A stretch of 64,000 nucleotides of DNA, taken from the NCBI GenBank assembly GCA_024742705.1, contig JANSXZ010000006.1:1-64000 (forward strand), read 5' to 3'. Below, one piece after another: positions 1 through 64,000 of the stretch. The notes beneath the pieces were generated by a model, which saw nothing but the letters and a program-made list of their open reading frames with translations, did not search any database and was not told where the DNA came from. Origin of the DNA: Paracoccaceae bacterium. GTDB taxonomy: Bacteria > Pseudomonadota > Alphaproteobacteria > Rhodobacterales > Rhodobacteraceae. The position numbers and the translations under genes were made by a program. Every line of letters begins with the position of its first letter. Within the stretch, counting starts at the first letter, position 1.

Positions 1-2311
1 CCACCGTGACGATGGCGACCGTGCCGTTGCCGGGCGTGCCCGCCCCGAGGATCTGCAGCGCGCCGCCGTCGATGTCGCTGTCATTGGCCAGCACATCGAT
101 CAGGATCGCGCCGCCGTCCTCGGCGCCGCCGGCGGTGTCGTCAGCGGCCACCGGCGCATCGTTGACACCCAAGATGGTGACCGTGACGGTGACCGAGCTG
201 GCAGTGTCGTTGGAGTCCACGACCGTGATTTCATAGGACTGGATGTAGGTATCGCCGGCTGGCAAGGCGTCATATGTCGCCTGGTCGATTTCGAAGACCC
301 AGTCGAAGTTGAAGTACCCGGCATCCTGCCCCGGCGCGACATCGGCGAGGGTGAAGCTCCCCAGATAGCCGCTGTCCTGCGCCGCGAAACTGGCGGTGAA
401 GCTGTCGCCTTCGTCGGGATCGAAGACAACGACGCTGCCCGAGGCACTGGGACCGCTCAGGCCGGCTTCGTCCTCGATGGCAAGGGGTGCGGTGCCACCG
501 GAGCCGCGCGGTTCATCGATGAGCGTGGCCGGAGCGATGATGTTGGCCGGAATGCTGCCGGTGAGAACCGACAGTTCTGGATCGACAAGCGGGACGTCGT
601 TCACACCCGTGTAGGTAACCGTGATGGTCCCGGTCGCGGCGCCGCCCTGGCCGTCTTCGACCAGATAGGTGAAACTGTCGGTGCCGACGAAATTGGCATC
701 GGGGATGTAGGCAAAGCTGCCATCGTCGCGCACCACGGCCACGCCGTTCTGCGGGTCATCGACGACGGAGAATGTGACAGGATCGCCATCGGGCTCGCTG
801 AAGGCGATGAAATTGGCGATGCCGACGTCCTCTGTCGCCTCGAAACTGGCGCTGTCGACCACCGGATCATCGTTCACCGCCAGGATTTCGACGGTCACGG
901 TGGCGGTGTCGCTGTTGCCGCGGCTGTCGATCACCTCATAGACGAAGGTATCGGTGCCGGCGAAGTCGGGGTTCGGCACATAGGTGAAATCGCCCGTGTC
1001 CGTTATCGTGGCCCGGCCGTTCGACGGCGCCTGCGCAATCCGGAATGTCAGCGGATCGGGGTTTTCGCTGACCACCTCGACACGTCCGGGCACACCGGCG
1101 CCATCGCCTTCGTCCTCATTGGCGGTGAGGGCCACATCGGTGGCGCGCGGAACGCTTCCGGCGTTGCTTTCCTCGATCACCTCTTCGGGCGCCTCCGGTG
1201 GCGGGGGCGGCGGCGGGGGGGGTGGTGGCGGCGGCGGGGGTGGCGGCGGCGGCGGTGGCGGCGGAGGGGGCGGCGCGGCGTCCTCGACCGGGTCGACCGG
1301 CGGGGGCGGCGGCGCGGGCGGCGGCGGCGTTTCCGACGCATCATCGTCGACATCGTCGGATTCGACATAGGTTTCGCCGGCTTCAACCCGCCGTTCGGCG
1401 GATTGGAACGCCGAAAACGCATCCGCGATCACCCGGTTGTCATCGGTTGTGCCCAGTTCGGCGCGCTCGATCTCGCGGGTTTCGCCAATCACCGGAGACA
1501 CCAGCCACGCGGTGCCATCGGTGGTGATCGTCGCGACCAGCTGGCCGGTCAGATCGAACAGTTCAATCGATCCGATGTTGCCGTCGATATCGCGGTTCAG
1601 CGCCACCTTGACGCGGGCCACGCCATCGGACATCTCGATTTCCACCGACACCGTGGTGCCGCGGATACCCATCGTGGCCGACGGGGTGCTGACCTCCATG
1701 TCGCCGGTCCTGGCCACCTGCCCCGCGATGAAGACGAACCCGCCGGTCACCAGGTTGAAGCTGCCCACGTTGTCCGATCCGTTGGGATCGTAGACCAGCG
1801 CATCGATCACCATCCGCGACGACGGCGCGAGCGAGAAGATCGTGCCGTCCGAGAACGTGACCGACACCTTGCCATCGGCGGCTGTGCTCAGGATGTCGTT
1901 CTGGAAGATCTTGTCGCCGATCCGCAACTGTTCGACTGTGCCGTCGGCGCGCTGCACCGATGCCGCGCCGGTCAGCGTCTCGACCTGGCCGATCGCCACC
2001 GCGCCAAAACCGCCGCCGGCCTGCGCAACCTGCGCATCCAGCGACGATCCGGCCAGCCGCGCCACCAGCGCCCCCGACAGCACCGCGCCGTTAGCGGCAA
2101 CCAGATCGGGCGTGTCGAGCGACAGGAAGTAGCCGGGCACCGTCAGAACCGGCGCGCCATCCTGCAAAACGACAAGATCCGCGCCAGAGCGGGCGTAATC
2201 CGCTTCGAAGATCTGAACGGAGGCGGGAAACACCAGCGCGCCATCGCCATTCGCCGACACGGACGCCGTATCAGCAGCCTGCGCTGTGATGTCGAAAATC
2301 GCTTTGTTCAT
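1..2311 (-). CDS. FecR-domain, cadherin-like repeat giant adhesin (C-terminus outside window)
   Basis: The first 770 residues of a large surface protein are visible; the rest runs off the left edge. The start is the ATG at 2311 (MNKAIFDITAQ), with no usable upstream alternative. From about residue 105 to 210 there is a FecR-type module, with GDKIFQNDILST followed by SDGTIFSLAPSS and SATMGIRGTTV. An acidic and proline-rich linker follows, then, from about residue 390, tandem cadherin/VCBS-like repeats of roughly 95 residues with the boundary motif VNDxPV and FxGTDxFxY. No classical signal peptide is seen, which fits type I secretion by the minus-strand exporter genes at 4938-9825. The N-terminal FecR-like module also resembles the anchoring module of LapA-type adhesins. 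Role inferred: attachment or biofilm adhesin. The ligand and the C-terminal secretion signal cannot be seen. Confidence 0.85.
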   Translation of the reverse strand, partial: MNKAIFDITAQAADTASVSANGDGALVFPASVQIFEADYARSGADLVVLQDGAPVLTVPGYFLSLDTPDLVAANGAVLSGALVARLAGSSLDAQVAQAGGGFGAVAIGQVETLTGAASVQRADGTVEQLRIGDKIFQNDILSTAADGKVSVTFSDGTIFSLAPSSRMVIDALVYDPNGSDNVGSFNLVTGGFVFIAGQVARTGDMEVSTPSATMGIRGTTVSVEIEMSDGVARVKVALNRDIDGNIGSIELFDLTGQLVATITTDGTAWLVSPVIGETREIERAELGTTDDNRVIADAFSAFQSAERRVEAGETYVESDDVDDDASETPPPPAPPPPPVDPVEDAAPPPPPPPPPPPPPPPPPPPPPPPPPPEAPEEVIEESNAGSVPRATDVALTANEDEGDGAGVPGRVEVVSENPDPLTFRIAQAPSNGRATITDTGDFTYVPNPDFAGTDTFVYEVIDSRGNSDTATVTVEILAVNDDPVVDSASFEATEDVGIANFIAFSEPDGDPVTFSVVDDPQNGVAVVRDDGSFAYIPDANFVGTDSFTYLVEDGQGGAATGTITVTYTGVNDVPLVDPELSVLTGSIPANIIAPATLIDEPRGSGGTAPLAIEDEAGLSGPSASGSVVVFDPDEGDSFTASFAAQDSGYLGSFTLADVAPGQDAGYFNFDWVFEIDQATYDALPAGDTYIQSYEITVVDSNDTASSVTVTVTILGVNDAPVAADDTAGGAEDGGAILIDVLANDSDIDGGALQILGAGTPGNGTVAIVTV
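1196..1273 (-). repeat. Run of 26 consecutive proline codons in the adhesin
   Basis: In the adhesin frame, codons 347-372 are all CCN, giving 26 prolines without interruption. A shorter PPPPAPPPPP run lies just N-terminal, before a VDPVEDAA spacer. On the plus strand this appears as an almost pure G/GGC tract. It separates the FecR module from the cadherin repeats and probably forms a rigid polyproline II stalk. Length variation by slippage is plausible but cannot be shown from one sequence. Confidence 0.9.
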
Positions 2312-2617
2312 AGACTTTGTCCAATCTTCCGGAACGGCCGCTCCATGCGCGGCGGTCACCGATGCAATATCACGGCGGCCGGCTTTCCCTAAATGAAGTA
2401 TATCACACAGAAATCCGTTTTGTCCGCAATGCCGGCAGCCCCGTCCGGCCCGCCGCAAGCGTCAAAACAGGGCTATATTCGCACATGATGCGATTTTTCG
2501 TTGCCAAAGCCGTGTTGCCCGTGACCCAATCGAAGTGGCGCGCGGGGTGTCTCGCTGGCCTGGCGGGTGATTCGCCCGGCGTTCTGTGCGCACAATGGCG
2601 ATCTGATTGACGGGTTA
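2312..2617. other. Divergent intergenic region between adhesin and cyclase genes (306 nt)
   Basis: This is the only gap longer than 300 bases. It is more AT-rich than its surroundings near 2380-2500 and must hold the promoters of the divergent adhesin and cyclase genes. I see a CRP-like half-conserved site at 2392-2407 but no convincing -35/-10 pair. A reading frame in phase with the cyclase opens upstream at 2567, but the ATG at 2618 gives the expected hydrophobic N-terminus. No RNA gene was recognised. Confidence 0.5.
2392..2407 (-). promoter_or_regulatory. Possible CRP/FNR-family binding site upstream of the adhesin
   Basis: Read on the minus strand this is TGTGATATACTTCATT. It matches the CRP consensus TGTGA-N6-TCACA at 5/5 and 3/5 arm positions. 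It lies 81 bases upstream of the adhesin start and next to a cyclic-nucleotide cyclase gene, which makes cAMP control attractive. A single imperfect match is weak evidence. Confidence 0.25.
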
Positions 2618-4828
2618 ATGAAGTTTTTCACACGCTACATCGGCTGGGGACGGCTGGCCGGTCTGGCGCTTCTGGTCACACTGATCGCACTGCGCATCGC
2701 CGATCCGGTCTTTGTGGAGAGGCTGCGGCTGCAGGCCTTCGACAGCTACCAGCAGATCAAGCCGCGCGACCGCGCGCCGGTGCCGGTGGCCATCATCGAC
2801 GTCGATGACCGCAGCCTTGCCGAGATCGGTCAATGGCCGTGGCCGCGCACCCAGATCGCACAGATGACCGCCAGCGCCATGCAGGCCGGTGCGGTTGCGC
2901 TGGCCTTCGATATCATCTTCTCCGAACCGGACCGGCTGTCGCCCGACAACATCGTCGCCGACAATCCCGGCCTGCCCGCCGAAACCCGGGCCGCGCTGGC
3001 GCAACTGCCGGCCAATGACCAGGTGCTGGCCGATGTATTTTCGCGCGCGCGGGTCGTTCTGGGCCAGACCAGCCTGCGCAATGCCGGTCAGGGCGGGGCC
3101 GCCGGAAGCCCGCCGCGCGAAGTGCCGCACGCCATTCTCGGCGCCGATCCCGCACCGTTCCTGATCCGGTTTCCCGATCTCATCCAGAACCTCGATGTGC
3201 TCGAGGACGCGGCGTCGGGCTACGGCATGTTCACCGTGTTCCCCGATCCCGACGGCGTCTACCGCCGCGTGCCGGTGGTGATGCAGGCCGATGGCGCCTA
3301 CCGTCTGGGCCTGTCGATCGAACTGCTGCGGGTGGCCACGGGCGGCGACGCCTTCGCGATCCGCGCCAATCAGGCGGGGATCGACGGCGTGGTGGTCGCG
3401 CGCCAGCTTATCCGTACCGAACAGGACGGCACCGTCTGGAACAACTTCTCCGCCTCCAGCCGCGACCGCTTCGTTTCCGCCGTCGACCTGATGCGCGGAG
3501 ATCTGCCGCCCGGCCGCCTCGCCGGACACCTGGTGCTGGTCGGCACCTCGGCGATCGGTCTCGAGGATTTCCGCGCGACACCGCTGGGCGTGCCGATGGC
3601 AGGTGTGGAAATCCATGCCCAGGTGCTGGAAAACATCCTGGGGCAAACCCTGCTCTACCGGCCGAACTACGCCATCGGGCTCGAACTGGTCTCGGTCACG
3701 GTGCTGTCGCTGCTGATCATCGCGCTGGCGCCGCTGATGGCCGCGCGCTACCTGCTCATCGGAACCTTCACGCTGATCGGCCTGGCGATCGGCTATTCGT
3801 TCTACCTTTTTTCCGAACACCGCCAACTGGTCGATCCCACGTTTCCGGTGTTCGGGGTGTTCTTCTGCTCGGTGCTGATGACATCGGTCAACTACATCCG
3901 CGAGGAACTGCGCAAACAGCAGATCCGCGGCGCCTTCGGCCAATACGTCTCGCCCGACCTGGTTGCAACCCTGGCCGACAACCCCGACAAGCTGAAACTG
4001 GGCGGCGAGAGGCGCGAATTGTCGATCCTGTTCACCGACGTGCGCGGGTTCACCACCATTTCGGAATCCTTCCGCGACGATCCCCCGGGGCTGACCGCGC
4101 TGATGAACCGCTTTCTGACCGTCATGTCGGATGCGATCATGGCCCAGGGCGGCACGATCGACAAATACATGGGCGACGCGATCATGGCGTTCTGGAACGC
4201 GCCGCTCGATTCACCCGATCACGCCCGGCGCAGCTGCGCGGCGGCATTGGCCATGCTGCGCGACATCGACGCCCTGAACGCCGCGCGCGATGCCGAAACA
4301 GGCGGCAGCGCCGTGCCCATCGACATCGGCATCGGCATCAACACCGGCGACGCCGTCGTCGGCAACATGGGCAGCGACAAACGCTTCGATTACAGCGCCC
4401 TCGGCGATCCGGTAAACCTCGCCTCCCGCCTCGAAGGCCAGACGAAATCCTACGGCGTCGACGTCGTCATAGGCGCCACGACCCGCGCCGCCGTTGAAGG
4501 CGATTTCGCGGTGATCGAACTGGATCTCATCCGCGTGAAGGGCAAACAGCTGCCCGAACACATCTACGCCCTGCTCGGTGACGGCGCGATGCGCGGCGCG
4601 CCCGCTTTCGATGCCCTGGCCTCAGCCAACGCCGAAATGATCGATGCCTATCGCCGTCAGGACTGGGAAAGCGCCGGCGCCGGCGCCGACGCGGTGGCCG
4701 CTCGCGCCCGCGACCTCGGTCTCGATCTGGACGGCTACGCACAGATGTACCGCGACCGCATCGCCGCTTTCCGCGGCGCGCCGCCGCCGCCCGACTGGGA
4801 CGGTGTCTTCGTCGCCACCAGCAAATGA
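2618..4828 (+). CDS. CHASE2-domain class III adenylate/guanylate cyclase
   Basis: A membrane-bound cyclase of 736 residues. One N-terminal membrane segment (about 10-25) precedes a long extracytoplasmic CHASE2 sensor (about 40-330), with VPVAIIDVDDRSLAEIG and a late MAGVEIHAQVLENIL. Three membrane segments (about 350-430) follow, then a class III cyclase catalytic domain (about 465-640). Metal-binding Asp residues are seen in ILFTDVRGFTT and in DKYMGDAIMAF, and GDPVNLASRLE is present. It should make cAMP or possibly cGMP from the NTP in response to an envelope signal; substrate specificity cannot be read safely. The start is MKFFTRYIGWGRL at 2618. It is divergent from a FecR-domain adhesin, and FecR-CHASE2 pairs recur in bacteria, so the cyclase may control or sense that surface system. 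Confidence 0.88.
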   Translation: MKFFTRYIGWGRLAGLALLVTLIALRIADPVFVERLRLQAFDSYQQIKPRDRAPVPVAIIDVDDRSLAEIGQWPWPRTQIAQMTASAMQAGAVALAFDIIFSEPDRLSPDNIVADNPGLPAETRAALAQLPANDQVLADVFSRARVVLGQTSLRNAGQGGAAGSPPREVPHAILGADPAPFLIRFPDLIQNLDVLEDAASGYGMFTVFPDPDGVYRRVPVVMQADGAYRLGLSIELLRVATGGDAFAIRANQAGIDGVVVARQLIRTEQDGTVWNNFSASSRDRFVSAVDLMRGDLPPGRLAGHLVLVGTSAIGLEDFRATPLGVPMAGVEIHAQVLENILGQTLLYRPNYAIGLELVSVTVLSLLIIALAPLMAARYLLIGTFTLIGLAIGYSFYLFSEHRQLVDPTFPVFGVFFCSVLMTSVNYIREELRKQQIRGAFGQYVSPDLVATLADNPDKLKLGGERRELSILFTDVRGFTTISESFRDDPPGLTALMNRFLTVMSDAIMAQGGTIDKYMGDAIMAFWNAPLDSPDHARRSCAAALAMLRDIDALNAARDAETGGSAVPIDIGIGINTGDAVVGNMGSDKRFDYSALGDPVNLASRLEGQTKSYGVDVVIGATTRAAVEGDFAVIELDLIRVKGKQLPEHIYALLGDGAMRGAPAFDALASANAEMIDAYRRQDWESAGAGADAVAARARDLGLDLDGYAQMYRDRIAAFRGAPPPPDWDGVFVATSK

Positions 4829-4857
4829 CCTGACGGCAGGGTTGCGCGGGCGCGCCC

Positions 4858-4896
4858 CTTCATCTTGCAGGATAAACTCCCGCCGGAGGCATCCGC
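4858..4896 (-). repeat. Intergenic repeat, copy 1 (39 nt)
   Basis: Read on the minus strand, this matches 21685-21723 at 38 of 39 bases and contains the core CTCCGGCGGGAG followed by TTTATCC and AAGATGAAG. It lies in the gap between the convergent cyclase and HlyD-like genes. CTCC/GGAG can form a short hairpin with a GGCG loop. It is probably a dispersed repeat tied to gene ends, perhaps a weak bidirectional terminator. Confidence 0.8.
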
Positions 4897-4937
4897 ACCG
4901 CCCAGCCCATACCGCCACGCGAAATTCCACGCAGCCC

Positions 4938-6257
4938 CTACCGCTCGCGCAGCGCCTCGGCGCCGGCCCGGCGGATCGGCTTCAGCAGATAATCCATGAT
5001 CGATTTCTGGCCGGTCTGGATGTCGATGCTCGCCGTCATGCCCGGCGTGATCGGCAATGGCGCATCGGCGGTGCCGAGGTATCCGCGCGCGGTGCGCACC
5101 ACCACCTTGAAAAACTCGCGCCCCTCGGGATCGGTGATCGTATCCGCGCCCAGCCGCGCCACCTCGCCGTCCAGCGCACCATAGACCAGATAATCATAAG
5201 CGGTGATCTTCACCGCCACCTTATCGCCCGGCTTGATGAAGGCCACATCCGACGGCAACAGGTTCGCCTCGATCAAAAGCCCGTCGTCCAGCGGCACGAT
5301 TTCGGCAACCGGCGCGCCGGGTTGCACCACTGCGCCCTTCGTTGTCACCATCACCCGGTTCACCGTGCCGCGTACCGGCGAACGCAATTGCGTGCGCAGC
5401 ACCCTGTCGTCGGCGGCCTTCAGGGTTTCCTGCACCACCGCCAGTTCCACCTGCAACCGTGCCAGCCTTTCACGCGCCGTCAGCACATAGGCCGACCGCG
5501 CCTGCGCAATCTCGCTTCGGGCCTGACGGATCGCCGCCTCGAGGCGCGCGCGCGACGCCGTGCCGACGGCCAGATCGCCGCGCAGTTCGGCCAGCCGCGA
5601 TTCGATGCGCAGCAATTCGATGCGCGGCACCGCGTCCTGCGCGAACAGATCCGCGATCAACGCGCGTTCCTCGCTCAGCGGCGCGATCACCTGCCGCCGT
5701 TTCTCCTGTTGCGCGTTCAGTTCGGCCAACTCGCTTTCGCGCTGGCTCAACCGGTCGCGCAGCACTTCCATCTCGGCCTCGAACTGCCGCCGGCGCGACA
5801 GGTAAACCTCGGTCTCGGCGGCGCTGGCCAGCGGGTTGGCCGCGGCGAAAGCCGGATCAAACCGCAGCGGGCGGCTTTCCACCTCGGCCTCCAGACGCGC
5901 CCTTTCGGCCAGAAGCGCCGCCGCCTGGCGTTGCAGTTCGCCTTGCTGCGCGGCAAAGCCGGTGGCGTCGATCTGCATCAGAACCTGGCCGGCCTCGACG
6001 GCATCGCCCTCGGCCACGGCGATATCGGACACCAGCCCGCCTTCCAGGCTCTGGATTACCTGCAACTGCGACGATGGGATCACCCGACCGGCGCCGCGCG
6101 TCACCTCCTCGACCTCGTAGATCGCGGCCCAGATCAGGAACGCGCCGGTGATCAGCGCGATCAACATCACCGGGGCCCAGCGGCTCTGGTAGAGCGCGCT
6201 CTGGCCCGCCGCGCCCACATCGTTGACGTATTGCTCTTCGACCTGGCGCACGAACAT
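4938..6257 (-). CDS. HlyD-family periplasmic adaptor of type I secretion system
   Basis: Membrane fusion protein of 439 residues linking the inner-membrane ABC exporter to the outer-membrane channel. The chosen start is ATG 6257 (MFVRQVEEQYVND); an open frame extends further upstream but lies inside the ABC gene. There is one transmembrane segment (about 27-47, VMLIALITGAFLIWAAIYEV). Next come a lipoyl/barrel half, a long alpha-helical coiled coil (about 120-280) rich in Glu, Arg, Ala and Leu, then the second barrel half with LRSPVRGTVNRV and the C-terminal HlyD region. TGATG couples it to the ABC exporter stop. With 6257-9825 it forms a full TolC-ABC-HlyD set, whose likely client is the adhesin at 1-2311. 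Confidence 0.9.
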   Translation of the reverse strand: MFVRQVEEQYVNDVGAAGQSALYQSRWAPVMLIALITGAFLIWAAIYEVEEVTRGAGRVIPSSQLQVIQSLEGGLVSDIAVAEGDAVEAGQVLMQIDATGFAAQQGELQRQAAALLAERARLEAEVESRPLRFDPAFAAANPLASAAETEVYLSRRRQFEAEMEVLRDRLSQRESELAELNAQQEKRRQVIAPLSEERALIADLFAQDAVPRIELLRIESRLAELRGDLAVGTASRARLEAAIRQARSEIAQARSAYVLTARERLARLQVELAVVQETLKAADDRVLRTQLRSPVRGTVNRVMVTTKGAVVQPGAPVAEIVPLDDGLLIEANLLPSDVAFIKPGDKVAVKITAYDYLVYGALDGEVARLGADTITDPEGREFFKVVVRTARGYLGTADAPLPITPGMTASIDIQTGQKSIMDYLLKPIRRAGAEALRER

Positions 6258-8449
6258 CAGCCGCCCCCCGTCGCGCCGGCGGCGGCGACGCGCGCGGCCT
6301 CGTTGTCGCGCAACCGCGCCGTCACCGCGTCGCGGCTGCCGTCCAGCACCTTGCGCCCGGTCTCGAGTATCACGAAACGGTCCGCGATATTTGCCAGCGA
6401 CTGGCGGTGCGTGCACAGTATCAGCGTGACACCTTCGGCATTCAGCGCCTTCAGGCGGGCGCAGACCACGCGCTCCATCTCCTGGTCCATCGCATTTGTC
6501 GGCTCGTCAAGAAACAACAGCCTGGCATCCTTCAACAGCACCCGCGCCAGCGCCAGCGCCTGCGCCTGCCCGCCCGACAGCGATCCGCCGTTTTCGGTGA
6601 TCTGCATTTCCAGCCCCCCGGGACTGGCCGCGACGAAATCGCCAAGCCCCGAATAATACAGCGCCTTTTCGATCCGCGCCTGATCGGCGCCGGGATTGGC
6701 CAGCAACAGGTTGTCGCGCAGGGTACCGGTGAACAGATCGCCGGTTTGCGGCAGGTATCCGATGCCCGCGCGCAATTCGGCGCGGTCGTACTGGTTCAGC
6801 CCGAAACCGTCCACGCGGATGATGCCTGTCTGCGGTTCGATCAGCCCGCACAACAGCTTTCCCAAGGTGGTCTTGCCCGATCCGACCCGCCCCAGCAACG
6901 CCAGGCATTCGCCGGGCGCCACCTCGAGAGACAGGCCGGAAATCGCCGGCACCTGCGCGCCGGGATAGGCAAAGGTGACATCCGTCAGGTTCAGCGCCGC
7001 ATGTCTGACCTTCAGGTGCGACCGGACGGTGCGCGGCTTGTCGCCTTGCAGCGCCATCATCGCATTCAGCGAGCGCATCGCCTTGATCACATATTGCAGG
7101 CGGAAGGTGGCCTGGGCGATTCCCGTCAGCGGCGCCAGCGCGCGCCCCGAAAGGATCGACGCGGCGATCAGCGCACCGATGGTGATGCGGCCATCGAAGA
7201 TCAGGTAGACGCCCCAGACGATAATCCCGACGGAAACGCATTGCTGGATGAACAGCGTGGCATTGGTGGACAGGTTCGACCAGAACCGCGCCCGCCCGTT
7301 GACCCGGGCGGTGGCGGCGATGGCGGTTTCCCATTCGCGCTGCATCCGGCCTTCGGCGTTCAGGGTCTTGATCGTCTCGACTCCGCGCAAGCTCTCCATC
7401 AGGACGGTCTGGCGGCGTCCCGCCAGTCGCAGCGCGGCCTGCGCCTCGTTGCTGATGGCCGCGCGCGCGATCAGCGCGAACACAAGAACCACCGGCACCG
7501 CCAATGCCGGCAACAGCGCCAGCGGGCCGACAATGGCATAAAGAACACCCAGAAACAGCGCGATGAACAGCAGATCGAAGAACGACACGAAGGTCGACGA
7601 GGCGAAGAAATCGCGCACCGTCTCGTATTCGCGGATCTGCCCGGCCAATCCCGCCGCGCCGCCCGGACGCGTCAAAAGCCCCAGATCCAGCGCGTGGCGA
7701 TACAGCGACGCGCCGACCTTCAGGTCGATCCGCTGGCTGATCGTCTCGATCGTGGCCATGCGGATCGTGCGCAGCGCCAGATCGGCACAGACCGCCAGGC
7801 CGACACCGATCGCCAGCGTCCAGAGCGTGACGAACGACAGGTTGGGAATGACCTTGTCATAGACATTCATGATGAACAGCGGCAGCGCCAGCGCCATCAG
7901 GTTCAGCAAGAGCGACGCCAGCATGACCTGCGCCCACGACGGCCAATGCGCCCGCACCGGCGCCCAGAACCAATGGCCGGCCCGGCGCGCGGCGGCGGCG
8001 GCTTCCGCATCGCTGGTGTCTTCCGGCGTCACCAGCATGATCTCGCGGGTGACGCGGCGTTGCAGATCCGCCATCGGCGCTTCGTCGGTGCCGGTTTCGC
8101 CAGGCGTGACCCAGCGCGCGCGCCGGGTTTTCCGGTCGATCCCGGTGAGGATCAGCGGCATGCCATCCTTTTCAAACAGCACGCAAGGCAGGACGATCGG
8201 ATCAATCCGCGCCAGGCGGCGACGGACGGTTGTCGATTTCAGGCCGACAGTGGCCAGCGCCTCGCCCAGCGTCGCGGGGTGGGAAAGATCCTGTTGGCCG
8301 CTCATGCGCGTGGCCACGGCGATGTCGGAAAAGGGCCGCGCGAAGAAATCCGCGAACCATGCCAGTGCGGCATCGCCGGCGCGGGCGCGATGCGGCTTGT
8401 CCGGCCCGTCCACCGGCCGCGGCTCAGCCGCTGCGGCGCCGCCTGTCAT
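6257..8449 (-). CDS. Type I secretion ABC exporter with degenerate C39-like domain
   Basis: A fused permease-ATPase of 730 residues. The N-terminal region (about 45-150) looks like the C39-like domain of LapB/HlyB exporters but has no cysteine at the position of the peptidase nucleophile. Its only Cys is in IVLPCVLF, so cleavage of a leader is unlikely. Six membrane helices (about 175-450) follow, then an ATPase domain with Walker A LGRVGSGKTTL, signature LSGGQAQALALARV, Walker B LLFLDEPTNAMD and switch His in CTHRQS. It moves an unfolded substrate across both membranes in one step, using HlyD- and TolC-type partners. ATGA overlaps the TolC-like stop upstream and TGATG joins the HlyD-like gene downstream, so the three genes are one operon. 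Confidence 0.92.
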   Translation of the reverse strand: MTGGAAAAEPRPVDGPDKPHRARAGDAALAWFADFFARPFSDIAVATRMSGQQDLSHPATLGEALATVGLKSTTVRRRLARIDPIVLPCVLFEKDGMPLILTGIDRKTRRARWVTPGETGTDEAPMADLQRRVTREIMLVTPEDTSDAEAAAAARRAGHWFWAPVRAHWPSWAQVMLASLLLNLMALALPLFIMNVYDKVIPNLSFVTLWTLAIGVGLAVCADLALRTIRMATIETISQRIDLKVGASLYRHALDLGLLTRPGGAAGLAGQIREYETVRDFFASSTFVSFFDLLFIALFLGVLYAIVGPLALLPALAVPVVLVFALIARAAISNEAQAALRLAGRRQTVLMESLRGVETIKTLNAEGRMQREWETAIAATARVNGRARFWSNLSTNATLFIQQCVSVGIIVWGVYLIFDGRITIGALIAASILSGRALAPLTGIAQATFRLQYVIKAMRSLNAMMALQGDKPRTVRSHLKVRHAALNLTDVTFAYPGAQVPAISGLSLEVAPGECLALLGRVGSGKTTLGKLLCGLIEPQTGIIRVDGFGLNQYDRAELRAGIGYLPQTGDLFTGTLRDNLLLANPGADQARIEKALYYSGLGDFVAASPGGLEMQITENGGSLSGGQAQALALARVLLKDARLLFLDEPTNAMDQEMERVVCARLKALNAEGVTLILCTHRQSLANIADRFVILETGRKVLDGSRDAVTARLRDNEAARVAAAGATGGG

Positions 8450-9825
8450 CGTCCGAGCAGACTGCGGCCCCTGTCGACCACGCCCAGAGGCCTTTCGCCC
8501 TGTTCCGGGGCGATCGGCGTTCCCAGCACCCGGTCGCTGACCGGTACGCCAAAATGCCTTGCCATGCCCGATCCGGCCGCCAGTGCGCGAAAGCCGCTGA
8601 ACGACAGCACCGCGGCCGCGTTGATCTGTTGCACGCGTGCGTTGTACAGCCGGTTCTCGGCCACCAGAATATCGAGAACGGTGCGGGTGGTCAGTTCGAA
8701 TTCGCGGCTATAGCTGTCACGCAGATCGCTGAACGACCGCACTTGCCTTGTCAGCAGGTCGAGCCGCCGTTGATTGGTGTGAAACGCGCCCCAAGCCGAG
8801 GTTGCCAGGCTTTCCACCTCGCGGATCACGGCCATCCGGCGATACAGCGCCTCGTTCTTGCGTTCGCTCAGGCTCAGACGGCGTTCGTGGCGGCGCCCGC
8901 CATAAAGCTGCCAGGTCACGCCGACCCCGACAAAGGCCCGCCGTTCGCTGCCCGACGACCCATCCAGATTGTTGCCCACCGATGCACCGGCGTTCAGCGT
9001 CACCTGCGGCTGGAAATCGGCATCGGCGATGCCCTGTTCGAAGGTGCGCACCTCGACATCGGTGCTGGCGACCTTCACGCGGTGACTGTTGTAGATGGCG
9101 TGGCGGACGAAATCCGCCTGCGCGCCGCGCGGATGCACCGGCGACGGAATCGCAAAGGTGCCGCGCGGGGCATAGCCGGTCAGCCTCTTGAACTGGGCCC
9201 CCGCCTCGATCAGGCGCTGTTCGATGTCTTGTACCGACGCCTGCGACGAAAGCAGCGCCGCCTCGATCTGAAACCGGTCGCTGGCCGGCAGGCGCCCGCC
9301 CTCGACCAGCGCGTCGGCCTGGCGCAGCAGGTCGCGCAGCGCGGCGATGTTGTTGCGCGCGGCGCGCAACAGTGCCTGCTGGCGGGCGATATTGATGTAT
9401 TGCTCGGACACCATAAGCGCCATTGTTTCCGACGCGTCCAGCAATTCGAAGGCGCTGCGGTCGACACGCGCGGCGGCGGCATAGATCTCGTTGGCCGTGC
9501 GCCGCCCGTCATAAAGCGTCAGTTCGGCGGCAACGCCCAGTTCGGATTTGAACTTGGCGCGCGCGTTGTCGGCGACCGACAGACCGGCCGGATCGTCGAC
9601 ATACTCCTGACCGATATCGCCATAGAGCGACACGACCGGATCGAACCCGTCCTGCGCCTGAAGCAATTCGAAGATCAGGGCGCGGAAATTGGCATCGCCG
9701 GCGCGCAATTCGGGGTTTGACGTTATGGTATCGCGCACCGCCGACTTCAAGCTGTCGGCGTTGACCGGCGCGCAGAACAAAGCGGCCAAAATCAGGCCAA
9801 ACAATCCGGTCTGAAATACGTTCAT
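8446..9825 (-). CDS. TolC-family outer-membrane efflux/secretion channel
   Basis: Outer-membrane factor of 459 residues with a Sec signal peptide, MNVFQTGLFGLILAALFCAPVNA. Two related long helical halves follow (about 30-230 and 240-440), typical of TolC, with repeated patterns such as SEQYINIARQQALLRAARNNI and EFELTTRTVLDILVAENRLYNA. It is the first gene of the secretion operon. A Shine-Dalgarno AGGAG lies a few bases upstream of the ATG. It should form the exit duct for the adhesin export complex. No promoter was recognised in the 222 bases between it and the regulator gene at 10048. Confidence 0.88.
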   Translation of the reverse strand: MNVFQTGLFGLILAALFCAPVNADSLKSAVRDTITSNPELRAGDANFRALIFELLQAQDGFDPVVSLYGDIGQEYVDDPAGLSVADNARAKFKSELGVAAELTLYDGRRTANEIYAAAARVDRSAFELLDASETMALMVSEQYINIARQQALLRAARNNIAALRDLLRQADALVEGGRLPASDRFQIEAALLSSQASVQDIEQRLIEAGAQFKRLTGYAPRGTFAIPSPVHPRGAQADFVRHAIYNSHRVKVASTDVEVRTFEQGIADADFQPQVTLNAGASVGNNLDGSSGSERRAFVGVGVTWQLYGGRRHERRLSLSERKNEALYRRMAVIREVESLATSAWGAFHTNQRRLDLLTRQVRSFSDLRDSYSREFELTTRTVLDILVAENRLYNARVQQINAAAVLSFSGFRALAAGSGMARHFGVPVSDRVLGTPIAPEQGERPLGVVDRGRSLLGR

Positions 9826-10047
9826 CCGTCACTCCTGCCGCCCGAACGCGACAGCTCGGGTGCACCCTGTTCAGAACACGCCCCCAAGCGCCCGCAAAAA
9901 TCCCGGTTGAAATTCCGGACGCGATCGCCAGACCCTATGGCCCAATGGCGGCGCGTGACAAGCCATACCATTGATCGCAGTCGGATTTATTGCGGGCTAT
10001 TGCAATTTCGCCCCACCCGGCGCCGGTATGGGACGCATCGGCGCGGA

Positions 10048-10626
10048 TCAGTCGGACAGATTGGCGGCATCCTCGGTGTCGCGTCCCAGATCGCGCTTGA
10101 GGATTCGCTGCAATGTGCGGCGGTGCATGTTCAGCATGCGCGCGGCCTGCGAGACGTTGCCTTCGCATTGGTTGAACACATGCTCAATGTGCGAGAGGCG
10201 GGCGGCGTCGGGGGTGATCGGATCGTCGGGCGGGGCCGGCAAACAGCCTTCGGGCGCCAGCAGCGCCGCCACGATCTCGTCCGCGCCTTCGGGTTTGGCC
10301 AGATAGTCGATGGCGCCCAGCTTGACCGCGGCAACCGCCGTCGGCGTGTTACCGTATCCCGTCAGGACGATCGCCCGCGCGTCGGGCCGCGCCTGGCGCA
10401 GGGCTTCGATGATGTCGAGCCCGCTGCCATCGCCGAGACGCAGATCGACGACCGCGTATTTCGGCGGATCCTGCGCCACCTGCGCCAGCCCTTCGGCGAC
10501 GCTGGCGGCAATGGCCGTGCGGAACCCGCGCCGCGCCAGCGCCCGTTCGAGCCGCAGCAGGAAGGGTTCGTCGTCGTCCGCGATCAGGACGTGGCCCGCC
10601 ACGGTGGCCCCGATGTTATTCAGCAT
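10048..10626 (-). CDS. Orphan ActR/PrrA/RegA-type response regulator
   Basis: A 192-residue two-domain regulator. The receiver domain (about 12-125) has the acidic cluster DDD17-19, phospho-acceptor Asp61 in VVDLRLGDG, Thr89 and Lys111 in LAKPEGADE. A short linker leads to a Fis-type helix-turn-helix with NVSQAARMLNMHRRTLQRIL, the DNA-recognition signature of the RegA/PrrA/ActR redox regulators. Unlike classical regA, there is no regB/prrB histidine kinase or senC/prrC beside it. Instead it follows an ABC1/AarF-type kinase by four bases and must be co-transcribed with it. It is probably a paralogue of the main RegA with a distinct input, or it is cross-phosphorylated by a distant kinase. Confidence 0.88.
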   Translation of the reverse strand: MLNNIGATVAGHVLIADDDEPFLLRLERALARRGFRTAIAASVAEGLAQVAQDPPKYAVVDLRLGDGSGLDIIEALRQARPDARAIVLTGYGNTPTAVAAVKLGAIDYLAKPEGADEIVAALLAPEGCLPAPPDDPITPDAARLSHIEHVFNQCEGNVSQAARMLNMHRRTLQRILKRDLGRDTEDAANLSD

Positions 10627-10630
10627 GGTT

Positions 10631-11980
10631 TCATTCCCCTTGAATCCCGGCCGAGGCCATCGCGCGGTCCAGATCGACGCGCGCCGACAGCCGGCTGCCC
10701 AGCAGATACAACCCGCCCATCTTGCGCTGCAGATACAGCGTGTCCATCGGCGGGATCACCCAGAAATCGCGGGCCTTTGCGAATTCCATGCCCGCCGCGC
10801 GCATCCGGTCGGCCAGATCGCTTTGCGCGAAATCGAATTGCCCGCCCCGGCGCAGCGGTTCCATGGCCATGCGGGTCATGCCCAGGATCGCCTCCTGATG
10901 GCGTGCGGCCGAATCGGCGTGAAAATAGCCGATGCGGATCATCGCGGCGCGCAGCGCATCCGCATCGTCGGCCAGCCCGGCATCCAGAAGTGCCCGGAAC
11001 GACGCCACCATCTGCGGATCGAAGGCCCGCGTGGCCCCGAAATCCAGCAGTACGACGCGCTCGGATGTCTCGTCGTAGTGGTAGTTGGCAAAATTCGGAT
11101 CGGATTGCATCAGTTGAAAACCGAACAGCTCGCGCAGGCTGAGCCGGATCAGATCGGTCATCACCCGGTCGCGCAGCGGCTGGGGCGCCGCTGCCAGACG
11201 GTCGACAGGGATGCCGGGCATGAAATCCATCGCCAGCGTGTCACGGGTGCTGAGATCGGCGTGAAAGGCCGGCACCGCAAAGGCATCGTCATCGGCCAGC
11301 AGCGCGCCGAACCGCGCCAGCATTTGCCCCTCACGCGCATAGTCCGCCTCTTCGTGCAACTGCCGCCGCGCCTCGTCCAGCAGGGGCGCCAGATCGATTT
11401 CCGCCGGCACCAGCCCCGACAGACGCAACAGCGCTGCGACGTTGCGCACATCGCTGTCTATGCTCTGGCGCACACCCGGATATTGTACCTTGATCGCAAG
11501 GTCGCGCCCGTCGCGGGTGTGCGCGCGGTGCACCTGGCCGATCGAAGCCGCCGCCAGGGGGCGCACGTCGAACCGGCGGAACCGCTGCATGAAATCCGCG
11601 CCCCACTGCGCGGACAGCACGCGTTTGAGCTGCGCCGGCGGCATGAAGTGGGCGTCGTTGCGCAGGTGGCCCAGTATGTCGGCCAGTTCGCGGGGCAGAA
11701 AATCGCCGCCCTCCATGGAAAGCAACTGACCCATCTTCATCGCGGCGCCCCGCATCTGCGCCAGTTGGCGGGTGATCCGGGCCGCGTTCGCCGGCGTCAG
11801 CAGCAGATCGCTCATCCGGGGGCGCGCCCCGTTCAGCATCTGGCCGGCACCCGACAGGGCGACATTGCCGGCAACCCCGGCGGCGACGCCGCCCAGACGC
11901 GCCAGCCGCGACAGCCGCCCGTCCGGCACCGCAAGGCCGCGCGGCGTGTGTTTGTATGCGCTGATGCTTTTTTCTTCCAT
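10631..11980 (-). CDS. ABC1/AarF/UbiB-family atypical protein kinase
   Basis: A 449-residue member of the ABC1 (ADCK/UbiB) family, whose known members support ubiquinone synthesis. The family's KxGQ motif is seen in AMKMGQLLSMEG. The ATP-binding alanine-rich stretch is AAASIGQVHRAH, with DLAIKVQYPGV carrying the lysine, and ALLDFGATRAFD provides the metal-binding Asp. The start ATG at 11980 (MEEKSISAYKHT) is preferred over an in-frame ATG at 12025 because the extra N-terminus lacks family resemblance. It is the promoter-proximal gene of an operon with the RegA-like regulator. RegB/RegA systems are known to respond to the ubiquinone pool, so the pairing is suggestive. The substrate is unknown. 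Confidence 0.85.
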   Translation of the reverse strand: MEEKSISAYKHTPRGLAVPDGRLSRLARLGGVAAGVAGNVALSGAGQMLNGARPRMSDLLLTPANAARITRQLAQMRGAAMKMGQLLSMEGGDFLPRELADILGHLRNDAHFMPPAQLKRVLSAQWGADFMQRFRRFDVRPLAAASIGQVHRAHTRDGRDLAIKVQYPGVRQSIDSDVRNVAALLRLSGLVPAEIDLAPLLDEARRQLHEEADYAREGQMLARFGALLADDDAFAVPAFHADLSTRDTLAMDFMPGIPVDRLAAAPQPLRDRVMTDLIRLSLRELFGFQLMQSDPNFANYHYDETSERVVLLDFGATRAFDPQMVASFRALLDAGLADDADALRAAMIRIGYFHADSAARHQEAILGMTRMAMEPLRRGGQFDFAQSDLADRMRAAGMEFAKARDFWVIPPMDTLYLQRKMGGLYLLGSRLSARVDLDRAMASAGIQGE

Positions 11981-12079
11981 GTGCGCAGACCTAGCGCAGC
12001 GCGCCCGCCCGACCAGTTGCCGCATTTACCTGTGGCCGGCGATGGGCGCAGTGTGACGCAGCGGCGAAAGGAACAGCGC

Positions 12080-13081
12080 ATGTTTGCAGGTGTGATGGGC
12101 ACGATCGACTATGACAGGCAGGGGTCGCAGACCGGGCATCTGGAGTTGCCGCACAGCGTCGACCGGTCGCCCTACTACCGTATCCGCATCCCCTATTGGC
12201 GGATGCGCGGCGGTCAGGGGCCTTCGGTTCTGCTGCTTGGGGGCAACCACGGCGATGAATACGACGGGCCGATGGCCATTCTGCGGGTCATGCAGGCGCT
12301 GGAACCGGCCATGCTGAACGGATCGGTGACGGCGCTGCCGGCGCTGAACCCGCCTGCCGTCACGGCCCATGCAAGGTGTTCGCCGCTGGACGGCGGCAAC
12401 CTGAACCGCAGCTTCGACGGACATCCCGCGCAGGGGCCGACCGCGCAGATCGCCGCCCACGTCGAACAGGTGCTGATACCCGATCACGACGTGATCTTCG
12501 ATCTTCATTCGGGCGGCACCTCGATGGCGCATGTGCCTTGCGCGCTGACCCAGTTGCTGCCCGACGACAGCCTGCCCGACCGCACCCGCGATCTGCTGGC
12601 GGCGATGGGCCTGCCTTATTGCTTCCTCGTGTCCAGCGGCCGCGACAGCCCGACATCCATCGGCGCGGCGTTGCGCGCGGGCAAGACCACGATTTCAGGC
12701 GAGTTCGGCGGCGGTGGCGCGACCACGCCCGCCACCATGCAGGCCACGGTGAACGCCATCGAGAACGTGCTGATCGGCCTCGGAATTCTGACGCAGCGGG
12801 CAATCAGCACCCCGCAGCGCGCCCGGAACTGCGAATTCCTGCGGTTCAATCACGAGGATCTGTTCGTTTTTGCCGAGGCCACCGGATGGTACGAGCCGCT
12901 GGCGGACATCGGCGACCGGGTGCAGGCGGGTCAGCCGGCGCTGCGGTTCTGGAATTTGCTGGACCCCACGCAACAGCCGCGCGAGGCAGCCTTCGCCGCA
13001 ACCGGGGTGGTTCTGGCCCGGCGCCTGCACAGCCATGTGGCGCCGGGCGATTGTCTCTTTGCGCTGGGCGGGCCGCTCTAG
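12080..13081 (+). CDS. Succinylglutamate desuccinylase/aspartoacylase-family deacylase
   Basis: A zinc-dependent M14-type amidohydrolase of 333 residues. Zinc ligands are in GGNHGDE (His and Glu) and VIFDLHSGG (His). NLNRSFDG supplies the substrate-binding Arg, and GEFGGGG lies near the general-base Glu region. The C-terminal beta domain includes FVFAEATGWYEPL. The start at 12080 follows GAAAGGA at suitable spacing. The family removes acyl groups from N-acyl amino acids; the length and sequence resemble DoeB-like N-acetyl-diaminobutyrate deacetylases of ectoine catabolism, but the other doe genes are absent, so the substrate is open. It is divergent from the AarF operon and ends nine bases before the convergent amidohydrolase. 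Confidence 0.82.
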   Translation: MFAGVMGTIDYDRQGSQTGHLELPHSVDRSPYYRIRIPYWRMRGGQGPSVLLLGGNHGDEYDGPMAILRVMQALEPAMLNGSVTALPALNPPAVTAHARCSPLDGGNLNRSFDGHPAQGPTAQIAAHVEQVLIPDHDVIFDLHSGGTSMAHVPCALTQLLPDDSLPDRTRDLLAAMGLPYCFLVSSGRDSPTSIGAALRAGKTTISGEFGGGGATTPATMQATVNAIENVLIGLGILTQRAISTPQRARNCEFLRFNHEDLFVFAEATGWYEPLADIGDRVQAGQPALRFWNLLDPTQQPREAAFAATGVVLARRLHSHVAPGDCLFALGGPL

Positions 13082-13090
13082 CCGGCGGCG

Positions 13091-14752
13091 CTATGCCTCC
13101 CAGGTGATCTGCCCGCCGCAAAACGTGATCGCGGCGCGCGCACGGTCCAGGGCTTCGGGGTCGGTGGTTTCCAGATCGCAATCCATCACCACCACATCGG
13201 CCAGCATCCCCGGCGCAAGCCGGCCCAGCCGCGCCTCGTCGAACCCGGCGTAGGCACCGCCGGCGGTATAGCCATGCAGCGTGTCGAGCAGGCTGGAGGC
13301 GTGGTCGGGGTGGCCGTCCTTCCAGGCGCGGCGCAGCACCGCCGCCTTGACCCCACGCATCGGGTTGACGTCGGACACCGGCCAATCCGACGCAAAGGCG
13401 ATCGGCACGCCGGCATCGCGCAGGTACTGCACCGGGAACGACCAGGGCCACCGCGCCTCGCCAACCTTGGCGGTCCAGGGCTGCAACGGGAAATCCATCG
13501 CGCCGGGCGGATGCGGCGGCTGCATCGACGCCACCAGCCCCAGATCGACCATGCGCGCCAGGTCGTCGGGATGCAGCACTTCGATGTGTTCGATCCGGTG
13601 CCGCGAATCGCGCGCCCCGTTGGCGTCGCGCGCCGCCTGGTATCCATCGATCACCCGACGCACAGCGCCATCGCCCACCGCATGCACCGAAATCTGCAAT
13701 CCGCGCCGGTCGGCGTCGATGCAGGCGGCGGCGAAGCGCTCGGCCGAATGCAGCGGATCGCCGCGCCAGCCCGGCTGATCGGCATAATCCTCGACCAGCA
13801 CGGCGGTGCCGCTGTCGACGACGCCGTCCATGAACATCTTGACGCGCCCCGACCGCAGCCTGTCGCCACGGTAGCGCGCGTGCATCTCGCTGGCTTCTGC
13901 AAGGGTATCCAGAGGTTTCGACGGCGTCAGATGAAACGGAACCTCGGTGCGGCACAGCAATACGCCCCGCGCCTCCAGCGCCGCCAGCAGTTCCAGCTGA
14001 TAGAAATTGCCGTCCATATTGTGCAGCGATGTAAACCCGTATGACGCACAGAGCTTCAGACCGTCGAGCAGCGCGGCTTCGTCATCGGCGCGTTGCGCGG
14101 CCGTGACAGCGCCGGGTTCGACGCCGGCCAGCCCCAGCCCCTCGCGCCCGCCCGAGGACCGCAGCGCCATCACCGGATCGAAGGCGGCATGTTCGCGCAG
14201 CTCGCCCGCGGCGGTGCCATCGGCGGCCATCACCACCTCGTTTCCCGGCGGACAATCGCGGCCCTGCATCAGGCCGGCCTTTTCCAGAGCCACCGAATTG
14301 GCCCAGGCGGTGTGGTGATCGCCGGCCACCAGTATCAGCGGCCGGTCCGGCAGGGCCGCGTCCAGCATCTGGCGCGTGGTCATCACGTTTTCACCGAAAA
14401 GATTGTAGTCGGCGGCCTTGCAGATCAGCAGCGCCTCGTCGGGGTTGTCGCGGGCATAGCCCTGCACCGCGTCGCGCAACGCCGTCGCGCCGCGGATGCC
14501 ATCGAGTTGCAGCAGCCGCAGACCGAAACCCCCCGAAAAGAGATGCAGATGCGCCTCGACCATGCCGGGCATCACCGTGTTGCCCTGCGCATCAATCACC
14601 CGCGCGCCGGGTGCGGCCATCTGCATGACATCGGCCCGCGACCCGACCCCCACGATGCGTTCGCCGGCAAGCGCCAGCGCCTCGGCCCGCGGGTTCCGCG
14701 GATCCATCGTCAGAACGCGGGCATTGACGATAAGAGTGTCGGCTGAGGCCAT
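13091..14752 (-). CDS. YtcJ-like metal-dependent amidohydrolase
   Basis: An amidohydrolase_3-family enzyme of 553 residues. The N-terminal small beta domain (LIVNARVLTMD) leads to the metal site HLHLF in MPGMVEAHLHLFSGG. Later metal ligands are seen in ISVHAVGDGAVR and RIEHIEVLHPDD, and the C-terminal Asp in AFASDWPVSD. These enzymes hydrolyse amide or urea-like C-N bonds in small molecules; the substrate of this one is unknown. The start ATG 14752 has a good GGGAGA ribosome site eight bases upstream and removes a frame extension to 14830. It is divergent from the polyamine-type ABC importer and convergent with the deacylase at 12080, so it may act on the same class of imported compound. Confidence 0.85.
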   Translation of the reverse strand: MASADTLIVNARVLTMDPRNPRAEALALAGERIVGVGSRADVMQMAAPGARVIDAQGNTVMPGMVEAHLHLFSGGFGLRLLQLDGIRGATALRDAVQGYARDNPDEALLICKAADYNLFGENVMTTRQMLDAALPDRPLILVAGDHHTAWANSVALEKAGLMQGRDCPPGNEVVMAADGTAAGELREHAAFDPVMALRSSGGREGLGLAGVEPGAVTAAQRADDEAALLDGLKLCASYGFTSLHNMDGNFYQLELLAALEARGVLLCRTEVPFHLTPSKPLDTLAEASEMHARYRGDRLRSGRVKMFMDGVVDSGTAVLVEDYADQPGWRGDPLHSAERFAAACIDADRRGLQISVHAVGDGAVRRVIDGYQAARDANGARDSRHRIEHIEVLHPDDLARMVDLGLVASMQPPHPPGAMDFPLQPWTAKVGEARWPWSFPVQYLRDAGVPIAFASDWPVSDVNPMRGVKAAVLRRAWKDGHPDHASSLLDTLHGYTAGGAYAGFDEARLGRLAPGMLADVVVMDCDLETTDPEALDRARAAITFCGGQITWEA

Positions 14753-14962
14753 GTGTTTCTCCCTGGGAGAGGAATGCGCGGCGCCGCCTGCGCCGTGCCC
14801 GACGCTAGCCGCTGAGCCGGCTGCGCACAATATTCAAGCGTCCGCCGGGCGGTTTTCATGCCCCGCCCAGAGGACTGTTGCCTAAGCCGCGCGCCGTCCT
14901 GTAAGCTGATTGAAAAGCCGTCGGTCATGCAAGATACCGGCATGCAACAAGAAACGGGGAAC

Positions 14963-16063
14963 ATGGACAGCACCGAAACCAGCCGCCCGAGCGCCGGCGA
15001 CACCGCCATCGATGTCGTGCGCGTGTCCAAGATTTTTCCCGGCGATCCCGAGGTACGCGCGCTGGACGACGTATCGGTGGCGATCCGGCGCAACGAATTC
15101 TTCACCCTGCTCGGGCCTTCCGGTTGCGGCAAGACCACGCTGTTGCGGCTGATCGCAGGGTTCGAGCCGCCCAGCATGGGCAGCCTGCGGTTGCGCGACA
15201 AGGATATCTCGCGCTTGCCGCCGAACCGGCGCCCGATCAACACCGTTTTTCAGAACTATGCGCTGTTTCCGCATATGAGCGTGGCCCAGAACATCGCCTT
15301 CGGTCTGGAAATGCTGGGCAAGCCGCGCGACGAGATCGCGGCGACGGTCGACGAGATGCTGAAGCTGGTGCAGATGGAGGCGCTGAAGAATCGCCGCACC
15401 TCCGAGATTTCCGGCGGCCAGCAACAGCGCGTCGCGCTGGCGCGGGCCCTGGCGCCGCACCCCGAGGTGCTTTTGCTGGACGAACCGCTCAGCGCGCTCG
15501 ACCTGAAGCTGCGCAAGGAAATGCAGATCGAACTGAAGCGGCTGCAGAATGAAACCGGCATCACCTTCATCTTCGTCACCCACGATCAGGAAGAGGCTTT
15601 GACGATGTCCGACCGGGTGGCGGTGATGAGCGCGGGCAAGATCCTTCAAATCGGTGCTCCGCGCGAGATATACGAGGCGCCGGCCGAACGGTTCGTGGCG
15701 AATTTCATCGGCGAATCGAACTTCCTCGATGCCGAACTGGCCGGCGACACGGTGCGCCTGAAGGCCGGCGGCAGCTTTCGCGTGGCGGTGCCCGACGGTG
15801 TCGCCGCTGGCCCCGTCAGCGTGCTTCTGCGCCCCGAACATGCCAGCGTGCGGATCGGTGAACCCGGCCCCGAGGAGTTGCCGGTACAGATCGAAAACGT
15901 TGTCTATTCCGGCGACGCGACCGTGGCGCATCTGCGGTTGTCCACCGGCGAGGCGGTCAAGGCCAGGATGCCGAACGCGCCCGGTGTCGCACCGCTGAGC
16001 AGCGGTGCCAAGGGCGCGGCGATGGGCATTGCGCCGGGCGGCATAACGGTGCTGAAGGATTGA
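14963..16063 (+). CDS. potA: Polyamine-type ABC importer ATPase
   Basis: ATP-binding subunit of 366 residues. Motifs: Walker [14 protein letters not shown]-loop [12 protein letters not shown], signature [15 protein letters not shown], Walker [12 protein letters not shown] and switch His in [14 protein letters not shown]-terminal TOBE domain (about 285-365) contains [10 protein letters not shown]. The start is uncertain: ATGs exist at 14927, 14942 and 14963. The last is chosen because ACGGGGAAC lies directly upstream. It is the first gene of a potABCD-type operon reading to 18900. Spermidine/putrescine is the usual family substrate, but the neighbouring amidases and deacylase suggest that acylated amines or opine-like compounds are possible too. 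Confidence 0.85.
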
Positions 16064-16067
16064 CGCG

Positions 16068-17000
16068 ATGACAGACGCCATATCCGAAGCCCCCCGCGCG
16101 CTGGAACGCGAAGCCGAAAAGAACGATATCCGCACGCGATGGCTGCTGGCCACGCCGGCGATCGTGATCATCTTCCTTTTCGCCACGGCGCCGCTGTTCG
16201 TGATGGTCGTCTATTCGTTTCTGGCGCCCGGCGACTATGGCAACGTAAAGTGGGAATTCTCGCTGGACGGATGGACCAACGTACTGGTGCAGCGCGACAT
16301 TTTCGACGACACGCTGATGTGGGCCGATGCCCATCTCTCGATCTTCTGGCGGTCGCTTTCGCTTTCGGTGATCACCACATTCCTGACGCTGGTTTTCGGT
16401 GTGCCCACGGCCTGGTTCATCGCGACCCAGCCGCCGGGCCGGCGCGAGGTATGGCTGTTCCTGATCACCGTGCCGTTCTGGACCAACCTTCTGGTGCGGA
16501 CCATCGCCATTCAGGAGCTGATCCGCGCCGAGGGCGTGATCAACAACACGCTGCTGTTCGTGGGCCTCATCAACGCGCCGATCCAGATGATGTTCACCGA
16601 TTTCGCCATCGCCTTCGGCATGACCTATGTCTATCTGCCGTTGATGGTGCTGCCGGTCTATGCGGCGGTGGAAAAGCTGGATTTCCGACTGGTCGAGGCG
16701 GCCCACGATCTCTATGCGGGCCGCTGGGTGGCGTTTCGCCGGGTGATCCTGCCGCTGATCAAGCCGGGGATCATCGCCGGTTCTATCCTTGTGTTCATCC
16801 CGTCGCTGGGCGCCTATGTGACACCGCGGGTTCTGGGCGGCGGCAAGAACCTGATGTTCGGCAACCTGATCGAGCTGCAGTTCGGTGCCGGCCGCAACTG
16901 GCCGCTGGGCGCTGCGCTTTCGCTGATGCTGATGGCGGCGGTGATGGTGTCGCTGATCTACTACGTTCGTGTCACCAGCCGCGAGCAGAGCGATGGCTGA
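16068..17000 (+). CDS. potB: Polyamine-type ABC importer permease 1
   Basis: Inner-membrane permease of 310 residues with a cytoplasmic N-terminus (about 1-22) and six predicted membrane helices. The EAA loop contacting the ATPase is visible as VEAAHDLYAGRWVAFRRVILP (about 205-225). It starts four bases after the ATPase stop. The order ATPase-permease-permease-binding protein is that of potABCD. The second permease overlaps its end by eight bases. Confidence 0.87.
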   Translation: MTDAISEAPRALEREAEKNDIRTRWLLATPAIVIIFLFATAPLFVMVVYSFLAPGDYGNVKWEFSLDGWTNVLVQRDIFDDTLMWADAHLSIFWRSLSLSVITTFLTLVFGVPTAWFIATQPPGRREVWLFLITVPFWTNLLVRTIAIQELIRAEGVINNTLLFVGLINAPIQMMFTDFAIAFGMTYVYLPLMVLPVYAAVEKLDFRLVEAAHDLYAGRWVAFRRVILPLIKPGIIAGSILVFIPSLGAYVTPRVLGGGKNLMFGNLIELQFGAGRNWPLGAALSLMLMAAVMVSLIYYVRVTSREQSDG

Positions 17001-17811
17001 GCCCGCCCGCCCCACCCGAGGCTATTCGGTCCGCACCCTGCCCGGCTTTGCCATTGTCGCGCTGTTCACCTTCGTCGCCCTGTATGCGCCGATCGCGATT
17101 CTCGTGGTGTTTTCGTTCAATGCGGGCACTTCGCTGGCGATATGGGAAGGGTTTTCACTGCGCTGGTATGTGCAGGCGGCCCAGAACGAACAGGTTCTGG
17201 ATGCCGGCTTGCGATCGCTCTACCTGGCGGGGTTTTCCGCTTCGATCGCGACGGTGGCCGCCACGATGGCGGCGCTGGCCACAACCCGCACGCGGCGGTT
17301 TCCGGGCCGCACGATGATATACGCATTGATCAACCAGCCCCTTATGGTGCCCGAAATCGTCACCGCCGTTGCGCTTCTGATCGTTTTCGCGGCGGTCAAG
17401 GTCTGGACCGGGCACACATCGATGATCTACCTGATCGCGGCACACACGGCGTTTTGCGTGCCCTTCGCCTATCTTCCGATCCGCGCGCGGCTGGAGACAA
17501 TGGACAACACGCTGGAAGTGGCGGCGCGCGATCTCTACGCCCCGCCGTGGAAGGTGTTCACCCGCGTCACGCTGCCGCTGATGTGGCCCGGTATAATCGC
17601 CGGGCTGATGCTGGCCTTCGTGATTTCGATGGACGACGTGGTGATTACCGAGTTTGTTAAATCCGCGGGTCAGGATACCCTGCCCACTTACATGCTGGGC
17701 CAGCTTCGGCGCGTGGTGACCCCCGAAATCAACGCGATCTCCACCGTGATCCTCGTGGTGGGCGCGATCCTCGTCAGCCTCTTTTTCGCACTGACGATGA
17801 GGCGGCGATAA
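16993..17811 (+). CDS. potC: Polyamine-type ABC importer permease 2
   Basis: The second inner-membrane permease, 272 residues, with six membrane helices and an EAA loop VAARDLYAPPWKVFTRVTLP (about 175-195). The helix ISMDDVVITEFV following it is characteristic of PotC proteins. The start at 16993 (MAEPARPTRGYS) overlaps the potB stop by eight bases (ATGGCTGA) and follows GAGCAGAG. An upstream in-frame ATG at 16969 would overlap more and has no better ribosome site. Confidence 0.87.
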   Translation: MAEPARPTRGYSVRTLPGFAIVALFTFVALYAPIAILVVFSFNAGTSLAIWEGFSLRWYVQAAQNEQVLDAGLRSLYLAGFSASIATVAATMAALATTRTRRFPGRTMIYALINQPLMVPEIVTAVALLIVFAAVKVWTGHTSMIYLIAAHTAFCVPFAYLPIRARLETMDNTLEVAARDLYAPPWKVFTRVTLPLMWPGIIAGLMLAFVISMDDVVITEFVKSAGQDTLPTYMLGQLRRVVTPEINAISTVILVVGAILVSLFFALTMRRR

Positions 17812-17877
17812 CCCTGTACCCGGCCGAACCAAGAAGCCGGGCCAAGAAAAACCCAAGCCAACACGAAGGAGAAGCCC

Positions 17878-18900
17878 ATGAAACACGCATTGACAGCCGT
17901 ATCGGCGCTGGCGCTTATGGCCGGCGGCGCCATGGCCAAGGAACTGAACATCTACAACTGGGGCAACTACACCAACCCCGAACTGATCGAGAAATTCGAG
18001 GCCGAGACGGGCATCGATGTCACCATCACCGATTACGACAGCAACGACACCGCGCTGGCCAAGGTCAAGGCCGGCGGCCACGGGTTCGACATCGTGGTGC
18101 CGTCGCATTCCTACATCCCGATCTGGATCAGCGAGGGCCTGCTTCTGGAAAGCCGCCCGGACCAGATGGAAAACTTTGGCAATGTCGATCCGGTGTGGGT
18201 GGACGTGGCATGGGATCCGGGCCGCCACTATACCGTGCCATGGCAGTGGGGCACCACCGGCGTTGTGGTCAACACCAAGTATTATGATGGCGACATCAAC
18301 ACTTCGGCGATCTTCATGGATCCGCCCGAAGAGCTGAAGGGCAAGATCAACGTCGTGCCGGAAATGGGCGATGTGATGGCTCTGGCGATCATGTACTACG
18401 GCGGCACCCCCTGCACCGGCGACCGAGAAATCCTCAAGAAGGTGCGCGACGGTCTGGTCGAAGCCAAGAAAAGCTGGCTGGGCATGGATTACGGCAACCT
18501 CGAGAAATTCGCCAAGGAAGATCTCTGGGCCGGCGTGAACTGGAACGGCTCGACCTTCCGCATGCGGCTCCAGAATGAAAACGTGGCCTATGGGTATCCC
18601 AAGGAAGGCTATGTCGTCTGGATGGACAGCGTCGCGGTCCTGGCCGATGCGCGCAACGTCGAAGAGGCGAAGATGTTCCAGAACTTCATCATGGAACCCG
18701 AGAACGCCGCGCTTATCTCGTCGTTCGCGCGCTATGCCAACGGCATCCTGGGCTCGGATCCCTACATGCCCGATGACATGAAGACCGCGCCGGAAATCGT
18801 GATTCCCGCCGAACTGAAGGACAAGGGCGTGTTCAACCAGGCCTGCCCGCCCGACGTGCAGCAGCTCTATACGCGCATCTGGACCGATCTCCAGAAGTGA
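17878..18900 (+). CDS. potD: Polyamine-type ABC importer periplasmic binding protein
   Basis: Substrate-binding protein of 340 residues. The Sec signal peptide ends at GGAMA before KELNIYNWGNYTNPE, the usual mature start of PotD/PotF proteins. Two alpha/beta lobes follow, with YDSNDTALAKVKAGGHGFD and VPWQWGTTGVVVNT as typical lobe motifs and VVWMDSVAVLADARN in the second lobe. An AAGGAG ribosome site precedes the ATG. It delivers the ligand to PotBC; the exact polyamine or other cation is not determined. It is the last gene of the operon and is followed by a strong terminator. Confidence 0.88.
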   Translation: MKHALTAVSALALMAGGAMAKELNIYNWGNYTNPELIEKFEAETGIDVTITDYDSNDTALAKVKAGGHGFDIVVPSHSYIPIWISEGLLLESRPDQMENFGNVDPVWVDVAWDPGRHYTVPWQWGTTGVVVNTKYYDGDINTSAIFMDPPEELKGKINVVPEMGDVMALAIMYYGGTPCTGDREILKKVRDGLVEAKKSWLGMDYGNLEKFAKEDLWAGVNWNGSTFRMRLQNENVAYGYPKEGYVVWMDSVAVLADARNVEEAKMFQNFIMEPENAALISSFARYANGILGSDPYMPDDMKTAPEIVIPAELKDKGVFNQACPPDVQQLYTRIWTDLQK

Positions 18901-18911
18901 TGACAAACCGA

Positions 18912-18937
18912 AGGGCGCCCGCAGCGGGCGCCCTTTT
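18912..18937 (+). terminator. Rho-independent terminator after potD
   Basis: AGGGCGCCCGC and GCGGGCGCCCT (18912-18922 and 18924-18934) are perfect inverted arms around a single A, so the real loop uses the inner bases. The hairpin ends in TTTT and begins 11 bases after the potD stop. It separates the importer operon from the serine hydrolase gene. Confidence 0.88.
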
Positions 18938-18990
18938 CCGATTGGCCGATCGTGGCATCGGTGACGCAACCGCAGGGACCAGGCGCAGCC

Positions 18991-20217
18991 ATGACCGCCA
19001 GCTACCGCAATTCACAGCCCAGCCCGCCGATCATGCAGGGCACGCCGGTGCCGGCGCAATGGCGGGTGCCGCCCGGTGGCTATGACACACCGCCCTTCAA
19101 CCGTTGGTCGTTCCAGAACATGCGGCAACTGGCGCGCACCGCAGATGTGCGGCGTGGCGAAACCGTCTGGGACATGCCGGCGGCGCCGGAGGACGTGGAT
19201 GCGGTGCGCTTTGCGGCCACGGATGGCCGCACGACGACCTGGGCCGACATGCTGGACGCCACCTATACCGACGGCGCGCTGATCTGGCTGGACGGTCGGA
19301 TCGTCGTGGAAAGCTATCACAACGGGATGAACCCGCGCACCCAGCATATCATCTATTCCATGTCCAAGAGCCTGACCTCGACCGTCGCGGGATGCCTGAT
19401 CGCCGAGGGTCTGATGGACCCGGCGGCGCCGGTGACCGAACTGGCGCCCGAACTGGTGCGCACCGCCTGGAAGGGCGCGACGTTGAGGCAGGTTCTGGAC
19501 ATGACAACCGGCGCTGTCTTTGACGAAACCTACGACAACCCCGCCGCCGAAGTGTGGAAACTGGACATCGCGGCGGGGCTGCGCCCTGCCCCGCCGGGCA
19601 TGCCGGCGCAGGAGATTCCGGCAGATATCATGGACCTGATCGGGATGCTGACGCAAAGCGAGGCGGCGCATGGCGCGCGGTTTTCCTATCGGTCGATCGA
19701 AACCGAGGTTCTCTCGCTGCTGATCGAACGCGCGGCGGGGATGCACCTGTGTCCGCTGATGTCCGAACGGCTGTGGGCCCCGATGGGCGCGGGCGAAGAC
19801 GGGTTCTTTATCGTTGATGGCGCCGGCTTTGCGCTGTCGGATGGCGGCTTCTGCGGCACCCTGCGCGACATGGCGCGGTTTGGCCGGCTGATGCTCGAGG
19901 ACGGTCTGCGCGACGGCACGCGAATCGTGCCGCGCGCCTGGATCGACGATGTGCGCGCCGGCGACCATGGGCTGTTCGACGCCCATGGCCGCGAGATGTT
20001 TCCAGCCGGGCGCTATCGCAACATGTTCTGGATACCCGACCGCGCGCGTCCCGCGCACATGTGCCTGGGCATCCACGGCCAGCACATCCTGATCGATCCC
20101 GAACGCGGGCTGGTTGCCGTGAAACTTTCGAGTTGGCCACAGGCGCTGGGTGGCGAAGCGGAACCGCTGGCCGATTGGTTGGCCGCGGTCGAGGCGGTGG
20201 TGCAGCAACTGACCTGA
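18991..20217 (+). CDS. SxxK serine hydrolase (beta-lactamase/esterase family)
   Basis: A class C beta-lactamase-like serine hydrolase of 408 residues. The nucleophile motif Ser123-Met-Ser-Lys126 is in YSMSKSLTS. FSYRSIETE is the expected second-tyrosine region and GIHGQH the third motif. No signal peptide is seen, so it is probably cytoplasmic, like 6-aminohexanoate-dimer hydrolases and esterases of this family. The start at 18991 (MTASYRN) is preferred over ATG 18952 by the AGGGACCAGG just upstream. It lies between the potD terminator and an amidase 14 bases downstream, and the two probably form an operon. The gene at 50198 is a recognisable relative. A role in cleaving an amide-linked compound is inferred from neighbours only. 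Confidence 0.8.
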   Translation: MTASYRNSQPSPPIMQGTPVPAQWRVPPGGYDTPPFNRWSFQNMRQLARTADVRRGETVWDMPAAPEDVDAVRFAATDGRTTTWADMLDATYTDGALIWLDGRIVVESYHNGMNPRTQHIIYSMSKSLTSTVAGCLIAEGLMDPAAPVTELAPELVRTAWKGATLRQVLDMTTGAVFDETYDNPAAEVWKLDIAAGLRPAPPGMPAQEIPADIMDLIGMLTQSEAAHGARFSYRSIETEVLSLLIERAAGMHLCPLMSERLWAPMGAGEDGFFIVDGAGFALSDGGFCGTLRDMARFGRLMLEDGLRDGTRIVPRAWIDDVRAGDHGLFDAHGREMFPAGRYRNMFWIPDRARPAHMCLGIHGQHILIDPERGLVAVKLSSWPQALGGEAEPLADWLAAVEAVVQQLT

Positions 20218-20231
20218 GGAGCAGATCCGAG

Positions 20232-21680
20232 ATGAGCGACGACCTGATTTACATGACCGCCACCGAAACCCTGGCGCGATATGCCGACAAGAGCCTGTCG
20301 CCGGTTGAGATGATGTCGGCGCAGATCGCCCGTGCCGAGGCCATCGCGCAGCCGGTCAACCCCTTCGCCGCCACGTTCTTCGACGCGGCGATGGATGCGG
20401 CCCGCGCGTCCGAGGCGCGGTGGGCCAGCGGCGCGCAGGCCGGTTGCCTGGACGGCATCGCCGTGGCGATCAAGGACGAAAGCTATATCGAGGGTCAGCC
20501 GACGACCTTCGGCTCGCTGGTCAACAAGGACGACATCGCCGATTTCACGTCGCCGAACAACGAACGCATTCTGGGTGAAGGGGGGATCGTGCATGTGCGC
20601 ACGACCACGCCCGAATACTCGAGCGCCGGCTACTGCTGGTCGCGGTTGCACGGTGTTACGCGCAACCCGTGGAACACCGATTACACGCCGGGCGGATCGT
20701 CGGGCGGCGCTGGCGCGGCGCTTGCGGCGGGAGCCACGCAACTGGCCACGGGATCGGACATCGGTGGATCGATCAGGATTCCCGCGTCATGCAGCGGTGT
20801 CGTCGGCTACAAGCCGCCCTATGGGCGCAACCCCGACGACATCCCCTTCAACCTGGATTTCTACTGCCACACCGGCCCGATGGCGCGCAGCGTCGCCGAC
20901 ACGATCCTGTTGCAGAACGTGATGTGCGGCCCGCATCCGCACGATATCGCATCGCTCTATCCCAAGCTGGTGCTGCCGACACGGTATCCCGACCTGAAGG
21001 GGTGGAAGATCGCGCTGTCGATGGATCTGGGCAGCTTTCCTCTGGACCCGGACGTGCGCGCGAACACCCATGCGGCGGCCGAGACGTTCCGAGCGCTGGG
21101 GGCCACGGTCGAGGAGGTGGATATCGGATGGGGCCCCGAGGTTCTGGAGGCGGCGCTGGGATATCTCACGCATCTGTTCGGCGGGTCGCTGTCGATGCTT
21201 CTGGACGATCACGCCGAATCGCTGACACCCTATGTGCGCGAAATGGCGGAACGCGCGCGCGCATCGAGCGCACAGGATTTCGTGCGCACGCTTCAGGTGG
21301 CCGGGGAAAGCTATATGAAGCTGGGCCCGCTGCTGGAGCGCCACGACGTTCTGATCTGCCCCACCAACGCGCTGCCCGCGGTGCCCGCCGCCTTCGATCA
21401 CAGCCGCGACACCGTGGAAATCGACGGGACCGCCGTGGACCCGACGCTGGGCTGGGTAATGACGACACCCTTCAACATGATGAGCCGGTGCCCGGTCTTG
21501 TCGGTGCCTTCGGGATTTGCCGCGAACGGTGTGCCGACCGGACTGCAGATCGTCGGGCCGACCTATCGCGACGCGAAAGTGTTCCAGGCGGCCATGGCCT
21601 TCGAGGCAGCGACGGGCGGATGGTATGGGCCGGGCCGGCCGCAACCGGCGATCGCCATGGCGAAAGCCGGCGCGGGCTGA
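20232..21680 (+). CDS. Amidase signature family hydrolase
   Basis: An amidase of 482 residues with the full Ser-cisSer-Lys triad: Lys81 in VAIKDESY, the Ser pair 156-157 in GGSSGGAGA, and nucleophile Ser180 in GSDIGGSIR. It is similar in layout to GatA, but no gatB or gatC lies nearby, so a catabolic amidase is more likely than tRNA amidation. It starts 14 bases after the serine hydrolase gene, behind GCAGATCCGAG. The pairing with the polyamine-type importer suggests hydrolysis of an imported amide; the substrate is not determined. Its end is followed within five bases by a dispersed intergenic repeat. Confidence 0.87.
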   Translation: MSDDLIYMTATETLARYADKSLSPVEMMSAQIARAEAIAQPVNPFAATFFDAAMDAARASEARWASGAQAGCLDGIAVAIKDESYIEGQPTTFGSLVNKDDIADFTSPNNERILGEGGIVHVRTTTPEYSSAGYCWSRLHGVTRNPWNTDYTPGGSSGGAGAALAAGATQLATGSDIGGSIRIPASCSGVVGYKPPYGRNPDDIPFNLDFYCHTGPMARSVADTILLQNVMCGPHPHDIASLYPKLVLPTRYPDLKGWKIALSMDLGSFPLDPDVRANTHAAAETFRALGATVEEVDIGWGPEVLEAALGYLTHLFGGSLSMLLDDHAESLTPYVREMAERARASSAQDFVRTLQVAGESYMKLGPLLERHDVLICPTNALPAVPAAFDHSRDTVEIDGTAVDPTLGWVMTTPFNMMSRCPVLSVPSGFAANGVPTGLQIVGPTYRDAKVFQAAMAFEAATGGWYGPGRPQPAIAMAKAGAG

Positions 21681-21684
21681 AGCC

Positions 21685-21723
21685 GCGGATGCCTCCGGCG
21701 GGAGTTTATCCGGCAAGATGAAG
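21685..21723 (+). repeat. Intergenic repeat, copy 2 (39 nt)
   Basis: Plus-orientation copy of the dispersed element, 38/39 identical to the complement of 4858-4896 and identical over 33 bases to 28575-28607. It fills most of the 50-base gap between the convergent amidase and lyase genes. The core CTCCGGCGGGAG can fold into a short hairpin. Confidence 0.85.
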
Positions 21724-21730
21724 GGCGCTG

Positions 21731-22630
21731 TCAGCCTGCGAGGATCGGGCTCTGGTCGATTTCGCCGAGCAGGAAGCGCATCTGCTGCTGTTCGATCTCG
21801 TCGAATCCGATGAAGGTCTTGAAATCGGCCATGCTCATTTGCGGATGCGGCAACGCGGCGGTGCCTTCATCGGCCACGAGACGGGAAAAGTTGTCCTGAA
21901 GGGCCTGGGCGGCGGTCATCAAGGCCACCAGCGGATAGCAGGCCAGGCCGGCGACCTCGCGGATTTCGGGGCGTGTCAGATCCTTTTCGAGCCAGCCGAA
22001 GACCTGGAGCGAAAGCGGTTTGTCCACCGCCTTGCGGAACCTCTGAAGGCCGGCGAAATCGTTGAAGGTGCGGCTGATAGGCTGAACCAGATCGGCGCCG
22101 GCGGCGGCATAGGCGCGGGCGCGGGCGATGGCGGCGTCTTCCGTCATGGCATCGGTGCGCGCGATGATCAGTGTGTCGGGGTCGCGGCGGGCCTCGACGG
22201 CGGCGCGAATCTTGGCGACGTTTTCCTCCATCGGCAGGATCTCGAGCCGGTTGGCGGCGGCGGGGCAGCGTTTCGGGGCCACCTGATCTTCCAGGATCAG
22301 CGCCGCGACGCCGGCCTGTTCGAATTCGCGGACCGTGCGCATCACGTTGATGGCGTTGCCGTAGCCGGTGTCGGCGTCGGCGATGACCGGGATATCGACC
22401 GCGTTCACGGTGTTGCGGATGACGCCGAGGTTTTCGGTCATTGTATAGAGTTCGACATCGGGGAACCCGAGTTGCGTGGCGGAAACCGCGAAGCCGGATG
22501 TCATGACGGCGGTGAACCCGGCCTTCCGGGCCATCATCGCCGACATCGCATCGTAGCATCCCGCCGCGATCCGGGTGTCGCCGGCGCGCAGGGCCTTTGC
22601 GAAGGCGCGTTTGGTTTCGGGGGTCATCAT
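21731..22630 (-). CDS. Isocitrate lyase/PEP mutase-family lyase
   Basis: A TIM-barrel enzyme of 299 residues from the isocitrate lyase/PEP mutase superfamily. Metal-binding motif: IADADTGYG; late barrel motif: LIIARTDAM; and ILEDQVAPKRC on the gating loop. The loop reads KRCPAAANR: the catalytic-type Cys of true lyases is kept, but the usual Gly-His after it is replaced. The N-terminus has tandem ATGs at 22630 and 22627 behind AGGAGA. Its start overlaps the stop of the small aconitase-type subunit (ATGA), so it is the third gene of the hydratase operon. Family reactions that fit this pairing are cleavage of 2-methylisocitrate or of 2,3-dimethylmalate to pyruvate plus propionate; oxaloacetate decarboxylase is an alternative. 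Confidence 0.82.
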   Translation of the reverse strand: MMTPETKRAFAKALRAGDTRIAAGCYDAMSAMMARKAGFTAVMTSGFAVSATQLGFPDVELYTMTENLGVIRNTVNAVDIPVIADADTGYGNAINVMRTVREFEQAGVAALILEDQVAPKRCPAAANRLEILPMEENVAKIRAAVEARRDPDTLIIARTDAMTEDAAIARARAYAAAGADLVQPISRTFNDFAGLQRFRKAVDKPLSLQVFGWLEKDLTRPEIREVAGLACYPLVALMTAAQALQDNFSRLVADEGTAALPHPQMSMADFKTFIGFDEIEQQQMRFLLGEIDQSPILAG

Positions 22631-23148
22631 GATGTGCTCTCCTGTCGGTCGCGGGCGTGCAGATAGCCCACCAGCCCCCCCGCCTCGAGCATCTGTCGGT
22701 CGGATTCGGATAGGGGTTCGATGGGCAGTTGCGTGGATCTGGTGTGGTTGTGCAGCACGCCGGCGGACCAGTCGACTTCGATCTCGTCCCAGCGGCCGAC
22801 GGCCGTCAGGATGCCCGGACAGGCGACCTGGGGAAAACCCATGGCGATTTCGCCGCGCCAGTATCCGGGGGAGAAGCTTTCGGCGACGACGCCGGCGACG
22901 CCGAGGTGCCGCATCGCGATCATCGGCGGATAGTGCGGATGGCCGTAGCCGAAGTTGAGATTGCCGACCAGCAGATCGCCGGGGCGCACCTGGCCCGCGA
23001 AATCCGGATCGTATTCCGACATCGCGACGCGGGCCAGTTCATCGACATCCTTGATCTTGATGTTCTTTACGCCGACGATCTGATCAACGTCGAAATCGGG
23101 CTCGTCGAAGACCCATGCAACGCGGCCGCGCAAGTTCGCCAGCGCCAT
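22627..23148 (-). CDS. Aconitase-family hydratase, small (swivel) subunit
   Basis: A 173-residue LeuD-like swivel domain. Features: VGNLNFGYGHPHYPPM, equivalent to the GxNFGCGSSREHA loop of LeuD but altered (no Cys-Ser-Ser-Arg), then VVAESFSPGYWRGEI and GFPQVACPGI. The start ATG 23148 (MALANLRGRV) lies two bases after the large-subunit stop. It should complete the active site of the adjacent [4Fe-4S] large subunit. The altered loop argues against a biosynthetic isopropylmalate isomerase and for a specialised hydratase, for example of the dimethylmaleate hydratase (DmdB) type. Confidence 0.8.
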   Translation of the reverse strand: MALANLRGRVAWVFDEPDFDVDQIVGVKNIKIKDVDELARVAMSEYDPDFAGQVRPGDLLVGNLNFGYGHPHYPPMIAMRHLGVAGVVAESFSPGYWRGEIAMGFPQVACPGILTAVGRWDEIEVDWSAGVLHNHTRSTQLPIEPLSESDRQMLEAGGLVGYLHARDRQESTS

Positions 23149-23150
23149 CC

Positions 23151-24413
23151 TCAACCCTCCAGATAGGGGCGCGGATCGGCGATCCTGCCTTCGATGGCCG
23201 AAGCGGCCACCGCCGCGGCGTTGACGATGAAGATTTCGCTGTCGGGCGATCCCATCCGGCCCCGCACGTTCAGCGTTCCGGTCGACACGGCGCGCTGACC
23301 GGCTGTCATCACGCCCATGCGCCCGAAGCAGTAGTCGCAGGACGAGGAGGTGACGAACGCGCCGGCGTCGATCAGCCGCGAGAGGGTGCCTTCGCTGGCG
23401 GCCTGACTCATGATTTCCTTGCTGGTGGGCACGACATAGAGCTTGAACCCAGGTTTGACCCGGTGCCCTTCCAGAACATCGGCGGCCAGCCGCAGATCTT
23501 CGACGCGGCCCGAGGCGCATGAGCCCAGATAACCGACATGCACTTCGGTGCCGGTGACGGTGCTGAGATCGCGGGTGTTGGCGGGGCTGGGCGGGATGAC
23601 AACCACGGGTTCGAGATCGGAAATGTCGATCCTGTGGCGCGCGGCATATTGCGCATCGGGGTCCGAGAACACCGGTTCCAGATCCTTGCGCTGGCGCGCG
23701 CGGGCGTAGGCCAGCGCCTTGTCGTCGGGATTCATGATTGCGGTCACCGCGCCGGTGAACATCGCAAGGCAGTTTATCGTCTGGCGCGCTTCCAGCGACA
23801 TGTCGGCCACCGCGTCGCCGCCCAGTTCCAGCACATGGAACCGGCAGGCAGATGGCCCCAGCGTGCGCACGATGTGATGGAACACGTCACGCGAGGTCAC
23901 GCCGGGCGACAGACGACCTGTCAGGTCGATCCGCGTGGTCTGCGGCACCTTCAGCTTGATGTATTCCTTGACGAACGCCTCGAGCAGGTGACGCCGGACG
24001 CCGATCGCCAGCGTGCCGAAGGTGCCCAGTTGCGAGATGTGGCCATCGAAGTGCACCACGAAGGCGCCGGGTGTGGCATAGCCCAGTTCGGCGGCGACCT
24101 GGTGGCCGATGCCGACGTTCTCATAGACCGGCACGTCGTTGCGGGCGCCCCATTCGCGGGTGATCTTGTGCAGATCCTCTTCGGCGGGCGTGGTTGCGGG
24201 CACCATGTGATCGATGAACAGCGCGAAACGATCGGGTTCGGCAACGCGGTCGATCCCGAACTCCTCTTTCATCTGGCGAAAGATCACGTCGGTGTAGCCG
24301 GGAAAATCATAGGCGATCACATAGTCGGGCTTGACGCGAATGTCCTCGCCGGCGCTGACTCGGTCACGCCCGGCGGCACGGGCCAGGATCTTTTCGGCGA
24401 TGGTCTGCCCCAT
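23151..24413 (-). CDS. Aconitase-family hydratase, large iron-sulfur subunit
   Basis: A 420-residue LeuC-like protein. Cluster ligands are seen as Cys in YLGSCASGR and the pair in SSSCDYCFGRMGV. DHMVPATTPAEED, HFDGHISQLGTFGT and LNVRGRMG are conserved aconitase-fold segments. It catalyses a dehydration/hydration step on a hydroxy-dicarboxylate together with the small subunit two bases downstream. Start ATG 24413 has GGAGA seven bases upstream. It follows the IclR gene by 54 bases, and a candidate operator lies at 24465-24489. With the lyase downstream and the TRAP transporter divergent, it looks catabolic and not part of leucine synthesis. Confidence 0.85.
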   Translation of the reverse strand: MGQTIAEKILARAAGRDRVSAGEDIRVKPDYVIAYDFPGYTDVIFRQMKEEFGIDRVAEPDRFALFIDHMVPATTPAEEDLHKITREWGARNDVPVYENVGIGHQVAAELGYATPGAFVVHFDGHISQLGTFGTLAIGVRRHLLEAFVKEYIKLKVPQTTRIDLTGRLSPGVTSRDVFHHIVRTLGPSACRFHVLELGGDAVADMSLEARQTINCLAMFTGAVTAIMNPDDKALAYARARQRKDLEPVFSDPDAQYAARHRIDISDLEPVVVIPPSPANTRDLSTVTGTEVHVGYLGSCASGRVEDLRLAADVLEGHRVKPGFKLYVVPTSKEIMSQAASEGTLSRLIDAGAFVTSSSCDYCFGRMGVMTAGQRAVSTGTLNVRGRMGSPDSEIFIVNAAAVAASAIEGRIADPRPYLEG

Positions 24414-24464
24414 GGCGATGTCTCCGGTTGGTATCGCGTCACAGGCTTTGCCAGAAGTGTGTGC

Positions 24465-24489
24465 ATGTCAACTGACAACTTTTATTTCA
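24465..24489 (+). promoter_or_regulatory. Candidate IclR operator B, upstream of hydratase operon
   Basis: ATGTCAAC, nine bases, TTATTTCA, then CCTG. This is the same bipartite sequence with the same spacing as at 25333-25357, and it lies 51 bases upstream of the large-subunit start, across the iclR stop codon. Its orientation relative to the gene it precedes is the same as that of copy A relative to dctP. A second shared block, GCAA(A)GCCT-N5-GCGATAC, lies downstream of both (minus strand 24451-24431 here; plus strand 25361-25380 at the other site). Confidence 0.6.
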
Positions 24490-25304
24490 CCTGATGATTT
24501 ATGCCCGTCAACTGTCCGGACCAACCGCGCCATGTCGTGCACGGCCGCATCCAGTTGGCCCAGCAGGCCGTTCTGATTCCGCCCGACGATTTGCGGTGTC
24601 AGGCCGCCGATCGACACCGCCGCCACGGTTTCCCCGCGGTCGTTTTTCAACGGCATCGCCATCGCCGAAAGGCCGGCGGCCACGTCATCCTGAGTGATCA
24701 CCCAACCCTGCGCGACGATCCGGTCCAGGTCACGGCGCAGGTGGGCGGGATCGGTTTCGCTGAAATCGGTCAGGCGCGCCAGCGGCCGGGCCAGAACCGC
24801 CTTCTGATCCTCGGGCGGCAGATGCGCCAGCAAGACGCGCGGCCCGGCACCACAGTTCAGCGGCATGGTTTCGCCCACCGACCACCACCGCACCTCGACG
24901 GCCGATTCGCCGTGGTACCGGGCCAGACACAGCGCCTCGGCGCCCTTGGCCACGGAAAGATAGGCGGTCGTGCCGGTTTCGGTGGCCAGTTGGCGCAATC
25001 GCGAATCGACCAGATCTTTCAGCGCTACGCCCTCCGGCACCGCGCTGGCCAGTTCAAGTACGCTGAGCGTCAGCGAATACTGCCCGGTTCCGGGGTTTTG
25101 CTGCACCAGCCCTTCGTCGCGCAGCGTGACCAACAACCGGCGGGTGGTGCCCGCATCCAGCTTTGTGGCCTGCGCAATCTCGCTGAGCGACAGGTACGGG
25201 CGGTCGACGCTGAAGCTGCGCAGGATCGAAACCGCGCGGCTGACGGCGCGCACTCGCGACAAGGTGCGTCCGTCGCGCGGCTGCTTGGGGGTAGGAGGAT
25301 TCAA
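24468..25304 (-). CDS. IclR-family transcriptional regulator
   Basis: A regulator of 278 residues from the chosen TTG start. The winged helix-turn-helix is near the N-terminus (RAVSRAVSILRSF, then LSEIAQATKLDAGTTRRLL). The IclR effector domain follows (about 95-270), with YLSVAKGAEALCLARY, LNCGAGPRVLLAHL and GLSAMAMPLKN. The start is uncertain. TTG 25304 has AGGG six bases upstream; GTG 25328 and ATG 25349 are in frame but have no ribosome site and would place candidate operator A inside the gene. It sits between the hydratase-lyase operon and the divergent dctPQM operon and probably controls both in response to their carboxylate substrate. Confidence 0.85.
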   Translation of the reverse strand: MNPPTPKQPRDGRTLSRVRAVSRAVSILRSFSVDRPYLSLSEIAQATKLDAGTTRRLLVTLRDEGLVQQNPGTGQYSLTLSVLELASAVPEGVALKDLVDSRLRQLATETGTTAYLSVAKGAEALCLARYHGESAVEVRWWSVGETMPLNCGAGPRVLLAHLPPEDQKAVLARPLARLTDFSETDPAHLRRDLDRIVAQGWVITQDDVAAGLSAMAMPLKNDRGETVAAVSIGGLTPQIVGRNQNGLLGQLDAAVHDMARLVRTVDGHKSSGEIKVVS

Positions 25305-25332
25305 CGGTTTCCCTAAAGTAATTTTCACAGGA

Positions 25333-25357
25333 TGAAATAATAATTGCATGTTGACAT
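25333..25357 (-). promoter_or_regulatory. Candidate IclR operator A, in the iclR-dctP divergent region
   Basis: On the minus strand: ATGTCAAC, nine bases, TTATTTCA, then TCCTG. Both eight-base halves and the spacing equal those of copy B. The plus-strand complement of one half is GTTGACAT, which contains a consensus-like -35 hexamer for dctP. The overlapping TTTCACAGGATGAAA at 25324-25338 is itself an inverted repeat (TTTCA-N5-TGAAA). Confidence 0.6.
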
Positions 25358-25381
25358 TTTGCAAGCCTCTCGTGCGATACT
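25351..25381 (+). promoter_or_regulatory. Possible dctP promoter
   Basis: TTGACA at 25351-25356 and TG-C-GATACT at 25373-25381 could be a -35 and an extended -10. The 19-base spacer is longer than the optimum. It overlaps candidate operator A. The dctP start is 41 bases downstream. Confidence 0.35.
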
Positions 25382-25422
25382 GTCTCCGATCCGGTGCGTG
25401 ATGCCGGTGTAGGGAGGACATC

Positions 25423-26502
25423 ATGAAACACTTTGTCGCCGGGCTGACCGGCCCCGCCGTACTGGCCGCTGGCCTGTTCACATTTTCATTTGCCGATACG
25501 GCCGATGCGCAGATGCGCGAGCTGCGATTTGCCGAATTCGGCCCCAACCGGGGCACTCGGGCAGCCGCACTCGAGTGGCTCGACACCGAAATGCGCGAGA
25601 GATCCGGCGGCACGCTGGGGCTGGACATTTCGTGGGGCGGCGCTCTGCTGGGCGCCAAGACCGCGGCGCAGGGCCTTGCCGATGGCGTCGCCGACATGGC
25701 ATCCATCGTGCCGGTCTACGCGCCGGGCCAGCTGGTCGCCTATGAGGTGGTCGACACCGTGCAATACGGCGACGAATGGGTTGGCATGATGGCGACCTAC
25801 GAGTTCATGAACACCAACGAGGCGGCACTGGCCGAGCAGAAATCGTCGGGTATCAAGTACTTCGGCAACTACACCACCGGGCCGACGCAATTGCTGACCA
25901 AGGACGCGCCGGTCACCACCGCCGAAGATCTGGCGGGCCTGACGATCCGCGCCACCGGCGCCTTTGTGCCGGCAGTCGAAAGCAAGGGCGCATCGACCGT
26001 TTCGGTTTCGCAGCCGCAGGTCTATGAGGCGCTTTCCAACGGATCGGTCGACGGATCGACGACCTACTACTATGTGGTCAAGGCCTACAAGCAGTACGAA
26101 GTGGCCAAGTACATCACCGATCTGAACATGGGGCAGGTTCTGGCCTTCGGCGTGGGCATGAACATGAACACCTACATGAGCCTGTCGGACGAGGAACAGC
26201 AGCTTGTCGATCAGCTGGGCCGCGAGTTCACCGATTACATGGCTGAAAAAATGTACGAATCCCGCACCAGCGTGCGCGCCGAACTGGAGGCCGGCATCGA
26301 CGGGCACAAGATCACCGTGGTCGAACCGACAGCGGAATTGCGCGCCTCGATGGTGGCGATCGCCGATGCGGATGTGAGCAGCTGGATGGAAAAGGCCGAG
26401 AAGAAGGGCCTGGACGCGGCGGCGGTTCTGGACAGCTACAAGGCGCTGCTGGCCAAGTACGAGGCCGAACGCGACGCCAACGGCTACCCCTGGGCGCGCT
26501 GA
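25423..26502 (+). CDS. dctP: TRAP transporter substrate-binding protein
   Basis: A periplasmic DctP-type solute receptor of 359 residues. The signal peptide ends near ADTADAQ before MRELRFAEFGPN. The conserved carboxylate-binding Arg lies in LAGLTIRATGAF, followed by SQPQVYEALSNGSVDG, the usual DctP lobe motif. A strong AGGGAGGA ribosome site precedes the ATG. It starts the dctPQM operon, divergent from iclR. TRAP transporters take up carboxylates with a sodium gradient, so the ligand is probably the acid degraded by the hydratase-lyase operon at 21731-24413. Confidence 0.9.
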   Translation: MKHFVAGLTGPAVLAAGLFTFSFADTADAQMRELRFAEFGPNRGTRAAALEWLDTEMRERSGGTLGLDISWGGALLGAKTAAQGLADGVADMASIVPVYAPGQLVAYEVVDTVQYGDEWVGMMATYEFMNTNEAALAEQKSSGIKYFGNYTTGPTQLLTKDAPVTTAEDLAGLTIRATGAFVPAVESKGASTVSVSQPQVYEALSNGSVDGSTTYYYVVKAYKQYEVAKYITDLNMGQVLAFGVGMNMNTYMSLSDEEQQLVDQLGREFTDYMAEKMYESRTSVRAELEAGIDGHKITVVEPTAELRASMVAIADADVSSWMEKAEKKGLDAAAVLDSYKALLAKYEAERDANGYPWAR

Positions 26503-26527
26503 GCCGCCACAACAGGACCCGCGCGGC

Positions 26528-27094
26528 ATGGCTGCGCGGGCCCGTCCCCCGATCCCGCATTCCGGAACCCTGCCCTTGGACCGCCTGCTCAGTCTGATTG
26601 AAAACCTTGCCTTGTGGCTGGCATGTGCCGCGCTGCTGGCGATGGGCGCCATCGTGACCGGTTCGGCGCTGGGGCGCACGATGTTCAACGCGCCGATACC
26701 CGACGATCTGCTGATGGTGGGCCTGTTGATGGTCTGCGTGATCATCCTGCCGCTGGCCTATGTGGAACGGGGCGATGGCCATATCGCGGTGACAGTCGTC
26801 ACCGACCGCCTGCCCGCGCGCGTCCGTCACGCGCTGAGCGCGCTGGGACGGTGCCTGTTCGGTGCCTTCATCGGCACGATGGGCTGGATGCTGGCGCTGA
26901 AAGTTCCGAAGGAAATGGCCGGCGGATTGTACTATGACGGGCGGCTGGAGATTCCCACATGGCCGATGAAGGCGATCTTCGCATTCGGCGCCGCGGTGTT
27001 CCTGATCCGGCTGGCGGTGAACGTGGTGCGCGACCTGCGGGTGGCGGCGGGCCATGTCCCACCGCCCGATGCCGGCGGGACCGCGCCGCATTGA
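26528..27094 (+). CDS. dctQ: TRAP transporter small membrane subunit
   Basis: A DctQ subunit of 188 residues with four membrane helices (about 24-45, 58-78, 100-125 and 142-165). The start ATG 26528 gives a short basic N-terminus (MAARARPP) before the first helix; it lies 25 bases after the dctP stop. It partners DctM and DctP. It has no enzymatic motifs, as expected. Confidence 0.85.
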   Translation: MAARARPPIPHSGTLPLDRLLSLIENLALWLACAALLAMGAIVTGSALGRTMFNAPIPDDLLMVGLLMVCVIILPLAYVERGDGHIAVTVVTDRLPARVRHALSALGRCLFGAFIGTMGWMLALKVPKEMAGGLYYDGRLEIPTWPMKAIFAFGAAVFLIRLAVNVVRDLRVAAGHVPPPDAGGTAPH

Positions 27095-27182
27095 CCGGCG
27101 CCGCACCCGGCCCGGCCGCATCGCCCGCACCCTGCTTTCTGGCTGTAAACCGGCCTGATCGCGCGATGGAAAGGCATCTGCA

Positions 27183-28523
27183 ATGGATCCACTGAGTGTC
27201 GGACTGATCGCGCTGGCCGCCACGCTGGTGCTGCTGGCGCTGCGGGTGCCGATCGCCGCGGCGCTGGGCATCGTGGCCAGCGTGGGGATCTTCGTGATCT
27301 TCGCCTGGCGACCGGGCCGCGACTTCCTGCCCGAATACGCATGGCAGCCCACGCTTTCGCTGATTTCCAACAATCCCTATGCCTTCATCACCGGCTATAC
27401 CCTGTCGACGGTGCCTCTGTTCATCCTGATGGGACACCTGGCGTTCGAGGCCGGCTTCACCACCGATATCTACCGCGCTGCAAGGCTGTGGCTGTCGCGG
27501 CTGCCCGGCGGCGTGGCGATGGCATCCGTTGTGGGCTGTGGCGGGTTTTCGGCGATCACCGGATCGTCGGTGGCCTGCGCCGCCGCCATGGGCCGGATCG
27601 CGATTCCGGAGATGCTGCGGTTCGGCTATTCGCGCGCGCTGGCCGCCGGATCGGTGGCGATCGGTGGCACGCTGGGATCGCTGATCCCGCCTTCGGTGCT
27701 GTTCATCCTCTATGGCATCTTCGCCGAACAGAGCATTGCCAAGCTTTTTGTTGCGGCAATCGTTCCGGGGCTTCTGTCGCTGCTGGCCTATCTTCTGGTG
27801 ATCTACGTCTGGGTGCGCCTGCGGCCCGACGCGGCGCCGGTGCCGCAGGAAACCATCAGCCGAAGCGACAGGATGCGCGCGCTGCGCGACTGCTGGGCCA
27901 TCGTGACGCTGTTCATCGTGGTGATCGGCGGCATCTACATCGGGCTGTTCACGCCGACCGAAGCCGCCGGCGTGGGCGCGGCGGCCTGTCTGGCGCTGGG
28001 GGTGGTTCTGGGGCGCCTGAACCTGCGCCGCATCGGCGCGGCCCTGAAGGAAACCGTGTTCCAGAGCGCGATGATCTTCGTCATCGCCATCGGCGGGAAG
28101 CTGTTCGTGAGCTTCATCGCCCTGACCGGCCTGCCAACGCAGATCACGGAATGGATTCAGGCGGCGGATGTATCGGTGTTCCTGGTCATGGGCCTGATCG
28201 TGGTGATGTATCTTTTCCTGGGGATGTTTCTGGATCCGATCGGCATCATCCTGCTGACGCTGCCGCTGACCATACCGATCGTCGAGACCTTCGGGTTTTC
28301 GCTGATCTGGTTCGGCGTCGTGGTGATCAAGCTGCTGGAGATCGGCCTGGTGACGCCGCCCATCGGACTGAATGTCTTTGTCATCAAGTCGATCGTCGGC
28401 GACCGCATCCCGCTGGAATCGATCTTTGGCGGGGTGGCGTGGTTCCTGATCATCGAGATCTTCGTGCTGGCGGCCATTCTGGGCATACCGGCGCTGTCGC
28501 TGTTTCTGCCCGGTTTCGTCTGA
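27183..28523 (+). CDS. dctM: TRAP transporter large permease
   Basis: A DctM subunit of 446 residues with about twelve hydrophobic segments, belonging to the ion transporter superfamily. Characteristic segments: VGCGGFSAITGSSVACAAAMG, GTLGSLIPPSVLFILYG, and late ITPIGLNV-type sequence seen here as VTPPIGLNVFVIKSIV. It lies 88 bases after dctQ, behind GAAAGG. It completes the dctPQM set and is followed by copy 3 of the dispersed intergenic repeat. Confidence 0.92.
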   Translation: MDPLSVGLIALAATLVLLALRVPIAAALGIVASVGIFVIFAWRPGRDFLPEYAWQPTLSLISNNPYAFITGYTLSTVPLFILMGHLAFEAGFTTDIYRAARLWLSRLPGGVAMASVVGCGGFSAITGSSVACAAAMGRIAIPEMLRFGYSRALAAGSVAIGGTLGSLIPPSVLFILYGIFAEQSIAKLFVAAIVPGLLSLLAYLLVIYVWVRLRPDAAPVPQETISRSDRMRALRDCWAIVTLFIVVIGGIYIGLFTPTEAAGVGAAACLALGVVLGRLNLRRIGAALKETVFQSAMIFVIAIGGKLFVSFIALTGLPTQITEWIQAADVSVFLVMGLIVVMYLFLGMFLDPIGIILLTLPLTIPIVETFGFSLIWFGVVVIKLLEIGLVTPPIGLNVFVIKSIVGDRIPLESIFGGVAWFLIIEIFVLAAILGIPALSLFLPGFV

Positions 28524-28574
28524 CGGCTACGGCTGCCCGGCACCCCGAGCCGTGCGCCGGTGGCACGTTCGGGA

Positions 28575-28607
28575 GCCTCCGGCGGGAGTTTATCCGGCAA
28601 GATGAAG
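28575..28607 (+). repeat. Intergenic repeat, copy 3 (33 nt)
   Basis: Identical over 33 bases to the end of 21685-21723. It lies in the 118-base gap between the convergent dctM and gmaS genes, as copies 1 and 2 lie in other convergent gaps. Confidence 0.85.
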
Positions 28608-28641
28608 CGGCGACCCGCACGCCGGGGCGGTTTTGCCGGCG

Positions 28642-29973
28642 TCAGATGTCAATGGCGTTGTCGCGTTCCCAGCGGGTGAAATGGGCGGTGTAATCGAGCC
28701 ATTCGTTCTGCTTGAGCTTCAGGAAAGCTTCGGAAAACTCGGTGCCCAGCATGGCCTGAAGCGGTTTGTCCTTGGCAAAGGCGCGCAGGGCGTCGAGCAG
28801 GTTGAGCGGCAGGCGCACGGCGCCGCGCAGTTTGTGACCGTCGGCGTACATGTCGATATCGCTGCGTTTGCCCGGATCGGCATCGGTGGCGAGGCCCGAA
28901 AGCCCGGCGGCGATGATAGCGGCCTGGAGCAGGTAGGGATTGGCGGCGCCGTCGGCGAGGCGCAGTTCGAACCGCCCCGGGCCCGGAACGCGCACCATGT
29001 GGGTGCGGTTGTTACCAGTCCAGGTGACGGTGTTGGGCGCCCAGGTGGCGCCGGAGGCCGTGCGCGGGGCGTTGATGCGTTTGTAGCTGTTGACGGTGGG
29101 GTTGGTGATGGCCGTCATCGCCCGCGCGTGCCGCATGATTCCGCCCAGAAACGCGCGGCCCTGATCCGACAGGCCCAGTTCGGCGGTGTCGCCGGTACCG
29201 GCCGGCGCTGCGAAGACGTTGTTCGCGGCGGCGGCCCCCGGCGCGTCCCAGACGGACACATGCGCGTGGCAGCCGTTGCCGGTGAGGCCGGGTATCGGTT
29301 TGGGCATGAAGGTGGCGCGCAGACCGTGTTTTTCGGCGACGGATTTGACCATGAACTTGAAGAACGAGTGCTTGTCGGCGGTGGCCAGGGCATCGTCGAA
29401 TTCCCAGTTCATCTCGAACTGGCCGTTGGCGTCTTCGTGATCGTTCTGGTAAGGGCCCCAGCCGAGGCCCAGCATGTGGTCGCAGATCTCGGCGATCACG
29501 TCATAGCGGCGCATTACTGCCTGCTGATCATAGCAGGGTTTGGCAGCGGTGTCGGCCGGATCGCTGATGCTGTCGCCATCGGCGGTGAGCAGGAAGAACT
29601 CGGCTTCGACGCCGGTCTTGACGTGCAGCCCCTGCGCGCCGGCCTCGGCGATCAGCCGGCGCAGCACGTTGCGCGGCGCCTGCGCGACCTCGGCGCCGTC
29701 CATCACGGGGTTGGCCGCGACCCAGGCGACATCGGGTTTCCAGGGCAGCTGGATGACCGACGCCGGATCGGGCACCGCGAGCATGTCGGGATCGGCGGGC
29801 GACATGTCGAGATAGGTGGCGAAACCGGCAAAGCCGGCGCCTTCGCTCTGCATGTCGGCGATGGCGGCGGCGGGAACCAGTTTGGCGCGCTGACCACCGA
29901 ACAGATCGGTGAAGGAGATCATGAAGTATCTGACGCCATTGTCGGCGGCGAACTGGCTGAGGTCGGTGGTCAT
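28642..29973 (-). CDS. gmaS: Gamma-glutamylmethylamide synthetase / type III glutamine synthetase
   Basis: A glutamine-synthetase-fold ligase of 443 residues. The N-terminal beta-grasp (FMISFTDLFGGQRAKLVP) is followed by metal-site motifs GVEAEFFL, NDHEDANGQFEMNWEFDD and GNGCHAHVSVWD, ATP and substrate residues in TWTGNNRTHMVRVPGPGR, and FELRLADGAANPYL. It is shorter than GSI (about 470) and matches GlnT/GmaS. Its position after mgsABC and an XRE-cupin regulator supports gamma-glutamylmethylamide synthetase: glutamate plus methylamine plus ATP. A GGGGAAA ribosome site precedes ATG 29973. It is separated from mgsC by 167 bases with no feature I can name. Ordinary glutamine synthesis remains an alternative. 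Confidence 0.82.
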   Translation of the reverse strand: MTTDLSQFAADNGVRYFMISFTDLFGGQRAKLVPAAAIADMQSEGAGFAGFATYLDMSPADPDMLAVPDPASVIQLPWKPDVAWVAANPVMDGAEVAQAPRNVLRRLIAEAGAQGLHVKTGVEAEFFLLTADGDSISDPADTAAKPCYDQQAVMRRYDVIAEICDHMLGLGWGPYQNDHEDANGQFEMNWEFDDALATADKHSFFKFMVKSVAEKHGLRATFMPKPIPGLTGNGCHAHVSVWDAPGAAAANNVFAAPAGTGDTAELGLSDQGRAFLGGIMRHARAMTAITNPTVNSYKRINAPRTASGATWAPNTVTWTGNNRTHMVRVPGPGRFELRLADGAANPYLLQAAIIAAGLSGLATDADPGKRSDIDMYADGHKLRGAVRLPLNLLDALRAFAKDKPLQAMLGTEFSEAFLKLKQNEWLDYTAHFTRWERDNAIDI

Positions 29974-30140
29974 TTTCGGTTTCCCCTTTTTGCTCGTATC
30001 AGGCCGTGGGCGATGCCGGGCGCTCTGGCCGGACCCTTGTCACACATGCCGGCCCGTCTTGTCGCGCGGCAAGCGGCGACCGGCGGTGATTTCCGGGCAC
30101 CGGCGCGCCCGGGCGCGGCAAGTTTGGGCGCCGCGGGCCA

Positions 30141-31463
30141 TCATGACGGTTTGCCGGGGTACCAGTCGGTGCCCGCCAGCGGCACCTTTGCCATCGCCGC
30201 CGCCTCCATCGTTATCGCGCAAAGGTCTTCCGGTTCGAGGTTGAGCACATGGTTCTTGCCGCAGGCGCGGGCGATGGTCTGGGCCTCGAGTGTCATGACC
30301 TTGAGATAGTTGTTCAGCCGGCGCCCGCCTTCGACCGGATCAAGCCGCGCAGCCAGTTCGGGATCCTGGGTGGTGATGCCGGCGGGATCGCGCCCTTCGT
30401 GCCAGTCGTCATAGGCGCCGGCGGTGGTGCCGAGGGCTTTGTACTCGGCTTCATGGCGCGGATCGTTGTCGCCCAGCGCGATCAGGGCGGCGGTGCCGAT
30501 CGAAGCGCAATCGGCGCCCAGCGCGAGCGCCTTGGCCACGTCCGCGCCATTGCGGATGCCGCCCGAAACGATCAGCTGCACGCTGCGGTGCATCCCCAGA
30601 TCCTGAAGCGCGCGGACCGCTTCGGGGATGCAGGCCAGCGTCGGCATCCCGACGTGTTCGATGAACACGTCCTGGGTGGCCGCCGTGCCGCCCTGCATAC
30701 CGTCCAGAACCACCACATCTGCGCCTGCCTTGACCGCGAGCGTCGTATCGAAATAAGGCCGCGCGCCGCCGATCTTGACGTAGATCGGCACCTGCCACCC
30801 GGTGATTTCGCGCAGTTCGAGTATCTTGATCTCGAGATCGTCGGGCCCGGTCCAATCGGGATGGCGGCAGGCGCTGCGCTGGTCGATGCCGGCGGGCAGG
30901 TCGCGCATCGCGGCCACGCGGTCGCTGATCTTCTGGCCCAGAAGCATGCCGCCACCGCCGGGTTTCGCGCCCTGTCCAACGACGATTTCGATGGCATCGG
31001 CACGGCGCAGATCGGCCGGGTTCATGCCGTAGCGCGACGGCAGGTATTGATAGACCAGCAGTCGCGAATGGCCGCGCTCTTCAGGTGTCATGCCGCCGTC
31101 GCCCGTGGTTGTCGATGTCCCGGCAAGCGTCGCGCCGCGGCCCAGCGCCTCCTTGGCCTGGCCCGACAGCGCCCCGAAGGACATGCCGGCGATGGTGATC
31201 GGAATGTCCAGACGCACCGGCGATTTCGCGTACCGCGTGCCCAGTGTCACATCGGTGCCGCAACGCTCGCGGTAGCCTTCCAGCGGGTAGCGCGACATCG
31301 ACGCGCCCAGAAACAGCAGATCGTCGAAATGCGGCAGGCGCCGTTTCGCCCCGCCACCGCGGATGTCGTAGATGCCTGTGGCGGCGGCGCGGCGGATTTC
31401 GGCATTCACCGCCGGGGTGAACGTCGCCGACTGAACCGGAACAGTGCGGGGTTTGTCGGTCAT
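30141..31463 (-). CDS. mgsC: N-methylglutamate synthase, FMN-binding subunit
   Basis: A 440-residue FMN-dependent glutamate-synthase-domain protein. Barrel motifs: GMSFGALSGQAKEALGRGA, GQGAKPGGGGMLLGQKIS, SGGIRNGADVAKAL and ALGADCASIGTAAL. The three-cysteine iron-sulfur site expected near the C-terminus of full glutamate synthases is not obvious, as in the MgsC/GlxD subgroup. It starts at 31463 (MTDKPRTVPVQ), seven bases after the mgsB stop. With MgsA and MgsB it should transfer methylamine nitrogen onto glutamate to give N-methylglutamate. In other bacteria, methylotrophs included, these three genes lie next to gmaS, as here. Confidence 0.83.
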   Translation of the reverse strand: MTDKPRTVPVQSATFTPAVNAEIRRAAATGIYDIRGGGAKRRLPHFDDLLFLGASMSRYPLEGYRERCGTDVTLGTRYAKSPVRLDIPITIAGMSFGALSGQAKEALGRGATLAGTSTTTGDGGMTPEERGHSRLLVYQYLPSRYGMNPADLRRADAIEIVVGQGAKPGGGGMLLGQKISDRVAAMRDLPAGIDQRSACRHPDWTGPDDLEIKILELREITGWQVPIYVKIGGARPYFDTTLAVKAGADVVVLDGMQGGTAATQDVFIEHVGMPTLACIPEAVRALQDLGMHRSVQLIVSGGIRNGADVAKALALGADCASIGTAALIALGDNDPRHEAEYKALGTTAGAYDDWHEGRDPAGITTQDPELAARLDPVEGGRRLNNYLKVMTLEAQTIARACGKNHVLNLEPEDLCAITMEAAAMAKVPLAGTDWYPGKPS

Positions 31464-31470
31464 CTGAGCC

Positions 31471-32148
31471 TCAGTACGCGTTGTCGATGTCGAAATGATA
31501 CAGACGGCGGGCCGACCCGTAGCGCCGGAACCCGGCGGGATCGGCATCGCTGCCGGCGCTTTCCAGCAGCTTGGCGAGGGCGGTCAGGTGTTCGGGCCGC
31601 ATCTCTTTCTCGATGCAGTCCGCGCCCAGCGATTTGACCGATCCGCGCACGAAAAGCTGCGCCTCGTAGATGCTGTCGCCCAGCGCCTCGCCGGCATCGC
31701 CACAGACCACCAGGTGGCCCTTTTGCGCCATGAAGGCCGACATGTGCCCGATGTTCCCGTGCACCACGATGTCAATTCCCTTCATCGAGATCCCGCAGCG
31801 CGACGCGGCATTGCCGTGGATCACCAGAAGGCCGCCATGACCGGTGGCGCCGGCATACTGGCTGGCGTCACCTTCCACGATCACGGTGCCCGACATCATG
31901 TTTTCCGCAACTCCCGGCCCGACCGATCCGGCCACGCGCACGGTTGCGCGGGCGTTCATCCCGGCGCAGTAATACCCCGTGGGCCCGGCCACCGTGACAT
32001 CCAGCGGCGCGTCAAGCCCGACGGCCAGCGCATGGGCGCCGCGCGGGTTCAGGATTTGCCAGGCGGTCTGGTTGGTGCTGCCGTTCTGCGCCTGCAAGGC
32101 GGCGTTCATGTCGCGCAGCGTGGTTTCGGCGAGGTCGATCACCTGCAT
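31471..32148 (-). CDS. mgsB: N-methylglutamate synthase, GXGXG-domain subunit
   Basis: A 225-residue protein made almost entirely of a right-handed beta-helix, the C-terminal alpha-subunit domain of glutamate synthase. Repeated glycine turns are seen in GPTGYYCAGMN, GDASQYAGATGHGG, GNIGHMSAFM and GDAGEALGDSIYEA. The start ATG 32148 (MQVIDLAETTL) comes one base after the mgsA stop region, so translation is coupled. Its role is structural, assembling the amidotransferase and FMN subunits. Confidence 0.83.
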   Translation of the reverse strand: MQVIDLAETTLRDMNAALQAQNGSTNQTAWQILNPRGAHALAVGLDAPLDVTVAGPTGYYCAGMNARATVRVAGSVGPGVAENMMSGTVIVEGDASQYAGATGHGGLLVIHGNAASRCGISMKGIDIVVHGNIGHMSAFMAQKGHLVVCGDAGEALGDSIYEAQLFVRGSVKSLGADCIEKEMRPEHLTALAKLLESAGSDADPAGFRRYGSARRLYHFDIDNAY

Positions 32149-32149
32149 G

Positions 32150-33034
32150 TCAGTGGCTCCAGAAGTAAACGGTTGCCGGCTCTGGTTCCCAGATGCGGGC
32201 ACGCGCGATGTCAGGCAGGTTGACCAGCGCACGGTATTCCGAACCAAAGGCGACATATCGTTCGGTTTCGGCCATCACCGCCGGTTTGCAGGCGATCGGA
32301 TCGCGCAGCACACCGAAGCCGTCGGCGGTGCCCACCACGAAGGTGTAGAACCCGTCGAGATCGCGCAGGCCCTGTTCCAGCGCGCCGCCCAGCGTGGCCC
32401 CCTGCCCCATCCGCCAGGTCAGATAGGCAGCGCCGACTTCGGTGTCGTTCTCGGTTTCGATATGCACGCCATCGCGGCGCAGACGGCGGCGCAGCGCGTT
32501 GTGGTTCGACAGCGATCCGTTGTGCACCAGGCACTGGTCGGGCCCGGTTGAAAACGGATGCGCGCCCATGGTGGTGACAGCCGATTCGGTGGCCATCCGC
32601 GTATGGCCGATGCCGTGGGTGCCGGACATTTCAGGCACCGCAAAGCGGCGCGCGACGTCGCGCGGCAGCCCGACCTCCTTGTAGATTTCGATCCTTTCGC
32701 CCGCGCTCATCACGCGCAGCCCCGCGGGCAGCGCCGCGCGCAGGTCCGGCGCCGCGTCGCGCGGCGCTTCGATCACGGCGTGCGTGTCCTTGCGGGTGAT
32801 CGACACATCGGTGCCCGTGGCCGCGGCAAGCCGCGCCTGCAACCCGTCGAAGGCGGCCATGTCATCGCTCTGCACCGTCAACTTGGCCCGGCCGGGACGG
32901 CCCGGACCGTAGATCGCGATGCCGGCGCTGTCGGGGCCGCGATCTGTCATCGTGACCAGCATATCCGTCAGCAGGCCGCCCAGTTCGGGCTGCAACCGCG
33001 CATCCTTCAGAAACAATCCGACGATTCCACACAT
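32150..33034 (-). CDS. mgsA: N-methylglutamate synthase, class II amidotransferase subunit
   Basis: A class II glutamine amidotransferase of 294 residues. The N-terminal nucleophile is Cys2 (MCGIVGLF), with RGPDSAGIAIYG, GIGHTRMATES and LVHNGSLSNHNALRR as the other conserved loops. In glutamate synthase this domain releases ammonia from glutamine; in the N-methylglutamate synthase complex it would act on gamma-glutamylmethylamide and free methylamine. First gene of mgsABC, 110 bases downstream of the XRE-cupin regulator on the same strand. Confidence 0.85.
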   Translation of the reverse strand: MCGIVGLFLKDARLQPELGGLLTDMLVTMTDRGPDSAGIAIYGPGRPGRAKLTVQSDDMAAFDGLQARLAAATGTDVSITRKDTHAVIEAPRDAAPDLRAALPAGLRVMSAGERIEIYKEVGLPRDVARRFAVPEMSGTHGIGHTRMATESAVTTMGAHPFSTGPDQCLVHNGSLSNHNALRRRLRRDGVHIETENDTEVGAAYLTWRMGQGATLGGALEQGLRDLDGFYTFVVGTADGFGVLRDPIACKPAVMAETERYVAFGSEYRALVNLPDIARARIWEPEPATVYFWSH

Positions 33035-33144
33035 GGCCCGGCCCCGTTTATCCCTGCGTCAGGGTTAGCACCGGGCCACAGGAATTTCAACTGTCAAGAA
33101 ACAAATTTTCCCCGTAAGGCGCACAACGGCCGGTTTGGGCCGAA

Positions 33145-33771
33145 TCAGGCGCTGCGGTACGAGATCACCGACAGATAGCGCGCCGGCAGGCGGACCAGCA
33201 CCTCGGGGCCGTGCGGCGCATCGGCGTCGAAGAACAGCGTATCGCCCGGTCGCAACGGATAGACCGCCGTGCCATGCCGGTAGTCCACCGCACCTTGGAG
33301 CATGTAGATCATTTCGACGCCGTCATGCTGAAACGCCGGGAACACATCCGAAGCCTCGGTGAGGGTGATCAGGTAGGGTTCGACCATGACGCCGCTGGCG
33401 TTGCCGCCGATATGGCCCAGCAACCGGTACTGATGGCCCGCGCGGGTGCCGGCGCGGTCTGTCTCGACGCCCGCGCCGGCGCGTGTGTGCACCGCGTTGC
33501 GCCGCGTTTCGAAGCGGCGAAAGAACGCCGTGACGGGCACGCCGAGCGATTCCGACAGGCTTTGCAGCGTTGTCAGCGATGGCGAGGTGTTGCCGTTCTC
33601 GATCTTGGAAAGCATGCCGATCGACAGGCCGGTGCGCTGTGCGAGGTCGGCCACCGTCAGGCCGTGCTGGTGCCGGATGGCGCGCAGTTCGCGCCCGATC
33701 GCCTCTTCCAGCACGGTCGAGCGATCCTCGCGCAGCCGGTGCGGATCCTGGGAAAGCGGGGGTTTCGGCAT
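33145..33771 (-). CDS. XRE-family regulator with C-terminal cupin domain
   Basis: A 208-residue regulator. The helix-turn-helix (about 30-85) reads LTVADLAQRTGLSIGMLSKI then ENGNTSPSLTTLQSLSESLGV. The C-terminal cupin (about 125-205) has FPAFQHDGVEMIYMLQG and YPLRPGDTLFFDADAPHGP and probably binds a small effector. The start ATG 33771 (MPKPPLSQDPH) is chosen because the upstream frame extension is of low-complexity composition. Proteins of this type precede glnT/gmaS-glx/mgs clusters in other alphaproteobacteria; here it lies directly upstream of mgsABC on the same strand and is the likely local regulator. Confidence 0.85.
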   Translation of the reverse strand: MPKPPLSQDPHRLREDRSTVLEEAIGRELRAIRHQHGLTVADLAQRTGLSIGMLSKIENGNTSPSLTTLQSLSESLGVPVTAFFRRFETRRNAVHTRAGAGVETDRAGTRAGHQYRLLGHIGGNASGVMVEPYLITLTEASDVFPAFQHDGVEMIYMLQGAVDYRHGTAVYPLRPGDTLFFDADAPHGPEVLVRLPARYLSVISYRSA

Positions 33772-33909
33772 GGTTCGGGTTCCGGGGTTCTGTCGGGCGG
33801 AACCTAGCCTGCGCCGCCAGCCAAGGCCAGTGGCCGTGCCAGAGGCGGCGGCACGCAGAGACCACCGGGTGGCGCGGGAGGTGAGCGCGAGGGGGGCTTT
33901 CTGCCCCCC

Positions 33910-33958
33910 GCCTGGGCAAGCCCAGGCCCCCCCGAGGATATTTTTGGCAAAAGGAAAG
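33910..33958. repeat. Hairpin plus AT-rich Roseobacter-type intergenic element
   Basis: GCCTGGGC-AA-GCCCAGGC (33910-33927) is a perfect eight-pair hairpin. After a C-run it is followed by GAGGATATTTTTGGCAAAAGG, in which TTTTG-G-CAAAA is a second small inverted repeat. It lies in the 232-base gap between the divergent XRE-cupin and M20 genes. It recalls the GC hairpin plus ATATTTTTGGC elements common between Rhodobacteraceae genes, and it differs from the three-copy repeat. Confidence 0.6.
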
Positions 33959-34003
33959 CGAATTCGGCTGGCCCCGCGCCCGCCGAAGCGCCACGATGCG
34001 GGG

Positions 34004-35413
34004 ATGGATACAAGCGACACCAGAGCGGGGGCCATCGACCGGGCCGAACGGTATTTCGACAGCGGCGGTTTTGCCGCCGACCTGGCGCGGCTGGTGGCCT
34101 ATCCCACCGAGAGCCAGGTGCCCGCGCGGGCGCCCGAACTGATGCGGTACCTGCGCGAGGCGTTGCAGCCGCGCCTTGCGGCGGCCGGTTTTGCCTGTGA
34201 GATCTTCGCCAATCCCGAGCCGAAGGGCGGGCCGCTGTTGCTGGCCGAGCGGATCGAGCCACAGGGGCCGCGGGTTCTGAGCTATGGGCATGGCGATGTG
34301 ATCCGCGCGCAGGAAACGCAATGGCGCGCGGGGTTGCGGCCCTTCGACCTGACCGATGCGGAGGGGCGGCTTTATGGCCGGGGCAGCGCCGACAACAAGG
34401 CACAGCACCTGATCAACATCGCCGCGCTGGAGGCGGTTCTGGCGGAGCGCGGCGCGCTGGGGTTTTCCATGCGCTTCGTGATCGAGATGTCCGAGGAGAC
34501 CGGTTCGCCGGGGCTGGACGCGTTTTGCGCGGCACGGGCCGGGCGGCTGGCTTCGGATGTTCTGATCGCGTCGGACGGGCCGCGGTTGCAGCCCGACACG
34601 CCGACAGTGTTCACAGGCGCGCGCGGGGCGATGAATTTCGACATGACCGTGCAATTGCGCGACGGGGCGCATCATTCGGGCAACTGGGGCGGGGTTCTGG
34701 CCGATCCGGCGATGATACTGGCGCAGGCATTGTCGACGATCACCGACGCGCGCGGCTGCATCCTGATCCCCGAATGGCGCCCCGACAGCCTGACGCCCGC
34801 GATCAGCGCGGCGCTGCGCGACCTGCCGGTCGTGGGCGATGCGGGCCCCGAGATCGATCCCGAATGGGGCGAAACCGGGCTGAGCCCGGCAGAGCGTCTG
34901 TATGGCTGGAACGCCTTTGCGGTGCTGGCGATGCAAAGCGGCGTGCCCGATGCGCCGGTGAACGCGATCGCGGGCGAGGCCCGTGCGACCTGCCAGTTGC
35001 GGTTCGTGGTGGGCACCGACATGAAACAGATCCTGCCAGCCCTGCGGCGCCACCTGGCGCGGGCGGGTTTTGGCGACACGGTGCGGGTGACGCCGCATGA
35101 AGAGAAGCCTTTCTGCGCCACCCGGCTGGACCCGCGCCACCCCTGGGTGCGATTCACCGCCGGATCGCTGGAGCGCACCAGCGGCCGGACACCGCATGTT
35201 CTGCCCAATCTCGCCGGTTCCCTGCCCAACGAGGTTTTCAGCGATATACTAGGGTTGCCGACGGTTTGGATTCCACATTCCTATCGCGGCTGTTCACAAC
35301 ACGCCCCGAACGAACATGTCCTCAAACCGGTTTGCCGCGATGCGCTGCGGTGCATGGTCGGGTTGTTCGCGGATATCGCCGATACCGGCGGGCCCGCCCC
35401 CGCTGCGCCATAG
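34004..35413 (+). CDS. M20-family zinc peptidase/deacylase
   Basis: A 469-residue M20 metallopeptidase. Metal-binding motifs: SYGHGDVI (His and Asp), YGRGSADNKAQH (bridging Asp), and the catalytic Glu pair in EMSEETGSPGLD. A dimerisation lid domain (about 210-330) follows, with GARGAMNFDMTVQLRDGAHHSG. The C-terminal SYRGCSQHAPNEH supplies the last His. M20 enzymes split dipeptides, N-acyl or N-carbamoyl amino acids; this one resembles the ArgE/DapE-like branch often called M20 deacylase. The start is MDTSDTRAG at 34004, behind GCGGGG. It sits next to a cupin gene and a methylated-amine gene cluster; the substrate is unknown. Confidence 0.8.
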   Translation: MDTSDTRAGAIDRAERYFDSGGFAADLARLVAYPTESQVPARAPELMRYLREALQPRLAAAGFACEIFANPEPKGGPLLLAERIEPQGPRVLSYGHGDVIRAQETQWRAGLRPFDLTDAEGRLYGRGSADNKAQHLINIAALEAVLAERGALGFSMRFVIEMSEETGSPGLDAFCAARAGRLASDVLIASDGPRLQPDTPTVFTGARGAMNFDMTVQLRDGAHHSGNWGGVLADPAMILAQALSTITDARGCILIPEWRPDSLTPAISAALRDLPVVGDAGPEIDPEWGETGLSPAERLYGWNAFAVLAMQSGVPDAPVNAIAGEARATCQLRFVVGTDMKQILPALRRHLARAGFGDTVRVTPHEEKPFCATRLDPRHPWVRFTAGSLERTSGRTPHVLPNLAGSLPNEVFSDILGLPTVWIPHSYRGCSQHAPNEHVLKPVCRDALRCMVGLFADIADTGGPAPAAP

Positions 35414-35472
35414 GCCCTGAGCCGCGCCGCCCATCCGCTTCAACGACCACCCCAAAAACAGGATACACCGAC

Positions 35473-35877
35473 ATGCAGATCATTCCGGCGGGCACCCGCC
35501 CCACCATCAAGGCGCGACCCGAGTGGTTTACCGGCGATGTCTGGCAAGACCCCATCGTGGAAGCGCCCGAACCCGCGCGGCTCCGCGCGCTGCGAGTGAG
35601 CTTTGCGCCCGGCGCGCGGACCGCCTGGCACACGCATCCGCTGGGACAGACGCTTCTGGTTGTGGCTGGCGTGGGCCGGGTGGCGTTGCGCGGTGCCGCG
35701 CCGCAGATCATCCGCCCCGGCGACACCGTGTGGATCCCGCCCGGCGCCGAGCATTGGCACGGCGCCGCCCCGGACACCGCGATGACGCATATCGCGATGC
35801 AGGAGGCGCTGGACGGCAGCGTCGCCGACTGGCTGGAACAGGTCAGCGAAGCGGACTATTCGGCCGCCACCGGCTGA
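35473..35877 (+). CDS. Small cupin-domain protein
   Basis: A 134-residue single-domain cupin. Metal-binding motifs: GARTAWHTHPLGQTLLVVAG and IRPGDTVWIPPGAEHWHG, with both His pairs and the Glu/Gln position occupied. It resembles the cupin (R)-mandelonitrile lyase-like group, but function cannot be assigned from this. The start ATG 35473 (MQIIPAGTRP) gives a normal-length cupin. Its last 22 bases overlap the end of the convergent FAD/GcvT gene. Confidence 0.8.
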   Translation: MQIIPAGTRPTIKARPEWFTGDVWQDPIVEAPEPARLRALRVSFAPGARTAWHTHPLGQTLLVVAGVGRVALRGAAPQIIRPGDTVWIPPGAEHWHGAAPDTAMTHIAMQEALDGSVADWLEQVSEADYSAATG

Positions 35878-38288
35878 GCCGGACGGCCTCGCATCGCCTC
35901 GCCCCGCGGATCGTAAGGCGAAGGCGCAATCACGCGGGCGGTGCGCGCCTGACCGACCACATGCACGACAAGCGCCGTACCGGGCGCCGCCTGCGCCCGG
36001 TCGACCAGCGCCATCGCCAGCGATTTTCCGACCGTGTGGCCGTAGCCGCCCGAGGTGACGAAACCCACCCTTTCGGTGCCCGACCAGATCGGCTCGTAGC
36101 TGCTGGCATCGGCATCCGTGGCATCGATCTCGAGCGTCACCAGGGTCTGCGCCGGCCCGTTGCCGTCGCGTTCGGCGAGGGCCGCGTCGCGCCCGATGAA
36201 ACCCGGTTTGTCCCAGTCGATCCAGCGGTCCATCCCGGTCATGCCCGGGGTGTAGCCCTGGGTAAACTCGGCCGACCAGATTCCGAACGATTTCTCGAGG
36301 CGCAGGCTGAGCAGCGCGTTGAACCCGTATTCACGGATGCCATGCGCGGCCCCGGCGGCCAAAAGCATCCGCCGCAGGGCAACATGATCGCCGTAGCGGC
36401 AATTGATCTCGTAGCCCAGTTCGCCAGCCACCGACATCCGCGCGACGCGGGCGCGGATCAGGCCGATATCGAAATTGTCACATCCCATGAAGGGCAGTGC
36501 ATCGACCGGGCCATCGGTGAGGCCGGCGATCACCTTGCCGGCGGCCGGCCCGGCCAGGGAAAATCCGCAGATCTCCTCGCCCAGATCGCGCAGGGCAACG
36601 CCGTCGTCCATGTGATCGCTGAACCAACGCATGTGCCAGCGCCGCAGGTAATAGCTGCCCATGATCCACCAGGTGCCATCGCCCCAGTTGAACACCGTCA
36701 GATCGCCCTTCAGGCGGCCGTCATGGCCCAGCATCGGTGCCAGCTTTGCGCGCCCGGGCCGTGGCAGCGCGGATGCCATCATCCGGTTCAGCCAGGCTTC
36801 GGCACCCGGTCCCGTCACTTCGAACCGCGAAAACGCCGATATGTCCAGCAGCCCCACCCCCGCGCGCACGGCCTGGCATTCTTCGGCCACGATATCATGT
36901 GCGTTTGATCGTTTCAGCGTGGGCTTTTCCACGAAACCCTCGGGCGCGAAGTAGAGCGGCACTTCCATGTCCCAGCTGACGCCCCAGCGTGCGCCGGCGG
37001 CCGTCATGGCATCATGGGCGGGGGCCATCTTCAAGGGCCGGCCGGCGGGCAGCTGTTCATTCGGATAGGTCATCACGAAGCGGCGCGAATAGAACTGGCC
37101 GGTGGTTTCGCGAATGTATTGCTTGTTCTCCGCCCAGGTGCCGAAACGGGCCACGTCCATGCCATAGACATCGGCCTCGGGTTCGCCATGCACCATCCAT
37201 TCGGCCAGCGATTTGCCAACGCCGCCGCCCTGAAGGAACCCGGCCATGACCGCGCAGGCGGACCAGTAGCCGCGTTTGCCCGGCACCGGCCCGACCAGCG
37301 GGTTGCCGTCGGGGGCAAAGGTGAAGGCCCCGTTGACCCAGGTCTTCACGCCGACTTCCTGCAAGCAGGGGTAGCGGTTGAAACCAAGCGTCAGCTCATG
37401 TTCGATGCGGTCGGGATCTTCCTTTTGCAGTTCGAACCCATACTCCCAGGGCGCGCCGTCCATCATCCAGTGCTGATGGTTGATTTCATAGATGCCCAGC
37501 AGAACGCCCTTCTGGTCCTGCCGCAGATAGGTGAACCCTTCCAGATCCACGGTCATCGGCACCTCGTGGTCCAGCTCTGCCAGCTCGGGGATCGTGTCCG
37601 AGATCAGATAGTGGTGGTTCAGCGGCGAAACCGGCAGTTCAACGCCAGCCATGCGGCCCACCTGCTTGGCCCAGAGACCGGCGCCATTGACCACATGTTC
37701 ACAGGTGACAGTGCCCTTGTCGGTGACGACCTGCCAGCCCTGCAAGGTCTGGTGCAGTTCCAGAACGCGGGTGTGTTCGATCACCTGCGCGCCGCGCTTC
37801 TTGGCGGCGCCGGCATAGGCGTGCACGGTTCCGGTTGTATCGATGTATCCTTCCCGGTCGGCCCACATGCCGCCCAGAAGGCCATCGCCGGACATGATCG
37901 GATTCAACGCCACCGCTTCTTCCACACTGACCAGCCGGCAATCTTCGATGCCGATGGACTGAAATGTGCGATAGGCCGATTGCAGCCATTCCCAGCGATC
38001 GGGCGTGCCCGCCATGGTCAGGCCGCCGGTCATGTGCAGGCCGATGTTCTGGCCCGATTCCGCCTCGATCTCGCTGAGCAGGTCGATGGTATAGGCCTGA
38101 AGCTGGGCGATGTTGGGATCTGCGTTCAGCGCGTGGATGCCGCCCGCCGCGTGCCATGATGATCCGGCGGTAAGCACAGATCGTTCCAGCAGGCACACGT
38201 CCTGCCAACCCAGCTTGGCAAGATGATAGAGAACCGATGCGCCGACGACCCCGCCGCCGATCACGACAACCCGATAATGCGATTTCAT
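35856..38288 (-). CDS. FAD/GcvT fusion oxidoreductase (sarcosine/dimethylglycine dehydrogenase-like)
   Basis: An 810-residue fusion. The N-terminal DAO-type FAD domain (about 1-375) has the dinucleotide motif VVVIGGGVVGASVLYHL and the FAD-linking-type histidine region SSWHAAGG. A FAO-middle segment links to a GcvT N domain (about 425-700), with SNAHDIVAEECQAVRAGVGLLD and GELGYEINCRYGDH, and a GcvT C domain (about 705-800) ending in SLAMALVD. Enzymes of this build oxidise N-methyl groups of dimethylglycine or sarcosine and pass the one-carbon unit to tetrahydrofolate. The mgsABC-gmaS cluster nearby fits a role in methylated-amine or N-methyl amino acid use. It is not DMSP demethylase, which lacks the FAD half. 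A GGAAAGG ribosome site precedes the start. Confidence 0.85.
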   Translation of the reverse strand: MKSHYRVVVIGGGVVGASVLYHLAKLGWQDVCLLERSVLTAGSSWHAAGGIHALNADPNIAQLQAYTIDLLSEIEAESGQNIGLHMTGGLTMAGTPDRWEWLQSAYRTFQSIGIEDCRLVSVEEAVALNPIMSGDGLLGGMWADREGYIDTTGTVHAYAGAAKKRGAQVIEHTRVLELHQTLQGWQVVTDKGTVTCEHVVNGAGLWAKQVGRMAGVELPVSPLNHHYLISDTIPELAELDHEVPMTVDLEGFTYLRQDQKGVLLGIYEINHQHWMMDGAPWEYGFELQKEDPDRIEHELTLGFNRYPCLQEVGVKTWVNGAFTFAPDGNPLVGPVPGKRGYWSACAVMAGFLQGGGVGKSLAEWMVHGEPEADVYGMDVARFGTWAENKQYIRETTGQFYSRRFVMTYPNEQLPAGRPLKMAPAHDAMTAAGARWGVSWDMEVPLYFAPEGFVEKPTLKRSNAHDIVAEECQAVRAGVGLLDISAFSRFEVTGPGAEAWLNRMMASALPRPGRAKLAPMLGHDGRLKGDLTVFNWGDGTWWIMGSYYLRRWHMRWFSDHMDDGVALRDLGEEICGFSLAGPAAGKVIAGLTDGPVDALPFMGCDNFDIGLIRARVARMSVAGELGYEINCRYGDHVALRRMLLAAGAAHGIREYGFNALLSLRLEKSFGIWSAEFTQGYTPGMTGMDRWIDWDKPGFIGRDAALAERDGNGPAQTLVTLEIDATDADASSYEPIWSGTERVGFVTSGGYGHTVGKSLAMALVDRAQAAPGTALVVHVVGQARTARVIAPSPYDPRGEAMRGRPAQPVAAE

Positions 38289-38523
38289 AGTGCCGCCTTT
38301 CCGCCAGAGCCGCTCTGAACATATGTGTCCAATACCGGGCGCATCGTAACGCCCACAGGGGGCGCGGCGTCAAGAAATTCTTCGGCGCGCGTCCGGGTTT
38401 CGGCACGGGTTTCGGATTGCAAGCGGCGCGGGGCAACAGCCAAGACATCAAGCCGCCGCGCCACCATCATCGGCAAGGCCGTACCGTACCGGTGGCGGCA
38501 GGTTCAGCCGGCGCGATTTGCGA

Positions 38524-39621
38524 TCAGGTGTTGAACAGGAAATGCAGCACGTCGCCATCCTTGACGACATAACTCTTGCCCTCGGCGCGCATCTTGCCGG
38601 CTTCCTTGGCCGCCTGTTCACCGCCAAGCCCGACGAAATCATCATAGGCGATGGTTTCGGCGCGAATGAAACCGCGTTCGAAATCGCCGTGGATCACCCC
38701 TGCGGCCTGGGGCGCCGCCGTGCCCTGGCGGATCGTCCAGGCGCGGGCCTCTTTCGGCCCGACGGTGAAATAGGTCTCGAGATGCAAGAGATCGTAGCCG
38801 GCGCGGATCAGCCGATCCAGACCGGCCTCGCTCAGCCCCATTTCGGTCAGGAACATCTCGGCCTCGTCGGGTTCGAGCTGGCTGATCTCTTCCTCGATCT
38901 GGGCGCTGATGATCACATGTGCGTTGCCCTGGGCCGCCGCCATCTGCGCCACCGCGCGCGAATGGGCGTTGCCCTCGGCCGCTTCGGATTCGCCGACGTT
39001 GCAGACATAGAGAACCGGCTTGGTCGTCAGCAGTTGCAGCATCTTCCAGGCGCGGAGATCTTCGGGATCCACTTCGACGACCCGCGCGGGCCGGCCCTGT
39101 TCCAGTTCGGCCAGCGCCGCCTTCAGCAACCGCTCCTGCAACAACGCTTCCTTGTCGCCGCCGCGCACCTTGCGCACCAGGCCCTGAAGCCGCTTTTCGA
39201 TGCTTTCTATATCGGCCAGCATCAATTCGGTTTCGATGGTGTCGGCATCGGCCACAGGATCCACACGGCCTTCCACATGGGTCACGTCGCCGTCCTCGAA
39301 ACAGCGCAGAACGTGGGCGATGGCGTCGACCTCGCGGATGTTGGCCAGAAACTGGTTGCCCAGCCCCTCGCCCTTCGACGCGCCTTTGACCAGGCCCGCG
39401 ATATCGACGAATGTCATGCGGGTGGGAATGATCTGCTTGGATCGCGCAATCGCCGCAAGCCGGTCAAGCCGCGCATCGGGCACCGCCACCTCGCCGACGT
39501 TGGGTTCGATGGTGCAGAACGGAAAATTCGCCGCCTGTGCCGCCGCCGTGCGCGTCAGCGCATTGAAAAGCGTTGACTTGCCCACATTCGGCAAACCCAC
39601 GATGCCCATCTTGAAGCCCAT
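38524..39621 (-). CDS. ychF: Redox-regulated ATPase YchF/OLA1
   Basis: A universally conserved Obg-related ATPase of 365 residues, the family's usual length. The P-loop is [16 protein letters not shown], with [16 protein letters not shown] as switch II. The G4 motif reads NVGE (in VCNVGESE) in place of NKxD, as expected for the ATP-preferring YchF branch. The C-terminal TGS domain ends in [13 protein letters not shown]. It binds ribosomes and affects stress responses and translation. Start ATG 39621 has GGAGG nearby upstream. It stands alone between a 235-base gap with no feature I can name and the divergent trpA. Confidence 0.95.
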
Positions 39622-39788
39622 CTGACCCTCCGTCGCCCGTTGCCGCGCTTCTATGCGCAGCCCTGCCCCGGCGCAAGGCCCGCAGCCCATCGCGCGGCAT
39701 CTTGAAATCACGCCCGCGCCGGTGCGATCGCGCATTGATTTCCCGCCGCGCTTTTGGCAGGACAGGCCAGCCCCGAGGAAAGAACCCC

Positions 39789-40580
39789 ATGACCCGCATA
39801 GACGATACCTTTGCCGCCCTGGCCCAAGAAAACCGCAAGGCGTTCGTCGCCTATGTCATGGCCGGCGATCCGGATTTCGACACGTCCCTGGAAATCGTGC
39901 GCGGCCTGCCGGGGGCGGGCGTCGACGTGATCGAACTGGGTGTGCCGTTCACCGATCCGATGGCCGACGGCCCGACAATCCAGCTTGCCGGTCAGCGTGC
40001 CCTGTCCGGCGGCATGACGCTGAAATCCACGCTGGAACTGGCGCGCCGGTTCCGCGAAGACAACCAGACGACGCCGATCGTGCTGATGGGATATTACAAC
40101 CCGATCTACTCGCATGGGGTGGATCGCTTTCTGGCCGATGCGACGGCGGCGGGGATCGACGGGCTGATCGTGGTCGATCTGCCACCCGAAGAAGATGACG
40201 AACTCTGCGTGCCGGCGCAGGCGGCCGGGCTGAACTTCATCCGGCTGGCCACCCCCACAACCGACGATGCGCGGCTGCCGCAGGTGCTGCGGAACACGTC
40301 GGGCTTTGTCTATTACGTTTCGATCACGGGCATTACCGGATCGGCCGAAGCCGAAGCCGCGGATGTCGGGCCCGAAGTGGCGCGCATCCGCGATGCGGCC
40401 GGCCTTCCCGTGGTGGTGGGCTTCGGCATCAACGCGCCGGCCCGCGCCCGCGCCGTCGCCGAGGTTTCGGACGGTGTTGTCGTCGGTTCGGCGATCGTGG
40501 CGCGCATCGCAGCGGGCGATCCGGTGTCCGACGTCCTCGGCTTCGTCCAGAGCCTGGCCGACGGCGCCCACGGCGCCTAG
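39789..40580 (+). CDS. trpA: Tryptophan synthase alpha chain
   Basis: A TIM-barrel protein of 263 residues that splits indole-3-glycerol phosphate into indole and glyceraldehyde 3-phosphate and channels indole to TrpB. The catalytic Glu and Asp are in [33 protein letters not shown] and the phosphate loop [15 protein letters not shown] are also present. Start ATG 39789 is preferred; an upstream frame extension is not conserved in type. It lies 11 kb from trpFB (51794-53730), in the opposite orientation, so the usual trpFBA grouping is split. The stop shares a CTAG with the convergent MaoC gene. Confidence 0.95.
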
Positions 40581-41014
40581 GTGCGGCGGCGCAGCATGTG
40601 CGTGGCCTCGTACTGCGCGACCGTTTCGCCGGTCTGCCGGATGACGTCATAGCGGATATCGACGAACCCCCTGTCGGGCCGCGACCGCGACGCGGTGGAA
40701 CGCAATACCTCGGCCTCGACATGCAGCACGTCGCCGGGGCGCACCGGAAGCATCCATTTCACATTGGCCATGCCGGGCGACCCCATCGAGCTTTCAGACC
40801 AGTCCGCCGCCTCGAGCGTCAGCTTGAAGGCGATCAGCAAGGTGTGCCAGCCGCTGGCAATCAACCCGCCATAAGGCGAGGCGCGCGCCGCCTCATCGTC
40901 CAGGTGGAACGGCTGCGGATCCCATTCGCGGGCAAATCCAATAATGTCCGCGGCGCGCAGCGCACGGCTGCCGGTGCGAAAGGTCGCTCCCGCGGGCAAA
41001 TCCTCGAAGAACAT
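40577..41014 (-). CDS. MaoC-family hot-dog dehydratase
   Basis: A 145-residue single hot-dog domain. The MaoC/R-hydratase catalytic motif is seen as [17 protein letters not shown] (Asp and His), followed by [14 protein letters not shown] and the strand [14 protein letters not shown]. Family members hydrate enoyl-CoA or related thioesters; the substrate here is unknown. It converges on trpA with a four-base overlap of stop codons (CTAG read on both strands). Confidence 0.85.
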
Positions 41015-41087
41015 CAGGTGTCTCCCGTCCGGGTGCCACGGCTGCGCCTGGCGCCTCTGAAAAATGGCGTGCGCCCTGCAAGGGCGC

Positions 41088-41567
41088 TCATTTCGACAGC
41101 AGCCGGTCGCGCGGCGGTTCGGCGTTGCGGTGACGGTCCAGAAACACCCGTAGGTCGGTCAGAACCGGCAGGATCTGCGCCAGGCGCGCGGTGTCGAACC
41201 CGCGCGCCAGATCGGCGAAATCCGGCCCCAAGGCGGCAATCGTGCCGTCACGTAGTCGGCGCCCGGCGTCGGTGATCCACACGCATTTGCTGCGTCCGTC
41301 ATTAGGGTTTGGCCGCACATCGACCAGCCCGTGCCGTTCCAGCACGGCGATGGTGTGTGTCATCGATGTCTTCGGAACCTGAAACGCCCGCGCCAGTTCG
41401 ACAGGTGTGCGCCCGTCGGCCACGCGGATCAGATGGTTCAGAACCGAAAAATGCGGCGCTATCAATCCCTTGGGCAACCGCGCCTCCAGAAGGGCGCGGC
41501 TGAGTTGCTCGATGATCCCGATTTCGTTGAAGACCGGGAAAAAGGGGGCGGAATCCGCGTCAGGCAA
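41088..41567 (-). CDS. MarR-family transcriptional regulator
   Basis: A 159-residue winged-helix regulator. The recognition helix region reads TPVELARAFQVPKTSMTHTI and the wing VDVRPNPNDGRSKCVWITDAG, with one cysteine in the wing. The start is a TTG at 41567: GGAGGA lies five bases upstream, and this start overlaps the nitroreductase stop by eight bases. No ATG gives a sensible N-terminus. Co-transcribed with the upstream nitroreductase, whose promoter carries a 16-base palindrome that is its likely operator. Autorepression with induction by a phenolic or oxidising compound is inferred from the family. Confidence 0.85.
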   Translation of the reverse strand: MPDADSAPFFPVFNEIGIIEQLSRALLEARLPKGLIAPHFSVLNHLIRVADGRTPVELARAFQVPKTSMTHTIAVLERHGLVDVRPNPNDGRSKCVWITDAGRRLRDGTIAALGPDFADLARGFDTARLAQILPVLTDLRVFLDRHRNAEPPRDRLLSK

Positions 41568-42699
41568 TCTTGTCCTCCAAAGGCCATCGGGGGCTTTGCG
41601 GCACGGCCGGCCCATACCCCAGACGCGCCCACATTTGCACGGTTCCTCCGTCGGGCGCCAGCATGTCGTGGGCGGTTTTGTAGAAGGGCGCCATTTCCGG
41701 GTACTCCTGCAAGGCCTGGCTGAGCGGCTGCACCCCAAGGCCTTCGGCCGTCGCGGCCAGGTTCAGACGCACCCAGTCGCGGCCCGCGGCGATCTGGTCG
41801 GCGCGGGTGTTGCCCGCGCTCACCTGCCAGATATGCGCCATCGCGGTCTGCATGTTTTCCAGAACCGCCGCTTCGCCCTGGCTGTAGGCCATGCCCGCGC
41901 GATCCATCGCGGCGCTGCGGCTGAACAGGCCGGTCAGGTGCATCGCCTCGAACATCGGCCCAGAGAAATCGATACCGTCGGGGTTTGCGTTCACCTCGCG
42001 GTGGCCGATGCGAAACAGATCCACGCTTTCCTTGTAGGTGCGTTCGGTGCGCAGTTCGACCAGCATCGCCTCGACCGAAAGCGCGCGCAGCGCCGCCACC
42101 TCGCCCGGATCGGCCGTGGCCCCCGTGACCGTACCGTGGCGCACTGCCGCGCGGATGCGTGCGATGGCGTCCTGCGGCACCGGGCGGGCGGTGTCGAACG
42201 GCTCTTTCAGCGACCGCCGATGCGGCACCTGCGCGAACAGCGGATCGGGGGCGGCGTCGGTGTCGAAGAAATCGCAAACGGCGATGGGCCGGGCATCCAG
42301 CCGGTCCGCCGGCATGCCGTCGGGAAACAGGGCCATCTGCACGTCCAGACCGTCATTCAGCGCGGCCATGCGCATGATTTCCAGGAAACAGCCCAGCCCG
42401 ATCACGATCTGCCGGCTGAACGGATCGGTATGTGGCAACAGCCGGTCGGTGTCGACAAACAGTGTCACCCGGCCCGGCGTCGCCACGTCCACCTTCCAGG
42501 GCTGCCGGTTGTGCGGGTTGGGCGCAAGAATCGCGTGGCTGAGCGCGCGCAGCCGCGGATCGTCATAGCGTCCCGCCGCTGTCCAGGGCGCCAGAGCCGC
42601 ATGGGGTTGGCGCGTCACCGCGTATCCGGCGCCACCGCCCGCGGCCAGAACCGCGCCGCCACCAATCAAGGCAAGTGTTTTCCGACGGGACATTTTCAT
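41560..42699 (-). CDS. Tat-exported nitroreductase-family (Acg-type) protein
   Basis: A 379-residue FMN-binding nitroreductase-fold protein. The N-terminus MKMSRRKTLALIGGGAVLAA has a twin-arginine motif and hydrophobic core, suggesting Tat export with bound FMN. ILAPNPHNRQPWKVD is the flavin-site motif and GVQPLSQALQEYPEM a late conserved segment. The length and layout fit the Acg family more than small cytoplasmic NfsB-type enzymes. Tandem ATGs occur at 42699 and 42693. First gene of an operon with the MarR regulator, behind a palindromic site at 42717-42732. Confidence 0.8.
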   Translation of the reverse strand: MKMSRRKTLALIGGGAVLAAGGGAGYAVTRQPHAALAPWTAAGRYDDPRLRALSHAILAPNPHNRQPWKVDVATPGRVTLFVDTDRLLPHTDPFSRQIVIGLGCFLEIMRMAALNDGLDVQMALFPDGMPADRLDARPIAVCDFFDTDAAPDPLFAQVPHRRSLKEPFDTARPVPQDAIARIRAAVRHGTVTGATADPGEVAALRALSVEAMLVELRTERTYKESVDLFRIGHREVNANPDGIDFSGPMFEAMHLTGLFSRSAAMDRAGMAYSQGEAAVLENMQTAMAHIWQVSAGNTRADQIAAGRDWVRLNLAATAEGLGVQPLSQALQEYPEMAPFYKTAHDMLAPDGGTVQMWARLGYGPAVPQSPRWPLEDKIA

Positions 42700-42716
42700 T
42701 CCATATACCCCTATAT

Positions 42717-42732
42717 AGTATGATATCGTACT
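42717..42732. promoter_or_regulatory. Palindromic candidate MarR operator
   Basis: AGTATGATATCGTACT matches its own complement at 14 of 16 positions and is centred on GATATC. It lies 17 bases upstream of the nitroreductase ATG, beside a minus-strand TATATAGG that could be a -10. Position, symmetry and length are typical of MarR-family operators. Confidence 0.6.
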
Positions 42733-42835
42733 TAACAGCTTGCTGCGGCATTTCAATCCCTTCCGCACAGGCGCGTTGAGATTTTTGCGCACAGGCGCTA
42801 AGCAAAACCCGTTCTAACCGAAGGAAATGCGCGCC

Positions 42836-44002
42836 ATGTCCGTTATCACCACCATCGACGACCTCAAACGCATCTACGAACGGCGCGTCCCCAGAATGTT
42901 CTACGACTACGCGGAATCCGGCAGCTGGACAGAACAGACCTTCCGCGAGAACTCGTCCGATTTTCAGGATCTGCGCCTGCGTCAGCGCGTGGCTGTCGAC
43001 ATGACCGGCCGCAGCACCGCCACCCAGATGATCGGCCAGGACGTGGCGATGCCCGTGGCGCTGGCGCCGGTCGGTCTGACCGGGATGCAGCACGCCGATG
43101 GCGAAATGAAGGCCGCGCGCGCCGCCGAGAAGTTCGGTGTGCCCTTCACGCTTTCGACCATGTCGATCAACTCGATCGAGGACGTGGCGAGCTATACGTC
43201 GAAACCCTTCTGGTTTCAGCTCTATACCATGAAGGACACCGATTATGTCAGCCGCCTGATCCAGCGCGCCAAGGACGCGGGGTGTTCGGCGCTTGTGATC
43301 ACGCTGGACCTGCAAATCCTCGGCCAGCGCCACAAGGATCTGAAGAACGGCCTGTCGGCGCCGCCGAAACTGACGCCCAGGACCATTGCCAACCTGATGA
43401 CGAAATGGGCCTGGGGCATCGAAATGCTCAGCGCCAGGCGGCGCGAGTTCGGCAACATCGTCGGCCATGTCGAGGGCATCTCGGATGCCTCGTCGCTGGG
43501 CGCCTGGGCTGGCGAACAGTTCGATCCGGCGCTGGACTGGGGCAAGGTCGAAAAGATCATGGAACAATGGGGCGGCAAGGTGATCCTGAAGGGTATCCTG
43601 GATGCCGAAGACGCCCGGATGGCGGCCAAACTGGGGGCCGATGCCATTGTGGTTTCAAATCACGGTGGCCGCCAGCTGGACGGCGCGCTCAGTTCGATCC
43701 GGATGCTGCCTTCGATCCTCGATGCGGTCGGCGGCGATGTCGAAGTGCACATGGACGGCGGAATCCGCTCGGGGCAGGATGTGTTGAAGGCCGTGGCGCT
43801 GGGCGCCAAGGGCACCTACATCGGTCGCGCCTTTGTCTACGGTCTGGGCGCCATGGGCCAGCAGGGCGTGACCCGCGCGCTCGAAGTGATCCACAAGGAG
43901 CTGGACATCTCGATGGCGCTTTGCGGCGAACGGTCGGTCAACGATCTGAGCCGGTCGAACCTGCTGATCCCCGAGGATTTCGAGGGCCGCTGGCGCAACT
44001 GA
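42836..44002 (+). CDS. lldD: L-lactate dehydrogenase (FMN-dependent, LldD type)
   Basis: An alpha-hydroxy-acid oxidising flavoenzyme of 388 residues that oxidises L-lactate to pyruvate at the membrane. Motifs: RRVPRMFYDYAESGSWTE, PVALAPVGLTGMQHADGE, FQLYTMKD, and the active-site SNHGGRQLDGA with the catalytic His, then HMDGGIRSGQDVLKA for FMN phosphate. The start at 42836 (MSVITTIDD) is placed nine bases after AAGGAA; the in-frame ATG at 42827 overlaps that site. A related hydroxy acid could be the true substrate. It is followed within seven bases by a small sulfotransferase. Confidence 0.9.
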   Translation: MSVITTIDDLKRIYERRVPRMFYDYAESGSWTEQTFRENSSDFQDLRLRQRVAVDMTGRSTATQMIGQDVAMPVALAPVGLTGMQHADGEMKAARAAEKFGVPFTLSTMSINSIEDVASYTSKPFWFQLYTMKDTDYVSRLIQRAKDAGCSALVITLDLQILGQRHKDLKNGLSAPPKLTPRTIANLMTKWAWGIEMLSARRREFGNIVGHVEGISDASSLGAWAGEQFDPALDWGKVEKIMEQWGGKVILKGILDAEDARMAAKLGADAIVVSNHGGRQLDGALSSIRMLPSILDAVGGDVEVHMDGGIRSGQDVLKAVALGAKGTYIGRAFVYGLGAMGQQGVTRALEVIHKELDISMALCGERSVNDLSRSNLLIPEDFEGRWRN

Positions 44003-44009
44003 AGCGGCG

Positions 44010-44630
44010 ATGCTGATCTTCAGCCCGCAGTCGCTGGCGTTTCTGGCGGTGCCCAAGACCGGCAGCACAGCCATTGAAATGGCACTGCGGCCAAGGGCCG
44101 ACATCGTTTTCGCCCGGATGCGCAAACACACCACCGCGCAACGGTTCCACGGCCAGATCGCGCCGTTTCTGGATGCCGCCTATGGGCTGCGGCCCGAGCG
44201 GATCGCGGTCATGCGCGAGCCCGAGGAACAGATCCGCAGTTGGTACCGCTATCGCCGGCGCACCGAAAAACGCGGATCCGCCAAAAGCAGCAAGGGGCTC
44301 AGCTTTGACGACTTCGTGCAGCTTGTCATATCGGACGATCCGCACCCTGTCGCCGGCATCGGCAGCCAGTTTTCGTTCCTCACCTCGCCCGAAGGCAAGG
44401 TTCTGGTGCACCGGCTGTTCGCATACGAAGATCAGCCGGCGCTGACCGGCTTTCTGGAAGCCCGGTTCGAAACCTCGCTGGAAATCCCGCTGCGCAACGT
44501 ATCGCCACCGGTGCCCGCAGACCTGGATCCGGCGATACGGCGGCGGTTGCGCGCGGCGCGATCAGCGGAATTCGCGCTGTATGACAGGTTGCGCGATGCC
44601 GGCGGCGTATTGTGCCAGTCACCCGGCTGA
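44010..44630 (+). CDS. Small sulfotransferase-family protein
   Basis: A 206-residue protein with a PAPS-binding-type 5' loop VPKTGSTAIEMAL near the N-terminus and a 3' phosphate motif RIAVMREPEEQIRSWYRY (about 65-85). This is the layout of compact bacterial sulfotransferase-like proteins. The acceptor is unknown. It starts seven bases after lldD and is probably co-transcribed with it, a pairing without obvious biochemical meaning. Its last 12 bases overlap the end of the convergent MFS gene. Confidence 0.75.
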   Translation: MLIFSPQSLAFLAVPKTGSTAIEMALRPRADIVFARMRKHTTAQRFHGQIAPFLDAAYGLRPERIAVMREPEEQIRSWYRYRRRTEKRGSAKSSKGLSFDDFVQLVISDDPHPVAGIGSQFSFLTSPEGKVLVHRLFAYEDQPALTGFLEARFETSLEIPLRNVSPPVPADLDPAIRRRLRAARSAEFALYDRLRDAGGVLCQSPG

Positions 44631-45788
44631 GGCCGAAAGATGCCGGCCGATCCACGGCACCAGCAGGGCCGCCACCAGCACCAGAACCGCCGCGACCGTC
44701 AGGAACGACGCCGCCAGCGAAACACGCTCGGCGATGCCACCCATCAACGCCGGCCCCACCATGAAGGCGCCGTAGCCGATAACGCTGGCCTGTCCTATGG
44801 CCTTGACACGCTGGTCTTCGGGTACCGCGCGGCCAACGATCGCCATCGCCAACGGCACAACGACCGAAATGCCCAGCCCCATCAGGCCAAACCCCAGATA
44901 GGCCATCGTGACCGAAGGCGCGACCGCGGCCACCGCCACGCCGGCCGCCGAAATCATGCAGGCCCAGCCCATCATCGTCGTGTCGCGTATATGCGCGGTC
45001 AGCGCATGGCCGAACAGGCGGCCAAAGCCCATGGTCAGCCCCAGGATCGCCGGGCCGAAGGCGCCCTGTGCCGCGCCGCCGCCCAGAGACCGTTCGATAT
45101 GCAGCGCCGACCATCCTTCGGCCGCCTGTTCGGTGAAGAAGGCCGCCATCACCACAAGGCCCGCCAGCCACACGATGACCGATCCGAAAGCCCCGACCGG
45201 ACCGCCGCCACCGGCCAGCGGCCCGCCATCGGCCAGCCGCACAGGCCGCGTGCGCATCATCGTACACAGAGCAAGAACCACGGCCGCAATCGCCGAAAAC
45301 ACCGCCACCGGGCCAAACCCCGCCTCGCGCGCGAGGCCGGTCAGCACCGAGGCACCGGCATAGGAAAACGAAAAAATCGCATGATTCAGGTTCATCAGCG
45401 GGCGGCGCGATGCCTCTTCAATCTCGGAGATGCGCGCGTTCAGAAGGATGTCGGAGACGCCCGACAGCGCCGACACCAGCAGAAACGCCAGACAGAAGGC
45501 CACCACCCCCGCGGACGCGCCGGCCCCGACAAAGGCCAGCCCCATCAACCCAGTGGCCAGTTGCACCGACCGCCGCGCGGTCAGCCTCTCGAAAACCGGC
45601 GCGATCCACATCGAGGCGACCGCACCCAGGCTGGCAATCAGGAAAATGCCTCCGAACACCGCGTCGCTGGCGCCGATCTGCGCCTTCAGCACCGGCACCT
45701 GCGCCGCGAAGCCGGCCCAGACCAGCCCCATGCAGACAAAACCCCAGACCGGCGCACGGCTAAGCATGAGATCGTGCCAGAGCCGCAT
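44619..45788 (-). CDS. MFS transporter (YbjJ-like)
   Basis: A major facilitator protein of 389 residues with about twelve membrane helices. The N-terminus MRLWHDLMLSRAPVWGFVCMG leads into helix 1; the cytoplasmic loop MWIAPVFERLTARRS is a variant of motif A. SDILLNARISEIEEAS and GAFMVGPALMGGIAERVS resemble the YbjJ-type branch. The substrate is unknown. The start ATG 45788 is chosen since the upstream extension is low-complexity. It is divergent from a second, unrelated-looking MFS gene at 45985. Confidence 0.82.
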   Translation of the reverse strand: MRLWHDLMLSRAPVWGFVCMGLVWAGFAAQVPVLKAQIGASDAVFGGIFLIASLGAVASMWIAPVFERLTARRSVQLATGLMGLAFVGAGASAGVVAFCLAFLLVSALSGVSDILLNARISEIEEASRRPLMNLNHAIFSFSYAGASVLTGLAREAGFGPVAVFSAIAAVVLALCTMMRTRPVRLADGGPLAGGGGPVGAFGSVIVWLAGLVVMAAFFTEQAAEGWSALHIERSLGGGAAQGAFGPAILGLTMGFGRLFGHALTAHIRDTTMMGWACMISAAGVAVAAVAPSVTMAYLGFGLMGLGISVVVPLAMAIVGRAVPEDQRVKAIGQASVIGYGAFMVGPALMGGIAERVSLAASFLTVAAVLVLVAALLVPWIGRHLSASAG

Positions 45789-45829
45789 GTCGTTCCGCCC
45801 TTGTTCCTGTCGCGCCGGCGCCTTGCGGT

Positions 45830-45873
45830 GCGCGGGGTTGCCCCGCGCTTTTGCCCGGCTTTGCCGCGCGGGG
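45830..45873 (+). other. Overlapping alternative hairpins upstream of MFS gene
   Basis: GCGCGGGG (45830-45837), TTG, CCCCGCGC (45841-45848) and TTTT form a textbook intrinsic terminator on the plus strand. A second GCGCGGGG (45866-45873) could pair with the same middle arm instead. It lies 112 bases before the plus-strand MFS start, in a divergent gap where a terminator is not expected. Confidence 0.55.
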
Positions 45874-45984
45874 CCAGCAGCTTTGGCACAGGCCCGACGA
45901 TTCCGTGCCGTTGCCTTCGAATTACGCGGACGACGGCGCATTGTCGGGGCAACATGCCCCGACCCGCAAATCCGAGGTGCGCCC

Positions 45985-47238
45985 GTGAAACCCCGAACCG
46001 ATCCAACAGCCGCGGCCCGGAACGTGGCGCTTTATCCCTGGTTCCGGTTTTTCCAGAACCTGATCTTCTGGCAGGCGGTCTGGTTTCTGTTCTTTCAGGC
46101 CGAACTGTCGCCCGCCGAGGCCATTCTACTCTATACCATCTACGATCTGGGCACCGCCGCGCTCGAGGTGCCATCGGGCTACATGTCAGACCGTCTGGGC
46201 CGGCGCGGCACCCTGATCGCCGCCGCCGTCGCCGGATGCGCCGGCTGTCTGCTGCTGACGCTGGGCGACGGATTCGCCATCTTTGCGGTGGCCCAGTTGC
46301 TGCTGGGCACGGCCGCCGCCTTCGCATCGGGCACCGACAGCGCGATGCTGTACGAATCGCTGCAACAGACCGGCCGCACCGACGAGGTCGAGGATCAGGA
46401 ACTGCGCGCATGGCGCTTCGGGTTTGCCGGCCTCGCGGTTTCGGCCATCGGCGGCGGGGCGATGGCGATGATCGACCTGCGGCTGCCCTTCGGCGCCAGC
46501 GCGGCGGCCTTTGCCTGTGTCATCGCGATCTCGCTGGCCCTGGGCGAACCCGACGTGCCACAGTCCGACACCCGCCGCCCGACGCTGCGCCGCGCCGCGC
46601 AGGGTCTGCGCGCGGACCTGCTTCAGCCGGTGCTGGGGTGGCTGTTCGCGCTCAGCGTGCTGATGTACGGCTATAGCCACCTTCCGTTCATCTTTGGCCA
46701 GCCCTTCATGCTGTCGGCGCTGGCGCAGGTGGGCCTTGCCGGTGAAACGCCGCTGATCAGCGGCGCGGTGGCGGCGACGATGATGGCGGTTTCGGTCGCA
46801 ACATCGCTGGCAGCGCCCGCATTGCGGCACCGCATGGGGCTGGCCGGTATCCTGCTGGCGGCCTTCGGCCTTCAGATCCTGCTGGCCGCCTGCCTCGCGC
46901 TCAGCAATGCGCCGGTGGTGATCGCCATGCTGTTCCTGCGCATGGTGCCCGATTCGCTGTCGCGGCCCTTCATCCTGGCGCGGATTCAGCCGTTGGTTCA
47001 TGCCGCCACACGGGCCACCTACCTGTCGCTCCAGAGCCTGTGCGCAAGGCTGGCCTTTGCCGCCTCGCTGCTGGCGGTGGCCGGAAGCCTGCCGGGCGCA
47101 AGCGCCCTGGCCCATGCCGATATCGCGCGGATCCTCGGCATCTATTCCGCCGTCGGCGTTCTGTGCCTGGCCGGCCTGGCGCTGTGGGCACACCGGCATC
47201 CGCCCGAACCGCCGCGCGAAACGCCCGCGCCGGGCTGA
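45985..47238 (+). CDS. MFS transporter
   Basis: A major facilitator protein of 417 residues with about twelve helices. The loop PSGYMSDRLGRRGTL is a clear motif A between helices 2 and 3. FAIFAVAQLLLGTAAAFASG and DSAMLYESLQQ resemble the DHA1-type group that includes drug and metabolite exporters; the substrate is unknown. The start is GTG 45985 (MKPRTDPTAA), with GAGG upstream; no ATG is available before helix 1. A terminator-like hairpin stands in its upstream region. Confidence 0.8.
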   Translation: MKPRTDPTAAARNVALYPWFRFFQNLIFWQAVWFLFFQAELSPAEAILLYTIYDLGTAALEVPSGYMSDRLGRRGTLIAAAVAGCAGCLLLTLGDGFAIFAVAQLLLGTAAAFASGTDSAMLYESLQQTGRTDEVEDQELRAWRFGFAGLAVSAIGGGAMAMIDLRLPFGASAAAFACVIAISLALGEPDVPQSDTRRPTLRRAAQGLRADLLQPVLGWLFALSVLMYGYSHLPFIFGQPFMLSALAQVGLAGETPLISGAVAATMMAVSVATSLAAPALRHRMGLAGILLAAFGLQILLAACLALSNAPVVIAMLFLRMVPDSLSRPFILARIQPLVHAATRATYLSLQSLCARLAFAASLLAVAGSLPGASALAHADIARILGIYSAVGVLCLAGLALWAHRHPPEPPRETPAPG

Positions 47239-47244
47239 AACCTC

Positions 47245-47273
47245 TTTTCATCGCGGGGGGCTTGGTCTATAGG
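47245..47273 (+). promoter_or_regulatory. Possible sigma-70 promoter of rplY
   Basis: TTTTCA (47245-47250), a 17-base spacer and TATAGG (47268-47273) could form a promoter. It begins seven bases after the stop of the MFS gene and stands upstream of the hairpin leader of rplY. Confidence 0.4.
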
Positions 47274-47284
47274 CCGGGCTTCAC

Positions 47285-47318
47285 GCGGGGCTACAGCCTT
47301 GGAGGAGCCCCGCCTTTT
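47285..47318 (+). promoter_or_regulatory. Terminator-like leader hairpin before rplY
   Basis: GCGGGGCT (47285-47292) pairs perfectly with AGCCCCGC (47306-47313) across a 13-base loop, followed by CTTTT. It ends 16 bases before the rplY ATG. Either it terminates read-through from the MFS gene, or it lies in the rplY leader and acts as an attenuator or autoregulatory element, as is common for ribosomal protein genes. Confidence 0.6.
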
Positions 47319-47334
47319 CATTTGGAGAAACAAC

Positions 47335-47964
47335 ATGGCTAAAGAGATCCCAGATCTTGTGGCTCTGGAACGCACGGGGACAGGCAAGGGCGCCGCTCGT
47401 CAGGCGCGGCGCGCCGGTATGGTTCCGGGCATCGTTTTCGGCGGCGATACCGATCCCGTACCGATCAACATCCCCTTCAACGCGCTTTTCGCCAAGCTGA
47501 AGGCCGGCCGGTTCAAGGCGACGCTGTTCAACATGAAGATCGAAGGCCATGACGACGTGCGCGTGATCTGCCGTGACGTTCAGCGCGACGTGGTCAAGGA
47601 TCTGCCGACCCATGTGGACTTCATGCGTCTGCGCCGCACCACCAAGATCAACCTGTTCATCCCGGTCGAGTTCATCGGCGATGAAAACTGCCCGGGCCTG
47701 CGCAAGGGCGGCGTGCTGAATGCCGTACGCCCCGAGGTGGAACTGGTTGTGACGGCGGGCGACATCCCCGATCACCTGACCGTGGATCTCAGCGGGCTGG
47801 ACATCGGCGACACCATCACCATTTCCGCGATCACCCTGCCGGAAGGCACCAAGCCGACGATCGACCGCGATTTCGTGATTGCGAACATTTCGGCACCGTC
47901 CGGTCTGCGTTCGGCGGGTGAAGATGCCGAAGACGCCGGCGAAGACGAAGCCGCCGAAGCCTGA
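47335..47964 (+). CDS. rplY: 50S ribosomal protein L25 (Ctc-type)
   Basis: A 209-residue two-domain L25/TL5/Ctc protein that binds 5S rRNA. The N-terminal domain (about 1-95) has [23 protein letters not shown]; the C-terminal domain (about 95-190) contains [20 protein letters not shown]. An acidic tail ends in [14 protein letters not shown]. Start ATG 47335 (MAKEIPD) follows TTTGGAGAAA. The genes rplY and pth are neighbours in many alphaproteobacteria; here a minus-strand monooxygenase gene lies between them. Confidence 0.95.
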
Positions 47965-47993
47965 TCCAGGTCCCGTCGCACAACACAACCGAC

Positions 47994-48035
47994 CGGCCCC
48001 GGCGCGCATCCGCATGATGCCGCCGGGGCCGTTTT
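47994..48035 (+). terminator. Rho-independent terminator after rplY
   Basis: CGGCCCCGGCG (47994-48004) and CGCCGGGGCCG (48021-48031) form an 11-pair stem with a 16-base loop, followed by TTTT. It lies 30 bases after the rplY stop and just before the end of the convergent monooxygenase gene. Confidence 0.88.
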
Positions 48036-48050
48036 CGTTTGACGGGCCGC

Positions 48051-48365
48051 CTATTCTGCCGATCCGGCGACGGTTTCGAAAATCTCGAGAACCGGCGGCG
48101 CGAGGTACATGTCGCGGCTGCTGCCGGCGTTGCGGTGGGCGGCACGGAAGGCGTCTGACCGGGTCCAGTCCTGAAACGCGGTTTCGTCACGCCACACGGT
48201 ATGCGAGGCGTAAAGCACATGGTCGGCCGCCTCTGGGCCACGCATCAGCGCAAAGCTGACAAACCCCGGAACCGATTTCAGATGGCTGTCGCGCTGCATC
48301 CACAGCGTCTCGAAGGCGGCGCAGGCTTCGGGCCTGACCTGGAACCGGTTCATCGTCAGGTACAT
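48051..48365 (-). CDS. Antibiotic biosynthesis monooxygenase (ABM) domain protein
   Basis: A 104-residue ferredoxin-fold ABM domain. The start ATG 48365 (MYLTMNRFQVRPEACAAFE) gives the typical N-terminus, with VPGFVSFALMRG and YASHTVWRDETAFQDWTRSD as conserved strands. Proteins of this kind include heme-degrading HmoA and quinone or small-molecule monooxygenases; function cannot be chosen from sequence alone. It is inserted between rplY and pth on the opposite strand. Confidence 0.78.
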   Translation of the reverse strand: MYLTMNRFQVRPEACAAFETLWMQRDSHLKSVPGFVSFALMRGPEAADHVLYASHTVWRDETAFQDWTRSDAFRAAHRNAGSSRDMYLAPPVLEIFETVAGSAE

Positions 48366-48436
48366 GGGTCTCACTCTGGCATTTCGTTGCGTTTGCGGGC
48401 ATAGAACCATCATCACAGCAATGATACAGGCATGCC

Positions 48437-49147
48437 ATGTATTTGTTTATCGGTCTTGGCAATCCGGGCGCCAAATACGCCGGCAACCGGCACAACATCG
48501 GGTTCATGGCCCTCGACCGGATCGCCGAGGCGCACGGGTTCGGGCCGTGGAAGTCGCGGTTTCAGGCACTGGTCAGCGAAGGACGTCTGGGCCATGAAAA
48601 GGTTTTGCTGGTCAAGCCCCAGACCTTCATGAACAATTCCGGCCAATCGGTGGGCGAGGCGATGCGGTTCTTCAAACTGACGCCCGACGCGGTGACCGTA
48701 TTTCACGATGAACTGGACCTGGCCCCGCGCAAGGCCCGCATCAAGATGGGCGGCGGCCACGCCGGGCACAACGGCCTGCGTTCGATCCACGCGCATATCG
48801 GTCCGGACTACCGGCGGGTGCGTCTGGGCATCGGCCATCCGGGCCGAAAGGAGGCGGTGGCCGGCTATGTTCTGCATGATTTCGCAAGGGCGGATGAGGA
48901 GTGGCTGGACGATCTGCTGCGCGGCATCGCCGATGGCGCGGCAGACCTGGCGGCCGGTCAGGACGGGCGGTTCATGAATGCCGTCGCCTTGCGCACCGCG
49001 CCGCCGCGGTCGGGCGCCGGCGCTCCACCGCGCCACAAGGGCGGCGCCGACGCCGCCACGCCGCGCGATGGCGATACGCCGGCACCGCTCGACGCGCCGG
49101 CCGATACCCGCAGCGCGCTGCAGCGGCTTGCGGATCGGTTCAGATGA
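48437..49147 (+). CDS. pth: Peptidyl-tRNA hydrolase
   Basis: The essential enzyme that frees tRNA from dropped peptidyl-tRNA. 236 residues: the catalytic core (about 1-188) has [20 protein letters not shown] with the catalytic His, [33 protein letters not shown] and GHNGLRSI. A low-complexity tail of about 45 residues (rich in Pro, Ala, Gly and Asp) ends in [10 protein letters not shown], an extension often seen in Rhodobacteraceae. The stop overlaps the next start (ATGA), so it is co-translated with the DUF2332 gene. Confidence 0.95.
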
Positions 49148-50169
49148 CGCTGGCCGCTGCCTTCACCGAACAGGCCCGCGCATGCGAGGCGCTGGGCAGC
49201 CCGTTCATGGCGCGCCTGCTGACCGCGCTGGCCGCGGACTGGCCCGCCGACGGCCTTCTGGCGCAGGCCTGCGCCGGTTTCGACGGCGACATCGGGCCCG
49301 GCGGTCATTCGCTGCCGTTGCGCATCGCCGGCGGGTTGCACGCGCTGGTGCTGCAAGGCGATGCGGGTCTGGCGCCGGTCTATCCCCCCAACCAGAGCGA
49401 CGACGCCGAACTGGCCCGTGCGGTTGTCGCGGCGGTGCGGGCGCATGGCGCGTTTCTGGCCGACTGGATCGCGCGCCCGCCGCAAACCAACGACGTGCGC
49501 CGCAGCGCACCGCTGATCGCGGCGGCGCACTGGATCCACGCCAGGCATCCCTTGCCCTTCGTGACATCGGAACTGGGCGCCAGTGCCGGGCTCAACCTGA
49601 ACTGGGACCGCTATGCGCTGGTGGCGCAGGGCACGCGCCTGGGCCCGGACGCGGCCCCCCTGACACTTCGCCCCGACTGGTCGGGGCCCATACCGCCCGC
49701 ATCGCCGCCGGTGGTGGCCGCGCGCGCCGGTGTCGACCTGACCCCGCTGAACCCGCGATCCGAGGGCGATGCGCTGAGGCTTTTCGCATACCTGTGGCCG
49801 GATCAGCCCGAACGCATGGATCTGACCCGCGCGGCCATGGCCGCCGCCGATACTCCGGTGGCGCAAGGCGACGCCATCGACTGGCTTGCGCCACAGCTAG
49901 ACAGCGCGCCGGAAGGGCACCTGCACCTGGTGTACCACACCATCGCATGGCAGTATTTTCCCGCCGCCGCGCGGGACCGGGGCACGGCACTGATTGCCGC
50001 AGCTGGCGCGCGGGCCACGCCGCACCGGCCCCTGGCCTGGCTGCGGCTCGAGAACGACAGCGGCCCGCGCGGCGCCGCCCTGAGCCTGCGGCTGTGGCCC
50101 GGCGACCTGCATGTCGCCCTGGGGCGGGCCGATTTTCATGGCCGCTGGGTGGATTGGCACCCGGCTTGA
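49144..50169 (+). CDS. DUF2332-family protein
   Basis: A 341-residue protein of the DUF2332 family, whose biochemical role is not known. Conserved-looking segments: [48 protein letters not shown], and a C-terminal [17 protein letters not shown]. The [10 protein letters not shown] segment resembles a glycine-containing ligand loop of methyltransferase folds, but that is only a resemblance. Its start overlaps the pth stop by four bases. Confidence 0.75.
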
Positions 50170-50197
50170 ACCGCCCAGCGCGAAAAAGGACAATACG

Positions 50198-51373
50198 ATG
50201 TACAAGATTTTTCGATGGCTGGCACGGATCTTTGTCGTGCTGGTTGTGGCCGCGCTGGCGATCGGAGTGTGGAAACGCGACGAACTTCTGCGTCTGTGGA
50301 CCGTGCAGACAATGTTCGACGCCGACAAGATCGTCCGCAGTTTCTCGACCACCGATCGCGCCTTTCTGACGGTGCCCGTCAACCGCGGCGCAGGGCCGGT
50401 TTCGCCTTTGCCCGAAGGCCCGACCCTGGAACTGCCAGAACGGGTTCAGCTTTGGGTGAACGAATTCGACGTCACCTCTCTGGTGGTGGTCCATCGCGGC
50501 GAAATCGTGCACGAAAGCTATCTGCGCGGAACCAAAGCAGACGACCGGCGGATTCTCTGGTCGATTTCGAAATCTTACCTGTCCGCGCTCGTCGGTATTC
50601 TGATCGACGAGGGCCAGATCGAATCCATCGACATTCCGGTCACGCGCCACGCCCCGTCACTGATCGGCACAGCCTATGACGGCGCCACTCTGCGCGATGT
50701 GCTGCAAATGAGCAGCGGCGTGGTCTTCGATGAGGATTACCTCGACTATAACTCGGATATCAACCGCATGGCACGGGTTGTCGCGCTGGGCGGGCTTCTG
50801 GACGATTTCACCACAGGGTTGAACGATACATTCCGCGCGCCGGGCACGGCATGGCAATATGTGTCGATCGACACGCATGTGATCGGCATGGTGGTGCGCG
50901 GTGCCACCGGGCGCGATGTGCCCGGCCTTCTGTCAGAGAAAGTGATCGCGCCGCTGGGCCAGGAGGACGACGGCTTCTACCTGACCGACGGGGCCGGCGT
51001 TGCCTTCGTTCTGGGCGGCCTGAACCTGAGATCGCGCGACCTGGCGCGGTTTGGCGTGATGATCGAACAGGACGGTCTGTACCAGGGCCGCCGGGTCGTG
51101 CCCGCCGCATGGATCGCCGAGGCCACCGCCGCCAGCGCGGCCACCCGCCCCGATCAGTTGGGATACGGCTTTCAGTGGTGGATTCCACGCGACGCGACGC
51201 AGGGCGAATTCATGGGGCGTGGAATTTACGGCCAATACCTTTACATTGATCAGGAGCGCGACACCGTGATCGTGGTCACGGGCGCCGACCGTCAGTTCCG
51301 CGAAGCCGGGCGCACTGACGAAAACGTGGACATGATGCGGGTGATTGCCCGGAACCTGAGGAGCCCTGAATGA
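50198..51373 (+). CDS. Membrane-anchored SxxK serine hydrolase
   Basis: A beta-lactamase-like serine hydrolase of 391 residues. One N-terminal membrane segment (about 8-27, IFVVLVVAALAIGV) without a clear cleavage site suggests a periplasm-facing anchored enzyme. The nucleophile motif is Ser122-Ile-Ser-Lys125, within the same distance of the N-terminus as in the paralogue at 18991. VSIDTHVIGM is the tyrosine-position region and GIYGQYLYID the third motif. Start ATG 50198 follows AAAAAGGA. Its stop overlaps the start of the DUF2237 gene. Esterase, amidase or peptidase activity is possible; the substrate is unknown. Confidence 0.82.
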   Translation: MYKIFRWLARIFVVLVVAALAIGVWKRDELLRLWTVQTMFDADKIVRSFSTTDRAFLTVPVNRGAGPVSPLPEGPTLELPERVQLWVNEFDVTSLVVVHRGEIVHESYLRGTKADDRRILWSISKSYLSALVGILIDEGQIESIDIPVTRHAPSLIGTAYDGATLRDVLQMSSGVVFDEDYLDYNSDINRMARVVALGGLLDDFTTGLNDTFRAPGTAWQYVSIDTHVIGMVVRGATGRDVPGLLSEKVIAPLGQEDDGFYLTDGAGVAFVLGGLNLRSRDLARFGVMIEQDGLYQGRRVVPAAWIAEATAASAATRPDQLGYGFQWWIPRDATQGEFMGRGIYGQYLYIDQERDTVIVVTGADRQFREAGRTDENVDMMRVIARNLRSPE

Positions 51374-51744
51374 AACCTGATCCAAGCGTCAACGTTCTGG
51401 GCACCGCGCTGACCACCTGTTCGACGCAGCCGGTCACGGGGTTTTTCCGCGACGGGCAATGCAACACCTGCGCCGCGGATCAGGGGAGCCACACGGTCTG
51501 CGCCGTGATGACAGCCGAATTCCTCGCGTTTTCGAAGTATGTGGGCAACGATCTTTCCACACCGCGCCCAGAATTCGGGTTCGACGGATTGCAGCCTGGC
51601 AACAAATGGTGCCTGTGCGCGGGCCGGTTTCTGCAGGCCCACGAAGAGGGTTGCGCGCCGCGCGTCGATCTGACCGCGACGCACCGCAGGGCATTGGAGA
51701 TTGTGCCGCTGGACGTTCTGCGACAGCACGCGCTGACGCGCTGA
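51370..51744 (+). CDS. DUF2237-family cysteine-rich small protein
   Basis: A 124-residue protein with the features of DUF2237: NVLGTALTTCSTQPVTGFFRDGQC, then DQGSHTVCAVMT, FLAFSKYVGNDLSTPRPEFGF and WCLCAGRFLQA. Seven cysteines and a histidine suggest metal or redox chemistry, which is inference. It is translationally coupled (ATGA) to the serine hydrolase and ends the plus-strand run that begins at pth. Confidence 0.8.
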   Translation: MKPDPSVNVLGTALTTCSTQPVTGFFRDGQCNTCAADQGSHTVCAVMTAEFLAFSKYVGNDLSTPRPEFGFDGLQPGNKWCLCAGRFLQAHEEGCAPRVDLTATHRRALEIVPLDVLRQHALTR

Positions 51745-51746
51745 CG

Positions 51747-51789
51747 GGCTGCGGCCGGCCCCGCCGCACGCGCGGCGAAGGCCGCAGCC
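51747..51789. terminator. Bidirectional hairpin between DUF2237 and trpB
   Basis: GGCTGCGGCC (51747-51756) and GGCCGCAGCC (51780-51789) are perfect ten-base arms with an inner GC-rich loop that can also fold. There is no T-tract. It fills the 49-base convergent gap, so it may end both transcripts with Rho or stabilise their 3' ends. Confidence 0.55.
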
Positions 51790-51793
51790 GGGA

Positions 51794-53026
51794 TCAGCCG
51801 GCGTCGCTCATGTCAAAGCCCAGCGCCCGCGCGACGGTGAAGATATCCTTGTCGCCGCGCCCGCACATGTTCATGACCAACAGGTGGTCCGACGGCAGAC
51901 CGGGCGCGATCTTCATCACATGCGCCAGCGCGTGGCTCGGCTCGAGTGCGGGGATGATCCCCTCCATTTCACAGCTCAGCTGAAACGCCTCGAGCGCCTC
52001 GACATCGGTGATCGACACATATTGCGCGCGGCCGATGTCGTGCAGCCAGGCGTGTTCCGGCCCGATTCCAGGGTAGTCCAGACCAGCGGAGATGCTGAAA
52101 CCTTCCAGGATCTGCCCGTCGTCGTCCTGAAGCAGATAAGTGCGGTTGCCATGCAGAACGCCCGGCCGCCCGCCTGTCAGAGACGCGCAATGCTCCATCT
52201 TTTCGTTCACGCCCTTGCCGCCGGCTTCGACGCCGATGATGTTCACCGACGGGTCATCGAGAAACGGATAGAACAGCCCCATCGCGTTCGATCCGCCGCC
52301 GATCGCGGCGATCACCGTGTCGGGCAGACGGCCTTCGGCGGCCATCATCTGTTCGCGGGTCTCCTTGCCGATGATGCTCTGGAAATCGCGAACCATCGCC
52401 GGATAGGGGTGCGGCCCGGCCACCGTACCGATGCAATAGAAGGTATCGCGCACATTGGTGACCCAATCGCGCAGCGCATCGTTCATCGCGTCCTTCAAGG
52501 TGCCGCGGCCGGATGTCACCGGCACCACCTCGGCACCCAGCAGGCGCATGCGGAACACGTTGGGCGCCTGCCGCTTGACATCATGCGCCCCCATGTAGAC
52601 CACGCATTTCAGGCCGAACTTGGCGCAGACCGTCGCGGTGGCGACGCCGTGCTGGCCCGCGCCTGTTTCCGCAATGATCCGCGTCTTGCCCATCCGCCGC
52701 GCCAGGATGATCTGGCCCAGCACGTTGTTGATCTTGTGCGCGCCGGTATGGTTCAGTTCGTCCCGCTTGAGATAGATGCGCGCGCCGCCCAGATGTTCGG
52801 TCAGCCGTTCGGCATGGTACAGCGGGCTGGGACGGCCGACATAATGCGTCCACAGGTCGTGCATTTCGGCCCAGAAGCTTTCGTCGGTCTTGGCGTTTTC
52901 ATACTGTTCTTCCAACGCCAGGATCAGCGGCATCAGGGTTTCGCTGACGAACCGGCCGCCGTAGGTGCCGAACCGGCCGTTTTCATCCGGTCCGGTCATG
53001 AAACTGTTGATCAGATCTTCGGGCAT
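51794..53026 (-). CDS. trpB: Tryptophan synthase beta chain
   Basis: A PLP enzyme of 410 residues that joins indole and serine to make tryptophan. The PLP lysine is in [14 protein letters not shown], the phosphate loop is GGGSNAMG and FGGRF-type [13 protein letters not shown] opens the protein. [15 protein letters not shown] is the late conserved segment. It overlaps the trpF end by 16 bases, so the two are coupled. Its partner trpA is 11 kb away at 39789. Confidence 0.97.
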
Positions 53027-53730
53027 GTTCCGTCCTTTTCCAGTTCCGGCCTTGGTAGATCACCGTTCCGCCAAGGACAAGACGTCACGCCGCGCACCGC
53101 CGCGCCGAATTCGGCAATCAGTTCGGGCGATTTCGCGCCCGGTGCCGTCTCGACACCCGACGAAACGTCGAGTTGCCGCGCGCCGGTCAGGCGCATGGCC
53201 TCGGCCACGTTCGAAGGTTTCAGCCCGCCGGCCAACATCCACGGCACGGGCCAGCGCCGCCCGGCGATCAACCGCCAATCAAAGGCCAGACCGTTGCCGC
53301 CGGGCAAATCGGCATCTGCGGGTGGCTTCGCGTCCACCAGGATCTGATCTGCCACCGGCAGATACGCGTCGAGCGTGGCCAGATCGCTGGCGCCGGCCAC
53401 GCCGACCGCCTTCATCACCGGCAGGCCAAAACGCGCCTTGATCTGGGCCACCCGCTCTGGCGGCTCGTGACCGTGCAGTTGCAGCATGTCGATCGGAACC
53501 TCGCCCAGCAGCGCGCCCAGTGCGGCATCGTCGGCATCCACCGTCAGCGCCACCTTGCACACTCCGGGCGGCGTCAATGCCGCCAGCGCGCTGGCCTGAT
53601 GGTGCGTCACGTTGCGCGGCGATCTGGCAAAGAACACAAAGCCCACATAGCGCGCCTGTGCGGCCACGGCCCAGCGCATCTCGTCGGGCTGCGTCAGGCC
53701 GCAAATCTTGAAAACAGCGGATCGCGGCAT
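53011..53730 (-). CDS. trpF: Phosphoribosylanthranilate isomerase
   Basis: A TIM-barrel isomerase of 239 residues in tryptophan synthesis. The catalytic Cys is in [12 protein letters not shown] and the catalytic Asp in [34 protein letters not shown] and [14 protein letters not shown] are the other conserved barrel loops. It lies 11 bases after lapA and overlaps trpB by 16 bases. Confidence 0.95.
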
Positions 53731-53741
53731 CGCGCGCGGGC

Positions 53742-54095
53742 TCAGCCTGCTTCGTCCAGGATCGCAAGGACTTCGTCCTTGTCCTTGTTGCGCTCGGTTT
53801 TCAGCCGGTTGACCTCGCGTTCAAGTTGCCGCGCCTGACGCGTGCTTTGCGATGCAACCCTGCGATGCTTGTGCTCGCGGATCCATTCCCAGACAAATCC
53901 GACCAGCAATCCGGCGGCGACACCGCCAAAGATCACGACGAATTGCGGCAGCGCAACCGACCAGTTCTGCCCGGCCAGTTCCGCCAGCCCCGAAGGCAAC
54001 AGTTCCAGAACCACCGTTTCGCGGTTGGCCAGCGCCACCGACACCAGAACAATCGTCAGCGCCGCCAGAATGGCGTAGCGAATGTAACGCATCAT
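53742..54095 (-). CDS. lapA: LapA-domain (DUF1049) inner-membrane protein
   Basis: A 117-residue protein with two membrane helices (about 5-23 and 47-69) and a cytoplasmic basic coiled-coil tail (RQARQLEREVNRLKTERN). This is the layout of LapA, the lipopolysaccharide assembly protein that works with LapB in envelope homeostasis; no lapB is in the window. It starts immediately after the ihfB stop, with no gap, and precedes trpF. It is unrelated to the LapA adhesin. Confidence 0.82.
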   Translation of the reverse strand: MMRYIRYAILAALTIVLVSVALANRETVVLELLPSGLAELAGQNWSVALPQFVVIFGGVAAGLLVGFVWEWIREHKHRRVASQSTRQARQLEREVNRLKTERNKDKDEVLAILDEAG

Positions 54096-54377
54096 TTATT
54101 TCCCGTTTAACCTGTCACGCAGAAGTTTGCCGGTCTTGAAGAACGGCACATGCTTTTCCTCGACATGCACGGTTTCCCCGGTGCGCGGATTGCGCCCCAC
54201 CCGGCTGTCGCGTTGTTTCACCGAAAACGCGCCGAAACCGCGCAATTCAACCCGGTCGCCGCGTGCCATTGCTGCTGTCACCTCTTCGAAGACGGTGTTC
54301 ACGATCCGCTCCACATCTCTTTGATAAAGGTGCGGGTTCTCGTCCGCGATCTTCTGAATCAGTTCCGATCGGATCAT
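54096..54377 (-). CDS. ihfB: Integration host factor beta subunit
   Basis: A 93-residue HU/IHF-fold DNA-bending protein. [19 protein letters not shown] at the N-terminus and the DNA-arm segment [18 protein letters not shown] then [11 protein letters not shown] identify the IHF-beta branch. IHF bends DNA in promoters and recombination. It follows rpsA on the same strand, as in many proteobacteria, but 275 bases and a hairpin separate them, so it probably also has its own promoter. Confidence 0.96.
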
Positions 54378-54603
54378 GGCGCGGTCATCTCCTTAAGCAA
54401 CAGACCGTGGCCTGCCTTTGTCCGTGGACTATAGGAACAATCGCGCCGATCGGAAACTGCAACTGCACCGCGCGGGCATGAAATCTTGATGGTTCGGCAT
54501 CAAATGGCGGCCCCGGCGTAAGGGTTTCGCACATAGTCACACCGGAATGTGACCCGCCGGCATCCCGCGGCGTGCTTCGCAAACCGGTTGATTCGCAACG
54601 CAT

Positions 54604-54631
54604 ACGGCCCCGCACTTACATGCGGGGCCGT
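54604..54631. terminator. Hairpin downstream of rpsA
   Basis: ACGGCCCCGCA (54604-54614), CTTACA, TGCGGGGCCGT (54621-54631): a perfect 11-pair stem 21 bases beyond the rpsA stop. The T-rich tail TTGTTT lies on the plus-strand side, so in rpsA transcripts the hairpin lacks a U-tract. It could act as a processing signal for rpsA or as a terminator for antisense transcription. Confidence 0.6.
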
Positions 54632-54652
54632 TTGTTTCATCGCGGCGGACGA

Positions 54653-56329
54653 TCAATCGCCCTTGAGGGCCGCGCCAAGGATATCGCCCAGCGACGCGCC
54701 GGAATCCGACGATCCGTACTGTTCGACCGCCTCTTTTTCTTCGGCGATCTCGCGGGCCTTGATCGACAGGCCAAGGCGACGTGTCTTGCTGTCGACATTG
54801 GTGACGCGGGCGTCGACCTTGTCACCGACCGAGAAACGCTCGGGACGCTGTTCGGAGCGGTCGCGCGACAGGTCCGAGCGGCGAATGAAGGACTTCATGC
54901 CTTCATAGATCACTTCGATTCCGCCGTCTTCGATCGCCGTCACTTCGACGGTGATGATCGATCCGCGCTTCACGCCGCCAACGGCCTCGGCGAACTTGTC
55001 ACCACCCAGTGCCTTGACCGAAAGCGAAATCCGCTCCTTGTCGACATCGACTTCCGAAACGACCGCCTGCACCATGTCGCCCTTGCGGTAGTTCTGGATC
55101 GCGTCTTCGCCACGTTCGTCCCAGGACAGGTCCGAAAGGTGCACCATGCCGTCGATTTCGCCGGGCAGGCCGATGAACAGACCGAATTCGGTGATGTTCT
55201 TGACTTCGCCCTCGACCTCGGTGCCCTCGGGATGCGTTTCCGAGAAAACCTCCCAGGGGTTGCGCATGGTCTGCTTGAGCCCCAGCGAAACGCGGCGCTT
55301 GGCACCGTCGATTTCCAGCACCATGACCTCAACCTCCTGCGAGGTGGACACGATCTTGCCGGGGTGCACGTTTTTCTTGGTCCACGACATTTCCGAGACG
55401 TGCACCAGGCCTTCGACACCGGGTTCCAGTTCCACGAAGGCGCCGTAATCGGTGATGTTGGTGACACGGCCCGTGTGGGTCGATTCCAGCGGATACTTGG
55501 CGCCCACCAGATCCCAGGGATCTTCCTGCAGCTGCTTCATGCCGAGGCTGATGCGGTGGGTTTCCTTGTTGATCTTGATGACCTGAACCTTGACGGTTTC
55601 GCCGATCGACAGGATTTCGGACGGGTGGTTGACCCGGCGCCATGCCATGTCGGTGACGTGCAGCAGGCCGTCGACACCGCCCAGGTCCACGAAGGCCCCG
55701 TATTCGGTGATGTTCTTCACGACACCGTCTACCGCCTGGCCTTCGCTCAGGTTGCCGATCACCTCGGCGCGCTGTTCGGCGCGGCTCTCTTCCAGGATGG
55801 CGCGGCGCGACACGACGATGTTGCCACGGCGACGGTCCATCTTCAGGATCTGGAACGGCTGCTTGAGACCCATCAGAGGGCCAGCATCGCGCACCGGGCG
55901 GACGTCGACCTGGCTGCCCGGCAGGAAGGCGACAGCGCCGCCCAGATCCACCGTGAAGCCGCCCTTGACCCGGCCAAAGATCGCGCCTTCGACACGCTCT
56001 TCATCGGCGTAGGCTTTTTCAAGCCGGTCCCAGGCTTCCTCGCGGCGGGCCATTTCACGGCTGATAACCGCTTCGCCACGGGCATTCTCGACCTGGCGCA
56101 GGAAAACCTCAACCTCGTCGCCGACGGCGATTTCGGGGGCTTCACCGGGATTTGCGAATTCCTTGAGTTCGACGCGGCCTTCCATCTTGTAGCCTACGTC
56201 GATGATCGCCTGCCCCGCTTCGATAGCGATGACGCGACCTTTGACAACCGACCCCTCGTCGGGCGTGTCCATTTCGAAGCTTTCGTTCAGGAGGGCTTCG
56301 AATTCCTCCATTGATGCGCTTTGAGCCAT
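54653..56329 (-). CDS. rpsA: 30S ribosomal protein S1
   Basis: An essential mRNA-binding ribosomal protein of 558 residues with six S1 domains. Clear repeats include KNITEYGAFVDLGGVDGLLH, TNITDYGAFVELEPGVEGLV and KNITEFGLFIGLPGEIDGMV; the two N-terminal domains are more diverged, as usual, and bind the ribosome. The start ATG 56329 (MAQSASMEEFEALL) has AAAGGAA about 11 bases upstream. Between it and the upstream hypothetical gene there are 183 bases that must hold a promoter or leader. Confidence 0.97.
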   Translation of the reverse strand: MAQSASMEEFEALLNESFEMDTPDEGSVVKGRVIAIEAGQAIIDVGYKMEGRVELKEFANPGEAPEIAVGDEVEVFLRQVENARGEAVISREMARREEAWDRLEKAYADEERVEGAIFGRVKGGFTVDLGGAVAFLPGSQVDVRPVRDAGPLMGLKQPFQILKMDRRRGNIVVSRRAILEESRAEQRAEVIGNLSEGQAVDGVVKNITEYGAFVDLGGVDGLLHVTDMAWRRVNHPSEILSIGETVKVQVIKINKETHRISLGMKQLQEDPWDLVGAKYPLESTHTGRVTNITDYGAFVELEPGVEGLVHVSEMSWTKKNVHPGKIVSTSQEVEVMVLEIDGAKRRVSLGLKQTMRNPWEVFSETHPEGTEVEGEVKNITEFGLFIGLPGEIDGMVHLSDLSWDERGEDAIQNYRKGDMVQAVVSEVDVDKERISLSVKALGGDKFAEAVGGVKRGSIITVEVTAIEDGGIEVIYEGMKSFIRRSDLSRDRSEQRPERFSVGDKVDARVTNVDSKTRRLGLSIKAREIAEEKEAVEQYGSSDSGASLGDILGAALKGD

Positions 56330-56512
56330 GTGGGTCTCGGGTTCCTTTAACGACATTGATTTCGGGCCATGCGGTTGTCTCCGCCGGTCTTTGGGGGCCG
56401 GGCCTTGCAGGCTGCGGCAAATGGCAAAGGGGCATGCGCTGCTCACGCCCGCCCCCTGTCACGCGCCGCGTATAGGGCAATCGCCGGTGCCGCGCAAGTG
56501 TCGCGGCGTCTC

Positions 56513-57040
56513 TCAGATGTCCTGCGACCGGTCCAACAACTCGCGCAGCAATTCGCGGTACAGCTCGGGGCTGTCGCCGCCGCCGAACACGCTGGCGCCG
56601 CCGGAATAGGCCGATCCGTAGGTTTTCGCCACATTCACCGTCTGCGCCAGGCCCGACAGGAACTGTTCGGTCTGAAGCGGCGAAAGCGGATGTATGAACA
56701 CGCCCCACAACCGCCCCTGGGCCACGGCATAGCGCGCGTCCAGCGCGCTGTCGAAATTGGCCTGCATCAGGCGCAGCAGTTCGTCCTGCGACATGCCATC
56801 GACCGACCGGATCGGCACCATCGCGCGCATCCGGTCGGCCACGGTGTCGGTGACCACAAGCACCGGAATATCGTCGAGCGTCAGTTCGAAGGCGTGGCCC
56901 ATCACTTCGGCATCCGGATCGATGGCGGCGATGATCTGCGCCAGACGGTCCAGCGTCATGTCCGGTTCGGGCGCGTCCTGCGCCGCCGCTGCCCCCCCGA
57001 CAAGCAAGGCAAGCGCGACAATGCGGGCGATTTTCGACAT
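56513..57040 (-). CDS. Secreted protein of unknown function between cmk and rpsA
   Basis: A 175-residue protein with a Sec signal peptide, MSKIARIVALALLVGGAAAAQ. The mature part starts with two acidic helical segments (MTLDRLAQIIAAIDPDAEV) and a strand pattern FELTLDDIPVLVVTD, then a helix with LLRLMQANFDSALDARYAV and WGVFIHPLSPL. The order recalls the CesT/YbjN chaperone-like fold, which is inference only. A GGAGGGA site precedes ATG 57040. Its place in a conserved housekeeping block suggests an envelope role in this lineage, but I do not recognise the function. Confidence 0.7.
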   Translation of the reverse strand: MSKIARIVALALLVGGAAAAQDAPEPDMTLDRLAQIIAAIDPDAEVMGHAFELTLDDIPVLVVTDTVADRMRAMVPIRSVDGMSQDELLRLMQANFDSALDARYAVAQGRLWGVFIHPLSPLQTEQFLSGLAQTVNVAKTYGSAYSGGASVFGGGDSPELYRELLRELLDRSQDI

Positions 57041-57129
57041 GCGTATCCCTCCTGTTTGCCAAAGGGTAGGCCGCATCGGCGCCGCGCGCCACGCAAGCTT
57101 TGGTGATCGCGGCCCGCCGGGCCGCATTC

Positions 57130-57741
57130 TCAGCCGGGGATGCGCGCCGCGATCAGGGCCACGGCCTGTTCCAGCACCGCGTCAATGCCCATTTCGGTGG
57201 TGTCCATCCGCACCGCATCGTCGGCGGCCCGCAGCGGCGCATCGGCGCGGTTCATGTCGCGGTCGTCGCGCTGGCGGACATCGGCCAGCACCTCGGCCTC
57301 GGTAACGGCCTGGCCCGCCGCGATCAGTTCGAGAAAACGCCGCCGCGCGCGGACCTCGGCGCTGGCGGTGATGAACAGCTTGGTCTCGGCTTCTGGGCAG
57401 ATCACCGTACCGATGTCGCGCCCGTCCAGAACCGCGCCGCCCGACCGGCGGGCGAAGGCGCGCTGAAAGTCAAGCAGCGCCTGGCGCACTTCGGGGCGCG
57501 CAGCCACCTTGCTGGCGGCTTCGGCCACCGCCTGCGTGCGCAGCAGCGCGGGATCCAGATCGTCGGCGCGCAGCGCGCGCGCGGCCGCCAGCGGCTCGAT
57601 TCCGTCCAACATCCGCGCCCCGACCGCCCGGTAGAGCAACCCCGTATCGAGATGCGCGAAACCGAAATGCGCGGCCAGCGCCCGCGCCAGCGTGCCTTTG
57701 CCCGAGGCCGCCGGCCCATCTATCGCCACGGTATAAGCCAT
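57130..57741 (-). CDS. cmk: Cytidylate kinase
   Basis: A nucleoside monophosphate kinase of 203 residues, making CDP and dCDP. P-loop: [28 protein letters not shown] and [15 protein letters not shown] are CMP-binding segments; RRRFLEL and [14 protein letters not shown] are lid residues. It lies four bases after the aroA stop, and aroA-cmk-rpsA is a widely conserved order. Confidence 0.96.
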
Positions 57742-57744
57742 GCT

Positions 57745-59103
57745 TCAGCCCGCTTGGGGCGCGGAAGAAATCCGCGCGCCCAATGCGCCCATCAGGCGGG
57801 TGAAGATCGGAAACGATGTGGCGATCGGGCTGCCGTCGTCCAGTGCGACGGGCGCTGCCGCCGCCATCCCCAGCACCATGAAAGACATGGCTATGCGATG
57901 GTCGAGGTGGCTGGCCACCGTTGCGCCGCCGGGCACTTTTCCCTGGCCCAGCCCGGTAACGGCCCACCAGTCCGGCCCATCCTCGACCGTGACGCCGTTG
58001 GCCCGCAGCCCGTCGGCCATCGCCGCGATCCGGTCGCTTTCCTTGACACGCAGTTCCGCCACGCCGGCCATGCGCGTCACACCGCGGGCAAAGGCCGCGA
58101 CCACCGAAAGAACCGGGTATTCGTCGATCATGCTGGCCGCGCGTTCGGGCGGCACATCGATCCCGGCAAGATCCGGAGAAAACCGCGCGCGCAGGTCCGC
58201 CACGGGTTCGCCGCCCTCTTCGCGCATGTTTTCATAAACCAGATCGGCGCCCATTTCGCGCAGCGTCGTGAACAATCCGGCGCGCGTGGGATTCAGCCCG
58301 ATGCCGGGAACCAGAACGTCCGATCCCGGCACGATCAGCGCGGCACAGACGGGAAAGGCCGCCGACGACGGATCGCGCGGCACCGCGATGGTCTGTGGGC
58401 GCAGTTCCGGTTGACCGGTCAGGGTGATCACGCGGCCTTCGTCTGTCATCTCGGTACGGATATGGGCACCGAAACCGGCCAGCATTCGTTCGCTGTGGTC
58501 GCGCGTCGCCTCGCGTTCGATCACCACGGTTTCGCCCGGCGCGTTCAGGCCCGCCAGCAGCACCGCCGATTTCACCTGCGCCGACGGCACCGGCACCCGG
58601 TATCGCACGGGCACCGGATCGGCGGCCCCCACCAGCGTCATCGGCAGCCGCCCGCCCGATCGCCCCACGGCGCGCGCGCCGAACAGCGCCAGCGGATCGG
58701 TCACCCGCGCCATCGGCCGGCCATTCAGCGATGCATCGCCGGTGAATGTCACCGAAATCGGCGAGGTGGCGACCGCGCCCATGATCAAGCGCACCCCGGT
58801 GCCGGAATTGCCGCAATCGATGACAGAATCCGGTTCGGCGAACCCGCCCACGCCCACGCCGAAAACGCTGTAGCTGCCGCCGCCGTGGTCGATCACCTCG
58901 GCACCCAGCGCGCGCATCGCGCGGGCGGTGTCCAGAACGTCTTCGCCTTCGAGAAGGCCGTCGATGCGGGTTTCGCCGACCGCCATCGCCCCGAGGATCA
59001 GCGCGCGGTGCGAGATCGACTTGTCGCCCGGCACCTCGGCCACGCCGGTCAGCGGGCCGCAGGGGCTGGATGTCATCGCGATGGGGGTGCCGTGGCTGGA
59101 CAT
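57745..59103 (-). CDS. aroA: EPSP synthase (class II type)
   Basis: A shikimate-pathway enzyme of 452 residues that transfers enolpyruvyl from PEP to shikimate 3-phosphate. [27 protein letters not shown] and NPTRAG are the four sequence signatures used to define class II EPSP synthases. The PEP-site loop reads [10 protein letters not shown] and keeps the glycine that is alanine in the CP4 enzyme. [13 protein letters not shown] carries the catalytic Asp-Glu pair. It starts 11 bases after trmB and precedes cmk. Confidence 0.95.
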
Positions 59104-59114
59104 GGTGGGTTCCT

Positions 59115-59822
59115 TCAGGTTCGGGCCGGGTCTGTGCGCCGGAAAGTCAGGTAATGCGGGGCACGTCCCTCGCGAATCGCCTTGGCCTCGTACCGCGTGC
59201 GGTGCCAGTCGGCCCAGGGTTCACGCCAGTCGGCGGGCCGTTCGGCCAGCCATTCGAAGCCGTGGCGCGGCACCTGCTCCAAGGTCTGGCGCACATAATC
59301 GGGACTGTCGGTGGCCACGCGGAAAACCGCGCCTGGTTGCAGCACCCGCGCCAGCGGTTCCAGATGTTCGGCGGTTACAAAGCGGCGGCGGTGGTGGCGC
59401 GTCTTCGGCCAGGGATCGGGATAGAGCAGGAATGCGCGCGCCACCGACGCATCCGGCAGCACATCGAAAAGGTCGCGCACATCGCCGGGATGCACGGCCA
59501 GGTTCGACACGCCGGCGCGGCGGATCTTGCCCAGCAGCATCGCCACCCCGTTGATGTAGGGTTCGGCCCCGATCAGCCCGACATCGGGATTGCATTGCGC
59601 CTGGTGCACCAGATGTTCGCCGCCGCCAAACCCGATTTCCAGCCACACAGGCCGGCCGCCGAACCGCGTGTTCAGATCCAGCGGCGTCCGGTCGGGGTTT
59701 TCCGCCCACGAGACCGGGCCCGGCGCCAGCGGCGCCAGATCTTCGGCGATATACACGCGCTGGCTGCGTTTGAGCGACTTGCCTTTCAGGCGGCCATAGA
59801 AGTTTCGGGCGGGGCGTTCCAT
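59115..59822 (-). CDS. trmB: tRNA (guanine-N7)-methyltransferase
   Basis: A SAM-dependent enzyme of 235 residues that makes m7G46 in tRNA. The SAM-binding loop is [28 protein letters not shown] is the acidic loop and [16 protein letters not shown] is the signature motif of TrmB. The start ATG 59822 ([11 protein letters not shown]) is chosen because the upstream frame extension is basic low-complexity sequence. A glutathione S-transferase gene stands between it and metK, which are often adjacent in this group. Confidence 0.93.
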
Positions 59823-59895
59823 GGAAACGGGGTGTAGCGAGAGGCGCCACCGCCCGCAACGGAAAGCCGCGCGGGCGCGGCGATTTCCCGGTGGG

Positions 59896-60525
59896 TCACA
59901 GCGCGGCGCTGGGCCGTTCGGCCATGCCGGCATACCAGGCCTGTGCGGCCTTGTGCGTATCGGGCAGACGCAGGCGGACGACCCGCGCGAAATCCACGAA
60001 AACATAGCCGGTGATATCGGCCAGCGTCATGCGGTCACCCGCCAGAAAGGCGCTGCCGGACAGGCGCGCTTCCAGCAGATCGAAGAAATCCGCAACCCGC
60101 GCCATGCCGCGTTCGGCCAGCGCCGGGATCTGATCGAAGTTGCGCGGTCCGGTCACGGCGCGGCCCTTCATCGCCGGGTGGCTGTTGCGGAACGCTTCGG
60201 CGATGGGCAGGCCACCGCGGCTTTCACAGATCGTGTTCCACATGGCCACCAGGGCTTTTTCCTCGGCGGTTTCACCCATCAGGTTCGGATCCGGACAGAT
60301 TGCTTCCAGATAGGTCGCGATGGCGATGTTCTCGGTCAGCGCAAGGCCCGTGTCGGTGACCAGAACCGGCACCGTACCCGCCGGATTTACCGCCAGAAAC
60401 GCCTCTGAAAGCTGAGCGCCTTCCGAGATCGAGATTTCACGGGTTTCGATCTGCAAACCCTTTTCCGCGATGAACATGCGGGCGCGGCGCGGGCTGGGCG
60501 CGGTTGCGCAATCGTAGAAGATCAT
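59896..60525 (-). CDS. Glutathione S-transferase family protein
   Basis: A 209-residue two-domain GST. The thioredoxin-fold domain (about 1-80) has MIFYDCATAPSPRRARMFIAE, with a Ser-Pro-Arg-Arg active-site-type turn, and AGTVPVLVTDTG with the cis-Pro that contacts glutathione. The helical domain (about 90-205) contains LAGDRMTLADITGYVF, the N-capping box of GSTs. Role inferred: detoxification or stress. It stands between metK and trmB. Confidence 0.88.
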   Translation of the reverse strand: MIFYDCATAPSPRRARMFIAEKGLQIETREISISEGAQLSEAFLAVNPAGTVPVLVTDTGLALTENIAIATYLEAICPDPNLMGETAEEKALVAMWNTICESRGGLPIAEAFRNSHPAMKGRAVTGPRNFDQIPALAERGMARVADFFDLLEARLSGSAFLAGDRMTLADITGYVFVDFARVVRLRLPDTHKAAQAWYAGMAERPSAAL

Positions 60526-60608
60526 GGGTTGTCTCCGGTGGTCCGGGATGCGCGGCGGTGCGGGGCGCGTCGGGGCCGTCTTGGCCCCCCGCGCCCCGCG
60601 CGCCCGGT

Positions 60609-61790
60609 TCAGAGAGCGCCCTGAAGGGCCTCGATCAGGTCGGTCCGCTCCCAGCTGAAGCCGCCATCGGCCTCGGGCTCGCGGCCGAAATGGCCGTAGG
60701 CCGCGGTGCGCGCATAGATCGGACGGTTCAGGCCCAGATGCTGGCGGATGCCGCGCGGGCTCAGATCCATGATCTTGTCGATGGCCTTTTCGATGGCCGC
60801 GGGCGGGGTGTCACCGGTGCCGTGCGTGTCGCAATAGATCGACAGCGGCTGGCTGACGCCGATGGCATAGCTGAGCTGGATCGTGCAGCGATCCGCCAGG
60901 CCGGCCGCGACCACGTTCTTTGCCAGGTAGCGCGCCGCATAGGCCGCCGAACGGTCCACCTTGGTCGGATCCTTGCCCGAGAACGCGCCGCCGCCATGCG
61001 GGGCCGCGCCACCGTAGGTATCGACGATGATCTTGCGCCCGGTCAGCCCTGCGTCGCCGTCCGGTCCGCCGATCACGAACTTGCCGGTGGGGTTCACATG
61101 CCACTGGGTGGCATCGGTAAGCCAGCCTTCAGGCAGCACTTCGGTGATGTAGGGGGCGACGATGGCGCGGATGTCATCCGATGTCAGGTCGGCGTCCAGA
61201 TGCTGGGTGGACAGCACGATGGATTTCACGCCGACCGGCTTGCCATCGCGGTAGATCACGGTCAGCTGGCTCTTGGCGTCGGGGCCCAGCGCCGGTTCGG
61301 TGCCATCCTTGCGCACCTCGGCCAGCCGCCGCAGGATCGCGTGCGAATACTGGATCGGTGCCGGCATCAGCGCGTCGGTCTCGGTGGTGGCATAGCCGAA
61401 CATGATGCCCTGATCGCCGGCGCCTTCGTCCTTGTTGTCGGCGGCATCGACGCCCTGGGCGATATGCGCGGATTGCTCGTGCAGCAGGTTGGTGATCTCG
61501 CAGGTGGCATGATGGAACTTGTCCTGCTCATAGCCGATGTCCTTGATACACGCGCGCACGATGCCGTCGATGCGGCCCATGTAGTCGTGCAGCTTGTCCT
61601 GATCCGACAGGCCCACCTCGCCTCCGATCACCACGCGGTTGGTCGTGGCAAAGGTTTCGGCCGCGACGCGCGCTTCGGGCTCTTCGGTCAGAAAGGCGTC
61701 GAGGACTGCGTCGGAAATGCGGTCGCAGACCTTGTCGGGATGGCCTTCGGACACCGACTCGGAGGTAAAAATATAGTTCTTGCGGGACAT
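60609..61790 (-). CDS. metK: S-adenosylmethionine synthetase
   Basis: A 393-residue enzyme that makes SAM from methionine and [20 protein letters not shown] opens the first repeat; [29 protein letters not shown] and [18 protein letters not shown] are the active-site signatures. The N-terminus [18 protein letters not shown] is standard. Its ribosome site is part of a SAM/SAH-type riboswitch immediately upstream, so translation is expected to drop when SAM is plentiful. Confidence 0.97.
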
Positions 61791-61795
61791 GTCGT

Positions 61796-61840
61796 GCTCC
61801 AGTTGAATGTTTTCTCACCCCGCCAGGAAGCCGTTGGAGC
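61796..61840 (-). promoter_or_regulatory. SAM/SAH riboswitch controlling metK translation
   Basis: On the minus strand the leader reads GCTCCAACGGCTTCCTGGCG and ends with CAACTGGAGCACGAC before the ATG. The 5' GCTCCA (61840-61835) is exactly complementary to TGGAGC (61801-61796), which contains the Shine-Dalgarno. This pairing forms the pseudoknot that hides the ribosome site. The ACGGCTTCCTGGCG core matches what I recall of the SAM/SAH class found upstream of metK in Rhodobacterales. Confidence 0.88.
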
Positions 61841-61883
61841 AAGCTTGGATGGCCTTACGCGCGGCCCGCACCAGCGTCAATCG

Positions 61884-63407
61884 CTAGTTTGACCGCCGGG
61901 CGCGCATCCGGGCAAAGCCCAGCGCGGCGACCATCGCGAAGATCAACAAAACGGCAGGGCGGTCGCCGGTGCGCGCATAGAGCGTGGCCCCGGCCGCCGC
62001 CGGCAGCGCGGCATCGACATATCCCGCCGCGCCCAGCGCGATTTCGGCGCTGATACGGCCCATCGGATCGATCATCGCCGAAACCCCGGTGTTGGCCGAC
62101 CGGATCATTGGCAGGCCCTGTTCCACGGCCCGCATACGCGCCTGGGCAAGATGCTGATATGGCCCGGAAAATCCCCCGAACCAGGCATCGTTGGTGACCT
62201 GGATCAGGAAATCGGGCCGCCCGGACGCATCGCCGCCACGCAGCCGCGCGTGGCCGGGAAACACCGCCTCATAGCAGATCATCACCAAACCGCGCCCCGC
62301 CGCCCCGAACGAAAGGATCCGCGGCCCCGGCCCGGCGGCATAGCCGCCCATCCGCGCCGCAAGCGCCGTCAGGCCGATGCGATCGGCCAGCCCCTGCAAC
62401 GGCATGTATTCGCCGAAAGGCACCAGGTGGTGTTTGTCGTAGACCGGACCGGGGCGGGCGGCGGCCGGATCGACCACTGTAAGGCTGTTGTAAAATCGCC
62501 CGTCCGCGTCGCGTCGCTGGATGCCCACCGCGACCGGAACACCGCCCGCCGCGCCGGCAATGGTGGCCAGCGCCTCATCGGCCCATTCCAGAAGCGTGGG
62601 AACAGCGGTTTCCGGCCAGACGATCAGGTCAGGGGGCGGCGCACTGGCGGTATAGCCGACCTGACGGTCAAAAAAGCCCCACATGTGCTGCGGATCCCAC
62701 TTGAGATGTTGCGCCGCGTTCGGCTGAACGATGCGGACAACCGTCTGTGTTGCCTCGGATGGCGGCACGGCGCGCTGCACGATGCCGCCCGCGGCCAGCG
62801 CAACCACCGGCAGCAAGGCGACGATGCGCGCCGCCCCCGACAGGCAGACCGGCAGGATCGCCGCCGCCAGCGTCAGCAGCATAAGCCCCTGCGGCCCGAT
62901 CCAGGCCAGCGCCAGAATCGCCCCGTGATTGGCCCAGATCTGGGCCGGCGCGGCCCAGGGAAACCCGGTCAGAACGTGGGCGCGCGCCACCTCGGCCAGC
63001 GCCAGGCATCCGATCAGCGCCACCCCGCGCATCGCCTGGGCATGGCGCACATCCGCCGCAGCGCCCAGCGCGTAGGCCGCGCCAGAGGCTGCCGCCCAGA
63101 ACATCGCCAGGCCACCGGCCATCCCCGCCAGGGCAAATGGCGCCATCCATCCGTGCCGCGCCGCATCGACGAAGAATGGCTCGACGATCCAGATCAACGC
63201 ATGGCCGAAGTATCCGGCGCCAAACGCCCATCCGCGCCAGGCTGCCTGCCGCGCGTCGCCTGCGCCCGACACCCAGAGTGCAAGCGCCGCGAAACCGCCG
63301 ATCGCGGCGGGCCACAGATCGTAGGGCGCCAGCCCCAGCGCCGCGACAGCCCCCCCCACCAGCGCCAGCGCGAACGACCGGGCCGCCGCGCCGCGGGCCG
63401 GGATCAT
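61884..63407 (-). CDS. lnt: Apolipoprotein N-acyltransferase
   Basis: An integral inner-membrane enzyme of 507 residues that adds the third acyl chain to lipoproteins. About six to seven N-terminal membrane helices (1-205) are followed by a periplasmic nitrilase-fold domain. The catalytic triad is seen as Glu in VWPETAVPTLLEW (about 265), Lys in YDKHHLVPFGEYMPL (about 323) and Cys in VMICYEAVFPG (about 376). A final helix anchors the C-terminus. Its start overlaps the corC-like stop by four bases (ATGA), an arrangement conserved across proteobacteria. Confidence 0.95.
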   Translation of the reverse strand: MIPARGAAARSFALALVGGAVAALGLAPYDLWPAAIGGFAALALWVSGAGDARQAAWRGWAFGAGYFGHALIWIVEPFFVDAARHGWMAPFALAGMAGGLAMFWAAASGAAYALGAAADVRHAQAMRGVALIGCLALAEVARAHVLTGFPWAAPAQIWANHGAILALAWIGPQGLMLLTLAAAILPVCLSGAARIVALLPVVALAAGGIVQRAVPPSEATQTVVRIVQPNAAQHLKWDPQHMWGFFDRQVGYTASAPPPDLIVWPETAVPTLLEWADEALATIAGAAGGVPVAVGIQRRDADGRFYNSLTVVDPAAARPGPVYDKHHLVPFGEYMPLQGLADRIGLTALAARMGGYAAGPGPRILSFGAAGRGLVMICYEAVFPGHARLRGGDASGRPDFLIQVTNDAWFGGFSGPYQHLAQARMRAVEQGLPMIRSANTGVSAMIDPMGRISAEIALGAAGYVDAALPAAAGATLYARTGDRPAVLLIFAMVAALGFARMRARRSN

Positions 63408-64000
63408 TCGGATTTGTCCGGCACCCGCACCCGCAAACGCTTGATCCGGCGCGGATCGGCCTCGACCACCTCGAATTCGGGGCCATCGGGATGAACGACA
63501 ACCTCGCCACGCGCCGGCACCCGGCCCGACAACATGAAGACCAGCCCGCCCAGGGTTTCGATCTCTTCCTCGTCCACCTCGTCGTGGTCCGTCAGGGAAA
63601 ACCCGATCTCGGCCTCGAATTCTTCAAGCGGTGTCTTGGCCAGCGCCATGTAACAACCGGGTTTCTCGCGCACCCAGGTCTGATCTTCGCCGGTATCGTG
63701 TTCGTCCTCGATGTCGCCCACGACCTGTTCGATCAGATCCTCGATCGTCACCAAACCGTCGACGCCGCCATATTCGTCGATCACCAGCGCCATGTGCCGC
63801 CGTTCGGTCTGCATCTTCGACAAGAGCACACCAAGTGGCATCGAAGGCGGCACGAACAGCAAGGGCCGCAGCATACTGTTCAGATCGAAATCGGCGTGCT
63901 TGCCGTTGAACCCGTGCGTCAGGGCCAGATCCTTCAGATGCGCCATGCCGACGGGGGTGTCGAGCGTGCCTTCGAAAACCGGCAGACGGGTCAGACCGCT
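63404..64000 (-). CDS. corC: CorC/HlyC-family CBS-pair protein (N-terminus outside window)
   Basis: The C-terminal 198 residues of a TlyC/CorC-type protein. The visible part begins inside the first CBS domain (SGLTRLPVFEGTLDTPVGMAHLKDL), continues with the second CBS (SMPLGVLLSKMQTERRHMALVIDEYG) and VDGLVTIEDLIEQVVGDIEDE, and ends with the CorC_HlyC transporter-associated domain (about 125-195). Proteins of this type are linked to magnesium/cobalt efflux or envelope stability and usually lie after ybeY and before lnt. The start is beyond the right edge. Confidence 0.9.
   Translation of the reverse strand, partial: SGLTRLPVFEGTLDTPVGMAHLKDLALTHGFNGKHADFDLNSMLRPLLFVPPSMPLGVLLSKMQTERRHMALVIDEYGGVDGLVTIEDLIEQVVGDIEDEHDTGEDQTWVREKPGCYMALAKTPLEEFEAEIGFSLTDHDEVDEEEIETLGGLVFMLSGRVPARGEVVVHPDGPEFEVVEADPRRIKRLRVRVPDKSE

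Follow-up and report, generated by a model that had tools for sequence, protein, structure and literature searches.

The window analysed here, a stretch of 64,000 nucleotides, carries the gene for an IclR-family regulator of 278 amino acids (iclR, 24468..25304, minus strand) between a set of hydratase and lyase genes on the same strand and a set of TRAP transporter genes on the plus strand. For iclR we infer a TTG start at 25304, after AGGG, as the most likely one. The encoded protein has both the IclR helix-turn-helix domain (PF09339, 49.6 bits against a cut-off of 22) and the C-terminal effector domain (PF01614, 90.4 bits against a cut-off of 24), and so belongs to the IclR family. Its nearest curated model is TIGR02431 (PcaR/PcaU/PobR), where its 143.9 bits fall below the cut-off of 284.75; it also scored below the cut-offs of the BhcR equivalog NF045644 (112.6 bits, cut-off 350) and of the equivalog model for E. 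coli IclR (74.9 bits, cut-off 380).

On the minus strand, profile searches identify hydL (23151..24413) as a large subunit of the aconitase/3-isopropylmalate-dehydratase type (LeuC-type). It is accompanied by hydS (22627..23157, with a predicted start codon), a small subunit of the LeuD/DmdB type whose TIGR02087 score of 105.5 bits (query region 22627-23199) is just below the cut-off of 108.95 and which had no Pfam match in the profile search. The third gene of this unit (21731..22630, minus strand) encodes a lyase of the isocitrate-lyase/PEP-mutase superfamily; its nearest curated model is PrpB, below the cut-off of that model, and among solved structures it is closest to a PEP phosphomutase and to methylisocitrate lyases. 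On the plus strand are dctP (25423..26502), a TRAP solute-binding protein gene recognized by profile searches, and the genes for the small and large TRAP membrane subunits, dctQ (26528..27094) and dctM (27183..28523), both assigned by Pfam. A single di- or tricarboxylic acid may be what these two units handle, the TRAP transporter taking it up and the hydratase and then the C-C lyase breaking it down. Adjoining the TRAP genes, at 28642-38288, are minus-strand glutamine-synthetase-like, glutamate-synthase-like, GXGXG-motif (just below cut-off), glutamine-amidotransferase-like and FAD/aminomethyltransferase genes, accompanied by a cupin-HTH regulator.

A preliminary description of this DNA had proposed a duplicated two-block operator, ATGTCAAC-N9-TTATTTCA, through which the IclR protein encoded between the copies would control both units. 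Both copies are present without mismatch, at 24465-24489 (plus strand) and 25333-25357 (minus strand). They have the same orientation relative to the gene that follows and end 51 (hydL) and 65 (dctP) bases ahead of the start codons; read toward each gene, the repeat is TGAAATAA-N9-GTTGACAT. The window holds no third match at up to 3 mismatches, and in 100 dinucleotide shuffles matches averaged 0.08, no shuffle yielding two. Across the whole assembly (3.7 Mb, 90% complete), nothing but the two copies matches with fewer than 3 mismatches, and seven further sites have exactly 3.

As an operator, this first pair of blocks is conserved in orthologous loci (see below), but it had been drawn too far downstream. 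The block TTATTTCA is one half of a palindrome, ATTTCA-N5-TGAAAT, whose other half lies further upstream (the whole spanning 25322-25338 and 24484-24500), while GTTGACAT, of which ATGTCAAC is the reverse complement, holds the -35 hexamer TTGACA. Each copy of the repeat comprises the right half of the palindrome and the -35 box of an outward promoter. On the dctP side (plus strand), the palindrome TTTTCA-CAGGA-TGAAAT (25322..25338) has 1 mismatch to ATTTCA-N5-TGAAAT. It is followed by a third box, ATTGCA (25343..25348), recognized by column conservation between the palindrome and the -35 box, by the -35 box TTGACA itself (25351..25356), 12 bp after the palindrome, and by a -10 predicted by promoter scoring, GATACT after TGC (25376..25381), at a 19-bp spacer. 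On the hydL side (minus strand), the operator AAATCA-TCAGG-TGAAAT (24484..24500) has a decayed left half, where both of its 2 mismatches fall. The third box there, also from column conservation, is GTTGTC (24474..24479), and the -35 box is TTGACA (24466..24471). A consensus promoter scan of 21500-28700, which allowed spacers of 16-18 only and required set -10 letters, listed neither outward promoter.

The hydL operator lies inside the 3' end of the iclR coding sequence. In the window, the iclR frame reads across all of this operator and has its stop codon (24468-24470) within the -35 box. Measured from the first base of the hydL palindrome, the iclR stop in the 20 named loci with the same gene order (described below) begins anywhere from 6 bases before to 11 bases after; it falls within the palindrome in 6 of the 20 and shares its last base with the palindrome in 7.

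A homolog search with the IclR protein returned 275 proteins, of which the best 120 were listed; 36 were aligned with the window protein and 26 named loci were fetched. The recognition segment LDxGTxRR is found in 26 of 28 IclR proteins, the exceptions being L017 and L030. By tblastn, 20 of the 26 named loci have the order dctM-dctQ-dctP, iclR, hydL-hydS-lyase as far as their contigs reach (those of L014 and L021 end after the start of hydL, inside the gene, and that of L029 before the lyase). This set of 20 excludes L030-L032 and L034-L036, which have an IclR of 41-46% identity and another gene order, and counts only once the assemblies shared by L010-L012 with L019, L024 and L026.

In all 20 same-order loci, the composite TTTCA-N5-TGAAA-N7-T-N5-TTGAC occurs exactly once before dctP and once before hydL, with no other copy within these loci, and the palindrome core TTTCA-N5-TGAAA is intact at 40 of 40 sites. 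Over 330 kb (27 loci scanned) we found 44 composites, against 1.8e-5 expected under independent bases. We tabulated 41 sites (21 dctP and 20 hydL, window included); L014, which is part of the 20/20 composite count, was omitted from the hydL rows because only 28 hydL residues precede its contig end. In this table the TTTCA and TGAAA columns hardly vary, if at all, unlike the columns that flank them. TTGAC starts exactly 12 bp after the palindrome in every row, L038 having an additional, earlier TTGAC on its dctP side, and the -35 box reads TTGACA or TTGACT at all 41 sites, as expected of a sigma-70-type promoter. The third box keeps its TT in 40 and 41 of 41 rows (two columns), followed by a purine in all. 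The -10 regions score weakly, the best spacer being 19 bp in 12 of 21 dctP promoters and 17-18 bp in 17 of 20 hydL promoters. The window itself deviates from this pattern, since its hydL site has lost two left-half letters; its dctP site is intact but for the single mismatch. Taken together, the orthologous loci strongly support the predicted coordinated control of both units by the IclR protein encoded between the copies.

As half of the repeat originally described is a -35 box, one could suppose that the copies are merely two strong sigma-70 promoters sharing a -35 consensus, the rest of the likeness being chance. We consider this very improbable: it is contradicted by upstream TTTCA and TGAAA columns that hardly vary while their flanks do, by the excess of composites over expectation in the 27 loci, and by the restriction of the composite to IclR carriers in the family sample described below. 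It is also extremely improbable that the two copies stem from a recent local duplication of one promoter. At variable columns, the dctP and hydL sites of one locus resemble each other slightly more than sites of different loci do (0.413 vs 0.364, permutation p 0.03), but the likeness is weak, and since all 20 same-order loci have both copies, any duplication would have to be old. On so weak a signal, we do not claim duplication or gene conversion between the two sites.

A second pair of blocks, GCAA(A)GCCT-N5-GCGATAC, had been described as following each copy toward the gene. It is indeed seen at both places in the window, but its start is 3 bases past the repeat at dctP and 13 bases past it at hydL, which puts it 10 bp further from the -35 box before hydL than at dctP. 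Before hydL, however, neither half appears in any of the 19 tabulated orthologs within 60 bases after the palindrome, leaving the window as the only one of 20 rows to have it. In the corresponding 60 bases at dctP, 11 of the 21 rows contain G[CT]GATA, and GCAA(A)GCCT is confined to 2, those of the window and L013. We therefore reject the second pair as an operator; at dctP it is the spacer and -10 region, outside the conserved switch, and before hydL it is a chance or private likeness. Conservation of the blocks in orthologous loci, on which the original proposal had been staked, thus holds for the first pair but not for the second.

At up to 2 mismatches, the composite occurs exactly twice per genome in the genome of the window and in three relatives, always at this locus. 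In a family sample of 295 genomes, a search for the IclR protein (E <=1e-30, at most 8 candidates scored per genome) was positive in 4; those 4 genomes carry the exact composite, and the 291 others all lack it. The four comprise the genome of the window and three that also contribute to the 20 named loci. With one mismatch allowed, 21 further genomes of the family sample have a single scattered match, compared with 12 for a reversed control pattern. The HydL protein (E <=1e-100) is found in 5 of the 295 genomes, namely the four IclR carriers and G232, whose contig ends inside hydL. A hydL fragment with one internal TGA was seen in L064, at the end of a 3,168-base contig, followed by hydS and lyase; the iclR side is not assembled there.

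In a class sample, an exact scan of 385 genomes by DNA alone found five with the composite, and reading IclR and neighbour genes at these five showed hydL, hydS, lyase and iclR at the site in every case. The five are the genome of the window, G578 and three genomes of one genus (L056-L058). G578 (L059, L090) has the full order dctMQP, iclR (55%), hydL, hydS, lyase; its hydL-side site is decayed, with the spacing kept. For L056-L058 we considered the site as a MarR operator, since a MarR gene is just upstream in L056, and dropped the idea because hydL-hydS-lyase-iclR lies downstream in all three.

Alternatively, a different, global regulator might bind the palindrome, with IclR acting elsewhere. 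In favour of this, palindromes with TGAAA/TTTCA halves are simple, and the binding of IclR to them is itself a prediction. A global regulator would be expected to have many sites per genome, though, and each of the four genomes has exactly two; moreover, the exact composite follows IclR in the family sample, as described above. We regard this explanation as remote.

Each of the three same-genus genomes of the class sample has two IclR genes at 44-45% identity, plus two of 31-33%, and two clusters, each with a single composite at up to 2 mismatches. In all three, the first cluster has the composite at its head and ends in hydL, hydS, lyase and iclR, while the second has the composite directly before hydL, with lyase and iclR at the cluster end. 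A Pfam scan of G551 placed a peptide-type binding protein and a permease in the first cluster, and a branched-chain-type binding protein and an ABC ATPase in the second. Both half-sites of the second cluster are altered together, to GTTCA/TGAAC, as expected of a protein reading both halves alike; the change is likely a single event common to the genus. Counting against IclR as the reader of these sites, the IclR paralogs of the peptide-type clusters have the recognition segment VDKATARR, yet their clusters keep the TTTCA site. These paralogous pairs of hydL-hydS-lyase-iclR clusters (L065, L085-L089), with different ABC importers, have TTTCA operator halves in one cluster and GTTCA in the other.

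The six distant named loci (IclR 41-46%) all keep the spacing of the site. The composite is exact in three of them (L031, L034 and L035), L032 and L036 have a one-sided variant, and L030 has the GTTCA form. Five of the six have hydL; in L036, where the site variant is present, none was seen in the 14.7 kb examined. L034 and L031 (about 320-6770) encode a FAD-type/FAD-linked oxidase and a branched-chain-type binding protein, L034 also a metallo-beta-lactamase-fold protein, and neither has a dctP, dctQ or dctM match in the stretch examined. A plasmid search gave 4 records with a distant IclR, below 47% identity.

Among known regulators of the family, MhpR of E. coli is an activator with a 17-bp palindrome centred near -58, the same position as we estimate for the palindromes here; we know of no third box at the MhpR site. 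E. coli IclR, of the same protein family, is the repressor of aceBAK, a unit that, like the one here, contains a lyase. The sites given for these proteins in the main text of Suvorova and Gelfand (2021, PMC8222616) are not those found here: the MhpR operator, GGTGCACCTGGTGCACA, differs from ours, and the halves of the E. coli IclR site, TGGAAATNATTTCCA, stand in the opposite order. PcaU, PobR and PcaR, the beta-ketoadipate regulators, are the nearest curated protein model but with a score below the family cut-off; the same main text gives their operators as TCGAT/ATCG in type, in contrast to TTTCA/TGAAA here, and states that PcaU needs a palindrome plus an external repeat. Unlike their setting, there is no aromatic-pathway gene among the genes scanned here.

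The closest likeness is to the three-box IclR operators in the main text of PMC8222616. One described form is the WTT-11-AAW (group 1) motif, a 17-bp inverted repeat WTTYCRY-W3-RYGRAAW, and the third box is of alternating direction, making a TGRAACA-N1-2-TGTTYCA-like pair with box 2. As in those operators, we find a 17-bp inverted repeat with an extra box, whose distance, on our reading, may make boxes 2 and 3 a group-2-like pair, and, as in systems treated there, a neighbouring IclR protein is here predicted to control adjacent operons locally. Judged by eye, the dctP site of the window fits all 14 outer letters of the group 1 motif, its centre being AGG rather than WWW, and the hydL site misses 2 of 14. 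The third box fits the published consensus in position and partly in its letters, without a full GTTYC. Compared with the operators of that main text, the third box here is reduced (TT plus a purine) and stands at a fixed distance from the -35 box, and the palindrome centre is often not W3.

From the centre of the palindrome to the first T of the -35 box is a distance of 21 bp, so that spacers of 17 to 19 bp would place the centre at about -56 to -58; the start sites are uncertain, because the -10 boxes are weak and the spacing differs between the dctP promoters (mostly 19 bp) and the hydL promoters (17-18). On our reading of the sequences, the IclR protein probably binds both palindromes and switches on both units when an inducer is present. 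A dimer would sit on the palindrome, with a further subunit touching the third box, and the complex, its centre near -57 and its end next to the -35 box, would contact RNA polymerase. The inducer may well be the imported acid or a product of it. IclR would then activate both the dctP and the hydL unit, and uptake and breakdown of what is probably a single organic acid would be switched together.

We favour activation on account of the position near -57, like that of MhpR, the fixed spacing and the weak -10 boxes. With the same operator and the same protein, IclR could instead be a repressor, bound beside the -35 box and blocking RNA polymerase at both promoters until the acid or its product releases it. 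IclR proteins include repressors, and a near-consensus -35 box, such as is found at every tabulated site, is also expected of a repressed promoter; a tetramer could, moreover, cover the -35 box, since the third box reaches that region. On the other hand, the palindrome is upstream of the core promoter and not over it, at a 12-bp distance that is the same in 41 of 41 sites, and weak -10 boxes would be more usual at an activated promoter. It is the strong -35 box that leads us to keep repression as a possibility, albeit a rather unlikely one.

Alongside activation of both units, IclR may repress its own gene, as the dctP-side site would cover the likely iclR transcription start. A consensus match to an iclR promoter, TTGCAA-16-TATTAT (25337..25364, minus strand), has its -10 (25337-25342) at the edge of the dctP-side palindrome, which would mean self-repression, although such matches are no commoner than chance (1 found, shuffle mean 1.2).

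More tentatively, the IclR palindrome and a third box at a fixed distance from the -35 box might form an old module that spread through the Alphaproteobacteria with the hydratase-lyase core. The neighbouring importer would have been replaced on the way, giving TRAP, branched-chain-type ABC and peptide-type ABC versions, and the third box would serve to hold a regulator tetramer directly against sigma. No activation of that kind is described for the IclR family in the literature examined.

No paper on this regulon or cluster is among the matches listed in our literature searches (the best 15 of 1,095 and the best 5 of 122). In the main text of PMC8222616, the terms COG0065, COG2513, isopropylmalate, aconitase and PrpB are absent, and the sole occurrence of LeuC is as part of "leucine" in the title of a reference. 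The type of control is already known, and as far as sequence comparison goes this locus is a new, well supported and clear example of it. What had been a two-copy repeat becomes a testable regulon of one regulator, two sites and two units, for which about 40 natural variants define the letters and spacing of the operator and the geometry of the promoters. An uncharacterised hydratase-lyase pathway is linked in this way to its importers, so that knowing the inducer would give a pointer to the substrate, and the sites offer a natural series for asking what the third box of IclR operators does.
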